A DNA stretch of 64,000 nt from Lachnospiraceae bacterium MC2017. Its GTDB lineage: Bacteria > Bacillota > Clostridia > Lachnospirales > Lachnospiraceae. Position 1 is the stretch's first letter, and each line of letters starts with the position of its first letter. The stretch lies in assembly GCA_000701625.1 (NCBI GenBank), contig JNJK01000002.1:186001-250000 (forward strand). Direction: 5' to 3'. Shown here in pieces: positions 1 through 64,000 of the stretch. A model generated the notes under the pieces. That model was not told the origin of the DNA and ran no database searches. It worked only from the letters and a program-made list of their open reading frames with translations. The position numbers and the translations under genes were made by a program.

Positions 1-1958
1 ACAAGCTGGGCTCCGGCTATATTCATATGACCTCCGCCACCCAGACGCTCCATTATTATCTGTACATTGACTTCATCAATGGAACGGGCGCTGATATATA
101 TCTTGTCCTGATACTCTGTTAGAATAAAGGACGCTTTTACCAGATTAATATTCAATAGTTCATTTGCCGCCTGTGCACCTGTAACAGTCGGACTCTCAAC
201 ATCATTCGGACAGATCGATATCGCATACTTTCCCTTATAGAGCTCAGAATTCTTAACTGCCTCTGCCCGCGCCTTATAGTCGGCAAAATCATTTCTGAAA
301 AGCTTTCTCACGCGAGTTACATCTGCTCCGTTTCTGCGCAGAAAAGCAGCTGCTTCAAATGTACGTACGCCGGTCTTTGTCATGAAATTATTTGTATCTA
401 TCATGATCCCGGCATACAGACTGTCTGCCTCAGCTCCACGGATCTTTATACCATCCGCTATGTACTGAAGTATCTCAGATACCATCTCACATGCACTGGA
501 AGCATAAGACTCGATATACGACAGAGTCGCATTCGTAATACGTCTGGTGCTGATCCTGTGGTGATCGAGTACAACGATCGTTTTAGAAATATCAAGAAGC
601 TCAGGACACTCTGTGATATCCGGCTTATTTGTATCTACTACCACAACCGCCGAATTCTCATCACATAACTGAAGTGCCTCACTGCTGGTCACAAACATCT
701 CAGGGCTGTATTCCTTATCATTAACAAAGGATTCCATAAAAGGACGGATAGATGCCGTCACATCATTGATAACGATATGACAGCTCTTATGAAGCGCATC
801 GGCTGCACGATAAATACCCACTGATGCACCAAAAGAATCAATATCCGTAACCTTATGCCCCATAACAAAGATCTGATCCTTTGATTCGATGATCTCTCTT
901 AATGCATGAGCCTTGACCCTTGCCTTTACACGGGTACTCTTCTCTACCTGCTGGCTCTTTCCTCCATAGTAAGTTATCTTTTCCGGAGTTTTGACTACCG
1001 CCTGATCTCCTCCTCGTCCCAGAGCCAGATCAATAGCATTGCGGGCATATTCACTGTCCTGCATAAAGGAATCGGTCTCCAGACCAAATCCGATAGATAG
1101 CGTAACCGCCATCTGATTACCGATATTTACAGTCTTTACTTCTTCAAGCAGGTCAAATCGGGATTCCTTCATCTGATCAAAGTAAAGGCGCTTCATGACA
1201 ACAAAATACTTATCTTTCTCTATCTTTTTAACGATAGCATCAAGAGCATTAAAGTATTTGTTTATCTTTCTGTCTATTAATGCTGTAAGAAGCGACCTTC
1301 TGACATCTTCTACACTTTCCAGCGCTTCCTCGTAGTTATCAAGGTAAATAAGACCGGTAACCAACGACTGCTCATGATTCAGGCGCATGTACATACGCAC
1401 ATCGGTTACATCAAAGAAAAACAACGCGATAAGAGACCCCGAGAAGTCATCATGGGCGATAGTTCCATCTTTCGTATCGTCCATCCTTATTCTTCGGAGG
1501 TCGACCCTGTAGTCCCTGTTTTCATATGAAAGCTCCATGGTTATGACTTTTTCATCCTTTGGAAGCTTTTCCTTTGTGATCTCAGGGAAAAATGTAGTTA
1601 TCGACTTGGAATAAAAACGATCCTTGTGGATGATCGCTGCAAAACCTGCATTACTCCATATGAAACGACCATCCTCATCAAGAAGTGTATAGGGGATTGC
1701 CAGTCCCTTTAACAGTCCTTTCTGAACCTGACTATAGCGAGTCGCAAAATCAATAAGATCACGACGCAGACTTCTCCTGCTCCTGAACCAGACGATAAGT
1801 GCGACCAAAATATAAAACAGCCAAAGCGAAGATCCTGTAATCCCTGCCTGAAGGGATATGATCCAGCAACCGGCAGCCGGAAATGCCATAATGATAGCAA
1901 ATATCCATGGCCAGATCAGATATTTACGAAGACCACCCTCCGTTTTGAATGCTTTCAT
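1..1958 (-). CDS. gdpP: GdpP-type cyclic-di-AMP phosphodiesterase, C-terminus cut off by the window edge
   Basis: This is a membrane-bound phosphodiesterase that hydrolyses c-di-AMP to pApA. Reading from ATG 1958 (behind GAGGAGAG), the protein has two N-terminal membrane segments, a PAS-like region and a degenerate GGDEF-like domain. A DHH domain follows, with GHKVTDIDSFGAS and the DHHR motif, and then the start of DHHA1, recognised by the glycine-rich GGGGHMNIAG. The reading frame runs off base 1, so about 652 codons are present and only a short C-terminal tail is missing. The order TM-PAS-GGDEF-DHH-DHHA1 is specific to GdpP/YybT. No ATG-initiated ORF of similar length explains the region on either strand. 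Confidence 0.93.
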   Translation of the reverse strand, partial: MKAFKTEGGLRKYLIWPWIFAIIMAFPAAGCWIISLQAGITGSSLWLFYILVALIVWFRSRRSLRRDLIDFATRYSQVQKGLLKGLAIPYTLLDEDGRFIWSNAGFAAIIHKDRFYSKSITTFFPEITKEKLPKDEKVITMELSYENRDYRVDLRRIRMDDTKDGTIAHDDFSGSLIALFFFDVTDVRMYMRLNHEQSLVTGLIYLDNYEEALESVEDVRRSLLTALIDRKINKYFNALDAIVKKIEKDKYFVVMKRLYFDQMKESRFDLLEEVKTVNIGNQMAVTLSIGFGLETDSFMQDSEYARNAIDLALGRGGDQAVVKTPEKITYYGGKSQQVEKSTRVKARVKAHALREIIESKDQIFVMGHKVTDIDSFGASVGIYRAADALHKSCHIVINDVTASIRPFMESFVNDKEYSPEMFVTSSEALQLCDENSAVVVVDTNKPDITECPELLDISKTIVVLDHHRISTRRITNATLSYIESYASSACEMVSEILQYIADGIKIRGAEADSLYAGIMIDTNNFMTKTGVRTFEAAAFLRRNGADVTRVRKLFRNDFADYKARAEAVKNSELYKGKYAISICPNDVESPTVTGAQAANELLNINLVKASFILTEYQDKIYISARSIDEVNVQIIMERLGGGGHMNIAGAQL

Positions 1959-1999
1959 CCTACTCTCCTCTGCAAACATCCGTTTATATCTAATGCGCC

Positions 2000-2773
2000 T
2001 TACTTTTCTTTTACGACAGAATATGGTTCTCTCTCTGCTTTCAGCGAATCAAGCAACGCACAGACCTCAGTCATTGGTGTATGTGTATCGCACAGCACTC
2101 CCTCTTCGCTGTACATAGGATGCACCATGATCTCCACCATCGCATTATCACGTATCTCCCCATTCATGGCTGCAAGATCTCTATAGGAACCAAAAAAGTC
2201 AGTTGTTATCAATCCGCTTTTTTTCAATCTGTCGTTAAAGATTCTCTTATATACTCTCTTTAACGGATTCATACGGCGAAAAAGATTCCGGCTCAAACGA
2301 ACAGACCGAAAATCATACTTATGCATAAGTGGCATAAGCTCCTGCATTATCGAACGATCCGTATGAACATGATGATGCGAATCCAAATGCCTCTCGGGAA
2401 GCCCATAAGAAAAGTATTTCCTCATCTGTGCTTCGATTTCTTTTGCAACCGCTTTTCTTTCTTTTCCGGTTAGAATTAGTCTGGTCGAAGTATGCTGCTG
2501 AAACCAGGCATTAAATGTACCGTTTTTTCTGCAGAAACGCTTGCATTTACGAATATCACGCGTTAACGGATAGCCACTGGTAAGATTCAGATGCAGACCG
2601 ACAGCTTCGGCAAACCCCTCCCTGCGGGCTATTTCAACTGCCTGATCAGCATAAGGCATGTTCACCATGAGCGTAGTACTGGTAAGTATCCGTTTCTCAA
2701 AGCACTCTGCTATTGCCCGGTTGACCTCTTCACTGATTCCAAAATCATCACCGTTTATTACTGTTCTAATCAT
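2000..2773 (-). CDS. YdjC/ChbG-family carbohydrate deacetylase
   Basis: This is a ChbG/HpnK-type (YdjC) metal-dependent deacetylase of about 257 residues, a family that removes N-acetyl groups from chito-oligosaccharides or similar amino sugars. The N-terminus carries the NGDDFGIS metal motif, and the DSHHHVHTD histidine cluster lies near residue 125. The protein has no signal peptide, so it is probably cytoplasmic. Two start codons are possible. ATG 2773 gives the family-typical start MIRTVINGDD. ATG 2782 adds three residues but lies very close to the AAAGGTAG sequence. The true substrate cannot be read from the sequence. The gene follows divergently from the dCMP deaminase and runs towards gdpP with a 41-bp gap. 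Confidence 0.85.
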   Translation of the reverse strand: MIRTVINGDDFGISEEVNRAIAECFEKRILTSTTLMVNMPYADQAVEIARREGFAEAVGLHLNLTSGYPLTRDIRKCKRFCRKNGTFNAWFQQHTSTRLILTGKERKAVAKEIEAQMRKYFSYGLPERHLDSHHHVHTDRSIMQELMPLMHKYDFRSVRLSRNLFRRMNPLKRVYKRIFNDRLKKSGLITTDFFGSYRDLAAMNGEIRDNAMVEIMVHPMYSEEGVLCDTHTPMTEVCALLDSLKAEREPYSVVKEK

Positions 2774-2899
2774 AGTACACATTCTACCTTTTCGCCGTGA
2801 TTATATCAAGGGATAGGCATACGCACATTGACTTTAGATTCTCATATACTTAAAATGAATAAAATTAGTGTTCGAAATAATAAACTCGGGAGGATACAA

Positions 2900-3442
2900 A
2901 TGACCGAACGTAAGCTCTTTACCGAATGGGCAATGGATATCGCTGAGGACAGCAAGATCCGAAGCACCTGTCTTTCAAGACAAGTGGGCGCAGTGATCAT
3001 ACGTGACAAACAGATCATAGCAACCGGTTATAACGGCGCACCTGTAGGCGCCATTCACTGTTCCGACATCGGTTACTGCGAACGCAGAAAACGCGGCTTT
3101 GCATCCGGACAGGGCTTAGAGCTCTGCCGGGCAGGACATGCTGAAGCAAATGCCATAGACCAGTGTGCACGTCGAGGCACGAGCTGTGCCGGTGCTACAC
3201 TCTATGTAACAACGCAGCCCTGCGTATTCTGCTGTATCCACATAATTCAGGCCGGAATAAAAAAAGTCATTTTCAAGGGAGAATATCCCACAGGGCTCGG
3301 GCTTGAATTACTTCAGGAATCCGGCGTAGAATATATAAAATACGAAGATGCGCTGGAAGAAGAACGTAAATCCAAAGAAGAAAAACACCAGAAAGAAATG
3401 GAGCGGGTAAACGAATTTCTGTCCAGACCAAAAACATATTAA
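2900..3442 (+). CDS. Deoxycytidylate (dCMP) deaminase
   Basis: This is a zinc-dependent dCMP deaminase that converts dCMP to dUMP for thymidylate synthesis, in the ComEB family. The zinc site is explicit: HAEANAID supplies His and the catalytic Glu, and QPCVFC supplies the two cysteines. An additional Cys/His-containing insert (HCSDIGYCER) lies before them, as in dCMP deaminases. Start ATG 2900 is chosen because GGGAGGA sits 6 nt upstream; an in-frame ATG at 2828 has no ribosome site. The product is about 180 residues, with a charged, lysine/glutamate-rich C-terminal helix. It ends at a bidirectional terminator. Confidence 0.92.
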   Translation: MTERKLFTEWAMDIAEDSKIRSTCLSRQVGAVIIRDKQIIATGYNGAPVGAIHCSDIGYCERRKRGFASGQGLELCRAGHAEANAIDQCARRGTSCAGATLYVTTQPCVFCCIHIIQAGIKKVIFKGEYPTGLGLELLQESGVEYIKYEDALEEERKSKEEKHQKEMERVNEFLSRPKTY

Positions 3443-3451
3443 TCAGAGGTC

Positions 3452-3500
3452 AAAAAACAGACCATTGATCCAGGCTTTGCTGAATCAATGGTCCTTTTTT
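3452..3500. terminator. Bidirectional terminator between convergent genes
   Basis: The 10-bp inverted repeat GACCATTGAT / ATCAATGGTC (3460-3469 and 3484-3493) is flanked by AAAAAA on the left and TTTTTT on the right. It can therefore end both the dCMP deaminase transcript and the convergent chemoreceptor-like transcript. Confidence 0.85.
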
Positions 3501-3530
3501 CATCTATGCCTGCTGACATATTGTTCCTTA

Positions 3531-4322
3531 TCATTCCATATCTTCCAGAATATCTCTTATCTTCTTCATAGAGTCGCGAAGGCTGTATGCATCCTTCTCT
3601 ATATCTCCATAAATAACACCGGAATCTTTTGACATTTCACCCATCTGATGAGCAACAACCGCAAATCCGGCGCCTACCGCACCTGCTCTGGCTGCCTCTA
3701 TGGACGCATTAAGTGTCAGGATATTCTGACGCGAAGCAATAGACTCCAGTTTCTTTGCCCTTCCTGCGATATCTGCAACCGCATCAGCAGACTGCTCTAC
3801 TTCCGGCTTTACAACATGTACAACACTGTAATTTATCTTTTCAAAATAAATACCGCGCATTACATAGTTAGTCATATTAGCCAGGAAATCCGCAGCCATC
3901 CTAACCCGCTCTTCTTTTACGACCGGGAGTTTTTTAACCGCATTCTCATAATCCTCTGACGAAACACGAAGTTTCGCTGCCGCAGCACGAAGACCTTCAT
4001 CTGTTTCATCCGTACGCGCAAGACCACAGATCACAGTAGCAACTCTTTCCCCACGAACCAGGACATTTCTCTTATATGTAGTCAGTCCGGTATTCAGGAA
4101 ATCGATCTTTGTTACTGTCTCAGAATCGTCCATGTCTGCTTCTGCGATGCTTTTTTGTCCCGGCAGGAACGGAATCAATTCTCTCGGTATACCTGCCATT
4201 TCGCCATACACGTTTCCTGCTGTATCAATAATGGCTACCGCAAGACCTGTTACCTTCCAATAATCAGTCGTTACAAAACCAGCTTCCTCTTTGGTCAGAT
4301 AATCCCCAATCTTTAGCTTCAT
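3531..4322 (-). CDS. Soluble PocR-domain sensor fused to a short chemoreceptor signalling hairpin
   Basis: The protein is about 263 residues and has no membrane segment. Residues about 5-130 resemble the PocR sensory domain (start KIGDYLTKEE, a conserved RNVLVRGERVATVICG-type strand). The C-terminal half carries the methyl-accepting chemoreceptor tip (LNASIEAARAG, then GFAVVA), which couples to CheA/CheW. The signalling module is much shorter than in classical receptors, with only one turn of the coiled coil on each side of the tip. ATG 4322 is chosen because GAGGGG lies just upstream; the longer ATG at 4367 lies inside an inverted repeat. The inferred role is cytoplasmic sensing of a small organic ligand that feeds into chemotaxis. 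The ligand is unknown. Confidence 0.75.
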   Translation of the reverse strand: MKLKIGDYLTKEEAGFVTTDYWKVTGLAVAIIDTAGNVYGEMAGIPRELIPFLPGQKSIAEADMDDSETVTKIDFLNTGLTTYKRNVLVRGERVATVICGLARTDETDEGLRAAAAKLRVSSEDYENAVKKLPVVKEERVRMAADFLANMTNYVMRGIYFEKINYSVVHVVKPEVEQSADAVADIAGRAKKLESIASRQNILTLNASIEAARAGAVGAGFAVVAHQMGEMSKDSGVIYGDIEKDAYSLRDSMKKIRDILEDME

Positions 4323-4355
4323 ATTCCCCTCACATTTCTGCATCAAAGCGGTGTA

Positions 4356-4389
4356 GTAACTGTTCACCCGCTTAAGTGTAAACAGTTAC
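4356..4389. promoter_or_regulatory. Perfect 9-bp inverted repeat upstream of the PocR/chemoreceptor gene
   Basis: GTAACTGTT (4356-4364) and AACAGTTAC (4381-4389) form a perfect inverted repeat with a 16-nt spacer. The direct repeat GCGGTGTA lies just outside both arms. It sits 34 bp before the chosen start and could be a repressor operator or a leader hairpin. No regulator could be assigned. Confidence 0.4.
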
Positions 4390-4471
4390 GCGGTGTATAC
4401 TGTAAGCCGTTAAGCTATTACACTCTCTTTACTTTATTCGGACAAATATGCCTAAGACTTTATAGTTTTAT

Positions 4472-5374
4472 TCAAACACAACCAATTATTTCTTTAATAT
4501 CGTTTACACCCGTTTTTTTCATAAACGTTTCGATTCCGTCAATAACCTTTATCATTGCTGTAGGATCATGGAAATTATACATTCCCACTGCGACCGCACT
4601 TGCACCCGCCATCATAAACTCAATGGCATCCTCTGCAGTTGCAATTCCTCCCATTCCGATGACCGGGATCTTTACCGCGTGCGAAGCCTCATATACCATA
4701 CGAACTGCTACCGGCCTGATGGCAGGTCCCGAAAGTCCTCCGGTCTTATTTGCAAGAGCAAATTTTCTCTTGTAAATATCGATCTTCATGGCTGTCAGAG
4801 TATTAATGAGTGATATAGCATCTGCACCGCCATCTTCCGCTGCCTTTGCCATATCCGCAATGCTGGTAACATTCGGAGAAAGCTTCATTATTACCGGCTG
4901 TTTTGCGATGTCCTTAATTGCTTTTGTAATGTCATATAGAGCCTCAGGTCTGGTACCGAATGCTATTCCTCCCTCCTTAACATTAGGGCAGGAAACATTT
5001 ATCTCAAGCATATCTACACGCTTCTCATCTGCAAGGCGTTCAACTACATTAAGATATTCCTCTTTTGAATGACCGCATACATTTACAATGACATTTGTAT
5101 CATAGTCTTCAAGAAACTTAAGATCCCTCTCAACAAACACATCTATACCTGGATTCTGAAGTCCTATGGCATTCATCATTCCTGACGGTGTCTCCGCTAC
5201 ACGCGGTGTAGGATTTCCGGGCCATGGATGATCCGCAACCCCTTTTGTTACCACTGCGCCGAGTCTGTTAAGATCGGTAAAAATAGAATATTCGATACCG
5301 CTTCCAAAGGTTCCTGAAGCATCCATAACAGGATTCTTGAATGTTACACCTGCGATCTTTACTTCTGTATTCAA
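4472..5374 (-). CDS. pyrD: Dihydroorotate dehydrogenase B (NAD+), catalytic subunit
   Basis: This is a class 1B dihydroorotate dehydrogenase of 300 residues, which oxidises dihydroorotate to orotate with FMN in pyrimidine synthesis. NVSCPNVKEGG contains the catalytic cysteine of class 1 enzymes, and GMGGIATAEDA with GASAVAVG form the FMN phosphate site. It overlaps pyrK by 4 bp (ATGA), so the two are translationally coupled. That is expected, since PyrK delivers electrons from PyrD to NAD+. The order murF-pyrK-pyrD forms one minus-strand operon. No PyrR attenuator was seen upstream. Confidence 0.97.
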   Translation of the reverse strand: MNTEVKIAGVTFKNPVMDASGTFGSGIEYSIFTDLNRLGAVVTKGVADHPWPGNPTPRVAETPSGMMNAIGLQNPGIDVFVERDLKFLEDYDTNVIVNVCGHSKEEYLNVVERLADEKRVDMLEINVSCPNVKEGGIAFGTRPEALYDITKAIKDIAKQPVIMKLSPNVTSIADMAKAAEDGGADAISLINTLTAMKIDIYKRKFALANKTGGLSGPAIRPVAVRMVYEASHAVKIPVIGMGGIATAEDAIEFMMAGASAVAVGMYNFHDPTAMIKVIDGIETFMKKTGVNDIKEIIGCV

Positions 5375-6174
5375 ATCTCTACCTCCTCAGCATCAAAAAC
5401 AGGACCCTCTGTACAAATTCTCGCATTATTTACATGAGAATGATGATCCTCATGCTTTGTTTTGACCACACATCCAAGACATGCACCTACACCGCACGCC
5501 ATTCTTTCTTCCAGGGATATCCATGCCTTTACTCCGCTATCGGATGCATATTTCTTAACAGCAGAAAGCATAGGCATCGGACCACAGGAATATATTATGT
5601 CCGCCTTAAGATCATTTTCCCGTATGGCATCTATTACCGTACCATGTGTTCCGACACTTCCGTCATCACTTGAAATAACCAGTTTTCCGTATTTTTCAAA
5701 TTCTTCCGTGAGGAACAGTCCTGCTGCCTTTCCACGATATCCGAGCACTGCCGTTATCTCATCTGCAGGATGCGTCTCCCTAAGCGTCTTCATGAGTCCG
5801 AGAAGCGGCGGTGCACCAATTCCTCCTCCGATCAGCAGAATGTGCTTCCTGCTATCAGCGTCCTGGACCGGAAATCCATTTCCAAGAGGGCCAAGAAGTG
5901 AGAATACTTCACCGGGTCTTGCCTCAGCCATCTCATTAGTTCCATATCCTACCGTTCTCCAAACCAGCCGAAGAATATTATCATCCTTTTCAAATTCGGA
6001 TATACTTATTGGTCTCATAAGTAAATGGCTGTCAGAATGAGTTCCGACCATGACAAACTGTCCCGGCTTCGCCAGTGCAGCAACCCTTGTTCTTAACTCC
6101 ATTCTCCATACACCATCTGCTATTTCCTTATTTGTAAGGACTTCCGCTTCATCTCGGATCATGCTGTTCTCCAT
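5371..6174 (-). CDS. pyrK: Dihydroorotate dehydrogenase B, electron-transfer subunit
   Basis: This is the FAD- and [2Fe-2S]-containing partner of PyrD, 267 residues. The N-terminal FAD-binding beta barrel contains LMRPISISE (RPxS motif). The NAD-binding part has LIGGGIGAPP, and the C-terminal cluster motif is CGVGACLGC followed by a fourth Cys in ARICTEGPVF. A strong ribosome site (AGAGAGGAA) precedes ATG 6174. The gene begins 24 bp after murF, so pyrimidine and cell-wall genes share an operon. Confidence 0.97.
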   Translation of the reverse strand: MENSMIRDEAEVLTNKEIADGVWRMELRTRVAALAKPGQFVMVGTHSDSHLLMRPISISEFEKDDNILRLVWRTVGYGTNEMAEARPGEVFSLLGPLGNGFPVQDADSRKHILLIGGGIGAPPLLGLMKTLRETHPADEITAVLGYRGKAAGLFLTEEFEKYGKLVISSDDGSVGTHGTVIDAIRENDLKADIIYSCGPMPMLSAVKKYASDSGVKAWISLEERMACGVGACLGCVVKTKHEDHHSHVNNARICTEGPVFDAEEVEI

Positions 6175-6198
6175 TCAGTTCCTCTCTTTCAATGTCAG

Positions 6199-7578
6199 TT
6201 ACTTATTTATCTTTTCTATAATACGGGCAAAATTCATTCCATGGGATGCCTTTACAAGGCAGGTATCTCCATCCTGTAAAAGTCCGTCCATATTACTTAA
6301 AAAATCATCAAGAGTCTGATAATAAATAACCCTGTCCTCTCCAAGTACGCTTCTTGCGCCCTCAGCCATGTTTTCGGAGAGCTCTCCTATACATACAACC
6401 ACTGCCGGATCCGATTTTGCTGTGTATTTTCCAACTTCTCTATGCATTTTAGGCGCGTCTTCGCCAAGCTCAAACATATCTCCAAGAATAGCGACTTTCC
6501 TTCCATCTGAAAGAGCCATGAGGTCAAGCGCAGATTCCATAGATGCAGGATTTGCATTATAACAGTCATCGATAAGCATTCCCCATGATGTTCGAATGAG
6601 ATTCGACCGACCGTTCATCGGTTTAACATCTCCGATTCCTTCCGCTATCTGCTGTCCGCTCATCTCAAATAGCGAACCTATAAGTGCCGCACACATTGCG
6701 TTATTTACCATGTGAGGTCCCGGAAGAGGCATATGTGCATCAAAACCGCTTCCAAATCTGTCATCCGATGAAACTATGTGAATATCACTTCCAAAAAGGC
6801 CTCTTGATATTTCATTTTCACAGTGAACCGTGCATTCAGCGCCTCGTCCATAGGTAAGAGGTTTCTTATTTCCTATATTTCCAACTTTTTTAAGCAGAGG
6901 ATCATCTCCCCATACCACGGCATACCCATCCTCCGGCAGGAAATCAAAAATGTGACTCTTTTCTTCATATATTCCTTCCTGTGTTTTGAGGTTCTCTATA
7001 TGACTGGTACCGATATTTGTTATAACAGCCACGTCAGGAAGCGCTGTTCTGCTCATTCTCTGCATCTCATCAAAATGGCTGATCCCCATTTCAAGAACAG
7101 CGATTTCATGCTCATCACGGATTCTCAATACCATTAAAGGCAATCCAATATTATTATTGAGATTACCCTCTGTTTTTAATACGTTATACTTTTTTGAAAG
7201 AACAGATGCGATCACTTCCTTTGTACTAGTCTTTCCTACACTTCCTGTGATCGCCACTACCTTACAGTCTATCTGCCTGCGGTAGAATGCTGCGATATCT
7301 TCGATCGCCTGAAAAGAAGACTCAACCAGGATACAGGGACCATCCGGATTTTCAGGAAGCTTCTCACAAACCACTGCATATGCTCCCTTTTCAAAAACAT
7401 CAGGTATAAATTTATGTCCGTCAACCCGTTCTCCGGGAGTCGCAAAGAAAAGATTTCCCTTTTGTATCTTCCGGCTGTCAAGTTCGGCACCGGTTATCTC
7501 GAGGTTTTCTTTTCCCTCACCTGCGATAAGCTTACCGCCTGCTGCTTCTGCAATATTTGCAAGGGTCATATTTTTCAT
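6199..7578 (-). CDS. murF: UDP-N-acetylmuramoyl-tripeptide--D-alanyl-D-alanine ligase
   Basis: This is the cytoplasmic Mur ligase that adds D-Ala-D-Ala to UDP-MurNAc-tripeptide, 459 residues. The N-terminal UDP-binding region has GAELDSRKIQKGNLFFA. The ATP loop is GSVGKTSTKE. The central domain has NNNIGLPL and ISHFDEM, and the C-terminal ligase domain has DDCYNANPASM. Length and motif order are typical of MurF. It is the first gene of the murF-pyrK-pyrD operon and is divergent from pyrC. Confidence 0.97.
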   Translation of the reverse strand: MKNMTLANIAEAAGGKLIAGEGKENLEITGAELDSRKIQKGNLFFATPGERVDGHKFIPDVFEKGAYAVVCEKLPENPDGPCILVESSFQAIEDIAAFYRRQIDCKVVAITGSVGKTSTKEVIASVLSKKYNVLKTEGNLNNNIGLPLMVLRIRDEHEIAVLEMGISHFDEMQRMSRTALPDVAVITNIGTSHIENLKTQEGIYEEKSHIFDFLPEDGYAVVWGDDPLLKKVGNIGNKKPLTYGRGAECTVHCENEISRGLFGSDIHIVSSDDRFGSGFDAHMPLPGPHMVNNAMCAALIGSLFEMSGQQIAEGIGDVKPMNGRSNLIRTSWGMLIDDCYNANPASMESALDLMALSDGRKVAILGDMFELGEDAPKMHREVGKYTAKSDPAVVVCIGELSENMAEGARSVLGEDRVIYYQTLDDFLSNMDGLLQDGDTCLVKASHGMNFARIIEKINK

Positions 7579-7642
7579 ATTTCTACCATTTCTTTCTTTA
7601 TTAAAACCAGTTACTGATTTATCTCGAATCTTAACGATTATA

Positions 7643-7651
7643 TGCTATAAT
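7643..7651 (+). promoter_or_regulatory. Extended -10 promoter of the pyrC operon
   Basis: TGCTATAAT contains a perfect TATAAT with the TGn extension. The -35 position (CTCGAA at 17-bp spacing) is poor, which suits an extended -10 promoter. It lies 50 bp before the pyrC start, which has its own GAGGAGA ribosome site. Confidence 0.7.
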
Positions 7652-7700
7652 ATTTCTGTTTGCAACGCGCCCTACAGCGCATTTTATAGAGGAGATTACA

Positions 7701-8978
7701 ATGATCATCATTAAGAACGCTCATCTCCTGTCGCCTGCTTCCGGAACCGATAAGGTCACGGATATCCGGATAGATGATGGGATCATTGCTGAGATCAGTG
7801 AACATATATCATCAGGAGACTATCCTGATGCAAAGATCATAGATGCTTCCGGTCTTTATGCAGCTCCCGGATTTGTCGATGTTCATACACATTTTCGCGA
7901 TCCGGGTTTTACCGAAAAAGAGACCATACACACAGGCGCCAGGGCTGCTGCCGCAGGTGGATATACAACTGTTGTATGTATGGCAAACACTTCTCCCGCT
8001 GTTGATTCCACGGAAACTCTTTCCTATGTTTATCATGAAGCCGCCGAAGAAAAGATCCATATCCTTCAGGATGCTGCCATAACCATCGGTCGCGCAGGAA
8101 AAGAACTGGTAGACATGAAGGCATTGATGGCTGCCGGTGCCCCCGCTTTTACAGATGATGGTACTCCCATAATGGATGAGGCTCTTGTTGAAAAGGCTAT
8201 GAAAAAGGCTGCAGAACTCGATACAGTCCTGTCCTTTCATGAGGAAGATCCAAAATATATAGGCACAGCAGGATACAATGCAGGACCTGTTGCAGAATCC
8301 CTCGGAATAAAAGGTGCCGACCGCAAAGCCGAGTATACAATGGTAGAGCGCGATATCGCTTTGGCATTCAAAACCGGTTGTACAATTGACATCCAGCATG
8401 TCAGCGCAGCAGAAACTGTACAGCTTATCAGGGAAGCAAAGAAAAATGATCCTGAGAATCTGATACACGCTGAAGCTACTCCAAACCACTTTTCCATGAC
8501 CGAAAAAGCTGTTTTGGAATATGGTACACTTGCAAAGATCAATCCGCCTCTCCGTACAGAAGATGACCGCCAGGCGATCATTCAGGGACTCGCAGATGGA
8601 ACGATAGACCTTATCGCTACTGATCATGCACCACACACATCGATAGAAAAAGAGAAACCTCTGACCGAAGCTCCAAGCGGAATACTCGGCCTTGAAACAG
8701 CATTTTCTCTTGGACTTAAAAATCTTGTCCTCTCAGGTCATCTTTCTCTCATGGATCTTGTCCGGAGGATGAGCACAGCACCTGCCGAACTGTATCATTT
8801 GGATGCAGGCAGGATAGAAGTTGGTTTACCTGCTGATCTGGTCATCTTCAGCACAGAGCACAGCACCACCTATAACCACTTCGAAAGCCGTTCTTCAAAT
8901 TCTCCATATCTCGGACTGACCCTTCCGGGATCTGTTGAATATACAATTGCCGGTGGCTTTATCATAAAAAGCCCGTAA
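7701..8978 (+). CDS. pyrC: Dihydroorotase
   Basis: This is a class I dihydroorotase of 425 residues, which interconverts carbamoyl-aspartate and dihydroorotate in pyrimidine synthesis. The metal-binding DVHTHFRDPG motif is near residue 56, FTDDGTPIMD follows, and the late metal Asp lies in LIATDHAPH. The C-terminal PADLVIF is typical of the amidohydrolase superfamily. It begins a plus-strand operon with plsC and a phosphohexomutase and is divergent from the pyrKD operon. The window therefore carries three pyrimidine genes in two operons. Confidence 0.96.
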   Translation: MIIIKNAHLLSPASGTDKVTDIRIDDGIIAEISEHISSGDYPDAKIIDASGLYAAPGFVDVHTHFRDPGFTEKETIHTGARAAAAGGYTTVVCMANTSPAVDSTETLSYVYHEAAEEKIHILQDAAITIGRAGKELVDMKALMAAGAPAFTDDGTPIMDEALVEKAMKKAAELDTVLSFHEEDPKYIGTAGYNAGPVAESLGIKGADRKAEYTMVERDIALAFKTGCTIDIQHVSAAETVQLIREAKKNDPENLIHAEATPNHFSMTEKAVLEYGTLAKINPPLRTEDDRQAIIQGLADGTIDLIATDHAPHTSIEKEKPLTEAPSGILGLETAFSLGLKNLVLSGHLSLMDLVRRMSTAPAELYHLDAGRIEVGLPADLVIFSTEHSTTYNHFESRSSNSPYLGLTLPGSVEYTIAGGFIIKSP

Positions 8979-9005
8979 AAATTTTTAACTAGAAAGGATC
9001 TACAG

Positions 9006-9743
9006 ATGCTTCGCACTTTGCTCTGTATCATATTTGTCGTTATATTTTTAATCTTCATGCTTCCTGTATCCCTTATCACTTGGATCATAGGAAAAACAAA
9101 TCCCGCTCTTAAGGACAAGCTCAACATGATCTTTATCCGTTCTGCGTTCAAGATCATTCTTTTCCTGGCAGGCACAAAGCTTACCGTTATCGGCGAAGAC
9201 AGGATTCCCAAGGATCAATCTGTATTATATGTCGGAAATCACCGTGGCTTCTTTGATATCGTAACAATTTACAGCCGTGTTTTCCGTCCCATGGGCTTTG
9301 TAGCAAAGATCGAATTAAGTAAGATTCCTCTTCTTAATATGCAAATGAAAAATATTCACTGCGCTTTCCTCGATCGCGACGATCTGAAGCAGGGACTTCA
9401 GACAATATTATCCTGTATTGAAGAAGTTAAAAACGGCATCTCGATCTGTATCTTCCCTGAAGGCACACGTAATACCGGAGAAGAAGGAACTATCCTTCCT
9501 TTCCATATCGGAAGCCTTAAGATCGCTGATAAAGCCAAATGTCCAATTGTTCCGATCGCCATCACAAATACACAGGCAGTTTTTGAGGCTCATCTTCCTG
9601 CCATAAAGTCTGCACATGTGATCTTAGAGTACTGCGATCCAATTGACACGGCATCTATGACAAAGGAAGAAAAGAAAGAACTCAAATCACGACTGGAAAC
9701 AACTATCCTTGAAAAACTCAAGGAACATAAATCCATGATCTAA
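9006..9743 (+). CDS. plsC: 1-acyl-sn-glycerol-3-phosphate acyltransferase
   Basis: This PlsC-family membrane acyltransferase makes phosphatidic acid from lysophosphatidic acid; it has 245 residues. One N-terminal membrane segment precedes the catalytic NHRGFFD (HX4D) block, followed by the FPEGTRN substrate-binding block. The start is supported by AGAAAGGATC. It lies 27 bp after pyrC and 30 bp before the phosphohexomutase, so it is probably co-transcribed. Confidence 0.93.
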   Translation: MLRTLLCIIFVVIFLIFMLPVSLITWIIGKTNPALKDKLNMIFIRSAFKIILFLAGTKLTVIGEDRIPKDQSVLYVGNHRGFFDIVTIYSRVFRPMGFVAKIELSKIPLLNMQMKNIHCAFLDRDDLKQGLQTILSCIEEVKNGISICIFPEGTRNTGEEGTILPFHIGSLKIADKAKCPIVPIAITNTQAVFEAHLPAIKSAHVILEYCDPIDTASMTKEEKKELKSRLETTILEKLKEHKSMI

Positions 9744-9773
9744 AACTGACGTTTACACAGGAGGAATGAAAAA

Positions 9774-11282
9774 GTGAGCACAATCAATTACAACAAGCTT
9801 CAGAACGGAAGCGACATCCGCGGCATTGCCATGGAAAACGAATGGAACGATCCGGTAAATCTTACCGATGACGCAGTTCGTCATCTTGCCGCTGCATTTG
9901 TAATATGGCTTAAGAAGCGTTCCGGAAAAGATTCTTTAAAGATTGCAGTTGGTCGCGATTCCCGTCTTACAGGTGAGGCTCTTCTTAAAAATACTGTTGA
10001 GGGTCTGAACAAAGAAGGTGCTGAGTCACACGATCTCGGCCTTGCAAGCACGCCTGCCATGTTCATGTCTACAGTTCTTGATCCGTTCCATTTCGACGGA
10101 AGCATCATGATCACTGCAAGTCATCTTCCTTATCACAGAAACGGCATGAAGTTCTTCACACCCGACGGTGGTCTTGAGCATGACGATATCCACGAGATCA
10201 CTGAGATCGCCGCAGATCTGACTATCGATGCTCCGTATGACAGCAGCGCAGAAAAAACTGATTTTATGTCTGTTTATACAACTTATCTTTGCGAAAAGAT
10301 CCGCGAAGGTGTAAAGGCAGATGATTATGCTCACCCTCTTAAGGGCCTTCACGTCATCGTAGATGCAGGAAACGGAAACGGCGGATTCTTTGTTGGAAAG
10401 GTTTTGACAGAGCTCGGTGCCGACACAACCGGAAGCCAGTTCCTTGAGCCCGACGGAAGTTTCCCGAACCACATTCCTAATCCTGAAAATAAAGAGGCAG
10501 CTGCTTCTATCCGAGAGGCAACTCTTGCTTCCAAGGCAGATCTCGGTATTATCTTTGATACTGACGTAGACCGTGCCGGTGCCGTTCTTTCTGACGGACG
10601 TGAGCTCACAAGAAACGCTCTTATCGCTGTTCTTTCACGTATCGCTCTCCGAGAGCATCCGGGCACAACTATCGTTACCGACTCAGTTACTTCTACCGGT
10701 CTTGCTGCATTTATCAATGCTCACGGAGGTGTTCACCACAGATTTAAACGCGGTTACAGAAATGTTATTGATGAATCTATCCGTCTCAATAACGATGGAA
10801 AAGACAGCCAGCTCGCTATTGAAACAAGCGGACACGGCGCTTGGAAAGAGAATTTCTTCTTAGATGACGGCGCTTACCTTATGGTTAAGCTTCTGATAGA
10901 ACTCGGACGCGGTAATCGTCTTGAGGAAATGATCGCAGACCTTAAAGAACCTGCTGAGAGCGACGAGATCCGTTTCCCTGTAACAGCTTCTAACATACAG
11001 GAATCCGGCGACAAGGTTCTTCAGATTCTTCAGGATGAACTTAAGAATCATGAGGGATGGCAGGCAGAGGCAGTTAACTACGAGGGTGTTCGAGTAAACT
11101 GCGATGCTGAACACGGAAACGGATGGTTCCTTCTCCGTAAGTCTCTCCACGAGCCTATCATGCCTCTTAACCTTGAAAGCGATTCCGAGGGTGGTAATCA
11201 GATCATGGCAAAAGGACTTCTTGAGATCCTTAAAAAGACCGATTCTATCGATCTTTCACCGCTTGAGAATTACATTCACTGA
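9774..11282 (+). CDS. Phosphomannomutase/phosphoglucomutase family protein
   Basis: This is an alpha-D-phosphohexomutase of 502 residues, interconverting hexose 1- and 6-phosphates. The active-site serine loop is TASHLPYHRNG, a variant of TASHNP. The magnesium site is DTDVDRAG, and the sugar loop is ETSGHGAWKEN. The start is GTG 9774 behind AGGAGG. An ATG five bases after the SD would give only a three-codon reading frame (ATGAAAAAGTGA) that overlaps the GTG, so it cannot be the start. Which hexose is used cannot be decided from motifs. It ends at a strong terminator. Confidence 0.9.
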   Translation: MSTINYNKLQNGSDIRGIAMENEWNDPVNLTDDAVRHLAAAFVIWLKKRSGKDSLKIAVGRDSRLTGEALLKNTVEGLNKEGAESHDLGLASTPAMFMSTVLDPFHFDGSIMITASHLPYHRNGMKFFTPDGGLEHDDIHEITEIAADLTIDAPYDSSAEKTDFMSVYTTYLCEKIREGVKADDYAHPLKGLHVIVDAGNGNGGFFVGKVLTELGADTTGSQFLEPDGSFPNHIPNPENKEAAASIREATLASKADLGIIFDTDVDRAGAVLSDGRELTRNALIAVLSRIALREHPGTTIVTDSVTSTGLAAFINAHGGVHHRFKRGYRNVIDESIRLNNDGKDSQLAIETSGHGAWKENFFLDDGAYLMVKLLIELGRGNRLEEMIADLKEPAESDEIRFPVTASNIQESGDKVLQILQDELKNHEGWQAEAVNYEGVRVNCDAEHGNGWFLLRKSLHEPIMPLNLESDSEGGNQIMAKGLLEILKKTDSIDLSPLENYIH

Positions 11283-11309
11283 GAAAACATAAATAAGCTA
11301 AAAACTCAC

Positions 11310-11347
11310 ATGCCTGTGGACAGTTTTCTGTTCGCAGGCATTTTTTA
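11310..11347 (+). terminator. Rho-independent terminator of the pyrC operon
   Basis: A 13-bp stem with two G-U pairs runs from ATGCCTG (11310) to CAGGCAT (11341). It has a TTTT loop and is followed by a run of T. It closes the pyrC-plsC-phosphohexomutase unit. Confidence 0.92.
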
Positions 11348-11402
11348 GTGATATGGTGACGCCCGAAGCCAAGATATTTATTATAAAAATTCTCTATTTC
11401 TC

Positions 11403-11429
11403 TTAATTTTTTCATCTTTTTACCGATAT
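11403..11429 (+). promoter_or_regulatory. Candidate sigma-28 (SigD/FliA-type) promoter
   Basis: TTAA, 15 bases, then ACCGATAT matches the B. subtilis SigD consensus TAAA-N15-GCCGATAT at 3/4 and 7/8 positions with exact spacing. It lies about 100 bp upstream of the hypothetical gene at 11533, in a stretch that lacks a clear sigma-A promoter. Confidence 0.5.
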
Positions 11430-11532
11430 ATAGGTAGACAGGGATTGTCATACCCAATAGAAACTATTTACGGGTTAGGATGCACTTTTTCCACACAGTC
11501 TTTTGACTGCATCAGACCAAGGAGGGATGTTT

Positions 11533-12147
11533 ATGATCGATCCGATTAGTTCAGTAGGCGTTACAACCGATATTTCAGCAGTCTATAACAAGAAAGAGGA
11601 TACTTCCGCTAAAAAGGAAGTCACCGAAAAGAAAACTTCAAAAGAAGATGTGGGCGCAGTTTACGAGGGAAGTGCTGATACTTCCAAGGCAACTGCTTAT
11701 TCTGCAAAGCAGACCGATCGCTCAGACATAATAGCTAAACTCAAAGCTGATGCCGAAGAGCGAAACGCATCACTCCGTGGCATTGTTGAGAAGCTCATAA
11801 GCGGACAGGGTGGAGCATTTTCTATCGCTAATGACGATGATGCTATGTGGCGTTTCCTTGCCGACGGCAAGTTTGAAGTTGACGAAGAGACTAAAAAGCA
11901 GGCTCAGGAAGATATTTCCGAAGATGGCTATTGGGGCGTAAAGAAAACCTCCGATCGTATCCTTGACTTCGCAAAAGCGCTTGCAAATAATGATCCTGCA
12001 AAAGCAGACGAGCTTTTCGATGCTTTCAAAAAGGGATTTGAAGAGGCGACTAAGAGCTGGGGCAAGGAACTTCCTGAAATCAGCAAACAAACCTATGACG
12101 CTGTAGAACAGAAATTCAATGAGTGGAAGAATTCCGCAACCGAATGA
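11533..12147 (+). CDS. Hypothetical cytoplasmic protein, possibly in the motility regulon
   Basis: I do not recognise a family. The product is about 204 residues with no signal peptide or membrane segment. Residues 1-65 are low-complexity and lysine/glutamate/serine-rich, so probably disordered. From about residue 70 the protein is predicted to be helical and acidic, with several Trp (for example GYWGVKKTSDRIL and TKSWGKELPE). The start ATG 11533 follows AAGGAGGG with good spacing. It is a single-gene unit between two terminators. The upstream element resembles a sigma-28 promoter, which makes a flagellar, chemotaxis or late-motility role a reasonable guess but no more. Confidence 0.8.
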   Translation: MIDPISSVGVTTDISAVYNKKEDTSAKKEVTEKKTSKEDVGAVYEGSADTSKATAYSAKQTDRSDIIAKLKADAEERNASLRGIVEKLISGQGGAFSIANDDDAMWRFLADGKFEVDEETKKQAQEDISEDGYWGVKKTSDRILDFAKALANNDPAKADELFDAFKKGFEEATKSWGKELPEISKQTYDAVEQKFNEWKNSATE

Positions 12148-12180
12148 TCATTCAGTATTCATAACAAATGCCTAGTAAAA

Positions 12181-12210
12181 ACCGGACGGTTTTCGCCGTC
12201 CGGTTTTTTC
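12181..12210 (+). terminator. Terminator of the hypothetical gene at 11533
   Basis: ACCGGACGG / CCGTCCGGT (12181-12189, 12196-12204), with a 6-nt loop and a T6 tail, is preceded by AAAA. It may therefore also act in the reverse direction. Confidence 0.92.
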
Positions 12211-12237
12211 GCCCCCTTAAGAGTTTTCCAGAAAAGA

Positions 12238-12268
12238 CAAAAATCCCGCCGACTCACGTCGGCGGGAT
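12238..12268 (-). terminator. Terminator of the rpsF-ssb-rpsR operon
   Basis: ATCCCGCCGAC (12243-12253) and GTCGGCGGGAT (12258-12268) form an 11-bp, GC-rich stem. On the minus strand it is followed by TTTTTG. It lies 22 bp after the rpsR stop. Confidence 0.9.
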
Positions 12269-12290
12269 CTCTTTATCTCAGTTCTTATTC

Positions 12291-12545
12291 TTACTCTACT
12301 ACGTAAGGAAGAAGTGCGATGTGTCTAGCACGCTTGATAGCAACTGTAAGTGCTCTCTGATGCTTAGCGCATGTGCCTGTTACACGTCTCGGAAGGATCT
12401 TTCCACGCTCAGAGATATACTTCTTAAGCTTTGCGGAATCCTTGTAATCGATAACGTTGTCCTTACCGCAGAATACGCAAACCTTTCTTCTTCTGCGAAC
12501 GCCGCCTCTTCTTCTTGAACCATCTGTACTCTTATTGTATGGCAT
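12291..12545 (-). CDS. rpsR: 30S ribosomal protein S18
   Basis: Small-subunit protein S18 of 84 residues, which pairs with S6 on 16S rRNA. It carries the family motif [13 protein letters not shown] and ends ALLPYVVE. The start is ATG 12545, nine bases after AGGAG; an ATG nine bases earlier touches the ribosome site and is not usable. The sequence retains CVFC and a later Cys-Ala-Lys-His. That makes it the zinc-binding (C+) form, unlike the B. subtilis protein. It is the last gene of the rpsF-ssb-rpsR operon. Confidence 0.97.
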
Positions 12546-12579
12546 AATATTCATCTCCTAATCTCGGACAGACCGGCGA

Positions 12580-13050
12580 TCAGCTAAACGGTAATTCGTC
12601 GTCAATCTCGTCCGGTACATTCATGAAACCATCATCTGCTGGCTGTGGAGCACTTGCAGGAGCGGAATATCCGCCGGACTGCTGTCCGCCATAGCTCTGA
12701 GCATCCGCATTGTATGAATCTGCAACACGCTTGCTCTCAGCAAACTCAATTTCTTCTCCGACTACATCTGTCGTATAAACCTTCTGACCGTCTTTGTTAG
12801 TATAGCTTCCTGTCTGAATACGACCGGTAACAACAAGCTTAAGACCCTTATGAGCATACTTCTCAATAAACTCAGCCTGTCTGCCGAAAGAGACCATGCT
12901 GATGAAATCAGCGGTCTGTTCTGCACCATCTCGTCTGCCACGGCGATCGACAGCAAGTGTATATCTTGCAATTACGGTTGCATTCTCGCCCTGTGAATGG
13001 CGAATGTCAGGATCTCTTGTAAGGCGCCCCATCAGAATAACTTTATTCAT
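12580..13050 (-). CDS. ssb: Single-stranded DNA-binding protein
   Basis: SSB of 156 residues. The N-terminal OB fold starts MNKVILMGRLTRDPDIR and has VTGRIQTGSYTNKDG. A Gly/Gln/Ser-rich linker follows, and then the acidic partner-binding tip DDELPFS. It lies between rpsF and rpsR in the order found across Firmicutes. The ribosome site is not ideal: GTGAGG is 13 bases from ATG. Confidence 0.96.
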   Translation of the reverse strand: MNKVILMGRLTRDPDIRHSQGENATVIARYTLAVDRRGRRDGAEQTADFISMVSFGRQAEFIEKYAHKGLKLVVTGRIQTGSYTNKDGQKVYTTDVVGEEIEFAESKRVADSYNADAQSYGGQQSGGYSAPASAPQPADDGFMNVPDEIDDELPFS

Positions 13051-13101
13051 AAATTTTTAATGCCTCACTTTCCTTCAGAATGCCTGTTATCCAGAGTTTA
13101 A

Positions 13102-13455
13102 TTACTCTGCGCTCTCCTCTGCCTTTTCAGCAGGAGCTTCCTCTGCCTTCTTAGCAGGCTGTACATCTGCCAGCTCGTCAGACACGATGAGATAACGTAC
13201 GACATTGTCCATTATACGCATACGATTCTCAATTTCAGCCGGTGCTGTGGGCTCTGCCTCGAACTTGATGAAAGTATAGTAACCTTCCTTCATCTTCTGG
13301 ATCTCATAGGCAAATCTCTTCTTGCCCCACTCGTCAACGTTCTTGATTTCGCCACCAAAACGCTCAACCAGTGCCTTAACTTTACCGAGCACCTCGTTCT
13401 TGGCGTCTTCCTCAAGCTTTCCGTTGATTACAACGGTTAACTCATACTTGTTCAT
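13102..13455 (-). CDS. rpsF: 30S ribosomal protein S6
   Basis: S6 of 117 residues. The core has YELTVVING, DEWGKKRFAYEI and EGYYTFIKFEA. The C-terminus is extended by about 20 Ala/Glu/Lys-rich residues, a natural variable tail. AAGGAGG stands seven bases before the start. It is the first gene of the rpsF-ssb-rpsR operon. Confidence 0.97.
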   Translation of the reverse strand: MNKYELTVVINGKLEEDAKNEVLGKVKALVERFGGEIKNVDEWGKKRFAYEIQKMKEGYYTFIKFEAEPTAPAEIENRMRIMDNVVRYLIVSDELADVQPAKKAEEAPAEKAEESAE

Positions 13456-13521
13456 TATTTTTCCTCCTTTTGGTCTTCTGGCTCATGCATAAGCATGAAC
13501 AAGGATATATCACAAGTCGGC

Positions 13522-13550
13522 ATTGTAACACAGATTTTAATCCTGTTCAA
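13522..13550 (-). promoter_or_regulatory. Sigma-A promoter for rpsF, overlapping the end of the DUF951 gene
   Basis: Read on the minus strand, TTGAAC (13550-13545), 17 bases, then TACAAT (13527-13522). The -35 lies inside the last codons of the upstream gene. The 60-nt leader includes a small TCATGC/GCATGA hairpin. I could not see the conserved CCG bulge of the S6:S18 leader motif. Confidence 0.75.
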
Positions 13551-13719
13551 GAACTTCTTTAATATTTTTTTCAAACGCGTCCCTGCGGATCATTACCTGT
13601 CTGCCGCACCCCGTGCATTTTATACGAAAGTCCGCGCCTGTGCGAAGAACTTCCCATGTATCTGCACCACACGGATGCTTCTTTTTCATTCTGACTTTAC
13701 AGCCTGTCTGAATATCCAT
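13537..13719 (-). CDS. DUF951 family protein
   Basis: A 60-residue conserved protein of unknown function found upstream of rpsF in many Firmicutes. It matches the family pattern: KKKHPCGADTWEVLR, then IKCTGCGRQVMI. Three cysteines with CxxC spacing suggest a small zinc ribbon or nucleic-acid-binding fold. It starts 3 bp after the sirtuin gene and ends inside the rpsF promoter. Confidence 0.9.
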   Translation of the reverse strand: MDIQTGCKVRMKKKHPCGADTWEVLRTGADFRIKCTGCGRQVMIRRDAFEKNIKEVLEQD

Positions 13720-13722
13720 TTA

Positions 13723-14466
13723 TCAATGAACCTCAATGCTTCCGAGTACTTTTCCAATGCTGTCTGTAATTACGAGATCGGCTGCACTGTCTCTTGAAGT
13801 TGCCCCCTTATTGATCAGAACCAGCTTGTCTCCACGGAAGTAATCAATAAGTCCTGCTGCCGGATACACTACCAGACTTGTACCGCCTATTATAAGTACA
13901 TCAGCTTCTGATATCGCTCTTATGGAGTTTTCCATAGTCTGGGAATCAAGACCTTCCTCATAAAGAACCACGTCAGGCTTTACCGTACCTCCACACTCGT
14001 CGCACTCCGGTACAGCCCCTTTATAGTTGATCATATAGTCAAGGTCAAAGCTCTTTCCACACTTCATGCAGTAATTTCGAAGAGTGGAACCGTGGAGCTC
14101 ATATACTGTCTTACTTCCTGCCGCCTGATGGAGACCATCAATGTTCTGGGTAACAACAGCTGTAAGCTTTCCGGCTTTTTCAAGTTCCGCAAGTTTCTTA
14201 TGTGCAGCATTTGGTTCCGGTCTGTGATCAGCGCCGACCATCAGGATCTTATCATTATAAAAACGATAAAATTCCTCAGTCTTTCTCATAAAGAAAGTAT
14301 GGCTCAAGATCTGCTCCGGCGGATAATCATATTTCTGATGATACAATCCATCAACCGAACGAAAATCCGGGATACCGCTTTCAGTCGACACACCCGCGCC
14401 GCCAAAAAATACGATACGCTTTCCATTATCAATGATACTTTGCAGTTCTCTGATAGCTTCGTCCAT
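13723..14466 (-). CDS. NAD-dependent protein deacylase (sirtuin)
   Basis: SIR2-family deacylase of 247 residues, which removes acyl groups from lysines using NAD+. GAGVSTESGIPDFRS binds NAD, TQNIDGLHQ and ELHGS contain the catalytic His, and the four zinc cysteines lie in CMKCG and CDECGG. GGTSLVVYPAAG completes the fold. AGGGGG precedes ATG 14466. It lies in a run with maoC-like and acyl carrier genes, suggesting a link to acyl-CoA/acyl metabolism. Confidence 0.95.
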   Translation of the reverse strand: MDEAIRELQSIIDNGKRIVFFGGAGVSTESGIPDFRSVDGLYHQKYDYPPEQILSHTFFMRKTEEFYRFYNDKILMVGADHRPEPNAAHKKLAELEKAGKLTAVVTQNIDGLHQAAGSKTVYELHGSTLRNYCMKCGKSFDLDYMINYKGAVPECDECGGTVKPDVVLYEEGLDSQTMENSIRAISEADVLIIGGTSLVVYPAAGLIDYFRGDKLVLINKGATSRDSAADLVITDSIGKVLGSIEVH

Positions 14467-14492
14467 ATGAACCCCCTTCTCGCTTCATCGAT

Positions 14493-14906
14493 CTATAGTA
14501 CTCCGACCTGCATGGTTCCCCTTAAAACCTTCTCATTTTTATCATTGCGAATAGCGATCTTCAGCTTCATCGCATGGTATGCATCATTCTTCTCGCTGAC
14601 TGTTCCACTTATGGTAAGAGTCTGTCCGGGATAGACCGGCTTCATGAATTTCACTTCAGTATTTTGGATAAGACTATTCTCCCCCGGCAGATAGACACCG
14701 GCAAGAGTTGATAAAAAAGATGCCGTCAGCATACCAAAAGCAGCTTTTCCGTCATATCCTTTTTCCCTAGCAAAGTCATCATCTGCGTGAAGCGGGTTTA
14801 CATCTCCCGTGATCTTTCGGAAAGAATCCATCATTTCCTCAGTAAGCGTTACACTAAAGGACTCTTCATGACCTATTTCGATTTCTTCGTATTTATAATG
14901 ATTCAT
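14493..14906 (-). CDS. MaoC-like (hot-dog) dehydratase
   Basis: A 137-residue single hot-dog protein of the MaoC/(R)-enoyl hydratase family. The hydratase motif is visible as ITGDVNPLHADDDFA, with catalytic Asp and His, and GMLTASFLSTLAG follows. Such enzymes hydrate 2-enoyl-CoA or enoyl-ACP. It overlaps the acyl carrier protein gene by 4 bp, so its natural substrate may be ACP-bound. The exact substrate is unknown. Confidence 0.88.
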   Translation of the reverse strand: MNHYKYEEIEIGHEESFSVTLTEEMMDSFRKITGDVNPLHADDDFAREKGYDGKAAFGMLTASFLSTLAGVYLPGENSLIQNTEVKFMKPVYPGQTLTISGTVSEKNDAYHAMKLKIAIRNDKNEKVLRGTMQVGVL

Positions 14907-15151
14907 TTCTCTTCCAGTTTCTTCTGAATAAGATCAACCATCTCTCCTACATTTTTAAGAGCACCGACCTCACGGATATTGAATTTCATCTTAAACTCCT
15001 TCTCCATGGTCATTACCAGCTCAACATGTGCCAGAGAATCCCAGTCTTCGATATCTTCCGCATTTGACTCATCAGTAATTACCAATGTATCATCGTCAAA
15101 CTCCTCGCGGAAAATAATTGTGATCTTTTCAAAAATCTCTTCTCTTGTCAA
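14903..15151 (-). CDS. Acyl carrier protein
   Basis: A small acidic carrier protein of about 82 residues with the phosphopantetheine attachment serine in EDWDSLAHVELV. It is a dedicated carrier rather than the fatty-acid AcpP, given the WDSLAH motif and its MaoC neighbour. The best start is TTG 15151, six bases after ACGAGG. An in-frame ATG at 15175 has no ribosome site and abuts the palindromic repeat upstream. Confidence 0.85.
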   Translation of the reverse strand: MTREEIFEKITIIFREEFDDDTLVITDESNAEDIEDWDSLAHVELVMTMEKEFKMKFNIREVGALKNVGEMVDLIQKKLEEK

Positions 15152-15177
15152 AACAAACCTCGTTTCAAAAAACATTA

Positions 15178-15228
15178 TATGATGTCAGGGTCAAAAGGGG
15201 CAAAATTTACTTTTGACCCTTACATCAT
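15178..15228. repeat. Palindromic interspersed repeat (TTTTGACCCT family), full copy
   Basis: ATGATGTCAGGGTCAAAAG and CTTTTGACCCTTACATCAT form an imperfect 19-bp inverted repeat around an A/T-rich centre. Related sequences occur at about 15280, 18541, 38436, 43597 and 56187. It lies between the divergent ACP and lysozyme genes. Confidence 0.75.
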
Positions 15229-15279
15229 TATATATCTGAAGCATTATAACATAAACGTGTTGAACAGTAACAGAAAAAG

Positions 15280-15308
15280 TACTTTTGACCCTGTCATCAT
15301 GATATAAT
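15280..15308 (+). promoter_or_regulatory. Half-copy of the repeat that supplies the lysozyme promoter
   Basis: The repeat arm ACTTTTGACCCTGTCATCAT runs directly into TGATATAAT, an extended -10 (15300-15308). Only 7 bases separate the -10 from ATG 15316. The TTGACC in the repeat is 12 bp from the -10, too close for a standard -35. Confidence 0.5.
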
Positions 15309-15315
15309 GTATTTT

Positions 15316-16413
15316 ATGGAAAACAAACGCAATAGCCGTATCAGAAAACTTGCGATCTACTCTGTGCTTATGACGTTTACATCAGTTGTCCTGCTCATTA
15401 TTTCGCTGACACTCGTCATAAAAAATGATCATGCATTTTTTTCCGACGCCAAAGATAATAGTTCGCTCAGCTCTGTTTCTTCTAATCTTTCCGAAACAGA
15501 TACAGAATATTCACGCTTAATTACAGCAAATCAGCTTCTTACGAAGCAAAATAAGGTACTTAAAGAGACCAGCACAGGTGCTCTTTTTAAAGCCAAGCTC
15601 AAGGAGATGGCACAGGAAGGTTTTTCCACAACCCAGATCCTTAAATACTTTTTCCCGGATGAGCTGATACTTACCGATGAAGGAAGCTTTCATTTTTATG
15701 ATATAAATTATGATCTGAAACTTCACGACCATCCGGATGAGAGTTTCGTTCTAAATGACAAAGGCGAAGTCGAGTACGTAGAAAACGATGCCTCCGTAGG
15801 CATAAAGGGAATCGATATCTCCAAATATAACGGAACGATAGATTGGGAAAAGGTCGCTGCCGATGGAGTTAAATTCGCATATATACGTGCCGGTGTCCGA
15901 GGCTACAGTTCCGGCAAGATCGTCATGGATGAAACTTTTAAGTCTAACGTAGAGGGCGCTTCCGCTGCTGGCATCCAGATAGGAACCTATTTCTTTAGTC
16001 AGGCATTAAATGAAGAAGAAGCTATCGAAGAAGCTAACGCGGTTCTCGAGGTTCTTGATGGCATAAATATAACCTGTCCCATCGCTTACGACCTGGAAAA
16101 AGTCGAACACTCAGACAGTAAGCCCCGCACTAACGGACTTTCTACTGAACAGTTTACAAAAAATACTATCGCTTTCTGCAATCGCATCAGCGAGGCAGGA
16201 TACACGCCCATGATATACGGAAATATAAAGACCTACCTCATGCTCCTTGACATGACACAGCTTGAGGACTACCAAAAGTGGTTTGCAGGCTATATTTCCG
16301 ATGACTCCATTACTCCGTATTTTCCTTATGAAATGCGGATCTGGCAGTATACCTCCAAAGGAACTGTCGATGGTATCGACGGCAAATGTGATATGAATAT
16401 AGCCTTTTACTGA
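15316..16413 (+). CDS. Membrane-anchored GH25 lysozyme-like muramidase
   Basis: The protein is about 365 residues. One N-terminal membrane segment (about residues 10-33) is followed by a serine-rich coiled stalk to about residue 155, then a glycoside hydrolase family 25 domain. That domain has GIDISKYNGTIDW near its start, YIRAGVRGYSSG, AYDLEKVE with the catalytic Asp-x-Glu, and WQYTSKG near the end. Such enzymes cleave the MurNAc-GlcNAc bond of peptidoglycan outside the membrane. ATG 15316 lacks a ribosome site and may be leaderless. It is followed at 17 bp by the acetyltransferase gene, so the pair is probably co-transcribed. Confidence 0.9.
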   Translation: MENKRNSRIRKLAIYSVLMTFTSVVLLIISLTLVIKNDHAFFSDAKDNSSLSSVSSNLSETDTEYSRLITANQLLTKQNKVLKETSTGALFKAKLKEMAQEGFSTTQILKYFFPDELILTDEGSFHFYDINYDLKLHDHPDESFVLNDKGEVEYVENDASVGIKGIDISKYNGTIDWEKVAADGVKFAYIRAGVRGYSSGKIVMDETFKSNVEGASAAGIQIGTYFFSQALNEEEAIEEANAVLEVLDGINITCPIAYDLEKVEHSDSKPRTNGLSTEQFTKNTIAFCNRISEAGYTPMIYGNIKTYLMLLDMTQLEDYQKWFAGYISDDSITPYFPYEMRIWQYTSKGTVDGIDGKCDMNIAFY

Positions 16414-16430
16414 ATGGAAAGGATCTTATA

Positions 16431-17213
16431 ATGAATAACTATGTACCATTAAAGGATATTGCTTCATACTTCGGTCTCGAAAAGGGTGACAGCGTCTGGA
16501 TCTCATCTGATATAAAGACGCTCCTCTATACCTGTGCAGAACATGATGACAGTACCGATATGAACGTCCTTATCGACAGCATTATCGATATAATCGGTCC
16601 CGAAGGAACTATACTTATCCCGACCTTCAACTGGGATTTCTGCAGTGGAAAGACCTTTAATATAAAAAAAACACCCTGTAAGACCGGAGTCATAGGAAAA
16701 GTCGCTCTTAAACGTCCGGATTTCAGACGTACCCAGCACCCGATCTACAGCTTTGCAGTATGGGGAAAAGACAGAGATTATCTTTGTTCATTAACAAATA
16801 AAAGTTCTTTCGGTGCGGATTCTCCTTTTACTTATTGTAAGGAGCACAATACAAAAAATATTTTTATTGATGTAGAATGCCAGCATTCTTTTACCTTTGT
16901 TCATTACGTTGAAGAGCAGGTAGGCATTACCTACCGCTATCTAAAGGATTTCACCGCAGGATACATCGATGAAGATGGAAATGAATCCACACGGACATAT
17001 TCCATGAATGTCCGTGATCTGGACAAGGATATTTTTGTAACTATTTACCCTTTCGAAGAAGATTTTAAAAAGGTCGGTGCTTCACGCCGATTTGAACTTA
17101 ATGACATTCCTATGAAGGTCGTTGAGATCGGAAAAACCTACGACATCATCGCAGATGACGTTAAAAACAATCGAAGCAGAAAAGTCTGCACTTACACAGG
17201 ACAGGATGATTAA
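16431..17213 (+). CDS. AAC(3)-family N-acetyltransferase-like protein
   Basis: A 260-residue member of the aminoglycoside 3-N-acetyltransferase (Antibiotic_NAT) fold. Visible motifs are DSVWISSDIKTLL, GTILIPTFNWDF, RRTQHPIYSFAVWG and VHYVEEQ. Many chromosomal members acetylate amino sugars in surface polysaccharides rather than drugs. Position directly after a cell-wall lysozyme favours an envelope role here. AGGATC precedes the ATG. Resistance should not be inferred. Confidence 0.85.
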   Translation: MNNYVPLKDIASYFGLEKGDSVWISSDIKTLLYTCAEHDDSTDMNVLIDSIIDIIGPEGTILIPTFNWDFCSGKTFNIKKTPCKTGVIGKVALKRPDFRRTQHPIYSFAVWGKDRDYLCSLTNKSSFGADSPFTYCKEHNTKNIFIDVECQHSFTFVHYVEEQVGITYRYLKDFTAGYIDEDGNESTRTYSMNVRDLDKDIFVTIYPFEEDFKKVGASRRFELNDIPMKVVEIGKTYDIIADDVKNNRSRKVCTYTGQDD

Positions 17214-17249
17214 AAAGAGAATCCGGCAAAGCCGGATTCTCTTTTTTAT
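17214..17249. terminator. Terminator between convergent genes
   Basis: AAAGAGAATCCGGC, an AAA loop, and GCCGGATTCTCTTT form a perfect 14-bp stem ending in T6. The stem overlaps the last bases of the acetyltransferase unit. Confidence 0.93.
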
Positions 17250-17272
17250 ACACGAAATGCAATTATCACACT

Positions 17273-18469
17273 TTATCCTTTTACGACGGAATCTACAAAC
17301 TCTTCGAGTCTGGATAAATCTGAAGGATGAAGTGCACTCTTGATCGTAAGTACATCCTCAAGGATCTTCACATTCTTAAGCTTTGACAGTTCTTCCTTCA
17401 TGAGCTTGCCTGCTGCCGGAGCCCATGTTCCATTTTCTGCCAGAGCAAAGGTCCTGTTCTGCACATTGAGAGCTGCCATATCATGAATGAAAGCGGCCAT
17501 CGGCAGATAGATCCCATTATTATATGTCGGACAGAAAAGAACGATCTTTGAAGCACGAAAAACTTCTGATATCAAATATGACGCATGTGTTTTTGATACA
17601 TCATATACCTTTACATTCGTACCGCTCTTTCCTCTGAGATGTGCAGCTGCTGTTTCTGCCGCACTTTCTGTATGACCATATAAGCTTCCGTAGATCACGA
17701 CTATACCATCATCCTCAGGCGTATACGTACTCCACTTCTGATATTTATCGATGAACCACGGGATATTTTCTCTCCAGACCGGACCATGAAGCGGTGCGAT
17801 CATTCCTATATCCAGGCCTGCCGCCTTTTTAAGGACTGTCTGCACCTGCGGACCATACTTTCCGACTATATTCGCATAGTAGCGACGTGCTTCGTCCAGA
17901 TACTCTTTCTCAAAATCATGATCATCAGCAAATATTCCGCCATCCAATGCTCCGAACGTACCAAATGCGTCTGCCGAGAAAAGTACCTTTGTATGGTCAT
18001 CATAAGCCATCAGCACTTCCGGCCAATGCACCATGGGAGCTGTGATAAAGTGATAAGTATGCTTTCCGGTAGAAAGAGTATCTCCCTCTTTCATTATCAT
18101 TCGCTCACATTTATCAAGACCAGAGAAAAACTGATCTAAAAATTTGAATGTCTGCACGCTTCCGACAAGTTTCACATCAGGATAACGTGTAATTACGTCC
18201 GCAATTTCCGCACAGTGATCAGGTTCCATGTGGAGTATCACAAGATAGTCGAGTTTCTCACCATCCAGCGCACCTCCGAGATTTTCCAGAAACTGACCTG
18301 CAATAGAAGCATCTGCCGTATCAAAAAGTACATTCTTTTCGTCACGAATCAAATAACTGTTGTAAGAAACTCCATCCGGTAACGGAAACAGATTTTCAAA
18401 AAGAGCGAGTCTCCTGTCGCTTCCGCCAAGCCAAAATGTATCCTCTGCTATCTCACGTATATTAACCAC
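17273..18469 (-). CDS. Flavodiiron protein (oxygen/NO reductase, FprA type)
   Basis: The product is about 398 residues. The N-terminal metallo-beta-lactamase-like domain holds the diiron ligands in HMEPDHCAE, a later HWPE, and the ADAFGTFG segment. The C-terminal flavodoxin domain has YGSLYGHTESAAE for FMN. These cytoplasmic enzymes reduce O2 to water or NO to N2O in anaerobes. Start GTG 18469 is chosen because GGAGGT lies six bases upstream. The longer ATG-initiated frame (18532) would translate through that ribosome site. The gene stands alone, ending at a convergent terminator. Confidence 0.95.
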   Translation of the reverse strand: MVNIREIAEDTFWLGGSDRRLALFENLFPLPDGVSYNSYLIRDEKNVLFDTADASIAGQFLENLGGALDGEKLDYLVILHMEPDHCAEIADVITRYPDVKLVGSVQTFKFLDQFFSGLDKCERMIMKEGDTLSTGKHTYHFITAPMVHWPEVLMAYDDHTKVLFSADAFGTFGALDGGIFADDHDFEKEYLDEARRYYANIVGKYGPQVQTVLKKAAGLDIGMIAPLHGPVWRENIPWFIDKYQKWSTYTPEDDGIVVIYGSLYGHTESAAETAAAHLRGKSGTNVKVYDVSKTHASYLISEVFRASKIVLFCPTYNNGIYLPMAAFIHDMAALNVQNRTFALAENGTWAPAAGKLMKEELSKLKNVKILEDVLTIKSALHPSDLSRLEEFVDSVVKG

Positions 18470-18656
18470 AGCCCTACCTCCTCTATAAACACCTATTGTT
18501 ATCCAACATAAAACTAAGCAACCTACGATCAATTTTTTTTACATTAACCCTGTCATCATAGTACCATATCCAGAATAAATAATAGCATTTTTATTCAAAC
18601 ATTATATATTTCCAATGAATATGTGTTCGGTTTTTGTGTTCAAATCCTTTTTCTCA

Positions 18657-18665
18657 TGCTACAAT
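18657..18665 (+). promoter_or_regulatory. Extended -10 promoter of the TerB-protein gene
   Basis: TGCTACAAT gives an extended -10 (TACAAT at 18660-18665) 26 bp before ATG 18691. The -35 region (TGTTCA) is weak. The context ATGCTACAATGA recurs at 53521 and ATGCTATAAT at 7642. Confidence 0.65.
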
Positions 18666-18690
18666 GATTCAGTTGAAAGGCGGAACAGAC

Positions 18691-20364
18691 ATGACTAACG
18701 AACACTCATCCGACAATTTCACAGCTATCCGGATTGTCAGAGGTTATCAGGACGAAGCTCTGCCTATTCGAAAAGATCGCCCGGAGCGGGTAAAGATCCC
18801 ACTTCCCGAAAAACTCCAGTGGATGAAGGATATCGCAAAGGAAGTCCATACATTTCCGAAACCAGACAGCTGGTACTTTTATAAACAGGCTCAGTTTGCT
18901 GCTGACTACACGGATGACTTTGAGTATAACGGTATGTTCCGGAGATATTTCCCTACATACAGGGACATGAAGGACGATGAACTTCGCGGATATTTTTCCT
19001 TTAGGACAAGATTTCGCGAGGGGCGATATGACGCAGAACCGCAGTTATCCTTTGTATATGTATATATTTATGAAATCCTGAACGGTATCGGTGTCAGCCC
19101 GGAATCCGGTTTTGAAATCTTAAAAACAATAGATACGCTATATGGTTCTAAAGACGATACTCTCAGAGAATATCTCCGACGATGGATCAGGGATTATATC
19201 ATCTATTATAACCTTGATCATTCTTATGCAGCAGAATATTTCAGTGTGGATATGGACTCTGCCGTGTCGATCCTTATGCAGGCTTTTTCTGATGCTGAAA
19301 CTAAATTTTTAGTGCTCATTGGCGAAAAAGATGCCGCTGAAACAGATTCAGCTCCTAATCCGATCAGTGATAATGATATGTTTCAGGCTGTTTGCACCAT
19401 GTCATCCTATGCGATAGAAAAGTCACCTTTATACAAAAAAGATCCGGAACTTGTAAAATCTGCCATAGTTGAAATGCTTAAAGAATTATCATGCGTTGCT
19501 AAGCGGCTCAATCGTGACTCATTATTTGAATATTGCTTTGGCCGTCGTGGTGTTTTTCCCATAAGCCTCTTTAAGAATGCAGTATTTCACGACCATCTGA
19601 AACATGAGGATCATCTCTACGAAATAAGTCCTCTGTGTCTTTACCGATGCGAAAACGGACGATGGTCCCGCGAAGCCTACAGCCGTTCCTCCGAAAAAAG
19701 CAAGACTCTCGGAGATCTCTGTCATGAGACAGATCGTTTACTCCGTGAAAAAACCGGATTCGGACATTCGATCAAGCGACGCCTTATGAGTGACGCATTT
19801 TCCGAAGAGATAAGCTGGGTAATAGATAAGCTCTTACTCGAACGAGAAAAAGCCTCCCGCCCACGTATTGATATAGATCTGTCCGTACTTGATTCCATCC
19901 GTATGGATGCCGCCAAAACCAGAGATTCTCTGCTTGTTCCTGAGGATAAGGAAGATCATACTGATATGTTGCTTGATGGAAATTTTCATTCCGAAAGTTT
20001 ACATAAATCAGAGAAACTTGATTTCTCTGTCTCAGATTCAATGTCGAAAATTCCAGGCATTGACATTGATCCTGTTGAAACTATCCCTTCACATAAGACA
20101 GAGCTTGATTTACATAACTCTACAACTACTCATGATCTTCCGCTAACCGACGATGAATTTTTTTTACTTAATTCACTTTTACATGGTTTGCCATGGAAGG
20201 AGTATGCCGCTGAACATCATCTGATGATAAGCATGATCTGCGATGATATAAACGAAAAAATGATTGATCTCATCGGTGATACGATAGTCGAATTTAACGG
20301 AGATGAGCCGGAACTTATCGAAGACTATATCTCAGAATTACAGGAACTGATCCCTGAAAACTGA
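18691..20364 (+). CDS. TerB_N/TerB_C domain protein, first component of a Shango-type defence system
   Basis: The product is about 557 residues and cytoplasmic. Residues about 55-250 match TerB_N: WYFYKQAQF, then YFPTYRDMKDDELRGYFSFR, then YIYEILNGIG. The last 150 residues match TerB_C, ending INEKMIDLIGDTIVEFNG plus a DY-containing acidic tail. A TerB-domain protein, an ATPase and a DEAD/DEAH helicase together define the Shango anti-phage system (Millman et al. 2022). The ATPase follows 67 bp downstream, but the helicase is 6.3 kb away. ATG 18691 follows AAAGGCGG. Earlier in-frame ATGs fall on or before the promoter. Biochemical role within the system is unknown. Confidence 0.85.
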   Translation: MTNEHSSDNFTAIRIVRGYQDEALPIRKDRPERVKIPLPEKLQWMKDIAKEVHTFPKPDSWYFYKQAQFAADYTDDFEYNGMFRRYFPTYRDMKDDELRGYFSFRTRFREGRYDAEPQLSFVYVYIYEILNGIGVSPESGFEILKTIDTLYGSKDDTLREYLRRWIRDYIIYYNLDHSYAAEYFSVDMDSAVSILMQAFSDAETKFLVLIGEKDAAETDSAPNPISDNDMFQAVCTMSSYAIEKSPLYKKDPELVKSAIVEMLKELSCVAKRLNRDSLFEYCFGRRGVFPISLFKNAVFHDHLKHEDHLYEISPLCLYRCENGRWSREAYSRSSEKSKTLGDLCHETDRLLREKTGFGHSIKRRLMSDAFSEEISWVIDKLLLEREKASRPRIDIDLSVLDSIRMDAAKTRDSLLVPEDKEDHTDMLLDGNFHSESLHKSEKLDFSVSDSMSKIPGIDIDPVETIPSHKTELDLHNSTTTHDLPLTDDEFFLLNSLLHGLPWKEYAAEHHLMISMICDDINEKMIDLIGDTIVEFNGDEPELIEDYISELQELIPEN

Positions 20365-20431
20365 TTCCGGTTATATTTCTGTTTACATAATTTTGAATTT
20401 ATCTCTAGTTTCATTATGGAGGTTTTTATAA

Positions 20432-21772
20432 ATGGAAATCAGAAAAAAGGTGCCGAAAAGAATTGCCGGTACTCTAATAAATTCGTTAAAGGGCGGTGTT
20501 GTACCCCGTATAGGTCTCCCCTATGTAACAGTCGGGAGAACTGCGGAAATACAGGCTCTTTTGCATGATGTTGATGTTATAAGCGACGGCGGAGCATCCT
20601 TCCGTTTCATAGCAGGCCGTTACGGAAGTGGAAAGAGCTTTCTACTTCAGACTATCCGAAACTATGTGATGGACCGAGGCTTTGTCGTAGTCGATGCTGA
20701 TCTCTCTCCCGAAAGGAGACTCCAGGGAACACGTGGGCAGGGACTCGCAACCTATCGTGAGCTTCTCCGAAATATGTCCACAAAGACACGCCCGGAAGGC
20801 GGTGCGCTAACTCTCATCCTCGACCGATGGATCAGCGCCGTACAGGCTGAAACTCTTCAGGAAAACGAAATGACACCGGATGATCCCACACTTTCTTCTG
20901 CCGTAGAAAAGAAGATCCTGCAGGTAATCTATTCCATGAACGAACTGGTTCACGGTTTCGACTTTGCCCGTCTCCTCACCATGTATTATCAGTCCTATGT
21001 AACGGGTGACGAAGAGACAAAAGGAAAGGTCATCAAGTGGTTTCGAGGAGAATATAATACAAAAACAGAAGCCAGACAGGAGCTTGGTGTCACCATTATC
21101 ATTACTGACGACGACTGGTATGAATACTTAAAACTCTTTGCCTGGTTTCTAAAAAAAGCCGGCTACAGCGGAATGATGATAATGATCGACGAACTGGTAA
21201 ATATCTATAAGATACCAAACTCGATCACCCGCCAGTATAACTATGAAAAAATACTTACGATGTACAATGATACATTGCAGGGAAAAGCACAATATCTCGG
21301 CATTATCATGTGCGGAACTCCCCAGTGTATCGAAGACAGAAGACGCGGTGTTTACAGCTATGAAGCTCTCCGTTCCCGTTTGCAGGAGGGCAAATTTTCA
21401 GTTGAAGGTGCACGAGATATGCTTGCCCCTGTTATCCGCTTAGACGCGCTCACAGCGGAAGAAATGCTGGTTCTTGTTGGAAAACTCGCCGATATACATG
21501 CCGATCTCTATGGATATGAAAACAACATTTCAGATGAATCACTTGCCGATTTCATAAAGATCGAGTTTGGACGTATCGGTGCCGACTCCAAGATCACACC
21601 GAGAGAAGTGATCCGTGATTTTATAGAGCTCCTCGACATCCTCTACCAGCACCCGGATCAGAGTATTGAGAGCATCCTGTCATCCGATGAATTTAGCTAT
21701 GCTAAAAGCCTCGAACCAGGTGACGGACCTTTAAGTGGTGCTACCGATCAATTTGCAGAATTTACGATCTAA
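20432..21772 (+). CDS. BrxD-like (DUF2791) P-loop ATPase, second component of a Shango-type system
   Basis: A 446-residue ATP-binding protein of the DUF2791/BREX BrxD-like family. The Walker A motif is AGRYGSGKS (about residues 61-69), Walker B is MMIMIDE (about 248-254), and a sensor-like IIMCGTP follows. TRGQGLATYRELLRN is typical of the family. TATGGAGG precedes the start. It is the second gene of the transcription unit begun by the TerB gene and ends at a convergent terminator, so the distant helicase must be transcribed separately. Confidence 0.88.
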   Translation: MEIRKKVPKRIAGTLINSLKGGVVPRIGLPYVTVGRTAEIQALLHDVDVISDGGASFRFIAGRYGSGKSFLLQTIRNYVMDRGFVVVDADLSPERRLQGTRGQGLATYRELLRNMSTKTRPEGGALTLILDRWISAVQAETLQENEMTPDDPTLSSAVEKKILQVIYSMNELVHGFDFARLLTMYYQSYVTGDEETKGKVIKWFRGEYNTKTEARQELGVTIIITDDDWYEYLKLFAWFLKKAGYSGMMIMIDELVNIYKIPNSITRQYNYEKILTMYNDTLQGKAQYLGIIMCGTPQCIEDRRRGVYSYEALRSRLQEGKFSVEGARDMLAPVIRLDALTAEEMLVLVGKLADIHADLYGYENNISDESLADFIKIEFGRIGADSKITPREVIRDFIELLDILYQHPDQSIESILSSDEFSYAKSLEPGDGPLSGATDQFAEFTI

Positions 21773-21786
21773 TACTATAACAAACG

Positions 21787-21833
21787 TCAAAGGACTTTGA
21801 TACATTTCGCGTACCAAAGTCCTTTGATTGTTC
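21787..21833. terminator. Convergent bidirectional terminator
   Basis: TCAAAGGACTTTG (21787-21799) and CAAAGTCCTTTGA (21815-21827) form a perfect 13-bp stem between the ATPase and the Nif3-like gene. It marks the left edge of the esterase cassette. Confidence 0.8.
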
Positions 21834-22689
21834 AACTATAGGAATATATTTCTTCAACCCTAACATAATGCACCGGAACCTCCTCCGGTACGAGTTCGCG
21901 GATCCATTCTGCCGCGTACTCCATCCCAGGCTCCTCAAGGCTGAAGTGACCTACATTAAAGCAGGCTTTACCTCTGCCAAGCCTTGCAGAATCACGGATA
22001 TATGACAGCAAATTCCACTCGATTATCTCTCCGGGAATTACTGCATCATATCCACCATGTTCAAGTTCTTTTATGATAGCTGTCGCATAGTCGCGGTAAT
22101 TACCGTTTTCATCTTCTCTTTCTGCTCCAAAGATCCCCGGACAGAGATGAGCTATTATAGCAACCTTATGTACCTTATCTTCGAGATTACCAATAAATCT
22201 GAGTCCCTTCAGATTAAACTTATCCGTAAGAAAACGTCCCATCTCCCCAACTGTCATTTCCGGTATCTCAAACGGAAAAAACATAGGTACATCTACATCC
22301 TCTATCATATATTTTTCCCACCCAAGCCTCTTTATGACTCCGGTAAAAATGCTGTCAGGCTTATGCGCATGCATATGGTCATGATCACGCCATATGGTTA
22401 TACCATATTTTTCAATGAGCTTTTTCTTCTCATTAACAGTCACATTTTCAAAATCCGTATGCCAGTCCGTATAGTCCGGTGTCATATAAAAAGTAGGTTC
22501 ATGAACTATGAGCAGATTGGCTCCGAGTTCCGCTGTCTTCTCAATCGCATCTATGGTCGGCACGATAGCAGTAACTATTCCTGTACACTCGTCAGACGGG
22601 TTACCGGCCTTAAAACCGTCACATGTTACGCTCTCATCGATTCTCGGATGATAAGCCTTTATTCTATCTATAATTTCCTGATGTGTCAT
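21832..22689 (-). CDS. Nif3-like dinuclear metal-centre protein
   Basis: A 285-residue member of the NIF3/YqfO (DUF34) family, whose biochemical role is still unclear. Visible family features are TAIVPTIDAIEKTAELGANLLIVHEP near residue 40-65 (HEP in place of the usual HHP), a metal-binding DHDHMHAH stretch, and GEIIEWNLLSY near the C-terminus. It is the last gene of the cassette, 10 bp after the esterase at 22700. Its position suggests a stress or metal-linked accessory role. Nothing in the sequence proves that. Confidence 0.82.
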   Translation of the reverse strand: MTHQEIIDRIKAYHPRIDESVTCDGFKAGNPSDECTGIVTAIVPTIDAIEKTAELGANLLIVHEPTFYMTPDYTDWHTDFENVTVNEKKKLIEKYGITIWRDHDHMHAHKPDSIFTGVIKRLGWEKYMIEDVDVPMFFPFEIPEMTVGEMGRFLTDKFNLKGLRFIGNLEDKVHKVAIIAHLCPGIFGAEREDENGNYRDYATAIIKELEHGGYDAVIPGEIIEWNLLSYIRDSARLGRGKACFNVGHFSLEEPGMEYAAEWIRELVPEEVPVHYVRVEEIYSYS

Positions 22690-22699
22690 TTATAAAACC

Positions 22700-23509
22700 T
22701 CAAAACCCCAATATCAGCCTGTCCTTCGTTTTCTCCTCGATCCCTGAAAGAAAAGAAAATGCCTTGTCTGTCATTCTTTCCCAAACATCAAATTCGTGAT
22801 TGCCTGTTGTCTCGGCAAAAACATGATAAATATCATTTTCCGAAAGCATGCTGTCAAATCTCTTTACTGCTTCAAATACAAGTCCATCACCATTACCGCA
22901 GGTGATAAAAAGCTCCGGCATATTTTTATCTGCCTTATGCCTCGGATACTCACTGAAAAGGTTGCGCTCGCTTCCGAGGAACTCCTCATCCGATCCAAAA
23001 TAGCTTTTATAAACTTCCGGTCTAAAACCTATCTCCGGAAAACTGCACAGGAGATGCTTCGGATCCACAGCAGGAGAAAAAGCAGCGATCTTTGAAAAAA
23101 TATCTCTGTATTTAAGTCCGTTATAAAGAGCTCCATATCCTCCCATTGAAATTCCGGCTATATATGTATCTTCCCTGTTTTTTGACAGAGGAAGTATCTT
23201 TCTTGTTTCTTCTATAAGTTCTTTCCCGATAAATTGCGAGAAATTCTCGTTTCTCTCCGGATGGTCTATGTAAAATGAGTTGCAGCCATCAACGAGGATG
23301 ATCGCCATTCCCTTTAATTCACACTGCTTTCTGAGATTCATATAAGTCAGTATCCCGGCTGCATCAAGGCTGTATCCCGGCAGGAAGTAGCAGGTCCTGA
23401 AAGGAGCCTCCCACTGTACTCCGCTGACACCATCAGTCGGCAGAAATGCCTTTATCTCAACATTTCTATATAATGACTTAGATGAAAATTCCATTGTTAA
23501 ATATGCCAT
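22700..23509 (-). CDS. CE1/esterase D-type esterase (first of three)
   Basis: An alpha/beta hydrolase of about 269 residues without signal peptide. The nucleophile elbow is AGISMGGYGALYNG and the catalytic His lies in TTGNHEFDVWE. The start MAYLTMEFSS and overall pattern match acetylesterase/feruloyl esterase-like proteins of carbohydrate esterase family 1. ATG 23509 follows AGGGGG; a longer ATG at 23542 would overlap the AraC gene. With two other esterases and a GPH symporter it probably strips acyl groups from imported oligosaccharides. Confidence 0.87.
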   Translation of the reverse strand: MAYLTMEFSSKSLYRNVEIKAFLPTDGVSGVQWEAPFRTCYFLPGYSLDAAGILTYMNLRKQCELKGMAIILVDGCNSFYIDHPERNENFSQFIGKELIEETRKILPLSKNREDTYIAGISMGGYGALYNGLKYRDIFSKIAAFSPAVDPKHLLCSFPEIGFRPEVYKSYFGSDEEFLGSERNLFSEYPRHKADKNMPELFITCGNGDGLVFEAVKRFDSMLSENDIYHVFAETTGNHEFDVWERMTDKAFSFLSGIEEKTKDRLILGF

Positions 23510-23517
23510 AATACCCC

Positions 23518-24468
23518 CTACTTCATTCCGTTCTTTACCCATACAGAGGGTGTACAGCCAAACGATCTATGAAACGCATTAATGAATGATTTTACGTTAG
23601 AAAATCCATTTTTCATCGCGCAGTCGAGAAGTTTTTCTTCCGGATTTCGTCTAAGCATCTCCACGCTATGAGACAGCCGGATATTTTGCAGGTAGTCATG
23701 GAAGTTGCTGCCTACATGTCCCCTGAAAGATCTGGATAAGTGTGCAGAGGAATAATTGAATACCTCCGCAACCTGCGACAGAGTGATATTTTCCGAATAA
23801 TGCTCCTCTATATAATTAAGCACATCCTTTACCGCTGCCTCTGACTTACCTCTTTTTGATGCATTCTTTTCCTCGGAAATACAGCTAACATTTATGATCT
23901 GTAAAAACCTGAATAACAACTCCATTTTTTTTAGTTTTATGGCTGTACTGCTGTTGTCACCCCAAAAAGCCAGATCCTCCGGTGTTAAATCCGCACTGTG
24001 TTCCAGATTCCACCTAACATGTTCTGCGCTTTTATCGGTACCACTCTTTGAACCGTTGCTCAGATTTTTATTCTTCTCCAGCTCACCGAATTCAAGCATG
24101 AGTTCTCTGACTCTCTCATAGTCCTCGCTAGCTTTCTCAGGAGCTTCCAGCCAGACATCCTTACCGAGCCAGTTATCAAGAAAACTCTTTGATATTTGAA
24201 CCGTCACACCCTTAAAAATATCTGTTTTTTTGTAAAAATGATCCGAATGGATAACTGTTGAATTGATCACATTCCACTCGTCAGCAACTTTTATGACCTG
24301 CTTCCCATCAACATAACTCATAACCCTTCCATCTGTGACAAGGTTAAATTCTATGTTTCTGTGCCAATGAAGGGGCGTATAGATATTTTCTCCTTCAAAA
24401 TCATGTACATAAATCTTGATGGGTACCTGGTTATTTTCAAACTTCTCAACCTGATATAAAGCTGTCAT
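23518..24468 (-). CDS. AraC-family transcriptional regulator
   Basis: A 316-residue regulator. The N-terminal cupin sensing domain has HWHRNIEFNLVTDG. The C-terminal double helix-turn-helix has NITLSQVAEVFNYSSAHLSRSFR and GFSNVKSFINAFHRSFGCTPSVW. It lies in the middle of the esterase operon and is the obvious regulator of it. The long inverted repeat at 27916-27966, upstream of the operon promoter, is a plausible operator. Confidence 0.92.
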   Translation of the reverse strand: MTALYQVEKFENNQVPIKIYVHDFEGENIYTPLHWHRNIEFNLVTDGRVMSYVDGKQVIKVADEWNVINSTVIHSDHFYKKTDIFKGVTVQISKSFLDNWLGKDVWLEAPEKASEDYERVRELMLEFGELEKNKNLSNGSKSGTDKSAEHVRWNLEHSADLTPEDLAFWGDNSSTAIKLKKMELLFRFLQIINVSCISEEKNASKRGKSEAAVKDVLNYIEEHYSENITLSQVAEVFNYSSAHLSRSFRGHVGSNFHDYLQNIRLSHSVEMLRRNPEEKLLDCAMKNGFSNVKSFINAFHRSFGCTPSVWVKNGMK

Positions 24469-24479
24469 TCATATATCCC

Positions 24480-25598
24480 TTACTTAAAAATCAACTGCGC
24501 AAAATCCCTGATGCACATCCGCCATGTATTCCAGTCATGAGTACCCTTATAAATCTTTCGTACTTCACTTATGCCGCTTTTTTCGACGATCTCATTATCT
24601 TTCTCAAAATATTCGAGGAAGGGATCCTCATCCCCGATCGCTCTGAAAAATACCCGAAATACATCCTTATCCTGTAATTCTTCCAGGAAATTCAGATGAC
24701 TATCGTCACTCGGAGCCCGATCTACCATATCAAGCTCTGATGCCTGTATCCAGTCATGAAGAAATCCACTGAAAATTCCCAGTGACGAAAATAGTTCCGG
24801 ATGCGTAAAACCGCTTATAGCTGTCTGCAGTGATCCCATTGAAAGGCCTGCCATAGCACGCATTTCCCGAGAACCACCGGCTCTGTACCGGGACTCAACA
24901 AACGGGATCACGTCATTTAATAAAAATTCATCAAAAGCCCGGAAATCCACCAGTTTCCTACCTTCACTACGTACCTGAACCATTCCGCAATTCATCACGA
25001 CCACAAACGGCCTACATTTCTTTTCTGCAATGAGGTTATCAAGGATCACCGGAAGTTTGCCTGTAGTGCACCATCCCACCTCATTTTCTCCATGTCCATG
25101 CTGGAGATAGAGCACCGGATACAGTCTGTCACTGCTGTCATATCCATAAGGTGTATAAACAAGACATCTCTCCCATTCATCCGTAATAGATGACCGAAAA
25201 TACTCTATTCCTACTCGCCCCTGAGGAACGTCCTGCCTTGTATAAAACGCCTCATCTTTATCTGGAAGTTCAATATAATTACACGGTCTTGAATATCCAT
25301 ATCCGATTGGCAGATACGGTGACAAAAGTTCAGCCCCGTCAATCTTTAGAAGGATATAGTTTACGCCGCTCTGAAAAGGCAGCTCTGCCTGCCACACACC
25401 TGCATCATTCATAACACAGTCAATTTCCTGGTCCGCATATGCAAAAGATACACTCTTTGCCTGAGGCGCATAAAAATTCAGACACCATTTCCCATTAAGC
25501 ATTACCACCGGTTCCGGCATCCCCTCAGGCAAAAGAACCGGATCATTTGATAGAAACTGCTCTGTATTTAATTCCTTATGATCCATCCGCGATTTCAC
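24480..25598 (-). CDS. Two-domain esterase: N-terminal E-set/CBM48-like domain plus CE1 domain
   Basis: The product is 372 residues. Residues about 15-100 look like an E-set/CBM48-like beta sandwich (FYAPQAKSVSFAYAD and VWQAELP), as in intracellular CE1 enzymes. Residues 115-372 form an esterase with YLQHGHGENEVGW, the nucleophile elbow MAGLSMGSLQTA, and a catalytic His in GTHDWNTWR. No signal peptide is present. It overlaps the next upstream esterase by 4 bp (ATGA), so the two are translationally coupled. Confidence 0.87.
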   Translation of the reverse strand: MKSRMDHKELNTEQFLSNDPVLLPEGMPEPVVMLNGKWCLNFYAPQAKSVSFAYADQEIDCVMNDAGVWQAELPFQSGVNYILLKIDGAELLSPYLPIGYGYSRPCNYIELPDKDEAFYTRQDVPQGRVGIEYFRSSITDEWERCLVYTPYGYDSSDRLYPVLYLQHGHGENEVGWCTTGKLPVILDNLIAEKKCRPFVVVMNCGMVQVRSEGRKLVDFRAFDEFLLNDVIPFVESRYRAGGSREMRAMAGLSMGSLQTAISGFTHPELFSSLGIFSGFLHDWIQASELDMVDRAPSDDSHLNFLEELQDKDVFRVFFRAIGDEDPFLEYFEKDNEIVEKSGISEVRKIYKGTHDWNTWRMCIRDFAQLIFK

Positions 25599-26404
25599 CT
25601 CTGTCCGATCTTTTCAAGAATGTATTCCATACCATTAAAAATATATTTATTCCAGAAATTCCAGTCATGTATTCCAGGGCCTTCTTCGTACTTGAAATCC
25701 GCCTTTTCCTCTGTAAGGAACTTACGCATGATCTGATTTTCGTTATAAAGGAAATCCTCTGTTCCGATCGCCATATATATCTCCGGGATATTTCTTCCCT
25801 CGTTTACGAGCTTCTTATAAAGAACCTCCGGATTCTTATCTGACTCGGGAAGCGTCTCTAATTCACCAAATACCTCGCGATAATACTCATAATTTGCCAG
25901 GTCATCGCTGTCTCCGGGCTTCATTTTTGAGATCGTATGTATTATCAGTGCAGAAGACAGCGCAACCACTCCTCCAAATGTATCCGGATACGCAAGAGCT
26001 GTATGAAGCGCTCCAAATCCACCCATGGAAAGTCCACCGATCAGCGTATCCTCGCGTCTTTCGGATAAACCAAATACTTTTCTCGTATACTCAACGATTT
26101 CCTTACCTGTATAATTCTCATACTGACAACCGGTAGCTTTTCTATTGAGATAGAAGTTGTTGCCTGCAGTTATCATGATCACTGCAAGATTATATTTAAG
26201 TGCCAGATCCTCTGCTGCTCCGTTATATTCCCAGTCGCTGTGATTTCCTGTAACACCATGAAGAAGATATAAAGTCTTCATAGGTCTTGAGAAATGTGGA
26301 TTTCCTGCCGTAAGGACTTCCGGATAATCATTCGGGATAACGTATGTAAACTCAACCTGTCCATTCTGACATATCGAATAGAAACGCATTGTACCTGTTG
26401 CCAT
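25595..26404 (-). CDS. CE1/esterase D-type esterase (third of three)
   Basis: An esterase of about 269 residues with LYLLHGVTGNHSDW, the elbow IGGLSMGGFGALHTA, and HDWNFWNKY at the C-terminus with the catalytic His. It is cytoplasmic by sequence and similar in length to the esterase at 22700. ATG 26404 follows AAAGGAAG. The in-frame ATG at 26428 overlaps the symporter gene. Acetyl-xylan or feruloyl esterase activity is an inference from family and neighbours. Confidence 0.87.
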   Translation of the reverse strand: MATGTMRFYSICQNGQVEFTYVIPNDYPEVLTAGNPHFSRPMKTLYLLHGVTGNHSDWEYNGAAEDLALKYNLAVIMITAGNNFYLNRKATGCQYENYTGKEIVEYTRKVFGLSERREDTLIGGLSMGGFGALHTALAYPDTFGGVVALSSALIIHTISKMKPGDSDDLANYEYYREVFGELETLPESDKNPEVLYKKLVNEGRNIPEIYMAIGTEDFLYNENQIMRKFLTEEKADFKYEEGPGIHDWNFWNKYIFNGMEYILEKIGQR

Positions 26405-26424
26405 TTTTTTCTTCCTTTCTTTTG

Positions 26425-27831
26425 TCACGTCCTTGCTGTCTCTGCAGCAAGTGCTTCAACCTCAGTCTGCTCTACATCCTCCTTCTCTGCAGCCCGTCTT
26501 CTGATCTCGAGTTCTGCACGGATTTCCGGATATTTCTGATCGAGGTGATAGAAAACATTTATCACTGCTACACTTAGCATCAGTATTACCGGCAATCCTA
26601 TATAGCAAAATTCGATAGCTCTGCATGCAGATGCTGTCTGCTCAGCCGCACCGCCTACATATCCACCTGCATTAAGTATTGCAGTGATAAGGAGAGATAC
26701 CAGTGAATTTGCGATCTTTATGCTAAATCCGATGAATGCCATAAGGAATCCCTGTATCCTGACTCCATTTTTCCATTCACCATAGTCAACTGCCTCTGCG
26801 CACATTACATAAATGATACCATTTATAAATGCCAGACCTACTGATGCGATCACTGAAAATACTATTACTAAAACTACATTGTTCTTTCCGACAAGGGTTC
26901 CAAGAGAACCAACAACTGATAAAACAGCTCCGGTGCATACCAGATTTCTCTTTCCGATTTTTGATGCGATAAAAGGAATAGTCAGTGTGATCGGAATTCC
27001 TATGATATTTGATATAGAAAGAAGAGTTGATGCTATTCCTGAATTTTTCAGAACATTTGCCGCAAAATACACTGTCGTAGTTGATTTTATTACTACCACT
27101 GCGATAGTAAACAGTGAAGTAAGTGCGCAGATGATCCACGGACCGTTCTTCATAGCCTTAAGCATATCCACAGCTGTTACTTTCTGACCTGCCTCGGTAT
27201 TCATACGCTCTCTCGTATTCAGTCCATCGATCATGATAAGAACCGCACCAACGATACCGAAAACAGTGGCAACTATTCCATATCCCATATATTCATTACC
27301 ATTACCAAGAACCTTTATGAGACTCAGAGCAAATGCCGCAACTGCCAGCTGCCCGAAATTTGTTCCAAGGCTTCCGCACATATTTACACCAAGACGATCC
27401 TTTGAATCATCTGTCATGGCTGTGAGAAGAACATTCTGCGGGATGAGAACTGCTGTATAGGCTAATGTATAAAGGACATAAGTCACAAGAGCATATATGT
27501 ACTTTGTCGTACTATCTGCACTCGGTATATGAAACATAAAAAAGCAGATCACTGCCATTGGTATCGCACCAAACAGAATATAGGGTCTGCATTTTCCAAA
27601 TCGGCTCTTTGTATTGTCAACGATCACCCCCATAAGAACATCTGAGATAGCGTCCGCAATACCTCCGACCATCATGATGGTTCCTACCTGAATAAGTCCA
27701 AGCTTTATCACATCCGTGTAGAAATACATCATAAATGTTGAAACAATAGTTGTTGCCAGGCAGATTCCCATATTGCCCGACCCATAGCTTATTTTTTCTA
27801 AAAGTGACATTTTATTACTTTTTGTACCCAT
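26425..27831 (-). CDS. GPH-family sugar:cation symporter
   Basis: A 468-residue membrane protein of the glycoside-pentoside-hexuronide:cation symporter family (XynP/UidB/LacS type). The start EKISYGSGNMG is diagnostic, and GGIADAISDVLMGVIVDNTKSRFGK is the conserved loop between segments 2 and 3. About 12 membrane segments can be counted. ATG 27831 follows GGAGGT. It is the first gene of the cassette and would import the oligosaccharides on which the esterases act. Confidence 0.92.
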   Translation of the reverse strand: MGTKSNKMSLLEKISYGSGNMGICLATTIVSTFMMYFYTDVIKLGLIQVGTIMMVGGIADAISDVLMGVIVDNTKSRFGKCRPYILFGAIPMAVICFFMFHIPSADSTTKYIYALVTYVLYTLAYTAVLIPQNVLLTAMTDDSKDRLGVNMCGSLGTNFGQLAVAAFALSLIKVLGNGNEYMGYGIVATVFGIVGAVLIMIDGLNTRERMNTEAGQKVTAVDMLKAMKNGPWIICALTSLFTIAVVVIKSTTTVYFAANVLKNSGIASTLLSISNIIGIPITLTIPFIASKIGKRNLVCTGAVLSVVGSLGTLVGKNNVVLVIVFSVIASVGLAFINGIIYVMCAEAVDYGEWKNGVRIQGFLMAFIGFSIKIANSLVSLLITAILNAGGYVGGAAEQTASACRAIEFCYIGLPVILMLSVAVINVFYHLDQKYPEIRAELEIRRRAAEKEDVEQTEVEALAAETART

Positions 27832-27863
27832 AAAAGACCTCCAGACGATATATGTCATTTACG

Positions 27864-27891
27864 GGTATATTATGCGGTTTTTGCATGTCAA
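27864..27891 (-). promoter_or_regulatory. Promoter of the symporter-esterase operon
   Basis: On the minus strand a perfect TTGACA (27891-27886), 16 bases, then TATACC (27869-27864). It lies about 35 bp before the symporter start. Confidence 0.75.
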
Positions 27892-27915
27892 TCTCTTTCC
27901 TTTTATGATCATCCG

Positions 27916-27966
27916 CATTGTCATTTTTTGATATTTCAGTTTTTACCATATCAAAAAACGACATTG
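27916..27966. promoter_or_regulatory. Long near-perfect inverted repeat, candidate AraC operator
   Basis: Two 19-bp arms (27916-27934 and 27948-27966) match at 17 positions around a 13-bp spacer. The inner 11 bp (TTTTTTGATAT) are perfect. The element lies 25-75 bp upstream of the -35 of the esterase operon and 88 bp before the helicase start, so it could control both divergent units. Confidence 0.6.
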
Positions 27967-28054
27967 TTTTCTATCCTTGCTTTACAGAACCTAAGTCAGT
28001 AGACTTGAAATATATAGTTAGCCGCTTTGCACATCATTTTGACCGGGAGGTTCT

Positions 28055-30391
28055 ATGAATATTTTTAATAGATATGCTCCTTTTATACAGGATTTCATAT
28101 ATGAACATGAGTGGGAAAACCTGCGTGCTATTCAGGTTGCGGCGGGCGATGCCATCTTTAATACCGATGACAATGTGCTGCTATCTGCGTCTACTGCATC
28201 CGGAAAGACTGAGGCTGCGTTTTTTCCTATTCTCACGCTTTTTTCAGAGGAACCGCCATCTTCCATCGGTGCTATTTATATTGGTCCACTGAAAGCCTTG
28301 ATAAATGACCAGTTCGGACGACTTCTGGAACTCTGTGAAGAGGCTGAGATTCCTGTTTGGCACTGGCATGGTGATGTTTCACAATCTCATAAAAGCAAAA
28401 TGCTGAAAAATCCTTCGGGGATCTTACAGATCACGCCGGAGTCTCTGGAAGCTCTGATGCTGCATAAACACGCCATCATCCCCAAGCTTTTCGGTGATCT
28501 GCGTTTTATTGTAATTGATGAAGTTCATTCCCTCATGCGCGGCGATCGAGGCGGCCAGACCATATGCCTTATCGAACGTCTTGCACGAATGGCAGGTGTA
28601 AATCCACGCCGTATTGGTCTATCCGCGACTATAGGTGATCCCGAGATGACCGGTAAGTTCCTTGCATCCGGTACAGGACGCGGAACCGTGATCCCTGTGA
28701 TCGAAAGCAAGGGGCAGACCTGGCGTATTTCCATGGAACATTTTTATGTATCCGGTCCTCAGGCAACTGATCCTGTCAGAAAAAATACAACTTTCAATGA
28801 TGAAAATATCATTGATGTGGATGTTATTAATCACGTGAGTCCGGAAAGCGACAACGTAAATATTCCTCTTCCGGTTCTTGAACAGGCGTCTGACAGCGCG
28901 CCTCTCGCCGCTGATCCGGGAATCGGATATATTTTTGAACATACACGAGGCAAAAAATGTCTTGTTTTCTGCAATTCCAGAGAGGATGCGGAAGCAGTGA
29001 CCACTACTCTCCGCCAGTACTGTGAGGCAAAGCACGAACCTGACAGGTTTCTTATCCATCACGGAAATCTTTCTGCTTCCTACCGCCAGTCTGCTGAAGA
29101 ACTGATGAAGGATGAAGATACTTATCTTACTACTGTTACGACTTCTACTCTGGAGCTTGGTATCGACATCGGACGGCTCGAAAGAGCTTTTCAGATAGAT
29201 GCGCCGTTTACGGTTTCTTCTTTTTTGCAGCGTATGGGACGTACCGGACGAAGAGATCTTCCGCCTGAAATGTGGTTTGTGATGCGTGAGGATCCGCCGG
29301 AGCCTCGCGCCATGCTTCCTGAGTGTATCCCGTGGAAACTTTTACAGGGTATCGCCCTTATACAGGTTTATCTGGAGGAAAAATGGGTGGAACCTCCGCG
29401 CCTCGACAGACTTCCGTACAGTCTTCTTTATCACCAGACTATGAGCACTCTTGCGTCCGGCGGAGAGATGACGCCTGTCGAGCTGGCTTCTCGCGTGTTA
29501 TCTCTCAGCGTTTTTTACAGGGTAAGTCAGGATGATTTTCGTGTGCTCCTGCGTCACCTTTTGGAGACTGATCATATACAGTGGACAGAGAGACAGGGGC
29601 TTATCGTGGGTCTTACCGGCGAGCGGATCACGAATAATTTTAAGTTTTATGCAGTTTTTCAGGAGAATGAAGAATATAAAGTCAGATGTGAGTCCCAGGA
29701 ACTCGGCACTATCGTTATGCCGCCTCCTGCAGGTGAAAAAATCGCCATTGCCGGTCATGTGTGGGTTGTGACTGAAGTTGATCACAAACGTCACGAAGTT
29801 TATTGCGAGCTTATCAAAGGCAATGTTCCGGCCTACTTTGGCGAGTGCCCGGGTGATATTAATACTCATATTTTGGAGCGTATGAAAGCAGTTCTGTCTG
29901 AGGACAGGTTTTATCCTTATCTCATGCAGAATGCCACTGCACGCCTTTCTTCTGCCCGCAATGCGGTCCGTGCTTCGGGAATTTTACAGAATCCGCTTAT
30001 TTCTCTTGGCGGAAATATGTGGGCTCTTTTCCCATGGCTTGGTACTTATGCTTTTCTTGCTCTGGAGCGTTTCCTGCGTCTTCGATGTGGTCAGCTCCTC
30101 GCCATGAAGGGTTTTGATGCTTCGCGCCCATATTTTATTCAGTTTACTATGAAAGCAAGCCGCAATGATTTTTTTGATATTGTGACTCAGGCTGCTGATA
30201 TGCCGCTTGATCCTATGGATCTGCTTTTTCCGAATGAGGTTCCGGTTTTTGAGAAGTATGATGATTTTCTGCCGAAGGAGCTTGTAAGGAAGGGGTTTGC
30301 ATATGGTGTTCTCGATATCGAGGGGATGCTGATGCGTGTACGCGAGTGGAAGGTTTTTGCTACTTCGGGACGAATTGAAGCGCGGGAGTGA
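28055..30391 (+). CDS. Lhr-like DEVH-box helicase, third component of a Shango-type system
   Basis: A 778-residue superfamily 2 helicase. Walker A is SASTASGKTEA (about residues 44-54), motif II is IDEVHSL (about 154-160), motif III is LSATIGD, and motif VI is RMGRTGRR. About 300 residues after the motor are Lhr-like. TerB protein, DUF2791 ATPase and such a helicase are the three Shango components. Here the helicase is separated from the other two by the opposite-strand cassette. GGGAGG precedes the start. The ABC exporter begins 56 bp downstream, so the two may share a transcript. Confidence 0.9.
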   Translation: MNIFNRYAPFIQDFIYEHEWENLRAIQVAAGDAIFNTDDNVLLSASTASGKTEAAFFPILTLFSEEPPSSIGAIYIGPLKALINDQFGRLLELCEEAEIPVWHWHGDVSQSHKSKMLKNPSGILQITPESLEALMLHKHAIIPKLFGDLRFIVIDEVHSLMRGDRGGQTICLIERLARMAGVNPRRIGLSATIGDPEMTGKFLASGTGRGTVIPVIESKGQTWRISMEHFYVSGPQATDPVRKNTTFNDENIIDVDVINHVSPESDNVNIPLPVLEQASDSAPLAADPGIGYIFEHTRGKKCLVFCNSREDAEAVTTTLRQYCEAKHEPDRFLIHHGNLSASYRQSAEELMKDEDTYLTTVTTSTLELGIDIGRLERAFQIDAPFTVSSFLQRMGRTGRRDLPPEMWFVMREDPPEPRAMLPECIPWKLLQGIALIQVYLEEKWVEPPRLDRLPYSLLYHQTMSTLASGGEMTPVELASRVLSLSVFYRVSQDDFRVLLRHLLETDHIQWTERQGLIVGLTGERITNNFKFYAVFQENEEYKVRCESQELGTIVMPPPAGEKIAIAGHVWVVTEVDHKRHEVYCELIKGNVPAYFGECPGDINTHILERMKAVLSEDRFYPYLMQNATARLSSARNAVRASGILQNPLISLGGNMWALFPWLGTYAFLALERFLRLRCGQLLAMKGFDASRPYFIQFTMKASRNDFFDIVTQAADMPLDPMDLLFPNEVPVFEKYDDFLPKELVRKGFAYGVLDIEGMLMRVREWKVFATSGRIEARE

Positions 30392-30447
30392 TTTGTGACA
30401 TAGTGACGGACGCCCGCAGGGGCAGTAACATAGAAATGAGGTGCATC

Positions 30448-32205
30448 GTGAAAACTGTTTTGACATTTTTAAGAAATTACAAAAAAGAATCTATCCTGTC
30501 ACCGACCTTCAAACTGATGGAATCGCTGATGGATCTGATCACTCCGCTTGTTGTTGCGGCTATCATTAATAAAGGCATTGTTAACGCGGATTTTACTTAT
30601 GTTATACAGTGCTTTTTCTTTTTAATCCTTCTCGCTGCGTTAGGTCTCGGATTTTCTTTTACCGCACAGTGGTTTGCGGCTAAAGCCAGTGTCGGAGTCG
30701 CGACAGAACTTAGGCAGACACTTTTTGATCATATCCAGAGTTTATCCTGCTCAGAGCTCGATACTCTCGGCACAGACACGCTGATCACACGTATGACAAG
30801 TGACGTAAATCAGGTGCAGAACGGTGTTAATATGACGCTCCGACTGCTCCTCCGAAGCCCGTTTATCGTGTTTGGCGCCATGATCATGGCCTTTACTATC
30901 GACTTTAGATGTGCGCTGATCTTTGCAGTGATCATACCTATCCTGAGCGTGGTGGTCTACGGGATCATGCTCATGAGCATACCGCTTTTTTCAAAGGTTC
31001 AGTCTTCGCTTGATGCACTTCTCGGAACAACCCGTGAAAACCTCACCGGCGTGCGTGTTGTCAGAGCTTTCTGCAAGGAAAAGGAGTCAATAGACGAATT
31101 TGACCGTCAAAGCGAAGCTCTTACAAAGATGAACGAATTTGTCGGAAGGCTTTCTGCTCTGATGAATCCTGCAACCTATGCGTTGATCAATATCGCAACC
31201 ATTTTTCTGATCCGTGAGGGTGCTATTCGCGTAAATATCGGCGGAATAGCCCAGGGAGATCTGGTAGCACTTTATAACTACATGGCTCAGATCATAGTCG
31301 AGCTTATAAAGCTTGCCTCTCTCATCATCACTATAAATAAAGCGCTTGCCTGTGCTAAACGAGTAGAAAACGTTCTCGATGTAAAACCCGGAATGACATA
31401 TCCTGATTCCATTTTAACGGAGAGCGACAGTGATATCGAAGTAGAATTCCGCAATGTTTCGTTTTCATATGCTGGTTCGGATGAAGATGCCATTACGGAT
31501 ATCAGCTTTTCTGTAAAGAAAGGTCAGACCGTTGGTATCATCGGCGGAACCGGTAGCGGTAAATCTACCGTAGTTAATCTGATCCCAAGGTTTTACGATG
31601 CAACATCCGGTCAGGTATTGGTGAACGGTCAGGATGTAAAGACTTATACGGAAGGTTCTCTCATAAAACAGGTTGGAGTTGTCCCTCAGAAAGCAGTTCT
31701 TTTTGAAGGCACGATCCGCGACAATATGCTTTGGGGAAATGAAGATGCTACTGATGAAGATATCTGGAACGCCCTCGAAACTGCGCAGGGACGTGAAGTT
31801 GTCGAAGGTAAAGACAATAAGCTCGATGAAAGGGTAAGTCAGGGCGGACGAAATTTCTCCGGCGGTCAAAAACAGCGGCTGACTATCGCCCGGGCGCTTG
31901 TACGAAAGCCGGAAATACTGATCCTCGATGACTCTGCAAGTGCACTCGATTTCGCAACAGATCTGAAACTCCGTCGTGCCATTGCAGGACTTGATGGAAA
32001 TATGACCGTATTTATCGTCTCGCAGCGAGCATCCAGTGTACGTGCTGCAGATATGATACTTGTCCTTGATGACGGAAAGATAGCCGGACACGGAACTCAT
32101 GATGAATTGTTGGAATCATGTGAAGTTTATCAGGAAATCTACTATTCTCAGGCTCCTGAAGAACGAAAGAACAAAACAGTAAACAGGAAGGAGGCACTGG
32201 CATGA
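30448..32205 (+). CDS. Heterodimeric ABC exporter, subunit with degenerate Walker B
   Basis: A 585-residue half-transporter: six membrane segments, then a nucleotide-binding domain with IIGGTGSGKST, FSGGQKQRL and ILILDDSAS. The catalytic Glu after Walker B is Asp (LDDSAS), as in the non-catalytic partner of heterodimeric multidrug exporters (BmrC type). Start GTG 30448 is favoured by GAGGT five bases upstream; an ATG at 30436 includes that ribosome site. It overlaps the partner gene by 4 bp. Confidence 0.93.
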   Translation: MKTVLTFLRNYKKESILSPTFKLMESLMDLITPLVVAAIINKGIVNADFTYVIQCFFFLILLAALGLGFSFTAQWFAAKASVGVATELRQTLFDHIQSLSCSELDTLGTDTLITRMTSDVNQVQNGVNMTLRLLLRSPFIVFGAMIMAFTIDFRCALIFAVIIPILSVVVYGIMLMSIPLFSKVQSSLDALLGTTRENLTGVRVVRAFCKEKESIDEFDRQSEALTKMNEFVGRLSALMNPATYALINIATIFLIREGAIRVNIGGIAQGDLVALYNYMAQIIVELIKLASLIITINKALACAKRVENVLDVKPGMTYPDSILTESDSDIEVEFRNVSFSYAGSDEDAITDISFSVKKGQTVGIIGGTGSGKSTVVNLIPRFYDATSGQVLVNGQDVKTYTEGSLIKQVGVVPQKAVLFEGTIRDNMLWGNEDATDEDIWNALETAQGREVVEGKDNKLDERVSQGGRNFSGGQKQRLTIARALVRKPEILILDDSASALDFATDLKLRRAIAGLDGNMTVFIVSQRASSVRAADMILVLDDGKIAGHGTHDELLESCEVYQEIYYSQAPEERKNKTVNRKEALA

Positions 32206-33956
32206 AAACAGATAGTAATAGCAAAAGCAACAGCTGTGATACTCTTTTCAAAGTAATGAAGGTCATTGGAAATTATAAGATACTTCTTGCGCTAAGCATC
32301 ATCCTTGCCGGTATTTCCGTAGTCCTTCAGCTCTATGTTCCTATTCTTTTTGGTAAAGCAATAGATCAGATAATCGCAAAGGGCAAGGTTGATTTTAATG
32401 CCGTGTCACAGTACGCTTCACAGATACTGGTACTGATACTTATCGCATCACTTGCTACATGGTTCATGAATCTCATTAATAACCGCCTGACATACAGAAC
32501 TGTACAGGATATCCGTGCAAAAGCCATACGTCAGCTTCAGGTACTTCCGCTCAGTTATCTTGATTCTCACAGTAACGGAGACATTGTACAGAGAGTTATC
32601 GCCGACGTAGATCAGCTGTCCGACGGTCTGCTGCTTGGGTTTACACAGCTTTTTTCCGGAATTGTCACGATAGCAGTCACTTTGATATTTATGTTTTCAA
32701 AGAATGTTCTGATAACTGCTATGATCATTGTAATGACTCCTCTGAGCTTCCTTGTAGCGAAGTTCATTGCCTCAAGGTCATTTCACATGTTCAAAAAACA
32801 GACTGAGACCCGGGGAACACAAACTGCTCTCATTAATGAGCTCATAGGTAACGAGAAAATAGTTAAGGCTTTTGGCTATGAAAAACGAGCCTCTGAACGG
32901 TTCAGTACGATCAACGAAGAACTCCGTGATTATTCACAGAAAGCAGTTTTCTTCAGTTCTCTTACAAACCCGTCCACACGTGCCGTAAATAATGTGATCT
33001 ATGCTCTGGTAGCTCTATTTGGAGCAAACAGGATTTTAAGCGGTGCTTTGACAGTGGGTGACCTTACGGTTCTCCTTTCCTACGCGAACCAGTATATGAA
33101 ACCTTTTAACGACATCAGCTCAGTCATTACAGAGCTTCAGAATGCTCTTGCCTGCGCTGCCCGTGTATTTGAACTCATAGAAGCTGAACCTCAGACTCCT
33201 GATGCCGAAAATGCACTGCTCCCATATAGAGGTCTGGTAGATATAGAAAATGTAGATTTCTCATATGTTCCTGAAAAACCGCTTATCGAAAATTTTAATT
33301 TCCATGCTGAACCCGGAATGAAGATCGCGATTGTCGGACCCACAGGATGCGGAAAAACTACATTTATAAATCTCCTTATGAGATTTTATGATGTAAATCG
33401 CGGTTCCATAAAGATAGATGGACAGGATATAAACGATGTAACACGTGCTTCTCTCCGTCAGAACTTCGGAATGGTCCTTCAGGAAACCTGGCTAAAAAAC
33501 GGTACTGTCCGTGAGAATATCGCTTTTGGAAAGCCGGATGCTACTGACGAAGAGATCATACAGGCTGCAAAAGAAGCCCACAGTTGGGAATTTATCAGAC
33601 GTATGCCGCATAAGCTCGACACTGTTCTTACCGATGACAGTCTAAGTCAGGGGCAGAAGCAGCTCTTATGCATCACCCGTGTCATGCTCTGCGATCCCTC
33701 AATGCTAATTCTCGATGAGGCAACGTCAAGCATCGATACAAGAACAGAAGCTCTTATCCAGAAGGCTTTTGATAAGCTCATGAAAGGCAGGACAAGTTTT
33801 GTCGTGGCTCACCGTTTAAGCACAATCCGTGACGCAGATCAGATACTCGTAATGAAAGACGGTCACATCATCGAACAGGGTGATCACGACTCACTTTTAC
33901 AGAAAAACGGGTTCTACGCAGAACTCTACAGATCACAGTTTGCACCCAGTACTTGA
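32202..33956 (+). CDS. Heterodimeric ABC exporter, catalytic subunit
   Basis: A 584-residue half-transporter with membrane domain, Walker A IVGPTGCGKTT, signature LSQGQKQ and Walker B LILDEATSS with the normal catalytic Glu. The altered signature (LSQGQ) pairs with the degenerate Walker B of the partner, and its own Walker site pairs with the partner's intact signature. This leaves one competent and one degenerate ATP site, as in BmrCD-type exporters. The substrate is unknown; the family exports drugs, lipids or peptides. Confidence 0.93.
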   Translation: MKTDSNSKSNSCDTLFKVMKVIGNYKILLALSIILAGISVVLQLYVPILFGKAIDQIIAKGKVDFNAVSQYASQILVLILIASLATWFMNLINNRLTYRTVQDIRAKAIRQLQVLPLSYLDSHSNGDIVQRVIADVDQLSDGLLLGFTQLFSGIVTIAVTLIFMFSKNVLITAMIIVMTPLSFLVAKFIASRSFHMFKKQTETRGTQTALINELIGNEKIVKAFGYEKRASERFSTINEELRDYSQKAVFFSSLTNPSTRAVNNVIYALVALFGANRILSGALTVGDLTVLLSYANQYMKPFNDISSVITELQNALACAARVFELIEAEPQTPDAENALLPYRGLVDIENVDFSYVPEKPLIENFNFHAEPGMKIAIVGPTGCGKTTFINLLMRFYDVNRGSIKIDGQDINDVTRASLRQNFGMVLQETWLKNGTVRENIAFGKPDATDEEIIQAAKEAHSWEFIRRMPHKLDTVLTDDSLSQGQKQLLCITRVMLCDPSMLILDEATSSIDTRTEALIQKAFDKLMKGRTSFVVAHRLSTIRDADQILVMKDGHIIEQGDHDSLLQKNGFYAELYRSQFAPST

Positions 33957-33973
33957 GCCTGTTTCCTTTAACT

Positions 33974-34023
33974 AAAAAAGGAGACTCAGAAAGACTATTT
34001 CTTTTCTGAGTCCCCTTTTTTAT
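33974..34023. terminator. Convergent bidirectional terminator
   Basis: The left arm AAAAAAGGAGACTCAGAAA pairs with TTTCTGAGTCCCCTTTTTT with one mismatch. It ends both the ABC exporter unit and the metNIQ operon. Confidence 0.88.
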
Positions 34024-34042
34024 TTATGATCTCTTTTGTTTC

Positions 34043-34954
34043 TTAGTTTGCTGCAGGAATTACTGCGCCGTTGTACTTATCAGTGATAAACTGCTTGATC
34101 TCATCGGACTGAAGGATCTCAACGAGCTTCTTTATGCTTTCGTTGTCCTTATTTGCCTCTGTAACAGTGATGATATTAGCGTATTCGGAATCCTCGCCCT
34201 CTCTCATGAGGAACTTTGTAGTATCGATATTTGCCTCAAGCGCGCGGTTAGCATTTACGAAATATGCATCAAAATCATCAGCTGCAGGGATGATATTTGC
34301 CTGATCCATTTCAACGATCTCGATAGGCTTCTTGTATTCCTCAACCTGCTGAACAGTGGAGTTAATAGCTGTTGTGTCAGCCTTAAGTGTGATGAATCCT
34401 TCTTTTTCAAGAACCTTCAGAGCACGATATTCGTTAGAAGAGTCATTGGGGATGGCAATTACTGCGTTCTCCGGAAGTTCATCAACAGATTCATATTTAT
34501 TTGAGAAGCATGTATAAGGTTCTACATGTACGCCTCCCATACTGTAGAGGGTTGTTCCCATTTCTTCCTCGATTGATTCCATTGCAGGTACGTGCATGAA
34601 GTATGCGAAATCAACTTCACCGTCAACAAGCATATCATTCCATGTTGCATCCCATGTTGTAGAAACAACATCTACTTCAATGCCGGCTTCTGCAAGCTGA
34701 TCCTTTGCTGCTTCAAGGATCTCGCTGTGCGGTGTAAGGTCTGCGACGCACTTAAGAACAACTTTGTCTCCGGCAGACTCTGTGCTTTCCGGAGCTGCTT
34801 CGGAAGCTGCAGCAGATGCTGTTTCAGATGCAGGAGTTTCTGCCTCTGAAGCCGGTGCGGATGAAGATGCTGCAGGCGTGGAACCACCGCATCCTGCAAG
34901 AACTGCTGCAGAAAGAACTGCTGTCATCATTACTGAAACGATTTTCTTTTTCAT
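34043..34954 (-). CDS. metQ: MetQ/NlpA-family methionine-binding lipoprotein
   Basis: A 303-residue substrate-binding lipoprotein. The signal peptide ends in the lipobox LAGC, then an Ala/Ser/Glu-rich linker leads to the NlpA domain (HSEILEAAKDQLAEAGIEV, YFMHVP, AIPNDSSNEYRAL). It binds methionine, or a related ligand, for MetNI. GAGGAGG precedes the start. It is the third gene in the order metN-metI-metQ. Confidence 0.93.
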   Translation of the reverse strand: MKKKIVSVMMTAVLSAAVLAGCGGSTPAASSSAPASEAETPASETASAAASEAAPESTESAGDKVVLKCVADLTPHSEILEAAKDQLAEAGIEVDVVSTTWDATWNDMLVDGEVDFAYFMHVPAMESIEEEMGTTLYSMGGVHVEPYTCFSNKYESVDELPENAVIAIPNDSSNEYRALKVLEKEGFITLKADTTAINSTVQQVEEYKKPIEIVEMDQANIIPAADDFDAYFVNANRALEANIDTTKFLMREGEDSEYANIITVTEANKDNESIKKLVEILQSDEIKQFITDKYNGAVIPAAN

Positions 34955-35042
34955 AGAATTCCTCCTCTGTAAGCCTTTGTGGCCTTGATAAACTTGCGCT
35001 TCTATGGAAAGCGCGTGCTCCTCTGGGTGACAGGATCATTTA

Positions 35043-35753
35043 TCAGATCAAATGGCGTTTCCTAAGTATCATGTAGGAAATGCCATTGCCCAGCATTTGA
35101 ATAAGCTGAACCATGACGATCAGTACGACTATGGTCGCAAAAAGCAGATCGTGATTATAGCGTGTATAGCCATAGGTTACTGCGATGTATCCGATTCCTC
35201 CTGCGCCAAAGCTTCCTGCCAGTGCAGTCATGGAGATCACGATGATAACGGCATTTGTAAATGCGCGGATAAGTGACGGAAGGGACTCTGGAACCATGAT
35301 ACGGAAAAGGATGCGGGCATTTCCGCTTCCCATAGCCTTTGCAGCTTCGATCTTTCCCTTATCAAGTTCTAATAGACTACTCTCTACGAGACGTGCAAAA
35401 AATGGTACGCAGCTCGCGATAAGTGACAGTATGCAGGCATTTGAACCATAGGATTTTCCGATAAGTGCTCTCGCAACAGGGAGCATGACAATGATGATAA
35501 TAACCTGCGGAAGTGAACGGAAGCAGTTGATGATGACGCCGAGGACGTTATGAATAGGAGAACAGGGGGTAAGTCCGTCATCTGCAGTAACTACCAGGAC
35601 TAACCCGAGGATGATACCAAAGATAAGAACAAAAACAGAAGAAACGATTACCATGTAAAGAGTTTCTCCGATTGCAGGCACTACCTGTGCCCAGACTTCT
35701 GCACTGAATGAATGTAAAAGAACATCCCAAAAAGAATATTTATAAAGGCTCAT
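35043..35753 (-). CDS. metI: MetI-type methionine ABC permease
   Basis: A 236-residue permease with about five membrane segments. The EAA loop is EAAKAMGSGNARILFRIMVPE, and the start of the permease domain is IGETLYMVIVSS. ASFGAGGIGYIA-like glycine-rich sequence near the C-terminus matches MetI. The ribosome site is weak, consistent with translation coupled to metN. Confidence 0.93.
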   Translation of the reverse strand: MSLYKYSFWDVLLHSFSAEVWAQVVPAIGETLYMVIVSSVFVLIFGIILGLVLVVTADDGLTPCSPIHNVLGVIINCFRSLPQVIIIIVMLPVARALIGKSYGSNACILSLIASCVPFFARLVESSLLELDKGKIEAAKAMGSGNARILFRIMVPESLPSLIRAFTNAVIIVISMTALAGSFGAGGIGYIAVTYGYTRYNHDLLFATIVVLIVMVQLIQMLGNGISYMILRKRHLI

Positions 35754-35793
35754 GATTCTAGCTTTCTGCGGAAACTACCGCGGTTCAAAGATT

Positions 35794-36561
35794 TTATGAT
35801 TCACTTCGAAACTTGTTGAAGACGTTAATAAAGTTTGCTGCTGTTTCGCTCTTTGGAGTTTCGAATATCTCTTTAACAGTTCCGGTTTCGACCAATCTGC
35901 CGTTTTCCATGACAGCCATCCGGTCACAGGCATACCTTATTACTTCCAACTCATGGGTGATAAGGATAACCGTAAGTCCGAGCTTTTTATTTATTTCTTT
36001 TATGAGATCCAGAACGGAAAGTGTTGTCTGAGGGTCAAGTGCGCTTGTTGCCTCGTCTGACAGGAGAACTTCGGGATCGTTAGCGAGAGCTCTTGCGATA
36101 CCTACCCGCTGCTTCTGACCACCTGATAATTCACCGGGGTACGCATTGCTTTTTTCCGACAGTCCTACCAGAGAAAGCATCTCGTCAGCTTTCTTTTCTG
36201 CGTCCTGATTTGACATGCCTGTGAGCTTCAAAGGGTAGAGGACGTTTTGCCGGACCGTCATCGAATCAAACAGATTGAACTGCTGAAAGATCATTCCTAT
36301 CTTTCTGCGCTCGGTATTTAACTCGTTCTTGTTAAGCGCAGTGATATCACGTCCGTCTATAAGGACTTGACCGCTATCAGGTTCTTCAAGCCGGTTTATG
36401 CAGCGGACCAATGTTGATTTACCGGCACCGCTAAAGCCTACGATTCCAAATATCTCACCCTTTTGTACGGTAAAATCAATTCCCTTGAGCACTTCAAGGG
36501 ACTCCTTCTTCACACGAAAAGATTTGTGAAGATCTTTAACTTCAATAAAATTTTCAGACAT
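35794..36561 (-). CDS. metN: MetN-type methionine ABC ATPase
   Basis: A 255-residue ATPase with GFSGAGKST, the Q-loop IFQQFNLF, the signature LSGGQKQR, and Walker B VLLSDEATSALD. It lacks the C-terminal ACT-like methionine sensor of longer MetN proteins (about 340 residues), so direct feedback inhibition is unlikely. AAAGGATC precedes the ATG. I looked for a SAM riboswitch or T-box in the 200 bp upstream and saw none. Confidence 0.92.
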   Translation of the reverse strand: MSENFIEVKDLHKSFRVKKESLEVLKGIDFTVQKGEIFGIVGFSGAGKSTLVRCINRLEEPDSGQVLIDGRDITALNKNELNTERRKIGMIFQQFNLFDSMTVRQNVLYPLKLTGMSNQDAEKKADEMLSLVGLSEKSNAYPGELSGGQKQRVGIARALANDPEVLLSDEATSALDPQTTLSVLDLIKEINKKLGLTVILITHELEVIRYACDRMAVMENGRLVETGTVKEIFETPKSETAANFINVFNKFRSES

Positions 36562-36761
36562 GTCAGATCCTTTTGTTACTGATAATTATGATAGAACTTA
36601 ATAAAAATAATCAACAAATCCATACTACTTCAAGTTAATGCTTTAGTGCAACAAAAAAGTTAAAGAATCCGGCATAGGATTTATTTTGAGATTAGGATAA
36701 AGTAATATAATAATGACAAGGTTGAAAAATCTGATAATCATAAAAACAAAGGATTTTAATC

Positions 36762-38378
36762 ATGACGAAACTTATTGATCGGGCGATACTTAAATTCAAG
36801 ATTAAAAATGTGCAATTAACTGCAATGATATGCCTTATCGCGATCTCAGCAGTTTTTTTATTTTACAGGATAAACAGCTACCCCAATGTATATACCGATG
36901 AGGGAAACGGCATGTACGACAGCTGGTGTATAGCTAAGTACGGGACAGACAGTCATCTTTTAAAAAATCCCGTATATCTCCCGGGGTACAGGGGACAGGG
37001 ACAGTCCGTGCTTTACGCGGATATCGCAGCACTTTTCCTGAAAATATTTGGATACAAGCTCTGGGCATACCGGCTTCCGCTGCTGCTTATCTGCATATTA
37101 AATATGATCCTGCTCATGTACATCGGTACAAAAAGAAAATGGGAAAAAGAAGTTTTCTTTTCGGTATTGGCAGTTTCCACATCTCCATGGATGCTGACAG
37201 TCGCAAGATATGGGATGGACTGCAATCTGTCCCCTTTTATATTGTCTATAGCATCACTCACTTTTTATTATGGATGCACTGAAAATAGAAGCCATATGGT
37301 GAGAAAGACAGGGATGATAGCAGGAGCGGTTTTATTTGCTGCGGTCTGCTACAGTTACAACGTAAGCTGGATATTCCTTCCCGTATTTATGCTTATCCTT
37401 CTCACAGGATTAATAAAGGCTAAGGCTGTAACGGTAAAGGAGCTTATAGTTCCTGCTGCGATATTTTTGATATTTGCATTTCCGATAATGCTTTTTGCAG
37501 TGAGGAGTAATATTTCATCCCTTAATAATGATCTGAAGATATTATGGTTTACTTTGCCTAAACTTGCGATAGGCCGCGCAAGTGATTCATTTATAGATAT
37601 AAGCGAAGGTATATTACCGGCGATCCGTACGAATTTATATAAAGGAATCCGGATGTTTGCAAATGGTACAGATAAGCTGTCATGGAACAGCCCCGGAAAT
37701 TTCGGACCGTACTTTATGTTTACGATGCCTTTCTTTTTACAGGGGCTGAACGTGAGAATTAAGAGAAGACGCACAGATGATGTCTTTGTTCTCTCACAGC
37801 TAATTGGCATGATACCCATAATGCTGGTTGTCACACCCAATTATAATCATTGGATCTTTCTGCATTTTGCGGTTCTTTTTACCATTGGAACGGGGCTCTC
37901 GGATATTTTTTCCAAAGTCAGAGATACTGAGCCGCAGCGCAATTTTTTTAGAGCAGTGCTCATAACCTACGCCTTTTTTACAGTATGGTTTTTCAATCAA
38001 TATTTTACCGCAAGCCGTTATACAGGATGGGATAGTGATTCAAGAAATAAACTTCTTGAACTTAATACAGATATGTACAATAAAGTGTATGTAATCACAG
38101 AACAGGCAGATTTCCTTGAAAACCTGAGATTTGCACTGCCTGTTTCACCTGCGGAATTTCAGGAGACAAAAGACAATCCGTATTCTGAAACAGATTACAC
38201 GATGGAAACTACCTACTCTAATTTTGAGCTGGTTACAGACAACACTGAAATACAAGACAATTCACTGTTCCTTATACAAAAGTCAAAGGTGGAGGATCAT
38301 GAAGCGCTGGTAAATAATCTTACCGAGACAGGCAATTTCCGTATGTATGAGTTGAACTATACTGTGTTCGAGAATTAA
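36762..38378 (+). CDS. GT-C fold membrane glycosyltransferase (GT39/ArnT-like)
   Basis: A 538-residue protein with about 11 membrane segments. The first outer loop contains YTDEGNGMY, the acidic Asp-Glu motif expected in GT-C enzymes that use lipid-linked sugars. A C-terminal soluble part of about 120 residues follows. It probably transfers a sugar from a polyprenyl-phosphate donor to a protein or cell-envelope polymer; donor and acceptor are not predictable. The gene is monocistronic, preceded by AAAGGA. Confidence 0.78.
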   Translation: MTKLIDRAILKFKIKNVQLTAMICLIAISAVFLFYRINSYPNVYTDEGNGMYDSWCIAKYGTDSHLLKNPVYLPGYRGQGQSVLYADIAALFLKIFGYKLWAYRLPLLLICILNMILLMYIGTKRKWEKEVFFSVLAVSTSPWMLTVARYGMDCNLSPFILSIASLTFYYGCTENRSHMVRKTGMIAGAVLFAAVCYSYNVSWIFLPVFMLILLTGLIKAKAVTVKELIVPAAIFLIFAFPIMLFAVRSNISSLNNDLKILWFTLPKLAIGRASDSFIDISEGILPAIRTNLYKGIRMFANGTDKLSWNSPGNFGPYFMFTMPFFLQGLNVRIKRRRTDDVFVLSQLIGMIPIMLVVTPNYNHWIFLHFAVLFTIGTGLSDIFSKVRDTEPQRNFFRAVLITYAFFTVWFFNQYFTASRYTGWDSDSRNKLLELNTDMYNKVYVITEQADFLENLRFALPVSPAEFQETKDNPYSETDYTMETTYSNFELVTDNTEIQDNSLFLIQKSKVEDHEALVNNLTETGNFRMYELNYTVFEN

Positions 38379-38399
38379 AGATACCGGATATAAATAAAT

Positions 38400-38478
38400 A
38401 ATTGCGAAAGCTTCATCAGAAGCGAAGCAATTCATGTCATTAGTAAGGGGCAAAAGGACTTTTGACCCTTTCATCATT
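38400..38478. repeat. Composite interspersed palindromic repeat
   Basis: The first part (38400-38432) is a nested hairpin: AATTGC, GCTTC, an ATCA loop, GAAGC, GCAATT. The second part (38446-38478) has AAGGGGCAAAAG / CTTTTGACCCTT. The first part recurs at 43706-43739 and 56167-56187, and the second at 15178, 15280 and 43597. It lies between convergent genes. Confidence 0.75.
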
Positions 38479-38486
38479 AATATTTT

Positions 38487-38525
38487 AAAGGGATGCCGCA
38501 TACTTAGGACGGCATCCCTTTTTTG
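38487..38525. terminator. Convergent bidirectional terminator
   Basis: AAAGGGATGCCG and CGGCATCCCTTT form a perfect 12-bp stem (38487-38498, 38510-38521) with T-rich flank. It ends the GT-C gene and the DXS-like gene. Confidence 0.92.
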
Positions 38526-38553
38526 ATATCAAATTTAACCTTATATATAATAG

Positions 38554-40314
38554 TTATTCCACTATTTTTCTGATATCAGCAAGAATCTGCTCTGTTGTCA
38601 TTCCGACTTCTTTCAAAAGATCTTCCGGATCATATCGGTCATAAAATTCCTTATTCAGTCCGTAATTCTTTACTCTCATGTTTTCAGGGCCATAGTATGA
38701 GGCAATTTTTTCACCAAATCCTCCGCTCAGGATGCCATCTTCTAAGGTTACGACAAGACTATGGTTTGATCTGAGCTCATCAAGAACTGCTTCATCTATA
38801 CCTGATGCAAACCTCGGATTTATAAGTGTTGGTGTAAATCCAAGCTCAGACTTAATACTGTCTGCAAGTGCTTCGCCTCTCTGATAGAAATCGCCAAGCG
38901 CGATCACGGCAACCTTTTCACCCTTCTGCTCTATTTTGTAGCTGTCTATCTTGTCAAAGCTCTTATCTGCATCCCTGTGGCTAACCTGATTTCCCGGAAT
39001 AAGTATCATTACCGGATGCTCCTTCTGATCCACAGACCACGAGAGCATGTTTAGGTATTCCTCTGCACTTGTCGGTGCAAGAACTATAAGATTCGGAATA
39101 TTTGTGAATGCTGCCAGTCCAAATATTCCCAAATGTGTAACATCTGTAAGTCCGTCAAAATTGCAGAAATTCATAACCATGGTTACAGGATTATTGTTGA
39201 TGCAGAGATCCTGTGAAATCTGGTCATAGGCACGCTGAATAAAGGTCATGTTTGTGAAAACAAGCGGTTTTGCACCATTCTTTGCGGCACCGGAAGCAAT
39301 TGCAACGGCTGCCTCTTCTGCTATTCCTACATCCATATACTGCGCGCCCAGCTTCTCACGATTTTCCTTTGAAAGTCCGATTGCTCCTGGCATTGAAGGT
39401 GTGATCACTACAAAGTCCTTGTCCTTTTCTGCCTTTTCCATTATGTAATCGACAGTTAAACCAAGATAATTCTCTCCATCGCCAAAGGAAACTGTTGGCG
39501 CTCCACTTTCACGGTCAAAAGGAAGTGTCCAGTGCCATGTTTCTTTATTTGTTTCCGCCAGTGCATAGCCTTTACCCTTCTGAGTATGTATATGAACAAC
39601 TATCGGATGGTCAATATCCTTTATCTTTTCAAATAAGGAAATCATAGATTGGATATCATTTCCGTTTTCCTCATAAATATAGTCGAGTCCGTAAGCTCTG
39701 AAAAGATTATTTCCGGCTTTACCATTCGTTTCCCTGAGTTCTGCCAAATTCTTATATATTCCACCATGAGTCTCAGCAATAGCCATTTCATTATCATTTA
39801 CAATGATTATGAAATTTGAAGTCATTTCACCGGCAACATTTAATGCCTCCATTGCTTCGCCACCAGAAAGGGATCCATCTCCTATAATTGCTATTACATT
39901 CTCTCTGTCACCACGAAGGTCACGTGCCTTGGCAAGTCCGGCTGCAAGAGCTATGGAAGTTGAAGTATGGCCAACATTAAAAAAGTCATGCTCACTTTCA
40001 TCAGGATTGGTATAGCCTGAGTCTTCCGAAAACTTCTCATCATCTATATATCCGTCACGCCTGCCTGTGAGGAGCTTATGCGGATAGCTCTGGTGTGAAA
40101 CGTCAAACACAAACTTGTCTTTAGGAGAATTAAAGACATAGTGAAGTGCTATTGTTGCTTCAACCATTCCAAAGTTTGGACCGAAATGTCCTCCTATTTT
40201 AGTAAGCCTATTGAAAAGAGCTTCTCTCATTTCTGCTGCAAGTATTTCAAGTTCATCATTATTCAGTTTTTTAACGTCATCAGGGGAATTGATCTTTCTT
40301 AAAATCTCGTACAT
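38554..40314 (-). CDS. DXS-like thiamine diphosphate enzyme lacking the phosphate-binding arginines
   Basis: A 586-residue transketolase-superfamily protein most similar in layout to 1-deoxy-D-xylulose-5-phosphate synthase. It has GGHFGPNFG, YPHKLLTGR, IIGDGSLSGG with the thiamine-diphosphate NDNEMAIAE, DVGIAEE with the catalytic Glu, and QRAYDQ. By recalled alignment to E. coli DXS, Tyr392 is replaced (NMTF), Arg420 is lost (NFCNFDG), and Arg478 is lost (LIPGNQ). The two arginines bind the phosphate of glyceraldehyde 3-phosphate, so the acceptor may differ. A MerR-type promoter lies just upstream. It could still be a diverged DXS, but I would not assign the reaction. Confidence 0.8.
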   Translation of the reverse strand: MYEILRKINSPDDVKKLNNDELEILAAEMREALFNRLTKIGGHFGPNFGMVEATIALHYVFNSPKDKFVFDVSHQSYPHKLLTGRRDGYIDDEKFSEDSGYTNPDESEHDFFNVGHTSTSIALAAGLAKARDLRGDRENVIAIIGDGSLSGGEAMEALNVAGEMTSNFIIIVNDNEMAIAETHGGIYKNLAELRETNGKAGNNLFRAYGLDYIYEENGNDIQSMISLFEKIKDIDHPIVVHIHTQKGKGYALAETNKETWHWTLPFDRESGAPTVSFGDGENYLGLTVDYIMEKAEKDKDFVVITPSMPGAIGLSKENREKLGAQYMDVGIAEEAAVAIASGAAKNGAKPLVFTNMTFIQRAYDQISQDLCINNNPVTMVMNFCNFDGLTDVTHLGIFGLAAFTNIPNLIVLAPTSAEEYLNMLSWSVDQKEHPVMILIPGNQVSHRDADKSFDKIDSYKIEQKGEKVAVIALGDFYQRGEALADSIKSELGFTPTLINPRFASGIDEAVLDELRSNHSLVVTLEDGILSGGFGEKIASYYGPENMRVKNYGLNKEFYDRYDPEDLLKEVGMTTEQILADIRKIVE

Positions 40315-40366
40315 TTTTTACCTTCCATTCATTCGTGAGACTTTCAAAAACGTTTCTGTTTATGAA

Positions 40367-40397
40367 ATGCTACACCCTTGAGTGAACTCCAAGTCAG
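40367..40397 (-). promoter_or_regulatory. MerR-type promoter/operator of the DXS-like gene
   Basis: On the minus strand CTGACT (40397-40392), a 19-bp spacer, then TAGCAT (40372-40367). The spacer holds the palindrome CTTGGAGTTCACTCAAG. The 19-bp spacing and internal palindrome are the hallmark of MerR-activated promoters. It lies about 53 bp before the DXS-like start. Confidence 0.7.
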
Positions 40398-40414
40398 CTT
40401 CTATCAGCTATCTT

Positions 40415-40804
40415 TTACCGGGTACAATCCTTATCCCAAGTAAGTACACCCGTTTTCTGCGCTATCTCATATCTGTTGATCTTATAGTCGAGCTTCTCAA
40501 GAGCGACATCATATTTCTTTTTTGCTTCAATGATCTGCTCTCTTACCTCTTTTAGAAGATTTGTCCGAGCTTCGATCGTCGAATCCCCTTCTCTGAAAAG
40601 CTTCACATATTCAATCAGCATTTCCACGGGAACTCCGGCATCACGCATACATACTGCGTTTTCTACCCATCCAATATCTTCTTCCTGATAATCTCTTATG
40701 CCTCCGGCAGTTCTTGTGACCTCCGGGATGACACCAACACGCTCATAGTAACGCAGGGTATCAGGCGTCAGATTGTACTTCTCACAAACCTCTTTGATTG
40801 TCAT
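40415..40804 (-). CDS. MerR-family transcriptional regulator
   Basis: A 129-residue MerR protein. The winged helix has MTIKEVCEKYNLTPDTLRYYERVGVIP and the GGIRDYQEEDI wing, followed by a long dimerisation helix. It has only one late cysteine and no metal-binding loop, so a metal sensor of the CueR/ZntR type is unlikely. It lies between DUF3737 and the DXS-like gene, both with matching promoters, and is the likely regulator of both. Confidence 0.92.
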   Translation of the reverse strand: MTIKEVCEKYNLTPDTLRYYERVGVIPEVTRTAGGIRDYQEEDIGWVENAVCMRDAGVPVEMLIEYVKLFREGDSTIEARTNLLKEVREQIIEAKKKYDVALEKLDYKINRYEIAQKTGVLTWDKDCTR

Positions 40805-40836
40805 GGCATTTGTCTCCTATCTCTCACGCCGCAATT

Positions 40837-41697
40837 TTATCCGGCGCATTTGTCGATTCCATTAACAATGATCTTTCCTGCCGCATTCTCGTCATCCATA
40901 ATGATCTCCGAAACCTCAGGGACTGAGATCACACCAGAAAGAGGGTTCTTTATACTGATAACAGGAGTTGTTATCGTTGCTTCAACCTCAGACTTTTCAA
41001 AAGCAAGATCCGCATCAACCATCTTGCAGTTAATGAGCTTCAGACCCTTGCAGTAACAAAACGGCTGGGTTCCGATTATTGTGCAGTTTTCGAATGTTAC
41101 ATTCTCACAATACCATGCAAGATATTCGCCCTTCACAACGCAGTTTCGCACAACCACATTTTGGGCATGCCAGAAAGCATCCTTTGTATCAAAGTTACAG
41201 TTCTCAAGAACTGAATCTGTGATGTACTGGAAAGAATATTTTCCATTAAGTGTCACATTATCAAAATGAAGTCTATCTGACCTCATCATAAAGTATTCGC
41301 TTTGGACAGTAGTATCTTTCATCGTAATGTCTTTTACCGACCATCCAAACTCAGGTGAGATTATTTCGCAGTTCTCAATTTTTATGTTTGAGCACTCGCG
41401 CAATGCCTTTATGCCGTGCATTCCGGAATTCTTTATTGCTGCATCGTTTGTATACCACAGCGCCGCCCTACAGTTCTCAGTCATTTCGATGTTATCAAGC
41501 TCCAGCCTATCATCATGCCAGAACGGATACCTTAAATTAAAAAAGCTATCCTTCACCACCACATTTCTGCACTCTTTGAAAGCACTCTCGCCATCTGCCG
41601 GACCATCAAATCTGCAGTCTGTCACCGTAATATCTTTACTCCCATAAAGAGCTCTTTCTTCATCAAAAATCTTATTTTTAATAACCATATCGTTCAT
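40837..41697 (-). CDS. DUF3737 right-handed beta-helix protein
   Basis: A 286-residue protein of the DUF3737 family, made of repeated strands such as NVVVKDSFFNLRYPFWHDDRLELDN and NVTFENCTIIGTQPFCYCKG. It is a parallel beta-helix of pectate-lyase shape without an obvious catalytic site, and has no signal peptide. DUF3737 genes are commonly next to merR genes, as here (33-bp gap). GAGGTG supports ATG 41697. Function unknown. Confidence 0.87.
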   Translation of the reverse strand: MNDMVIKNKIFDEERALYGSKDITVTDCRFDGPADGESAFKECRNVVVKDSFFNLRYPFWHDDRLELDNIEMTENCRAALWYTNDAAIKNSGMHGIKALRECSNIKIENCEIISPEFGWSVKDITMKDTTVQSEYFMMRSDRLHFDNVTLNGKYSFQYITDSVLENCNFDTKDAFWHAQNVVVRNCVVKGEYLAWYCENVTFENCTIIGTQPFCYCKGLKLINCKMVDADLAFEKSEVEATITTPVISIKNPLSGVISVPEVSEIIMDDENAAGKIIVNGIDKCAG

Positions 41698-41762
41698 CAA
41701 AGCACCTCATTCTCTAATAAAATCATCTGTATCTTCATCTTTCTCTCGGGCTCGATATGGTC

Positions 41763-41793
41763 ATCTTACACCTTGGAGTTAACTCCAGGTCAA
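41763..41793 (-). promoter_or_regulatory. MerR-type promoter/operator of the DUF3737-merR operon
   Basis: On the minus strand TTGACC (41793-41788), a 19-bp spacer with CTGGAGTTAACTCCAAG, then TAAGAT (41768-41763). The palindrome resembles operators of the AdhR/NmlR group of MerR proteins. Confidence 0.82.
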
Positions 41794-41843
41794 TAAGGTT
41801 TTATGTACAAAATTATAAAAAATAAGTAAACTCTGAAAACATA

Positions 41844-41876
41844 AAAAACCCCATGACTTCATTACAAAATCATGGG
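41844..41876 (-). terminator. Minus-strand terminator in the 41.7-42.3 kb gap
   Basis: CCCATGA and TCATGGG (41850-41856, 41870-41876) form a stem followed on the minus strand by GTTTTTT. It could end read-through from the LOG-family gene 440 bp upstream. The rest of the 600-bp gap has no convincing reading frame. Confidence 0.55.
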
Positions 41877-42122
41877 ATTCGCTCATGTTGCCTTAATTGT
41901 GAGAATGGTGTTTCAGCGATCTTTGCCCTTATACTCACTTTTTATCCACCTCGATATGTATGATCCCACAGTCTTAATAGTTAGTTACAACTTACTATCG
42001 AAGTAAAAAATATGCAATACTGATCCACGGTATTGCGATTTTTTCTCAATTATTAATCTAAATCTTAAGAAATCCTAAGATTCTGTTCACACTTTGTTTG
42101 GATATTTGAAACAATTATGTTC

Positions 42123-42318
42123 TATTATATGTACACATACAAAAGGATTCTCTTTGTTCCCCCTTCATTCAAACCAATCCTTTTGTATCTACATTCTTAT
42201 AGGATATCAATCCAACACCCCTCATGAGATTTGATTTCCTAAATTATCACCCTATTAAAGTTTTTTAAATGAGATCAGCCGACCGGCGTTACCTCCGGAC
42301 GGCTGATCTTGTTTTTTC
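42123..42318 (+). ncRNA. Candidate small RNA with C-rich single-stranded loops
   Basis: TATTAT (42123-42128) could be a -10. About 10 bases later a 12-bp inverted repeat begins, TACAAAAGGATT / AATCCTTTTGTA (42138-42149, 42176-42187), with TTCCCCC in its loop. A second unpaired CACCCCT follows near 42213. The segment ends in a strong plus-strand terminator, GATCAGCCG / CGGCTGATC (42272-42308), with TTGTTTTTT. No plus-strand gene needs this terminator. Expression is not shown; a 32-codon frame inside it has no ribosome site. Confidence 0.35.
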
Positions 42319-42853
42319 AATTACTATCCAGTATCCTAAATACTTCCTGCATATCATCTGCAAAGTAGATTTTTGACAGATCTTCTTTTCTGACAAAATC
42401 TGCTTCACACATCTTTTCTATCTGTATTTTTAATGAGTCATAAAAACCGTTGATATTGCAGAGAATGCAACATTTATTATGTAATCCGAGTTTTGAGTAA
42501 GACATCACTTCCGCAATCTCTTCCAGTGTTCCGGGACCTCCGGGAAGCGCCACATAGTGGTCAGCAAGTTCTATCATCTTTGACTTTCTCTCAGCCATGG
42601 TCTCTGTGATAAACAGCTGATCAACATCTTCATACGCATGCCCCTGATCAACCATAAACTGCGGGATAACACCGATCGCATTACCTCCGGCTTTCAATGT
42701 GTGATCTGCAACAGTATTCATAAGCCCTGAGTTTCCGCATCCCCATACCAGTGTTCCGCCGTGGCTTCCGATGTAGTTTCCAATCTCTTCCGCTGCCCTG
42801 TTAAAATCCGGATCGTTACCCATGAGAGCACCGCAATATACCGCTATATTCAT
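42317..42853 (-). CDS. LOG-family protein (TIGR00730 type)
   Basis: A 178-residue Rossmann protein with the family motifs VWGCGNSGLMNTVAD, ERKSKMIELAD and PGGPGTLEEIAEV. Members cleave nucleoside 5'-monophosphates to base and ribose 5-phosphate (cytokinin-activating type), though many are annotated as lysine decarboxylases, which is wrong. It starts 1 bp after the peptidase-like gene and is co-transcribed with it. Confidence 0.9.
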   Translation of the reverse strand: MNIAVYCGALMGNDPDFNRAAEEIGNYIGSHGGTLVWGCGNSGLMNTVADHTLKAGGNAIGVIPQFMVDQGHAYEDVDQLFITETMAERKSKMIELADHYVALPGGPGTLEEIAEVMSYSKLGLHNKCCILCNINGFYDSLKIQIEKMCEADFVRKEDLSKIYFADDMQEVFRILDSN

Positions 42854-42854
42854 C

Positions 42855-43565
42855 TTAAACCGTTTCCTCCAACTCTTTTATACCAACGAGAAAAATCCCT
42901 TTTCCACGCTGTCCTCCGTCAATTTCACGGACGAGATCTATGATATTTTTATAACTCTTACTCTGCACAGAATTATGTGGTCTGTACCCATCAGCCTCCT
43001 TTGTGATGCATATGGTATGAGCCATCTTCATGATATCCAGGCAGTCATTATATGCCGTAAGTATCATGGCTCCTGCGCGCTCCGCTATCGCAGCAAAATC
43101 CTCTTCTTTATATGTCGCTTCTGCCTCAAATCCGTTTCTCGTAAAAAAATCCACCGCAGACTTGGGTGAAGTACCAAATTCCGCACCGAAGATGCATCCG
43201 TCCTCTTCAAAAGAACGTATCAGTGCCGCCATGTCAGGATTCCTGCCAAATGATCGCAGCACATTAAAAACAGCTATTACCTCACACCCTGAGTACTGAA
43301 CCGTCTGGGTACCGTAACGCATATCGGTATACCTGCTCTGATCTTCTATATATCCGTTTCGCAATATATGACGAGGAAACGCTTCCCGGTTTATCAGGAG
43401 ATTTTCATCCATTAGACTTTTCCGGTCGATACGGAATTTAGTCCGGGTCACATCATCTACCTTTATATTGAACCACTTATTCCGACCGATCTTACGAAAA
43501 AATTCACAGAAACGTATGTAGTTTTTAGGTCGTACAACCAGTTTTTTTCTAAGAAAAGTATTCAT
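42855..43565 (-). CDS. Putative C39-like cysteine peptidase domain protein
   Basis: About 236 residues, no signal peptide. I see a papain-like pattern: Gln and the candidate nucleophile Cys in QTVQYSGCEVIAVFNVL, a candidate His in MAHTICI, and Asn in HNSVQ. This arrangement fits peptidase C39-like/transglutaminase-like folds, but the match is loose. The ribosome site is poor at either possible start (GTG 43574 or ATG 43565). Its partner gene is the LOG-family gene. Function unassigned. Confidence 0.6.
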   Translation of the reverse strand: MNTFLRKKLVVRPKNYIRFCEFFRKIGRNKWFNIKVDDVTRTKFRIDRKSLMDENLLINREAFPRHILRNGYIEDQSRYTDMRYGTQTVQYSGCEVIAVFNVLRSFGRNPDMAALIRSFEEDGCIFGAEFGTSPKSAVDFFTRNGFEAEATYKEEDFAAIAERAGAMILTAYNDCLDIMKMAHTICITKEADGYRPHNSVQSKSYKNIIDLVREIDGGQRGKGIFLVGIKELEETV

Positions 43566-43596
43566 AAATATCACGATACCACATATCAGGATATAA

Positions 43597-43625
43597 GGGA
43601 CAAAATTCTTTTAATCCTGTCATTT
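43597..43625. repeat. Degenerate copy of the TTTTGACCCT repeat
   Basis: AGGGACAAAATTCTTTTAATCCTGTCATTTT resembles the centre and right arm of the element at 15198-15228 with several substitutions. It lies between divergent genes, about 80 bp before the second repeat type at 43706. Confidence 0.45.
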
Positions 43626-43705
43626 TATTTAATTCTTACTATTTTCTTTAACGCGTTTTAAGAAATTTATGATTTAATATAATGTAAGAGAGTTTATTGT
43701 TTTTT

Positions 43706-43739
43706 GAATTGCGTGAGCTTCATCAGGATTTAGCAATTC
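43706..43739. repeat. Copy of the AATTGC-hairpin repeat in the DUF4349 leader
   Basis: GAATTGC and GCAATTC bound a segment with AGCTTCATCAG that matches the element at 38400 (AGCTTCATCAG). The inner stem has decayed here, while the outer 7-bp stem is perfect. Confidence 0.6.
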
Positions 43740-43749
43740 GTAACATCAT

Positions 43750-43812
43750 TTTTTGATTTATAAATCAATCAAAAAGGGGGACGGGTGCGTTGCGCGCCCT
43801 GAAAAGATTATG
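43750..43812 (+). promoter_or_regulatory. Structured leader with a hairpin between Shine-Dalgarno and start codon
   Basis: Hairpin one (TTTTTGATT / AATCAAAAA, 43750-43775) ends next to the Shine-Dalgarno GGGGG (43776-43780). Hairpin two (GGGTGCG / CGCGCCC with a TTG loop, 43783-43799) lies between it and ATG 43810. Folding would shorten the 29-base gap to about 12. Confidence 0.55.
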
Positions 43813-44961
43813 AAAAAGAGAATACTGTTTCTACTGACAACGGTGCTTCTGACAAGTTCTGTTATCACTGCATGCGGTGGTTCGGGAAGTTACGCCTCAA
43901 AGAGCAATGGTACCTATGATTCCCGTCAATATGAAAGTGCCGCAGCCGGAGCCGCCTACGAAGATGCTGCTGAACCCGAATACGCCGACGATTACTACGC
44001 TGAAGAAAGCGCTGAGGGAGAAAAAGGAAGTGATAATACCGGTTTCGACTCCGACAGTAATTCCTTCCCTGATGATTCAGGCGAAAATGTGACTCTCCGG
44101 AAAGATAAGCTCGTCTACCATGCTAATGTTTCCATCAGTACAAAGAAATTTGATGATACTTTATCCGGTTGCCGGGCTCTTGCCAATAAATATGAGGCGA
44201 TCATCCAGAGCGAAAACTTCTCTGACAGCGACACTTCCTGGTATACTTCAGAAGAATACCGCTCCAGAAACGGTTATTCACGCTACTACACTGTAGAGCT
44301 CCGTATTCCGTCCAAAAACTTTGAGTCCTTCCTTAACTCAGCAGGAGATCTGGAAGGTGTCATTACAAACCGTGACTCCAATGTTACAAATATATCTGTC
44401 CAGTATTATGATGCGCAGGAAGAGATGAAGGCTTATGAAGCCGAACTTACCCGTCTCTATGCACTCATGGATCAGGCTACAGAAATGAGCGATATACTGA
44501 CTCTTGAGGAACGTATTACCACGGTACAGACCAGCCTGAATCAGGTTAAGTCCAGTCTCCGCACCATGGATACTGACGTGGCTTATTCCTACATCACTCT
44601 GAATATTGATGAAGTTGCTCCGAGTGCTGTGATCACAGAAACTGATGAACCTACATTTGGCGAGAAACTTAAGGAAGCCTTTAGTCATTCCATCTCTGCA
44701 TTTGTAAAATTCATTCAGGCTATTATCCTGATCCTTGCAAGTACCTGGCCATTCCTGATCCTGTTAGCACTGGTCATCATCCTGATCGTACGACTGATCA
44801 TTAATCTGGACCGTAAGTCAAAGAAAAAGCATGCACAGCAATTTGAAGCAATGAGACAGAATCCGCCGATCAACAACGCTTCAAATAATATACCGGTCAA
44901 CTTCGATCAACATAATATACCGGAAAACTCCAATAATGATCAGAACAAAAACAACAAATAA
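43810..44961 (+). CDS. DUF4349 lipoprotein with C-terminal membrane segment
   Basis: The product is about 383 residues. A signal peptide ends in the lipobox ITAC, followed by an acidic Tyr/Glu/Ala-rich linker of about 75 residues. The DUF4349 domain starts LVYHANVSIS and includes VELRIPSKNFESFLN, VTNISVQYYDAQ and a long helical hairpin (LTLEERITTVQTSLNQVKSSL). A membrane segment (LILASTWPFLILLALVIIL) and an Asn-rich cytoplasmic tail close it. Lipid anchor plus membrane helix suggests a sensor or scaffold on the outer face of the membrane. Function unknown. Confidence 0.88.
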   Translation: MKKRILFLLTTVLLTSSVITACGGSGSYASKSNGTYDSRQYESAAAGAAYEDAAEPEYADDYYAEESAEGEKGSDNTGFDSDSNSFPDDSGENVTLRKDKLVYHANVSISTKKFDDTLSGCRALANKYEAIIQSENFSDSDTSWYTSEEYRSRNGYSRYYTVELRIPSKNFESFLNSAGDLEGVITNRDSNVTNISVQYYDAQEEMKAYEAELTRLYALMDQATEMSDILTLEERITTVQTSLNQVKSSLRTMDTDVAYSYITLNIDEVAPSAVITETDEPTFGEKLKEAFSHSISAFVKFIQAIILILASTWPFLILLALVIILIVRLIINLDRKSKKKHAQQFEAMRQNPPINNASNNIPVNFDQHNIPENSNNDQNKNNK

Positions 44962-45342
44962 CACTTAGTCCGGTTTTCCGGATCTATCACAAAGCGAGGA
45001 AGCACCGGCTTCCTCGCTCATACGCTTAACCCAAAACGACCGCAGATCAGCTCCCCATGCTGTATCTGCGGTCATTTTGTCGTTTTTATTGATAATCTCC
45101 CCTCAGAGATGTCAAATGTGACACTAATGCAATAAGTAATAACCCATAATCACTTTATCGAATTAACGTGCTCATGCAATTAGTTTACCATAATTCCCGG
45201 AACACCAAAGTTCTTTTTTAAATACAAAAAGACATATTTACTTAATTAAGTCATTATTACTAAAACTATATAGCAAGTTTTAACCACGACACTTCTCTTT
45301 ATGCGATCAGATTTGCAAAAATGCCAAAAATGTACACAAAAT
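44962..45342. other. Gene-free interval with two hairpins
   Basis: AGCGAGGAAGC / GGCTTCCTCGCT (44993-45018) and GACCGCAGAT / ATCTGCGGTC (45039-45075) follow the DUF4349 gene. The second has a loose T-rich tail and probably terminates the transcript. The remaining 270 bp are A/T-rich and I see no gene in them. Confidence 0.6.
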
Positions 45343-45609
45343 CTATTTGCCTTTAAACAAAGAATCTATCCGTGTAAACTTCGTTTCCACTCCGGCGGTC
45401 GGGATATAGTAATATTCGTCCTCATCATCGTCCAGTTTCGTTGCAGCACCTGCCGTTGGGGCATATTCTGATACGCTCACACTTCTGGCTGCCAGTACTT
45501 TATCAACACCAAGTGACTTCACATGCTCAGCGCCGCCCTTAGCTGCGCAGACTACTACATAACTCAGGATCAATATTACAAGTATCCCGCTGCGAAGTTT
45601 TTTGATCAT
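45343..45609 (-). CDS. Small membrane-anchored or exported peptide with PTAG repeats
   Basis: An 88-residue product with an N-terminal hydrophobic segment (residues 8-22, no clear cleavage site). Two similar segments follow, YAPTAGAATK and YIPTAGVETK, separated by an acidic Asp/Glu/Tyr stretch. AAAGGGG precedes the ATG. TTGGAA and TATAAT-like boxes lie about 80 bp upstream. I do not recognise a family. It could be a precursor peptide, a small envelope protein or a signal. Confidence 0.7.
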   Translation of the reverse strand: MIKKLRSGILVILILSYVVVCAAKGGAEHVKSLGVDKVLAARSVSVSEYAPTAGAATKLDDDEDEYYYIPTAGVETKFTRIDSLFKGK

Positions 45610-45839
45610 ATTTATACCCCTTTCTTTTGTTAAAAGTGCAAAATAGTTCCCTTCTTAACCATTCACTTTTTGTTTATATATTATAATAATACGCATATTT
45701 TCCAAGGGGATGGGTTCTTTATCAGAAACAATACCGGACGTTTCTCATAACGAAAGTTTTTATAACAGATGCAACATCCTGTGCTATGCACTATACTTGT
45801 TTTCCTAAATTTTCTCTAAAATTGAACTTTTTTCTATAC

Positions 45840-45899
45840 AAAACGAGCGCTCCTTTAAGCGTATACAATAACGCATACGTCTAAAGAAGCGCTCGTTTT
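45840..45899. terminator. Long hairpin terminator after the MntP-type gene
   Basis: The arms AAAACGAGCGCT and AGCGCTCGTTTT (45840-45851, 45888-45899) extend inwards through CTTTA/TAAAG and GCGTAT/ATACG pairs to a near-perfect hairpin of over 20 bp. The interval 45610-45912 holds this and no gene. Confidence 0.8.
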
Positions 45900-45912
45900 A
45901 ACATTCACTCGC

Positions 45913-46509
45913 TTAAATCCCGGTTATAAATATCTCTATCCCGATCAGGATAAGGATTATACCACCAAATACAGTTGCCTTATCCGCGAGTTTTTCGCCG
46001 AATTTCTTTCCAAAATGAAGTCCCACGATACAAATGATAAAGGTCGTAACAGCGATAAGTACACTACAGGAAAAAGCTGATGCTGCACGATAGGTCGCAA
46101 TGGTGAATCCTACGGACAACGCATCGATCGATGTTGCTATTCCCTGCATGACAAGCGTTGCATTACTCAGGAGCTTTATATCACCAGACTCTTCTTCCTC
46201 CTTATCATTATCATCTTTTTTATCAAAAAGTCCCTCATATACCATCTTTCCGCCTATATACATGAGGAGCAGCAGCGCGATCCATGGGATGAATTTCTGA
46301 AATGCCTTAAAGTATTCTGCAATAGTATGTACACAAAACCAACCTATCATTGGCATTGCGAACTGAAATCCCGCATAGGTACCTGCTATCTTACAGGTGC
46401 GTCCTGCCGGCATCTTCGGCTCATTCAGACCATTTACTATAGATACAGAAAATGCATCCATCGCAAGCCCTATGCCAAGCATTATACTGTTAACAATAAA
46501 CCTAACCAT
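45913..46509 (-). CDS. mntP: MntP/YtaF-type manganese efflux pump
   Basis: A 198-residue membrane protein with six segments in two related halves. The paired motifs LAMDAFSVSIVNG and SIDALSVGFTIAT carry the acidic residues needed for Mn2+ export. AGGAGA seven bases upstream supports ATG 46509; the longer frame upstream includes a leader hairpin. I see no yybP-ykoY manganese riboswitch in the leader. Confidence 0.9.
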   Translation of the reverse strand: MVRFIVNSIMLGIGLAMDAFSVSIVNGLNEPKMPAGRTCKIAGTYAGFQFAMPMIGWFCVHTIAEYFKAFQKFIPWIALLLLMYIGGKMVYEGLFDKKDDNDKEEEESGDIKLLSNATLVMQGIATSIDALSVGFTIATYRAASAFSCSVLIAVTTFIICIVGLHFGKKFGEKLADKATVFGGIILILIGIEIFITGI

Positions 46510-46545
46510 TTCAAAATCTCCTATAACCTTATTTAAAATCGAAGA

Positions 46546-46572
46546 ACCCGGGCGCAGCATGCTGCCCCGGGT
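46546..46572 (-). promoter_or_regulatory. GC-rich hairpin in the mntP leader
   Basis: ACCCGGG and CCCGGGT enclose the palindromic core GCAGCATGCTGC, 37 bp before the mntP start. It lacks a T-run on the minus strand, so it may be an mRNA-stabilising or attenuation structure rather than a terminator. Confidence 0.45.
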
Positions 46573-46807
46573 AAATGATCCTATAATGATCCCATGCACA
46601 GCTATGCCAAATAAGCCTGCATGAGTCTCGTTTTTTAAAATAAGCCAGACTTTTCAGTCAGTATGTTGACTTATTACAGAACCACGTCTGTTCTGCAAAC
46701 TACTCCCTCATACGTTCAATGTAATCAGTAGCGTAATAGTAGCAGAACGGTGCCGTGTTAGTCAACGATAATATTCTTTATCTGCGTGCATCGATATCTT
46801 TTGTCGC

Positions 46808-47671
46808 TTATAATCCGAGTTTCTTTGCCTCGCCTTCGATCTTGGCTCTAAGGAACTCGCTGGACTCTTTTATCACACTCATGTAGTCCTGACCTTCCTG
46901 ATACCAGAACTCACCTGTATAAGTCCGAACTCCCATTTCAAGACCGGCTTTAATACTTCTTTCATATTCCGTATGGCCGCCGTGTCCGAAATTCATGTCA
47001 CGATATACACCAGGTTTTGTTTCCTTAAGGTGTATTGCAAAAATATGTCCGGCACCGGTCTTCATGTCATCAACAACATCATGACCATAGAGAACAGCTG
47101 CATTTTTAAGATTTCCTATATCCGGATAAACACCAAGCCACGGAGAATTAACAAGATCCACATACTTCATGGATTTCTCTACAGTATCCATGAACGGTGT
47201 CTCCATTGTCTCAAAAGCAAGGACAACACCCCAGCGTGCTGCATAATCTGTAGCCTTTTTCAGATTTTCAGCAAACCACTTTCTTGTGTCATCATCGCCT
47301 TCCTCGTAATACACATCGTAGCCTGCGAGCTGTATTATCGAGATTCCTGCATTAACAGAAAATCTGATAGCTTTTTCCATGATCTCCATGGACTTTTCCC
47401 GAACTTCCGGATCGTGGGATCCAAAGGGAAACTTTCTGTGACCTGATAAGCACATGGTGCGGATAGGTGTCTCAAATGCGCGAGCAAGAACACCAAGTTC
47501 TCTCTGCTTTTCCGGTGACCAGTCAAGTCTCTCACGACGCCAGTCCGTTTCATCAATGCTTATTTCAAACCTGTCAAAGCCGCCTGTCTTTGTGATCTCA
47601 AACATCTTAGGGAAGCCAAGTCCCACCGGAATAGCTTTTTCGTAGAGGCCTAATGAATATTCAAATGCCAT
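46808..47671 (-). CDS. ulaE: L-ribulose-5-phosphate (L-xylulose-5-phosphate) 3-epimerase, UlaE type
   Basis: A 287-residue TIM-barrel enzyme of the UlaE/SgbU family. MCLSGHRKFPFGS, IIQLAGYDVYYEE, VLAFETMETPFMD and VYPDIGNL carry the metal-binding Glu, Asp and His residues. It epimerises L-xylulose 5-phosphate at C3 in L-ascorbate breakdown. GAGAGGAAT precedes the ATG. It is the last gene of the ula locus; neighbours match that pathway. Confidence 0.93.
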   Translation of the reverse strand: MAFEYSLGLYEKAIPVGLGFPKMFEITKTGGFDRFEISIDETDWRRERLDWSPEKQRELGVLARAFETPIRTMCLSGHRKFPFGSHDPEVREKSMEIMEKAIRFSVNAGISIIQLAGYDVYYEEGDDDTRKWFAENLKKATDYAARWGVVLAFETMETPFMDTVEKSMKYVDLVNSPWLGVYPDIGNLKNAAVLYGHDVVDDMKTGAGHIFAIHLKETKPGVYRDMNFGHGGHTEYERSIKAGLEMGVRTYTGEFWYQEGQDYMSVIKESSEFLRAKIEGEAKKLGL

Positions 47672-47690
47672 AATTCCTCTCTTTCCGGGA

Positions 47691-48740
47691 TCATACAGTC
47701 AGTGTATAAACAGCGATCTCGTCTGTCTCACGGTTAGCAGCAAAGAGCTTATGCGTATCTCCATCACGGAAATACATGCAGTTAGCTGCGCCTGCTCCCT
47801 GATCCAGTGTGTCATATACATACTTTCCGGAAGCCTTGTCAAAATGGATCGCAATGAGATCTCTGTCTTCCTCACGGTTTCCTACAAACGCATACGGTGT
47901 TCCTTCGATCTCAGCACCCCAGATAGCATGGATAAACTTCAGCTTTTTCTCATGCTCATATACGCTTACAAATTTGCCGTCTTTCTTTTTATAAATAGTA
48001 ATAGTATCACCGTGGAAAGGTGACAGTACGAGAAGTTCACGCTCGCCGTCCCCATCAAAATCGAAATAAAGCATATCGCTTGTAGGTGTCTCAAGTATAT
48101 TCTCACTTGTCCACTCTCCGTCCGGTGTTGCCGGCGGGATCACCTGATATACGCCATTTTCTGTTCCTACCATTACGAAGCTGTAGTCGCCCTCTGTGCA
48201 CTTTGCAAAACCGTGGTTCTTGTAAAGACCGCTTGTAAGAGCTGTGAGCTCCAGCTGGTGATCTGCATTATAATCTTTGATGTTCTCAGGAAGCTTCGCT
48301 ACCCATATTCTTCCCGGACATGTCCAGTCATTCTTAAATGCATGTGCTGATTTAAGCGTACATGCAACGAGATAGTGAACTCCGCCTCTTTCTACGATTC
48401 CAAATCTGTGTACAAAAGGAAGATCGCACAGTACGTGGCAGTTCCACTTTCCGTTTTCTCTTGTATAGTACACGATCTTTGCTTCCGCAGAATTATTTGG
48501 TGAATAAAATTTCTGAGTAGCCATGAGTATCGGCTCGTCTCCGAGAGGATACTGCAGCAGTGTCATTACTCCGCCTGGGCCTTCCCAGAGAGTATCTACC
48601 TGTTTCCCGTTAAGATCAAATACATAGCAGGGATTCTCTTTTTCAGCAGCAACAACCAGATGTCTTGCACCATCATATTCAAACTCAGTTACTGCATAAC
48701 ATTTCTCCAGGCTTCCAAGCACCTGTTTATCTGCTTTCAT
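47691..48740 (-). CDS. FG-GAP/VCBS-like beta-propeller protein in the ula operon
   Basis: A 349-residue protein with repeated beta strands and FDFDGDGERELLVLSP, a calcium-type VCBS/FG-GAP motif. No signal peptide is visible, so it is cytoplasmic by sequence, which is unusual for such propellers. Related sugar-operon proteins exist but I know of no assigned activity. ATG 48740 follows GAGGAGG; the ATG at 48776 would only overlap the DeoR gene. It could be an isomerase, a lyase or a sugar-binding protein. Confidence 0.75.
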   Translation of the reverse strand: MKADKQVLGSLEKCYAVTEFEYDGARHLVVAAEKENPCYVFDLNGKQVDTLWEGPGGVMTLLQYPLGDEPILMATQKFYSPNNSAEAKIVYYTRENGKWNCHVLCDLPFVHRFGIVERGGVHYLVACTLKSAHAFKNDWTCPGRIWVAKLPENIKDYNADHQLELTALTSGLYKNHGFAKCTEGDYSFVMVGTENGVYQVIPPATPDGEWTSENILETPTSDMLYFDFDGDGERELLVLSPFHGDTITIYKKKDGKFVSVYEHEKKLKFIHAIWGAEIEGTPYAFVGNREEDRDLIAIHFDKASGKYVYDTLDQGAGAANCMYFRDGDTHKLFAANRETDEIAVYTLTV

Positions 48741-48772
48741 GAATTTCCTCCTCAAAACATTGTCGGATGTCA

Positions 48773-49546
48773 TCATCCATTTATTCTTACAGTCTCTACC
48801 CGGATACCGTTCTCGCGGAAAGCATCTACAATAGCCGGATCAGCCATCTCATCTGTGATGATGTCTGTCACATGACCGATCGTACAGCTCACAAAACTGC
48901 TGTTTACACCGAGTTTCCTGTGATCTGCAAGGATAAATGCTTTTCCTCTTGTGCGTTCGATCATTACCTTATTTATGTCAACTTCATTCATCATTTCTGT
49001 GGTCATTCCATTCTGAATGGAAAGACCGGAACAGCCGAGGAACGATTTTTTGGCAGTTACCCGATTTAGGTTATGGATCGCAAACTCGCCTACCATGCTT
49101 CCTTTGACGTTTCTGAGCTCACCACCCGAAAGCACAACACTCACGCTGGAAGGCTTATGTGAATTTATTGCATTTCCATTATTGGTAATGACAACTACAT
49201 TTTTTGCTGTAATGTACTGAATGACTTCCAATGCAGTGGTACTGGTATTAATGAACACCGTATCGCCATCTTCGATCAGGGACGCCGCATACTTTGCGAT
49301 CTCATCCTTGCAGCGCTCGTTGATATCCCGGATATCTTCCGGTTTCTCATCCTTCGCTATCTTCGCACCGCCATAGTAGCGTCTGATCTTATTTGTATCC
49401 TCGAGGTACTGCAGATCGCGGCGGACCGTGATCTCAGAGACATCCAGAAAAGCCGCGATATCAGCCACATGCGCCTCTCCTGTCTTGGAAAGAATGGAAA
49501 TGATCTGCTTTCTTCTGTTTTCAACTATGTCTCTGCTTCTTTTCAT
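48773..49546 (-). CDS. DeoR-family transcriptional regulator of the ula operon
   Basis: A 257-residue DeoR/GlpR repressor. The N-terminal helix-turn-helix is VADIAAFLDVSEITVRRDL. The sugar-phosphate sensor has FINTSTTALEVIQYI, VVITNNGNAI and a C-terminal ILADHRKLG. ATG 49546 follows GAGGAAG. Encoded inside the ula locus like UlaR, it probably binds L-ascorbate 6-phosphate and represses the operon. Confidence 0.93.
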   Translation of the reverse strand: MKRSRDIVENRRKQIISILSKTGEAHVADIAAFLDVSEITVRRDLQYLEDTNKIRRYYGGAKIAKDEKPEDIRDINERCKDEIAKYAASLIEDGDTVFINTSTTALEVIQYITAKNVVVITNNGNAINSHKPSSVSVVLSGGELRNVKGSMVGEFAIHNLNRVTAKKSFLGCSGLSIQNGMTTEMMNEVDINKVMIERTRGKAFILADHRKLGVNSSFVSCTIGHVTDIITDEMADPAIVDAFRENGIRVETVRING

Positions 49547-49561
49547 ATTGGTCTTCCTCAA

Positions 49562-49620
49562 AAATAGGGGGTTCCCGTTATTCAGGACAAAGTCGCCCCT
49601 GTCATAACGGAAGACCCCCT
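49562..49620 (-). terminator. Long hairpin between IIB and regulator genes
   Basis: On the minus strand AGGGGGT and CCGTTAT pair with ATAACGG and ACCCCCT around a GACAGG/CCTG core. It is followed by TATTTTTG, so it may partly terminate after the PTS genes. The core also resembles the CCTGTCAT repeat. Confidence 0.6.
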
Positions 49621-49633
49621 CGTTTTCCTGTTT

Positions 49634-49930
49634 TTATTTCAGATCAAGACCTGTAGCCTCAACCTTTTCCTTGATTTCCTTAGCGGACATTACATTACGA
49701 AGTCCTACAACCTTAACTCCCTTTGCCTCAGCATCCTTAAACATGTTGATGAAGTTCTGCGGGCAGAGCACCAGATCATAGTTTACAGAAGTATTCTTTC
49801 CTTCTGAAATAGAGCAGTGATGTCTCTTGGAAATATTCCAACCTTCCTGCTTGATAACCTTCTCAAGTGTCATATCCATCATAAGAGATGTTCCGGAACC
49901 ATTTGCACAGCATGCTAAAATACTAATCAT
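49634..49930 (-). CDS. ulaB: L-ascorbate-type PTS component IIB
   Basis: A 98-residue lactate/galactitol/ascorbate-type IIB. The phosphocysteine is in ISILACCANGSGTS. VNYDLVLCPQNF and VVGLRNVMS complete the fold. GGAGGT precedes ATG 49930; the longer frame from 49990 would cross it. It passes phosphate from IIA to the imported sugar. Confidence 0.9.
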   Translation of the reverse strand: MISILACCANGSGTSLMMDMTLEKVIKQEGWNISKRHHCSISEGKNTSVNYDLVLCPQNFINMFKDAEAKGVKVVGLRNVMSAKEIKEKVEATGLDLK

Positions 49931-50021
49931 TGTTATACCTCCTGTATTACCATAAAAACAATCATAAATCCATAAAATGTGCATATCCACAGGTTAAATT
50001 TCTCCCTGTGGCTATCTTACA

Positions 50022-50066
50022 TCCCCGTCGGGCAGGCGGAATATCTCATCCGCTCCGCCGACGGAT
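50022..50066. repeat. Hairpin between IIC and IIB genes
   Basis: CCGTCGG and CCGACGG (about 50026-50032 and 50060-50066) flank an inner GGCGGA/TCCGC pair. No T-run follows. It probably sets relative levels or stability of the IIC and IIB messages. Confidence 0.5.
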
Positions 50067-50079
50067 CAATCATTAAAAA

Positions 50080-51597
50080 TTAGTAGGTTGTCTCGATGCC
50101 CTTCTGCTTCTTGTACTCCTCGTAGTCATCAACCTCAAGGAAGTAGTGCTTAGGATCCTTCATATACTGAAGCTGAGGTACTGCGATAAGGAAGATAATT
50201 ACAATTGCAAGACCGATGAAGCCTGCGAACTTCATAACAACTGTGAAGATCGGCCACAGAACTGCCCAGTCCCACATTCCAAGGTATCCGCCGTACTTTG
50301 CAAGTCCTACCCATGTAGCGATTGCTGCGGAACCAAATACCTGAAGAAGTCCGGAAATGAACGGGAAGATAATAGCTGCCTTTAATCCACCCTTGCTGTT
50401 TGCAAATACAGCGATAGTTGCATTATCAAAGAACATCGGGATGAATCCTGCGATGATGATCGTCGGGCTGCCTGCGAAGATCAGTACGAGGATCGCAATG
50501 ATCTCACCGATAGCACCTGCAAGGAATCCGATAGTTACAGCATTCGGAGAACCGAAGCTGAAGGAAACCGCACAGTCAACACCCGGAACTGCTGACGGAA
50601 GAAGCTTGTCAGAGATACCCTTGAAGGATACTGTAAGCTCTGCAACCATTGTACGAACGCCGAGCTGCAGGATTGCAAGGTTTGAAGCAAATGCAAGTGA
50701 TGTACCAAATACATAGAAGAAGAAGTTATCTGTCTCCTTCATCTGCTCAATGCTTACGAAATAACCCTTTCCAAGAAGTGTAAGGATGATTCCAAAGAAG
50801 ATGAGCATCAGGAGTGATGTACATACCATGTTGTCGTTAAAGAGCTGCATCCAGCCCGGAAGCTCGATATCTTCAAGCTTCTTATCAAATACAGACTGCT
50901 TTCTGTTCGGGTTCTGCTCAGCCTTCTTTCTGTCAGCCTGACCCATCTTGTCAGCAAGCCATGTAGAAATGAATACACCAAACATCTGCTGATGAGCAAG
51001 TGAGAAACCTGCACCATCTGTAAGTTCCTGAGCATAACCAACCAGCAAGTTGGTACCCACAGCCCAGTAGAGTCCCAGTACAACTGCCATGATGATCAGA
51101 GTTACGGTTGTCTGACCACGAAGTGCAGGAAGTGCGAACAGGATGAGCCAGAATGCAGTAGATGCCTGCTGGATCTGAACGTTACCTGTTGTAAATACGG
51201 AACGAAGTTTTGTAAGACGGTTCAAACGTACAAGGATCAAATTTGCAATAAATGCAATGGCCATCAGGATCATGACCTGAGAGAACGCGCTGCCCCCAAC
51301 AATCGGATCTCCAGCATCAACACCAGCCTGTACAGCATTCTGTCCGTTATACGGATCAATGATCGCTGCCTGGAGGCCAAACCGATCACCCAGTCCATAA
51401 AGGATAGGCTTGATCGTATTTATCATTCCACTTGAACCTGTTGAAAGGATCATGTAACCAACAATTGCCTTCAGTGTACCCGACACTGTGTCATACCATG
51501 GCTTTCTCAGAAGCAGATAACCGATCAGTACGATAAGACCAACCATGTACTGAGGTTTTGTCATAATATTGTTGACAAAAAATTCCCATACTATCAT
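50080..51597 (-). CDS. ulaA: L-ascorbate PTS permease component IIC
   Basis: A 505-residue membrane protein of the UlaA/SgaT family with about 11 segments. STGSSGMINTIKPIL near residue 52, VRTMVAELTVSFKGIS, and NATIAVFANSKGGLKAA are typical. It imports L-ascorbate as it is phosphorylated. AAGGAAAA precedes the start. IIA lies 42 bp upstream and IIB downstream. Confidence 0.95.
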   Translation of the reverse strand: MIVWEFFVNNIMTKPQYMVGLIVLIGYLLLRKPWYDTVSGTLKAIVGYMILSTGSSGMINTIKPILYGLGDRFGLQAAIIDPYNGQNAVQAGVDAGDPIVGGSAFSQVMILMAIAFIANLILVRLNRLTKLRSVFTTGNVQIQQASTAFWLILFALPALRGQTTVTLIIMAVVLGLYWAVGTNLLVGYAQELTDGAGFSLAHQQMFGVFISTWLADKMGQADRKKAEQNPNRKQSVFDKKLEDIELPGWMQLFNDNMVCTSLLMLIFFGIILTLLGKGYFVSIEQMKETDNFFFYVFGTSLAFASNLAILQLGVRTMVAELTVSFKGISDKLLPSAVPGVDCAVSFSFGSPNAVTIGFLAGAIGEIIAILVLIFAGSPTIIIAGFIPMFFDNATIAVFANSKGGLKAAIIFPFISGLLQVFGSAAIATWVGLAKYGGYLGMWDWAVLWPIFTVVMKFAGFIGLAIVIIFLIAVPQLQYMKDPKHYFLEVDDYEEYKKQKGIETTY

Positions 51598-51639
51598 ATC
51601 TGTTTTCCTTCCCCTGCCCCCTTTAGGGCATATACCTTA

Positions 51640-52095
51640 TTAAAGTTTATATTTTTCGGCCAGACGTAAGAGATCATTTTCATCCTTTATGTCATGCAGC
51701 TCTTCGACCAGATCCTCATTCTCAAGGAGTGCAGATAATTCCTGCATGTCCTTAAGATGGTCGTCAGGGTTGCAGGACGCCAGCGTAAAGAAAAGATCTG
51801 CATAGCTGTCCGGATCCGACTCATCAAAAACAACCGGTTTTTGAAGTTTCATGAATGAGATGGTAGTCTTTTTTACCATATCTCCGCCTTCCTGAGAGTG
51901 GGGCATTGCCACTCCCGGGATAAGTACGATATACGGACCGTACTCTTTTACGCAGCGGATGATCTCACCCGGATATGCTTCAGTGACCGTGCCATCTTCA
52001 ATGATCGGAATACAGCACTTTCTGATAGCTTCTTCCCAGTCACTTACTTCGTCTACAAATAAACAATGCTTCTTATCTACAAAATCTTTTAACAC
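51640..52095 (-). CDS. ulaC: L-ascorbate-type PTS component IIA
   Basis: A 151-residue EIIA of the mannitol/fructose family. The active His lies in IPGVAMPHSQEGG. It receives phosphate from HPr, encoded in this window at 56267. It follows ulaG at 27 bp and precedes the IIC gene. Confidence 0.92.
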   Translation of the reverse strand: MLKDFVDKKHCLFVDEVSDWEEAIRKCCIPIIEDGTVTEAYPGEIIRCVKEYGPYIVLIPGVAMPHSQEGGDMVKKTTISFMKLQKPVVFDESDPDSYADLFFTLASCNPDDHLKDMQELSALLENEDLVEELHDIKDENDLLRLAEKYKL

Positions 52096-52122
52096 GTGTA
52101 CCTCCCAAAGTTCCTATTATTA

Positions 52123-53226
52123 TTACAGTACTGATCTGAACGGAACATTCGGCTCATGATCGAAGCAATCGTGGAATCCTCTGTCGTGATGATATGCAAG
52201 TCTGTCCTTATCTGTAGGATATGTGTAATGTCCGCCAACTTCCCAGAAGAACGGATGGAACTTGTAATCCAGACGATCCTTTCTCATATCATAGAGAACC
52301 TTGATCTCATTGATGTCTGCCATGAAGTTTGTCCATACATCGTAGTGGATCGGGATAACAACCTTACAATCAAGAGCTTCTGCCATACGAAGGATGTCTG
52401 TTGTCTCCATCTTGTCCTGGATACCAACCGGATTAAGTCCGAAGGAACCAAATGCAACATCGATGTCGTAGTCCTTACCATGCTTAGCAAAGTAGATGGA
52501 GTAGTGTGAATCACCGCTGTGGTAGATGTTTCCGCCCGGAGTCTTTACAAGGTAGTTAACTGCCTTCTCGTCCATATCTGTCGGGCACTTACCACGGAGA
52601 TCCTCACGATCCGGACCTGTAGAATCGGTTGTTACGATACAGGTTCTGTCAAAGGAATCAAGTGCAACGATCTCGAGATCCTTGATCTTGATCACATCGC
52701 CGGGCTTAACTGTGATACATCTGTCTTCCGGAACACCCCAGCCGATCCATGTCTCAACTGACTTTTTCGGTCCGATGAACGGTACAGGGATTTCTTTTCC
52801 ATTTTCATCTGTTGTTGTCATTCCTGAGTTGATCACATGTGCTGCAAACTCAGCGCTCATATGATCCTGATGATAATGTGTTGCGAGAACTGCATCTACG
52901 CTCTTAACAGCGAAAGGATCGATAACGAACGGAACTGCTCTGAGGTTCGGCTGCATAGCATTAAGTCCTGCCATGTTTGCCATCTGATGTCCGGGCTTCA
53001 TCAATCCGTCACCGTGTGTTCTCTTTCCATTGCCGGCCCACAGATCGATCGTTACATTTGCTCCGCCGGGTGTCTTGAACCAGATGCCTGTGCATCCAAG
53101 CCACCACATTGATACTGTGCCGGGCTTAACCTCGGTTCTTTCAATTTCTTCATTTAACCAGGTTCCCCATTCCGGGAATGTACTTTTGATCCATGATTCA
53201 CGAGTTGTTTCACTAACCTTACTCAT
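52123..53226 (-). CDS. ulaG: L-ascorbate-6-phosphate lactonase
   Basis: A 367-residue metallo-beta-lactamase-fold enzyme that opens the lactone of L-ascorbate 6-phosphate. [11 protein letters not shown]-like start, the metal motif [13 protein letters not shown], and HSGDSHYS are characteristic. It is the first gene of the locus. The GAGGTAAAA ribosome site gives ATG 53226. Confidence 0.95.
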
Positions 53227-53307
53227 TTTTACCTCCTATACACGTTGTGGACCGGTTGGTTTTGTTCATTTTTCACATTATCTGTCACAACTGCATCTTC
53301 TTTATCC

Positions 53308-53335
53308 ATCATACTGCTTTTTACGATTATTTCAA
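53308..53335 (-). promoter_or_regulatory. Promoter of the ula operon
   Basis: On the minus strand TTGAAA (53335-53330), 16 bases, then TATGAT (53313-53308), 80 bp before ulaG. Confidence 0.65.
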
Positions 53336-53368
53336 TCATTTTATATGACTTATTGATCATTATATGAT
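53335..53368. promoter_or_regulatory. Tandem palindromic operators next to the ula promoter
   Basis: Two copies, ATCATTTTATATGAC (53335-53349) and ATCATTATATGAT (53356-53368), are spaced 21 bp start to start, about two helix turns. They lie directly upstream of the -35, suiting a DeoR-family regulator. Confidence 0.5.
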
Positions 53369-53521
53369 CGTTCTGACCGTTTTTACCCCTTTTCTACTAT
53401 TTTCACAATTACAAACCACGGTTTTTATGCATTTTAAACCTTACTTAAACGATTACTTATTTAAGTCAATCATAAAATTCAAATTTTATACTCGTCAAAA
53501 TGACATATACCACGATTCTTA

Positions 53522-53530
53522 TGCTACAAT
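53522..53530 (+). promoter_or_regulatory. Extended -10 promoter of the DUF3592-like gene
   Basis: TGCTACAAT (TACAAT at 53525-53530), 41 bp before ATG 53572. The context ATGCTACAATGA is the same as in the promoter of the TerB gene. Between 53369 and 53521 I see nothing else but A/T-rich sequence. Confidence 0.6.
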
Positions 53531-53571
53531 GACCTTGGTCAATATTTTTATGATGAAAGGATCAAATAAAT

Positions 53572-54384
53572 ATGCTTGAATCAACAGAACTCGGTCTTTT
53601 ATTTCTAAGCGTTGCCGGTGTAGCAGTCATCCTCTATGGACTTTCACTACTTGCTGAGTTTATGAAACAACACAGTAAAAGGAACATTCTTATAGGAGAA
53701 GTGCAGAATTGTGCGCACGAAGAAAGACGTGACGAAAAGGATCAACTGATCCAATACTTCTATAAACTGAACATAAGATATGAAGATGGAAGAAATATAA
53801 AGACAGTATCGCTGAACGATACTACAGAACGGAGCAAAGGCGAGAAGGTAAAGCTCATCCGTGACGGCCGGAGAGTTAAGCTGTTAAAAACCACTTACCC
53901 ACAGCCTGTTTCCGCATTAACAGCCATCCTGTGCGGAGCCGGTATGATCGCTTTCCAGTATCTGCAGAAAGGCGCCGGCGACAGGATCGCATCTCTCGAT
54001 GCCTCGATCGTTTTGCTGCTTGCCGCGATTTCGATCATTTTCACGTACTATTCTGACTATATACGAACAAAATCCGCTTCACAGACCGCCGGAACGATCA
54101 AAGATCTGCTTTTATATGAAACAGAGAAAAATACTCATAAAAGGATCATGAGGGCACCGGATACCTTCTATCCCGTTATCCGCTACACAGAAGACGGAAC
54201 AGATAGAGAGTTCCTAAGCCATTACAGCACTAACTCAAAGAACGGTTTTAAGATCGGTCAGGAAACCACTGTTTATAAAAGTCCTGAAACAGGTGAAATA
54301 ATCGAAAAGAAACCAAATACTATTCTGCTTATAATCGCAGTTGTTCTTATATTCCTGTCTATATCCGGTTTTATGAGTTTATAA
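53572..54384 (+). CDS. Membrane protein with two DUF3592-like domains
   Basis: A 270-residue protein: a membrane segment (residues 8-28), a beta-rich DUF3592-like domain (YKLNIRYEDGRNIKTVSLND), two membrane segments (about 113-160), a second similar domain (FYPVIRYTEDGTDREFLSH), and a final membrane segment (252-268). Function unknown; the family is often near ABC or secretion genes. Ribosome site GAAAGGATC. It ends at two hairpins. Confidence 0.8.
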   Translation: MLESTELGLLFLSVAGVAVILYGLSLLAEFMKQHSKRNILIGEVQNCAHEERRDEKDQLIQYFYKLNIRYEDGRNIKTVSLNDTTERSKGEKVKLIRDGRRVKLLKTTYPQPVSALTAILCGAGMIAFQYLQKGAGDRIASLDASIVLLLAAISIIFTYYSDYIRTKSASQTAGTIKDLLLYETEKNTHKRIMRAPDTFYPVIRYTEDGTDREFLSHYSTNSKNGFKIGQETTVYKSPETGEIIEKKPNTILLIIAVVLIFLSISGFMSL

Positions 54385-54425
54385 ACACCAAAGGATCCGG
54401 CTTTGTCGGATCCTCCATAAGTTAA

Positions 54426-54470
54426 AAACCCCGTATCGCCGTCATACCTGGCGATACGGGGTTTATTTTT
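54426..54470. terminator. Convergent terminator
   Basis: AAACCCCGTATCGCC and GGCGATACGGGGTTT (54426-54440, 54450-54464) form a perfect 15-bp stem, with ATTTTT to the right and AA to the left. It ends ptsI on the minus strand and the DUF3592 gene on the plus. A smaller GGATCCG/CGGATCC hairpin precedes it. Confidence 0.9.
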
Positions 54471-54487
54471 CTTATATATACGATAGC

Positions 54488-56122
54488 TTATTCTGCGCTC
54501 TTTGAAAGATCGATAGATCTGATCTGCTTTCTAAGCGGAAGTACACTCTTTGCGTTTACTGAAAGCTCATCAACACCCATTCTAAGGAATGTCTCTGTGA
54601 GAGTCAGGTCCGCACCGAGCTCACCACAGATACCTACCCAGCAGCCATGTCTGTGGCCTGCTTCGATAGTCATCTTGATCTCCTTAAGTACTGCCGGATG
54701 ATGTGTATCGGAGAAAGGCTCAAGCATAGCATTCTGACGGTCGATAGCACAGGTGTACTGTGTCAGATCGTTTGTACCGAGTGAGAAGAATTCAACTTCC
54801 TCTGCAAGCTCATCTGCGCAAAGAACAGCTGCAGGAGTCTCGATCATGATACCGATCTCAACATGTCCAACCTTCTGTCCCTCATTCTCAAGCTCTCTGC
54901 GGCACTCATTCATGATTTCCTTACACTCACGCACTTCACGTACGCTGATGATCATCGGGAACATAACACCAACATTACCGAATGCAGATGCACGAAGGAT
55001 AGCACGAAGCTGTCTCTTGAAGAAATCCTTACGTGTCAGGCTGATACGGATAGCTCTGTAACCAAGCGCCGGATTCTCTTCCTTTGCAAGATTCATATAA
55101 TCAACAGTCTTATCTGCACCTATATCACAGGTACGGATAATGACGAGCTTCGGTGCCAGAGTCTCTACAACTCTCTTATAAGCCTGGAACTGCTGCTCTT
55201 CTGTTGGATCTGAAGTGCTGTTCAGGTATACGAACTCTGAACGGAAAAGACCTACACCTTCAGCATCGTTTGCCTTTACAGCTCCTACATCTGAAGGACC
55301 ACCGATATTTGCGTAAACCTTGATTGTCTTTCCGTCGATAGTAGTATTCTTCTTTCCGCGAAGCTCCTGGAGAAGTGCTTCCTTACGGATATCTTCGTTC
55401 TGCTTTTCCTTTAATGACTTTAAGAGGTCTTCTGTAGGATCTACATAGATACATGCATTGTATCCGTCGATGATAGCCATCTTTCCGTCCCAGGACTCAT
55501 CGATCTGCTTACACTGGATAAGAGCAGGTACGTTCATGCTTCTTGCAAGGATAGCTGTATGGCTGTTTGAGCTTCCTTCTCTGGTAACCATACCAAGAAG
55601 AAGTGACTTATCGAGCTTAACAGTCTCTGACGGAGCGAGATCTTCTGCAACAAGGATACACGGCTCATCCTTACTTCCTATATCAGAACCGAAACCAAGG
55701 AGTTCATCAAGCATAGCATTTCCAACGTCGATCACGTCTGCGCTTCTAGCCTGGAAATACGGATCATCCATATCACGGAACATCTGAGCTGTATTAGCAA
55801 AGCCCTGCTTTACTGCATACTCTGCTGTGTGCTTCTGCTCAACAATGATCGTTTTGCAGGAATCGATCAGATCATCATCATCAAGCATATCTGCATGGAA
55901 CTCAAAGATCGCTGCACTTTCCTCACCTGCTGATGCAACAGCCTTATCATAAAGAATCCTCTGATCTTCCTGAACCTTTACTCTGGCTTTCTCAAATCTA
56001 TCAAGCTCCGGGATCGGATCCTCTACAAATTCCTCGTTGATCTTGTACTCTTTCTGATGAAAGATACGGATCTTACCGATCGCAATTCTATTTAATACGC
56101 TGGTTCCTGTTCCTACCTGCAT
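54488..56122 (-). CDS. ptsI: Phosphoenolpyruvate-protein phosphotransferase (enzyme I)
   Basis: Enzyme I of 544 residues, which takes phosphate from PEP and passes it to HPr. The active His is in EGSSNSHTAILAR. The PEP barrel shows GLFRSEFVYL, GYRAIRISL, EIGIMIETPAA and FFSLGTNDLTQY. The length is slightly below the usual 570. TAGGAGGAA precedes the ATG. It lies 144 bp after ptsH. Confidence 0.96.
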   Translation of the reverse strand: MQVGTGTSVLNRIAIGKIRIFHQKEYKINEEFVEDPIPELDRFEKARVKVQEDQRILYDKAVASAGEESAAIFEFHADMLDDDDLIDSCKTIIVEQKHTAEYAVKQGFANTAQMFRDMDDPYFQARSADVIDVGNAMLDELLGFGSDIGSKDEPCILVAEDLAPSETVKLDKSLLLGMVTREGSSNSHTAILARSMNVPALIQCKQIDESWDGKMAIIDGYNACIYVDPTEDLLKSLKEKQNEDIRKEALLQELRGKKNTTIDGKTIKVYANIGGPSDVGAVKANDAEGVGLFRSEFVYLNSTSDPTEEQQFQAYKRVVETLAPKLVIIRTCDIGADKTVDYMNLAKEENPALGYRAIRISLTRKDFFKRQLRAILRASAFGNVGVMFPMIISVREVRECKEIMNECRRELENEGQKVGHVEIGIMIETPAAVLCADELAEEVEFFSLGTNDLTQYTCAIDRQNAMLEPFSDTHHPAVLKEIKMTIEAGHRHGCWVGICGELGADLTLTETFLRMGVDELSVNAKSVLPLRKQIRSIDLSKSAE

Positions 56123-56159
56123 CTATTTCCTCCTATTACTGTCTTTCCTTTTCATATCA

Positions 56160-56202
56160 TGTTATGACACGAATTGCTTCGCTTCTGACCCTGTCATAAT
56201 CA
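56160..56202. repeat. Interspersed repeat copy between ptsH and ptsI
   Basis: GAATTGCTTCGCTTCTGACC is the reverse complement of the GAAGCGAAGCAATTC core at 38418-38433, fused to CTGTCATAATCAT of the other repeat type. ATGAC and GTCAT close it as a short palindrome. Confidence 0.6.
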
Positions 56203-56205
56203 TAA

Positions 56206-56242
56206 AGCCCGGATGAATGGGATGATCCGTTCAATCCGGGCT
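56206..56242 (-). terminator. Hairpin after ptsH
   Basis: AGCCCGGAT and ATCCGGGCT (56206-56214, 56234-56242) lie 25 bp after the ptsH stop, with only a short T-run on the minus strand. It may reduce rather than stop transcription into ptsI. Confidence 0.6.
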
Positions 56243-56266
56243 ATAGTCCCTATATTTACGCTTTAA

Positions 56267-56524
56267 TTAGAAATTCTCCTTAAGGAACTTCTCAACTGCT
56301 TCAGCAGCTGCATCTTCGTCAGCACCCTCAACTGTTACTGTAACAGTCTCGCCCTGCTTGATTCCAAGGCCCATAAGAGCAAGAAGCTTCTTCATATCTG
56401 TGCTCTTATCGCCCTTTGCGATAGTTACTGCGCTCTCGAACTTCTTTGCTTCCTTAACGAGAAGTCCTGCCGGACGAGCATGAATACCCATAGGATCCTG
56501 AACTGTAAATGTAAATTCCTTCAT
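56267..56524 (-). CDS. ptsH: Phosphocarrier protein HPr without regulatory Ser46
   Basis: An 85-residue HPr. The phosphorylated histidine is in GIHARPAGLL. In the position of Ser46 (LKSIMGVM in B. subtilis) the sequence reads MKKLLALM, with Lys, so HPr-kinase control and CcpA co-repression by this protein are not expected. ATG 56524 follows AAAGGAAAAAG. The 340 bp upstream contain no further gene. Confidence 0.94.
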   Translation of the reverse strand: MKEFTFTVQDPMGIHARPAGLLVKEAKKFESAVTIAKGDKSTDMKKLLALMGLGIKQGETVTVTVEGADEDAAAEAVEKFLKENF

Positions 56525-56858
56525 AATGTTTTCTTTTTCCTTTCTGATTAACCTTACCAAATTGCATTAAAACGCATGAAAAACATCCGATTGAAAACCT
56601 ACCGTTTCACGATCGGATCATACTTAAATGACTGATTGAAGATGCAGAATAATGATTATTTATAGTATAAACGTTTCTTTATGCACATTTCAAGCTGTAT
56701 TTTAAAAATACACGTAAAATACAATATCAAAATTTAGTCCACATCGTCATTTTGCACTATATCTGTCAGATAATATCACTTTACTTGATCAATATTTACA
56801 CTCATACCGTTATTTTCGCGAAACGTGTGTTATAACAAAGAATCCGCCTAATTCGAAA

Positions 56859-56896
56859 AAACCTCCCGAGGATTTCAAAAATCCATCGGGAGGTTT
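56859..56896 (-). terminator. Terminator of the hypothetical gene at 56903
   Basis: AACCTCCCGA and TCGGGAGGTT with a nested GGATTT/AAATCC pair, followed on the minus strand by TTTTTT. It isolates this gene from ptsH. Confidence 0.92.
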
Positions 56897-56902
56897 ACAT
56901 AA

Positions 56903-57544
56903 TTATACATTTTCTGTATCCGGTACGATGCCTGTAAGGGCAAGTATGAGATCTTTCATGAACTTTTTGAGCTCTGCAGCTCTGCCGATATGCTCGATTC
57001 CGATCTCGATAACTTTGCTGATGCCGCCTTTATTGTCTACATCTACGGTATCAGGCTCTGCAAAGTTTGAAACCATCACGAGACATCTGCCAAGGATTTC
57101 ATATCCACTGACCGTTCTTTTTGCCATAAGGTCCATTGCATCATCTGCGATCTCCGCTGAGATTCCACTATTTATATCCTGGGTGAACTCTTCATTATCG
57201 ACTTTGAAAGTTGCCTTCTTTTCGCCGTATACCATATATGAAGTAAGCTCTACTTCATCCTGCTTCACAACGATCTTGTCATTCTCGACAGTTCCATTCT
57301 GATAAAGACGGATACTTCCTCTCCATCTCTCATCAGAGTCTTTCTGAAGAGTTGCTGTAAGCTTGTCTACCTTCGAAATATCCAACTCGATCTTATTTGT
57401 GTAGAGCGGAGCCTTTGAAACATTCAGCAAAGAGTTTGCTGTCATGAAAAGTGTTTCTGACCTGTAAAAAAGGTCGGATGTGATTGAAAAATTATATGCT
57501 ACTACAGGGAATTCCCTGCCTTCGGTGCTTTTGTACTGAATCAT
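56903..57544 (-). CDS. Hypothetical protein
   Basis: A 213-residue, acidic protein without signal peptide or membrane segment. I do not recognise a family. The first 130 residues are predicted beta-rich (VKQDEVELTSYMVYGEKKATFKVD), the rest helical, with the C-terminus (MKDLILALTGIVP) amphipathic. CAGGAGA precedes ATG 57544. Monocistronic, or the end of a unit with the membrane protein at 57629. Confidence 0.72.
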   Translation of the reverse strand: MIQYKSTEGREFPVVAYNFSITSDLFYRSETLFMTANSLLNVSKAPLYTNKIELDISKVDKLTATLQKDSDERWRGSIRLYQNGTVENDKIVVKQDEVELTSYMVYGEKKATFKVDNEEFTQDINSGISAEIADDAMDLMAKRTVSGYEILGRCLVMVSNFAEPDTVDVDNKGGISKVIEIGIEHIGRAAELKKFMKDLILALTGIVPDTENV

Positions 57545-57628
57545 TTTATCTCCTGTCAAATCTGAACAACTGCATTATCAACTTCGTATTGTCACATACA
57601 AGCACCATAAAATCAACTTTTTCCTATC

Positions 57629-58393
57629 TCAAATCCCTCGATAAAATTTCTTAAGGTACATTCCTACCCCAAATAATCCTACAGTTTGGAGCAGGTGAAA
57701 TATTACCGACGACCAAACTATCGCTATTTCATGATTGAATATAGTATAAGTCTGGATCTGTACAAGTGTTGCGGTAAAAATAAATAACGCAGTCAGACAT
57801 ATAGCCGCGATCTTCAGATATTTATCATTTAAGAACACACCTGTTATAAGGATGCCGAGCACAAGCGCGATCAACATTCCTATATATTTGAAACTATGCG
57901 ATCCATTGTAGATAGCTGAGAAAGTCTGAAGCTCATTTATATTTGTTATGTCAACCTGTAACGACAAACCTGCTACAAATCGACGATACGTGATCGTAAA
58001 AATATCATAAACGATCCTGACGCCGATCAGAATAAACGCCCAGACTTCCAATAGCTGCCGAATTGAATATGTTGAAAGATTTGAAATTTCCTCCGGCATT
58101 ACTTCTTCCTGAAGCTTCGCCATCTCTGAATAGTCATCTCTAGGTATAAGCTTCCTATAATGCTCAAGTTCCCTCCAGGCACACCAAAAAATAAATGCCG
58201 TAACTGCTATCTGAAAAACGGAGAGAATCCCTTGATACGCCCAAAATGCATCATCCAGCATATCGGGCAGCACAGATGACGTATCCTTTAAAAGAAAGCG
58301 CACTGCGACTGAACCAACCGTCATAACTGCATTTACGACCGCGGTCACGGATATTGCTTTTGATAAAATGCGCTTGTCGTGCTCGATGTACAT
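57629..58393 (-). CDS. Hypothetical integral membrane protein
   Basis: A 254-residue protein with about six hydrophobic segments: residues 13-34, 52-70, 112-130, 163-183, 193-213 and 223-245. A charged loop follows segment two (ELEHYRKLIPRDDYSEM). GGGGAAGAGA precedes the ATG. No family recognised. The 174 bp upstream hold only A/T-rich sequence. Confidence 0.7.
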   Translation of the reverse strand: MYIEHDKRILSKAISVTAVVNAVMTVGSVAVRFLLKDTSSVLPDMLDDAFWAYQGILSVFQIAVTAFIFWCAWRELEHYRKLIPRDDYSEMAKLQEEVMPEEISNLSTYSIRQLLEVWAFILIGVRIVYDIFTITYRRFVAGLSLQVDITNINELQTFSAIYNGSHSFKYIGMLIALVLGILITGVFLNDKYLKIAAICLTALFIFTATLVQIQTYTIFNHEIAIVWSSVIFHLLQTVGLFGVGMYLKKFYRGI

Positions 58394-58567
58394 TCTCTTC
58401 CCCTTGTGCTGCGTTTTTATAGATTTATCCTTATCCTTTTTGTATTTCGGATTTATGCGGACGAATATTCAGTTTACGCATTAATGTATTCAATATCAAG
58501 CAAAAAATTGTAAAAGGCAGGTGCATTTTACATAACACATCTGCCTTACTAATATCACTATGTTTTT

Positions 58568-59113
58568 TCAGGATATAAACTCCGAAAGATCCAAAGTCAA
58601 TCCATCATATCCCTTTACTTCAATCTTTGCCGGATCTGCCATGATCTCCGGCATATAATCATTTTCTTTTAAATATCTGATAATCCGGTTTGCCTGCAAA
58701 TCTACCACCAGATACTCATCAACACCTATCTTCTGGTAAATGTACAGTTTATCACCATAATCATTCTTTCTCGTCGCTTTTGATGTTACTTCTGCAACGA
58801 ACTTCGGTGCTGTATGTACACCCTCATCATCTATCTTCGACGCATCACACACCACCATGACATCCGGAAGAAAATAATTATTGCTGCAATCTTCTGCTAA
58901 TTCATGGCAACATAAAGCCGCTGTATCAGACATAACTTTACAGTCTCCGCCATGATTCTTTATATACTCACGAAAAGCCGAAGCTATTTCAACAACAACC
59001 ATACTATGCTGCGGCGATGTCATATCCTGGATCACAAGATTCCCGCCAATAAGTTCCGCATGATTATCCATTGCAGCTACATCTGCAACTGTGCACTTTT
59101 CAGAAGCTACCAT
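58568..59113 (-). CDS. Uma2-family (DUF820) PD-(D/E)XK nuclease-like protein
   Basis: A 181-residue member of Uma2. LPDVMVVCD, the KFVAEVTSKATRKND block with the catalytic Glu, and KLYIYQKIGVDEYLVVD are typical of the nuclease-like fold. Ser stands where Lys is usual in the ExK motif (EVTSKAT), which is common in this family. GGAGG supports ATG 59113. It follows a broken nuclease/helicase gene. Biological role of Uma2 proteins is unclear. Confidence 0.87.
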   Translation of the reverse strand: MVASEKCTVADVAAMDNHAELIGGNLVIQDMTSPQHSMVVVEIASAFREYIKNHGGDCKVMSDTAALCCHELAEDCSNNYFLPDVMVVCDASKIDDEGVHTAPKFVAEVTSKATRKNDYGDKLYIYQKIGVDEYLVVDLQANRIIRYLKENDYMPEIMADPAKIEVKGYDGLTLDLSEFIS

Positions 59114-59139
59114 ACACGATACCTCCATATTTCCGAATA

Positions 59140-59409
59140 TCATAACTCTTTAACTATCTCCATAAATCTGTCATACGAATACGCTCCAGTATAACCCGGC
59201 TCTTTATTCTGAAATACCATATAATACTTATAAAGTCTTCCCGCTTGATTTGCCCACTCTGCTCCGGTCGCTGCCTTTGCCTTTGACTCAGGATTGTCCA
59301 AATGATCTCCCTTCGTTTCTATCATGAGTATCTTACCATCATTAAGCATAACCATCAGATCAGGATATGCTGTTACTGCTCCATTTATGGCAAAGCCCTT
59401 AATCGCAAT
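59140..59409 (-). pseudogene. C-terminal remnant of a restriction-type DEAD/DEAH helicase
   Basis: An open frame of 89 codons without a credible start begins after a stop at 59412 and ends at 59140. It encodes VTAYPDLMVML, then MIETKGDHLDN (the PD-(D/E)XK motif), then WANQAGRLYKYYMVF. This matches the C-terminal nuclease part of type III-restriction-like helicases, normally 700-1000 residues. The rest of the gene is absent; upstream is A/T-rich sequence with a small AAAACCG/CGGTTTT hairpin. It is a deletion remnant. Confidence 0.72.
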
Positions 59410-59610
59410 TTATGTTTCACTTTTACCTATTCATCTTCATTTTAAATTATAATCAGAAGATTACAATCACTAGTATTAAAAAAAAACCGCCTATATGTTC
59501 ATATCGAACCAAGACGGTTTTTCCAGACAATCTAATTTTTCACTTATCAACAGTATTTTTGAGAATACTCTTTAAGCATGTGCTTCAACGTTTTTTCTTC
59601 TTTCGGATGC

Positions 59611-59913
59611 TCAGGACAATATCTCCAATAACAACTCCATGTACTTATAAGCATCAGTAAATCTTAATAATACAGATTCACCATCTTCTGTCTCCACACA
59701 AATTCCATCAAATTTCTGCATCTGACTCCGCTCATAATCATCAAGTTCATCCCCAAAATAACAATTTGAATAATCATAGCCGCTCCCGATGCCCTTACAA
59801 AGATTTCCCAAAAAATCTAACAAATCCTCACTTGCAGCTTCATTGAGAAGCGCTATCATCGGAAAATGTTCTTCTTCACGTAAGTCACTCTCTTCTAAAT
59901 ATGTTTTATACAT
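59611..59913 (-). CDS. Small acidic protein, possible CdiI-like immunity protein
   Basis: A 100-residue, acidic protein. YFGDELDDYERSQMQKFDGI and ESVLLRFTDAYKYMELLLEIL resemble small immunity proteins of contact-dependent inhibition or polymorphic toxin systems, but the likeness is weak. It starts 9 bp after the duplicated membrane protein and shares its transcript. No toxin gene is nearby. Confidence 0.55.
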   Translation of the reverse strand: MYKTYLEESDLREEEHFPMIALLNEAASEDLLDFLGNLCKGIGSGYDYSNCYFGDELDDYERSQMQKFDGICVETEDGESVLLRFTDAYKYMELLLEILS

Positions 59914-59922
59914 AAACGTTCT

Positions 59923-60537
59923 TCACACAAACGCGGTATGGCTAACTTTCCACTTAATGAGTTTAATTCCTGTCCAGAAACCATATATTCCACAAGTTAT
60001 CACGCTGAGAATGAACCACTTAATCCAATTTCCGAAGAGACCGATTGCCGTGCCATCAAAGCTAAGTCTACGACCATTTATTACCGTATGTTTGATTTCC
60101 CAGTTATAAAGCATGGTGTACGCCCATGGCAAGCAAATTCCCAACGTACAGATTGTTACTAGTACCCCTAAAAGTTCATATCCGATTAACTGCATGAGTC
60201 CGCCGTCAAAATACGACTCCATTGTCGCTCCAGACTCTGTATGAGTATGTGAAACTATCCATTTTTTCAGCTTTATCCCAACCCAAAAGCTGTAAATACC
60301 GCAAGTAATAAGCGAAAGCAGCCACCACTTTATCCATTGTCCAAAAAGTCCGATTGCCGTTCCGTCAAAAAGTAGTCTTTCGCCATTTATCACTGTATGC
60401 TTCGTTTCCCAGTTATAAATCATGGTATATGCCCACGGAAGACAGATTCCCAATGTGCAGATCGTGACTAGCGTTCCTAGTATACGATATCCTATAAGCT
60501 GTAATAAGCCTCCATCAAAATACGAATTATTATTCAT
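59923..60537 (-). CDS. DUF898-like membrane protein with tandem duplication
   Basis: A 204-residue protein of two near-identical halves (about 1-103 and 107-204). Each starts with YFDGGL and includes TLVTICTLGICLPWAYTM or a close variant, KHTVING, FDGTAIGLFG and ITCGIY. Each half has two membrane segments, the DUF898 (YjgN-like) pattern. GGGAGGGG precedes the ATG. Membrane protein of unknown function; the duplication looks recent. Confidence 0.8.
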   Translation of the reverse strand: MNNNSYFDGGLLQLIGYRILGTLVTICTLGICLPWAYTMIYNWETKHTVINGERLLFDGTAIGLFGQWIKWWLLSLITCGIYSFWVGIKLKKWIVSHTHTESGATMESYFDGGLMQLIGYELLGVLVTICTLGICLPWAYTMLYNWEIKHTVINGRRLSFDGTAIGLFGNWIKWFILSVITCGIYGFWTGIKLIKWKVSHTAFV

Positions 60538-60694
60538 GTCGCCCCTCCCCCAAAATATTTACAGTTATCACCAATATCACCTAAATTTTACTATATTCAA
60601 TTTACTCTTTTTGTACTTTATCCTATGCTATATACTTTAAATCATCCTTACAAAATATATTTCCATCCAATCCTCATTCATCCAAACTGTCCCC

Positions 60695-60936
60695 TAAAAA
60701 AGAAGAGAGCTGATGCACCGCAGTACAACTAACTCTCTTCCTTCCTTTGTCTAATTTTTCTGTTGTCCGCCAACTCTCCGGTCCTATGCCCGGCTTTGCT
60801 TCCCGCTTTTTCTGTTGTGGGCCAACTTTCCGGCTCGTACTGTCCGGTCACATGTCGGATTGAACCTGTCTTCCAGTCTTTCGACCTGACAGATTAGGTG
60901 TTAGACCACCCGGCACTGCACGCAGTACCCTTTTGT
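60695..60936 (-). ncRNA. Structured non-coding RNA candidate
   Basis: A minus-strand unit of about 240 nt starting after a TTGACG-N17-TATTAT promoter and ending in a terminator. Outer helix GTACTG (60928-60923) pairs with CAGTAC (60842-60837), next CCGG with CCGG; inside, CTGTC/GACAG encloses GGTC-GAAA-GACT with a GNRA loop, and GGTTCAATCC resembles a T-loop. Two near-repeats of CCGGARAGTTGGC..ACAACAGAAAAA form GTTG/CAAC hairpins. No reading frame is plausible. Size and setting suit a stand-alone RNA such as the raiA motif, but I cannot confirm a family. It might instead be a leader of the gene at 60537. Confidence 0.7.
60696..60740 (-). terminator. Terminator of the ncRNA
   Basis: GAAGAGAG (60740-60733) pairs with CTCTCTTC (60709-60702), with an upper stem closed by C-TGCG-G, a UNCG-type loop. 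T6 follows. Confidence 0.9.
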
Positions 60937-60942
60937 AATTTT

Positions 60943-60971
60943 ATAATAACGAAATATTTCTGAATCGTCAA
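60943..60971 (-). promoter_or_regulatory. Strong promoter of the ncRNA
   Basis: On the minus strand TTGACG (60971-60966), exactly 17 bases, then TATTAT (60948-60943). It starts 25 bp after the hydrolase gene stop. Confidence 0.82.
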
Positions 60972-61000
60972 CGTCATAAAAAAACTTGATTTTTGTCCCA

Positions 61001-61693
61001 TCAATGACATTCTTCCCTGATCTTTTTCATAAAAAACTCAAATACTTCATATCCGTCCACGACGTCCGGTCTGTCGGCTGTGGGGCGGCATCTTTCGGGG
61101 TGCCACTGGAGGGTCCAGATGGGGAGTGTCTCATGATGGGCGGCTTCGATCAGGTGATCTCCTGCGTCACCTGTGCTGTAGAGATCAGTCTCCATACACT
61201 CTGCCTGAGTATCCACCGCCTGATGATGAGCACTGTTTATCCTGAATTTTTCACCAAAAATCTGACAAAGCCATGACTTTTCACAGGAAACAACAGCATC
61301 GTGCCTCTCATCTATAGTTGTGCCCTCGATGCGCTTGTGACGCTCGCTGTGAGGCACATCCTGTATGAGTGTTCCACCAAAATAAACATTGATGAGCTGA
61401 TGACCTCTGCATATACCTAGTATCGGTTTCTTTGCCTTTACAAAAGCATCGAGCCACGCAATCTGCAGACAGTCCAGATCATCATTGATCGGTCCGCAGG
61501 CCGTATTTTTCTCGTGATACCTCACAGGATCTATATCCCCGCCTCCGGGTAAGAGCAGTGCATCGTACTCATCCGTGTTTATATTTTCCGCATCATGCCT
61601 CACAACCGGCTCTGCCCCCTGAGCTATCACTGCATTTTTATAATTTTCTATCGGCGCATCCAAAACAGGTATTACTATTTTTATTACAGACAT
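61001..61693 (-). CDS. Gamma-glutamyl-gamma-aminobutyrate hydrolase-like class I amidotransferase
   Basis: A peptidase C26/PuuD-type protein of about 230 residues. LLLPGGGDIDP, the nucleophile in GICRGHQLINVYFGG, and the His-Glu pair in TLQWHPE are all present. It hydrolyses gamma-glutamyl bonds. The start is uncertain: ATG 61693 or GTG 61699, which is better spaced from AGGATG; the ATG at 61753 is unlikely. It is the last gene of the amino-acid ABC operon. Confidence 0.88.
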   Translation of the reverse strand: MSVIKIVIPVLDAPIENYKNAVIAQGAEPVVRHDAENINTDEYDALLLPGGGDIDPVRYHEKNTACGPINDDLDCLQIAWLDAFVKAKKPILGICRGHQLINVYFGGTLIQDVPHSERHKRIEGTTIDERHDAVVSCEKSWLCQIFGEKFRINSAHHQAVDTQAECMETDLYSTGDAGDHLIEAAHHETLPIWTLQWHPERCRPTADRPDVVDGYEVFEFFMKKIREECH

Positions 61694-61754
61694 TTTCACA
61701 TCAATACATCCTGCCCTGTCCTCTGTCGACGACGTGCAGGATGTCCTTTCCAAC

Positions 61755-62522
61755 TCACTTTTTGATCGAATTTAAGAAATCTTTTGCTCTCTGAGACTGC
61801 GGGTTATCAAAAAACTTATCCGGTGTATTTTCTTCCACGATCTTTCCATCAGCCATAAAGATCACGCGGTCTGCCACGTGACGGGCAAAATTCATCTCGT
61901 GTGTAACGATGACCATGGTCATTCCTTCGCTCGCAAGCTCAGTCATGACTTCCAGTACTTCATTTATCATCTCCGGATCAAGCGCACTGGTAGGCTCATC
62001 AAAAAGCATGGCAACCGGCTTCATGGCAAGAGAACGGGCGATAGCCACTCTCTGCTGCTGTCCTCCGGAAAGCTGTGCCGGAACCTTTGATGCCTGGGCT
62101 TCTACCCCGACTCTTTTAAGCAGATCCAGAGCTTCTTTCTTTGCTTCTTCCTTATTTCTATGAAGTACCTCTACCGGTCCCATAGTCACATTCTCAAGTA
62201 TAGTCTTATGAGCAAAAAGATTAAAGGACTGAAATACCATTCCAACTTTTGCTCTGAGCTTCGCAAGCTCCTTTCCGCTCTGGGGAAGGGCTTCTCCTTC
62301 GATAAAAATTTTTCCGGAATCAATAGTTTCCAGTCTGTTAATGGTGCGGCACAGTGTCGATTTTCCCGATCCGGACGGCCCGATCACGACCACTACTTCA
62401 CCTCTGTTAACAGAAAGGTTAATGTCCTGCAGCACGTGCAGATCACCATAATGCTTGTCAACATGCTGAAGCTCTATTACCGGTGTCTCCGATGTATCTG
62501 TATATCTGTTATTCTCAGCCAT
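61755..62522 (-). CDS. Polar amino-acid ABC transporter ATPase (GlnQ type)
   Basis: A 255-residue ATPase: [37 protein letters not shown] and [20 protein letters not shown] supports ATG 62522. It energises the two permeases encoded upstream. Substrate is probably glutamine, glutamate or a related amino acid. Confidence 0.95.
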
Positions 62523-62539
62523 TTCAAATCCTTTCCGTA

Positions 62540-63367
62540 TCATCGAGTCGCCGGTATTGTCTGCATCCGTCTGGCCACAACGACTGAAATTTTATTTATA
62601 AAATAATTTATCAAAATATAGATAACTGCCACCACCAGATATACTGACAGAAGCGCATCATAATTTGATAACAGAACTTTCGCATTCTGCATGAGATCCG
62701 GGAAATTGACTACATATGCAAAAGTCGTATCCTTTACGACAATGACCATCTCCGCGATAAGTGCCGGGATGATATACTGCATCGCCTGCGGAAATACGAT
62801 CTTTATGAAAGTTCTCACTTCACCCATACCGATAGAAAGCGCAGCCTCTCTCTGTCCCTTAGGTACCGCATTTACACCCGATCTCAAAACCTCTGCAACG
62901 ACACCACCGGCAGAAATAGCCACCGGCAATGCGATCCGCCATATTGATGGCAGATTGATACCGAGCTGCGGCACAATAAGGAAAAAGAAGTAAATAAGGA
63001 GCAGTGTCGGAACACCTCTGGTAAACTCAATGATCGCCACGCTCACCATCCTAAGTACCTTATAGTGGCAGATTCTCGCGGACATAAGTACGAAACCTAT
63101 GATAAAAGCTGTAATTCCAGCCAAAGCCGCTGCCTCCAGCGTTCCTATGAGACCTTCTCCGAGAAATCTCCAGGTCGTATATTTCGTGAAAAACGACCAG
63201 TATTTCGCATCAAACTGTCCATTTTCATAAAATACTTTTCCAATATAATAAAGAACACCTGCGAGAGCCAGCACAGACAATGCTGTAACTATAGCAATCG
63301 CCTTTCTGGCACCGGGTCCCGGTGTCTCATATAGTGCATCCCGCACCGATTGCTGATGTACACTCAT
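62540..63367 (-). CDS. Amino-acid ABC transporter permease (GlnP type)
   Basis: A 275-residue permease of the His/Glu/Gln/Arg/opine family. [17 protein letters not shown] starts the domain, [16 protein letters not shown] and the EAA loop [24 protein letters not shown] are conserved. It overlaps the next permease by 4 bp. Confidence 0.94.
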
Positions 63368-64000
63368 CGCATTATTCTCACTTTCTTATCCAGCAGATTT
63401 CCGAGCTGCCCTATAACTACCGCTGTTCCGCAGTACATCACTGCAGAAATCAGGAATGATGTGACACCGCCTGCCACACGGGTATTGATATATGAAACAA
63501 GACCTGTAAGATCCGTCGGATTTAATGGAACCTGTGATGCGAGGGATGTTGTAAGCATCGTCGCTATCAAAAGATTTGTAAGCGGAAGAACAGAGAAACG
63601 AAGCGCCTGCGGTATGACCACAGTTCGCATCATAGTCGTAAATGTCATTCCGAGAGATCTGGCAGCCTCTATCTGGCCGATCCCGATAGCATTTATGCCG
63701 CTCATCAGATACTCAGACGCGAAGGATGCCGGAATAAGCGTAGTTGCGATAAGCACGCACTGAAAATACGGAAGAACAAGACTCAGATTTGGAAGAGCAT
63801 ACACCAGTAGTATCAGTAATGATGCTCCGGGTATATTTCTGAAAATCTGCACGTAAAATTCTCCCGCTGCCCTAAGGGGCTTTATTGGACAAGCTCTCAT
63901 GATAGTTATGATGATTCCGATAACCATCGCTCCCGCAAATGACATAAAGGTCAGCTGCCAGGTCGTGAGAAGTGCCTGCAGGTATTTCTCTCCATATTGA
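63364..64000 (-). CDS. Amino-acid ABC transporter permease, N-terminus beyond the window
   Basis: The frame stays open to base 64000 and reads YLQALLTTWQLTFM into the visible permease domain, so the ATG at 63945 is internal. VQIFRNIPGASLLILLVY and the EAA loop IEAARSLGMTFTTMMRTVVIPQAL mark the same family as its partner. About 211 codons are present. The pair would form the membrane heterodimer. Confidence 0.9.
   Translation of the reverse strand, partial: QYGEKYLQALLTTWQLTFMSFAGAMVIGIIITIMRACPIKPLRAAGEFYVQIFRNIPGASLLILLVYALPNLSLVLPYFQCVLIATTLIPASFASEYLMSGINAIGIGQIEAARSLGMTFTTMMRTVVIPQALRFSVLPLTNLLIATMLTTSLASQVPLNPTDLTGLVSYINTRVAGGVTSFLISAVMYCGTAVVIGQLGNLLDKKVRIMR

Follow-up and report, generated by a model that had tools for sequence, protein, structure and literature searches.

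The locus examined here, in Lachnospiraceae bacterium MC2017, raises the question of whether Shango genes that no longer lie side by side still form one set, and of how they came to be apart. PMC10250203 presents Shango as an operon of three genes that is modestly active against many phages. The window that we analyzed, a stretch of 64,000 nucleotides, resembles the SngABC systems of P. aeruginosa PA14 and E. coli in that it encodes a TerB-like protein, an ATPase and a DEAD/DEAH helicase in the same order, but in MC2017 6.3 kb of opposite-strand metabolic genes part sngB from sngC.

An earlier note on this DNA had recognized the three Shango components from the letters alone, and profile searches bear it out, as the top PADLOC match of each product is the corresponding Shango model. 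The gene sngA (18691..20364, plus strand; 557 aa translated from the ATG at 18691) encodes a TerB_N/TerB_C protein that matches the SngA model with an E-value of 1.1e-71 (241 bits, model positions 68-526 of 528) and the Pfam domains TerB_N (E 8.9e-21) and TerB_C (E 2e-16). In this it departs from the listing of PF05099 (TerB) for Shango in the relevant part of PMC10952713, as our Pfam scan gave no PF05099 match in the MC2017 protein at E≤0.1, and none of ten other SngA proteins scanned matched it at E≤0.05. The product of sngB (20432..21772, plus strand), a BrxD-like ATPase of 446 aa, matches the SngB model (E 1e-194, 646 bits) and Pfam BrxC_BrxD (PF10923, E 4.6e-173), and that of sngC (28055..30391, plus strand), a DEAD/DEVH SF2 helicase of 778 aa, matches the SngC model (E 4.8e-276, 916 bits, positions 5-714 of 720) together with the Pfam domains DEAD and Helicase_C. 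SngB contains the strings GRYGSGKS (P-loop) and MIMIDEL, and SngB and SngC together also carry ASTASGKTE, DEVH, SAT and QRMGRTGR, all of which we take to be Walker and helicase motifs; the three genes are intact. Genome G000 encodes a single SngC (E≤1e-60) and a single TerB_N protein (E≤1e-3).

SngB and SngC are also homologous to the BrxD ATPase (E 1.5e-50, 171 bits) and the BrxHI helicase (BrxHI/II model, 398 bits) of BREX type 2, but the Shango models score far above both. The NCBIfam BrxD model NF033438 gives SngB 173 bits, under its cut-off of 350, and no further BREX component was found in ten scanned proteins among the PADLOC matches listed (for SngC, the best 25 of 64). Judged by the BrxD cut-off and by the core genes sought in these ten proteins, the locus does not qualify as a BREX type 2 system. 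Three adjacent genes in one operon, the layout expected of Shango, are not what we find either, with sngB and sngC separated. The MC2017 locus carries genuine Shango genes, all three of them, but in a split layout that departs from the canonical operon.

The interval from sngB to sngC measures 6,282 bp and is occupied by six minus-strand genes, in agreement with the distance of about 6.3 kb and the opposite-strand content given before. From the sngB side, these encode a DUF34/NIF3 protein (21832..22689; PF01784, E 6.9e-17), a putative esterase (22700..23542; PF00756, E 7.9e-13), an AraC-family regulator (23518..24468; PF12833, E 5.3e-19), a second esterase (24480..25598; PF00756, E 2.9e-20), a further putative esterase (25595..26428; PF00756, E 1.7e-15) and a GPH-family sugar:cation symporter (26425..27858; PF13347, and TIGR00792 with 330 bits against a cut-off of 231). 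The fourth product partially matches a xylanase/feruloyl-esterase model (NF041944, E 4.1e-53), its 181 bits being under the model cut-off of 1200. By these assignments, the gene content of the cassette looks suited to plant-fibre use. At the tail-to-tail junction of sngB and the cassette, folding and a terminator scan identified a hairpin (21787..21827) of −25.5 kcal/mol on the plus strand (z −6.3) and −29.6 kcal/mol on the minus strand, and none of 200 shuffles was equally stable on either strand. The strong terminator proposed to end sngAB stands as a stable hairpin but not clearly as a terminator on the sngAB strand, since its T-rich, terminator-like tail is called on the minus strand only; the hairpin is best read as the terminator of the cassette, perhaps bidirectional. 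By eye, the sngB/cassette junctions of the relatives G001 and G047 show a comparable inverted repeat. At the other end, the divergent intergenic region (27859..28054) forms the new leader of sngC and contains an AT-rich hairpin at about 27916-27966 (−14.3 kcal/mol, z −6.2). Directly 3′ of sngC lies an ABC-transporter pair (30436..33956, plus strand; gene 1 scanned with profiles, gene 2 assigned by reading frame and synteny), which we do not propose as a member of the defence system.

To decide how the layout arose, we turn to the relatives. G030, strain KH1P17, has an unbroken sngABC operon, the gene order that the earlier note had suggested looking for, and carries the cassette on a different contig. 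From these sequences, the separated layout is the derived state, because G030 keeps both the intact operon and the cassette at another place. The sngC gene of G030 adjoins the same ABC-transporter pair as that of MC2017, but convergently, with the pair in the other orientation. The sngB/cassette junction is common to MC2017, G001 and G047, where it is collinear with 86-89% DNA identity. On the sngC side, each junction is represented by a single draft assembly, and the picture differs: in G001, strain NK4A144, sngC is inverted relative to MC2017, lies behind and overlaps a LysR gene, and encodes a protein whose final residues are replaced, so the locus is unstable. Homology between MC2017 and G001 around sngC ends at the sngC start codon, and the two copies of the gene differ at 7.5% of bases. 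In G047, whose genome is 75% complete, SngC was not found at E≤1e-60 and the contig ends at the cassette, so SngC may have been lost there.

Of the two alternatives raised by the earlier note, that the cassette inserted into an operon until then unbroken or that the helicase is separately regulated, the former is favoured by G030, with its unbroken sngABC, its shared ABC pair and its cassette on a different contig; sngC probably came under separate regulation as a consequence. We consider it probable that in this complete set the cassette came between sngB and sngC of an intact ancestral operon, and that the proteins have been kept as a set which probably assembles in trans. In the ancestor of MC2017, G001 and G047, the six-gene esterase/symporter cassette would have come to lie between sngB and sngC; the sngA promoter would probably now drive SngA and SngB, with SngC expressed from its own leader in MC2017 or behind the LysR gene in G001. 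The products, presumably transcribed separately, would continue to act in phage defence, SngB as an ATPase, SngC as an SF2 helicase on nucleic acid and SngA as their TerB-domain partner.

Comparison of MC2017 with G001 shows that purifying selection acts on all three genes of the split set: pairwise Nei-Gojobori dN/dS is 0.118 for sngA, 0.024 for sngB and 0.015 for sngC (dS 0.42-0.61), on the premise that the split is older than the divergence of the two species. The dS of sngC (0.42) falls inside the range of 0.41-0.65 spanned by the cassette genes together with sngA and sngB. Across the wider locus dS is uneven, from 0.18-0.27 in the ABC pair to 0.79 in an fprA-like gene, so recombination may have acted. 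That the genes are intact and selected yet separated suggests that Shango parts can work without adjacency.

The adjacency of the three genes in other systems, asserted beforehand, holds as the usual layout but has exceptions. In 71 of 77 evaluable loci, and in 36 of 39 family genomes, no more than 500 bp separate SngC from SngB, and two annotated plasmid loci (Paenibacillus and Aeromonas) have the same three genes adjacent. Two further family genomes depart from this layout, SngC being placed on a different contig (in G295) or beyond metabolic genes at a distance of 8.4 kb. The two proteins nevertheless occur together in the genomes searched, with few exceptions, at contig ends. Of the 22 genus genomes with completeness of 90% or more and contamination of 5% or less, the same four have both. 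Among 397 family genomes, SngC (E≤1e-60) accompanies SngB (E≤1e-150) in all 39 genomes that encode the latter, and the only other genome with SngC, G116, shows next to it an SngB-like frame of 63% identity. The SngB and SngC distance matrices of 56 hand-chosen genomes correlate with r 0.94, or 0.84 after removal of two distant plasmid loci, and none of 1000 permutations was as high in either case. For G295, profile agreement without the distant loci is lower (0.56, 10th lowest of 54).

These observations have to be set against other explanations. The split may have broken the defence, leaving SngC in another role, for example repair as part of one operon with the LysR gene or the ABC transporter, and SngAB as a decaying relic. 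The changed neighbours and orientation of sngC between close relatives would fit, as would its apparent absence from G047 and the dN/dS of sngA, about five times that of sngB. However, sngB is as constrained as the fprA-like (0.034) and araC (0.038) genes, sngA has diverged (59% identity) also between MC2017 and G030, where the operon is intact, SngB and SngC co-occur, and SngC scores higher as Shango than as BrxHI/II; we find this account unlikely. Somewhat less doubtful, but still not our preference, is that sngC translocated away from a locus where the cassette was already in place, with no insertion into the operon. A renewed move of the gene is clear in G001, and G295 has it on a different contig; against this, sngC in MC2017 keeps the strand of sngAB and the ABC-pair neighbour it has in G030, which a single insertion explains more simply. 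Because the orientation of the ABC pair with respect to sngC differs between MC2017 and G030, insertion and translocation alike require a minimum of one further rearrangement.

That sngC sits on opposite strands in MC2017 and G001, with homology ending at its start codon and the G047 contig breaking close to the same point, could also indicate an invertible segment that switches sngC on and off. We dropped this as very improbable: the sngC flanks of MC2017 share no inverted repeat whose exact core reaches 9 bp, those of G001 share only a single 10-bp one, flank content differs between the species (the LysR gene in G001), no recombinase was noticed by eye among the reading frames near either locus, and copies differing to the extent seen here do not reflect strain-level switching. 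An assembly artefact is harder still to credit, even in a draft genome of 56 contigs, as the sngB/cassette junction recurs in two other assemblies, the locus is internal to a 325-kb contig, and neither the sngC flanks nor the cassette ends share repeats of the kinds searched for (inverted, at least 9 bp; direct, at least 8 bp). As to the agent of insertion, a mobile element was rejected, with no direct repeat of at least 8 bp joining the cassette ends and no transposase or integrase noticed by eye in the reading frames at the junctions. A dispersed repeat, real and abundant, occurs near rearranged junctions in G001 and was likewise rejected, as the MC2017 sngC junctions contain no copy even when 3 mismatches are allowed. 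One degenerate copy of it lies upstream of MC2017 sngA.

Upstream of sngA, MC2017, G001 and G047 have a LexA-like site (TGAATATGTGTTCG, at 18616-18629 in MC2017), identified with what we take to be the LexA consensus, and G030 has a variant (CGAATATCTGTTCG). No such site with up to 4 mismatches was found in the 250 bp upstream of MC2017 sngC. SOS control of sngA is not upheld and remains no more than a lead: the window contains 19 GAACN4GTTC sites with one mismatch against 22.7 expected, no excess over chance, and lexA promoter regions show, by eye, CGAAC and not CGAAT half-sites.

Among the literature matches listed, mostly outside subscription journals, we recognized no description of a split Shango locus, and the main text of the PANORAMA paper, which flags 'split' defence systems, does not include Shango. 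For MC2017, an intact relative, the other site of the cassette and selection after the split are documented. PADLOC applies synteny rules to multi-gene defence systems, according to the section concerned of PMC9252829, and with such rules split systems can be missed. As a tentative extension, SngC may be a separable module that has repeatedly left the Lachnospiraceae Shango operon (in the MC2017/G001 lineage, G344 and G295), each time with metabolic genes beside sngB, and come under new regulation, with the trans-acting set preserved by selection; if so, separate control of the helicase could be adaptive, for example by limiting toxicity. The relative with the intact operon, G030, together with MC2017 and G001, whose split sets place sngC in two differing contexts, makes up a natural experiment; the three loci allow a direct test of whether the Shango helicase must be co-expressed with its partners and of whether SngC acts in trans.

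The earlier note had described a Shango phage-defence system split by a cassette of opposite-strand genes, and this finding was correct and its interpretation largely supported. A search with the PADLOC Shango models gave SngA, SngB and SngC as the best matches of three plus-strand genes, sngA (18691–20364), sngB (20432–21772) and sngC (28055–30391), which also carry the expected Pfam domains. The catalytic motifs were said to be intact, and in the translations the strings of SngB and SngC that we take to be the P-loop and helicase motifs are indeed unbroken. The space between sngB and sngC is filled by six minus-strand genes (21832–27858), which family profiles assign to a NIF3-like protein, three esterases, an AraC regulator and a GPH symporter; one of the esterases matches a xylanase/feruloyl-esterase model in part. 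Because of these families, we infer a role in the import and de-esterification of plant-fibre oligosaccharides. As for the claim that sngA and sngB end at a strong terminator, folding confirmed that the 18-bp hairpin separating sngB from the cassette is very stable, but a terminator scan called a T-rich tail for it solely on the minus strand. The hairpin therefore resembles a terminator of the cassette, lying tail-to-tail with sngB and common to both.

Comparison with related Lachnospiraceae revealed the unbroken sngABC order, for example in G030. Within a genus sample of 48 genomes, the window's own counted, SngB (E ≤ 1e-3) and SngC (E ≤ 1e-60) were each found in nine, one SngC (G017) being a fragment at a contig end, and seven genomes hold both. 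Where SngB occurs without SngC (G040, G047), the contigs stop before any SngC could follow; where SngC occurs without SngB (G017, G039), both lie at contig ends. In five of the seven (G030, G032, G023, G027, G020) sngC follows sngB in the same orientation at no more than 500 bp, unlike in the other two, the window and G001. The nearest of the five, G030 (SngB 90%), has a spacing of 21 bp, and directly next to its sngC, in convergent orientation, is the ABC-transporter pair that also lies 3′ of the window sngC. The entire six-gene cassette lies on a separate G030 contig, beside a putative glycoside hydrolase gene (read by eye), and the GPH symporter (E ≤ 1e-150) is present in 4 of the 48 genomes (window, G001, G047, G030). 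The intact operon with the cassette elsewhere, together with this distribution, shows that the cassette is a unit in its own right and that the split is the derived state.

The split layout is uncommon. Among the SngB loci of the best 80 of 537 confirmed relatives, 71 have a same-strand SngC within 500 bp, and three contigs (L072, L075, L113) end within 1 kb of sngB. The six misfits are G001 (L043), G047 (L044; the contig stops 6.2 kb past sngB), L073 (no SngC within 10 kb), L071, L101 and L122 (SngC at 3.25, 2.46 and 0.8 kb, respectively). A draw of 397 family genomes, which overlaps this survey (G295 is L073), contained SngB (E ≤ 1e-150) in 39, of which 36 have a same-strand SngC within 500 bp; the exceptions are the window genome, G344 (8.4 kb) and G295 (other contig). 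Split defence systems in general are already recognised as a category (PMC13379101).

The window, G001 and G047 are collinear from sngA to the far end of the cassette, which most simply suggests that the sngB/cassette junction arose once, before these diverged. The window sngC keeps the original strand; in G001 the gene lies in reverse orientation, the final residues of SngC have been replaced, and the sngC start codon overlaps with the stop codon of a LysR gene that has only two relatives (E ≤ 1e-60) in other genus genomes (G026 and G029, 58–59% identical). SngC was not found at E ≤ 1e-60 in G047, whose contig ends after the cassette. Just upstream of the G047 sngA, between it and an fprA-like gene (L028 9371–15013), we noted by eye putative oligopeptide-transporter genes adjoining a fragment that resembles the repeat element of G001 (see below). 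This locus is a hot spot of rearrangement. G030 and the window also differ in how the ABC pair is oriented with respect to sngC, so at least one rearrangement besides the cassette has taken place.

Pairwise Nei-Gojobori estimates (own script) between the window and G001 gave dN/dS values of 0.118, 0.024 and 0.015 for sngA, sngB and sngC, 0.038–0.111 for the cassette genes, 0.034–0.045 for the ABC pair and 0.034 for the fprA-like gene (labelled by eye). The dS of sngC (0.42) falls inside the 0.41–0.65 spanned by sngA, sngB and the cassette genes, so sngC was not a recent import into either of the two; compared with these genes, dS is lower in the ABC pair (0.18–0.27) and higher in the fprA-like gene (0.79). 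Since the split is common to both, most of their divergence probably built up in the split state. Neither a second SngC (E ≤ 1e-60) nor a second TerB_N protein (E ≤ 1e-3) able to replace a split partner was found in the window genome. Across 56 hand-chosen genomes, including two distant plasmid loci, SngB and SngC distances correlated with r 0.94, and with r 0.84 once the plasmid loci were removed, 0 of 1000 permutations being as high in either case. Profile correlations in the reduced set of 54 were near the median (0.79) for the window genome (0.81), G001 (0.81) and G344 (0.83), so their split sngC looks co-inherited with sngB; G295 is less clear (0.56, 10th lowest), and the lowest value (−0.05) belongs to G023, whose sngB and sngC are adjacent.

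In the G344 gap, two same-strand genes adjoin sngB and are followed by an opposite-strand block of a PLP enzyme, a D-serine-dehydratase-like enzyme, a GntP permease and a flavoprotein; this D-serine-type catabolic cassette (L136 8434–16444) has a geometry like the window's, and PADLOC matches cover most of each model for its SngA, SngB and SngC. In G295 (L134/L135), a putative AraC gene (by eye) lies 3′ of sngB on the opposite strand, and beyond it come a binding protein and permeases of the sugar-ABC type; its SngA has YjbR and TerB_C, no TerB_N, and the other contig holds a complete sngC. L071 carries an EcoRI-type restriction module (3783–6813; PF02963, E 5.3e-151, plus two N6/N4 methylases) that sits between sngB and sngC in the same orientation as these, and in L118 sngA (13752–15506) is downstream of sngC and convergent with it. 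G020 (L034 ~5780–6230 and ~6940–7280) shows repeat-like runs (ATGAAAGCAAGGGAAG...) between sngB and sngC and a GKPGHEGSADTA-like repeated insert within SngC.

A dispersed repeat, TTTTGACCCTGTCATCAT, has seven window sites at up to 3 mismatches against 0.06 expected (15179–15196 (−), 15211–15228, 15283–15300, 18542–18559, 38460–38477, 53550–53567 (−) and 56183–56200), and 99 genome sites at up to 2 mismatches, where the reversed control gave 1. By eye, it bounds longer elements of ~170–200 bp next to rearranged junctions in G001 (L027 ~2815–2990 and ~15756–15950). A statistically weak candidate LexA-like site upstream of sngA (18616–18629) is identical in the window, G001 and G047 and has two changes in G030; none was found upstream of the window sngC.

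Shango combines a TerB-like protein, an ATPase and a helicase and gives modest protection against many phages (PMC10250203); the excerpted text of that article offers no mechanism. The BrxD-like ATPase SngB may load or license the SF2 helicase SngC, with SngA as their TerB-domain partner, and the window proteins would meet in trans. The window locus is a known system, and its uncommon layout has evolved on more than one occasion.
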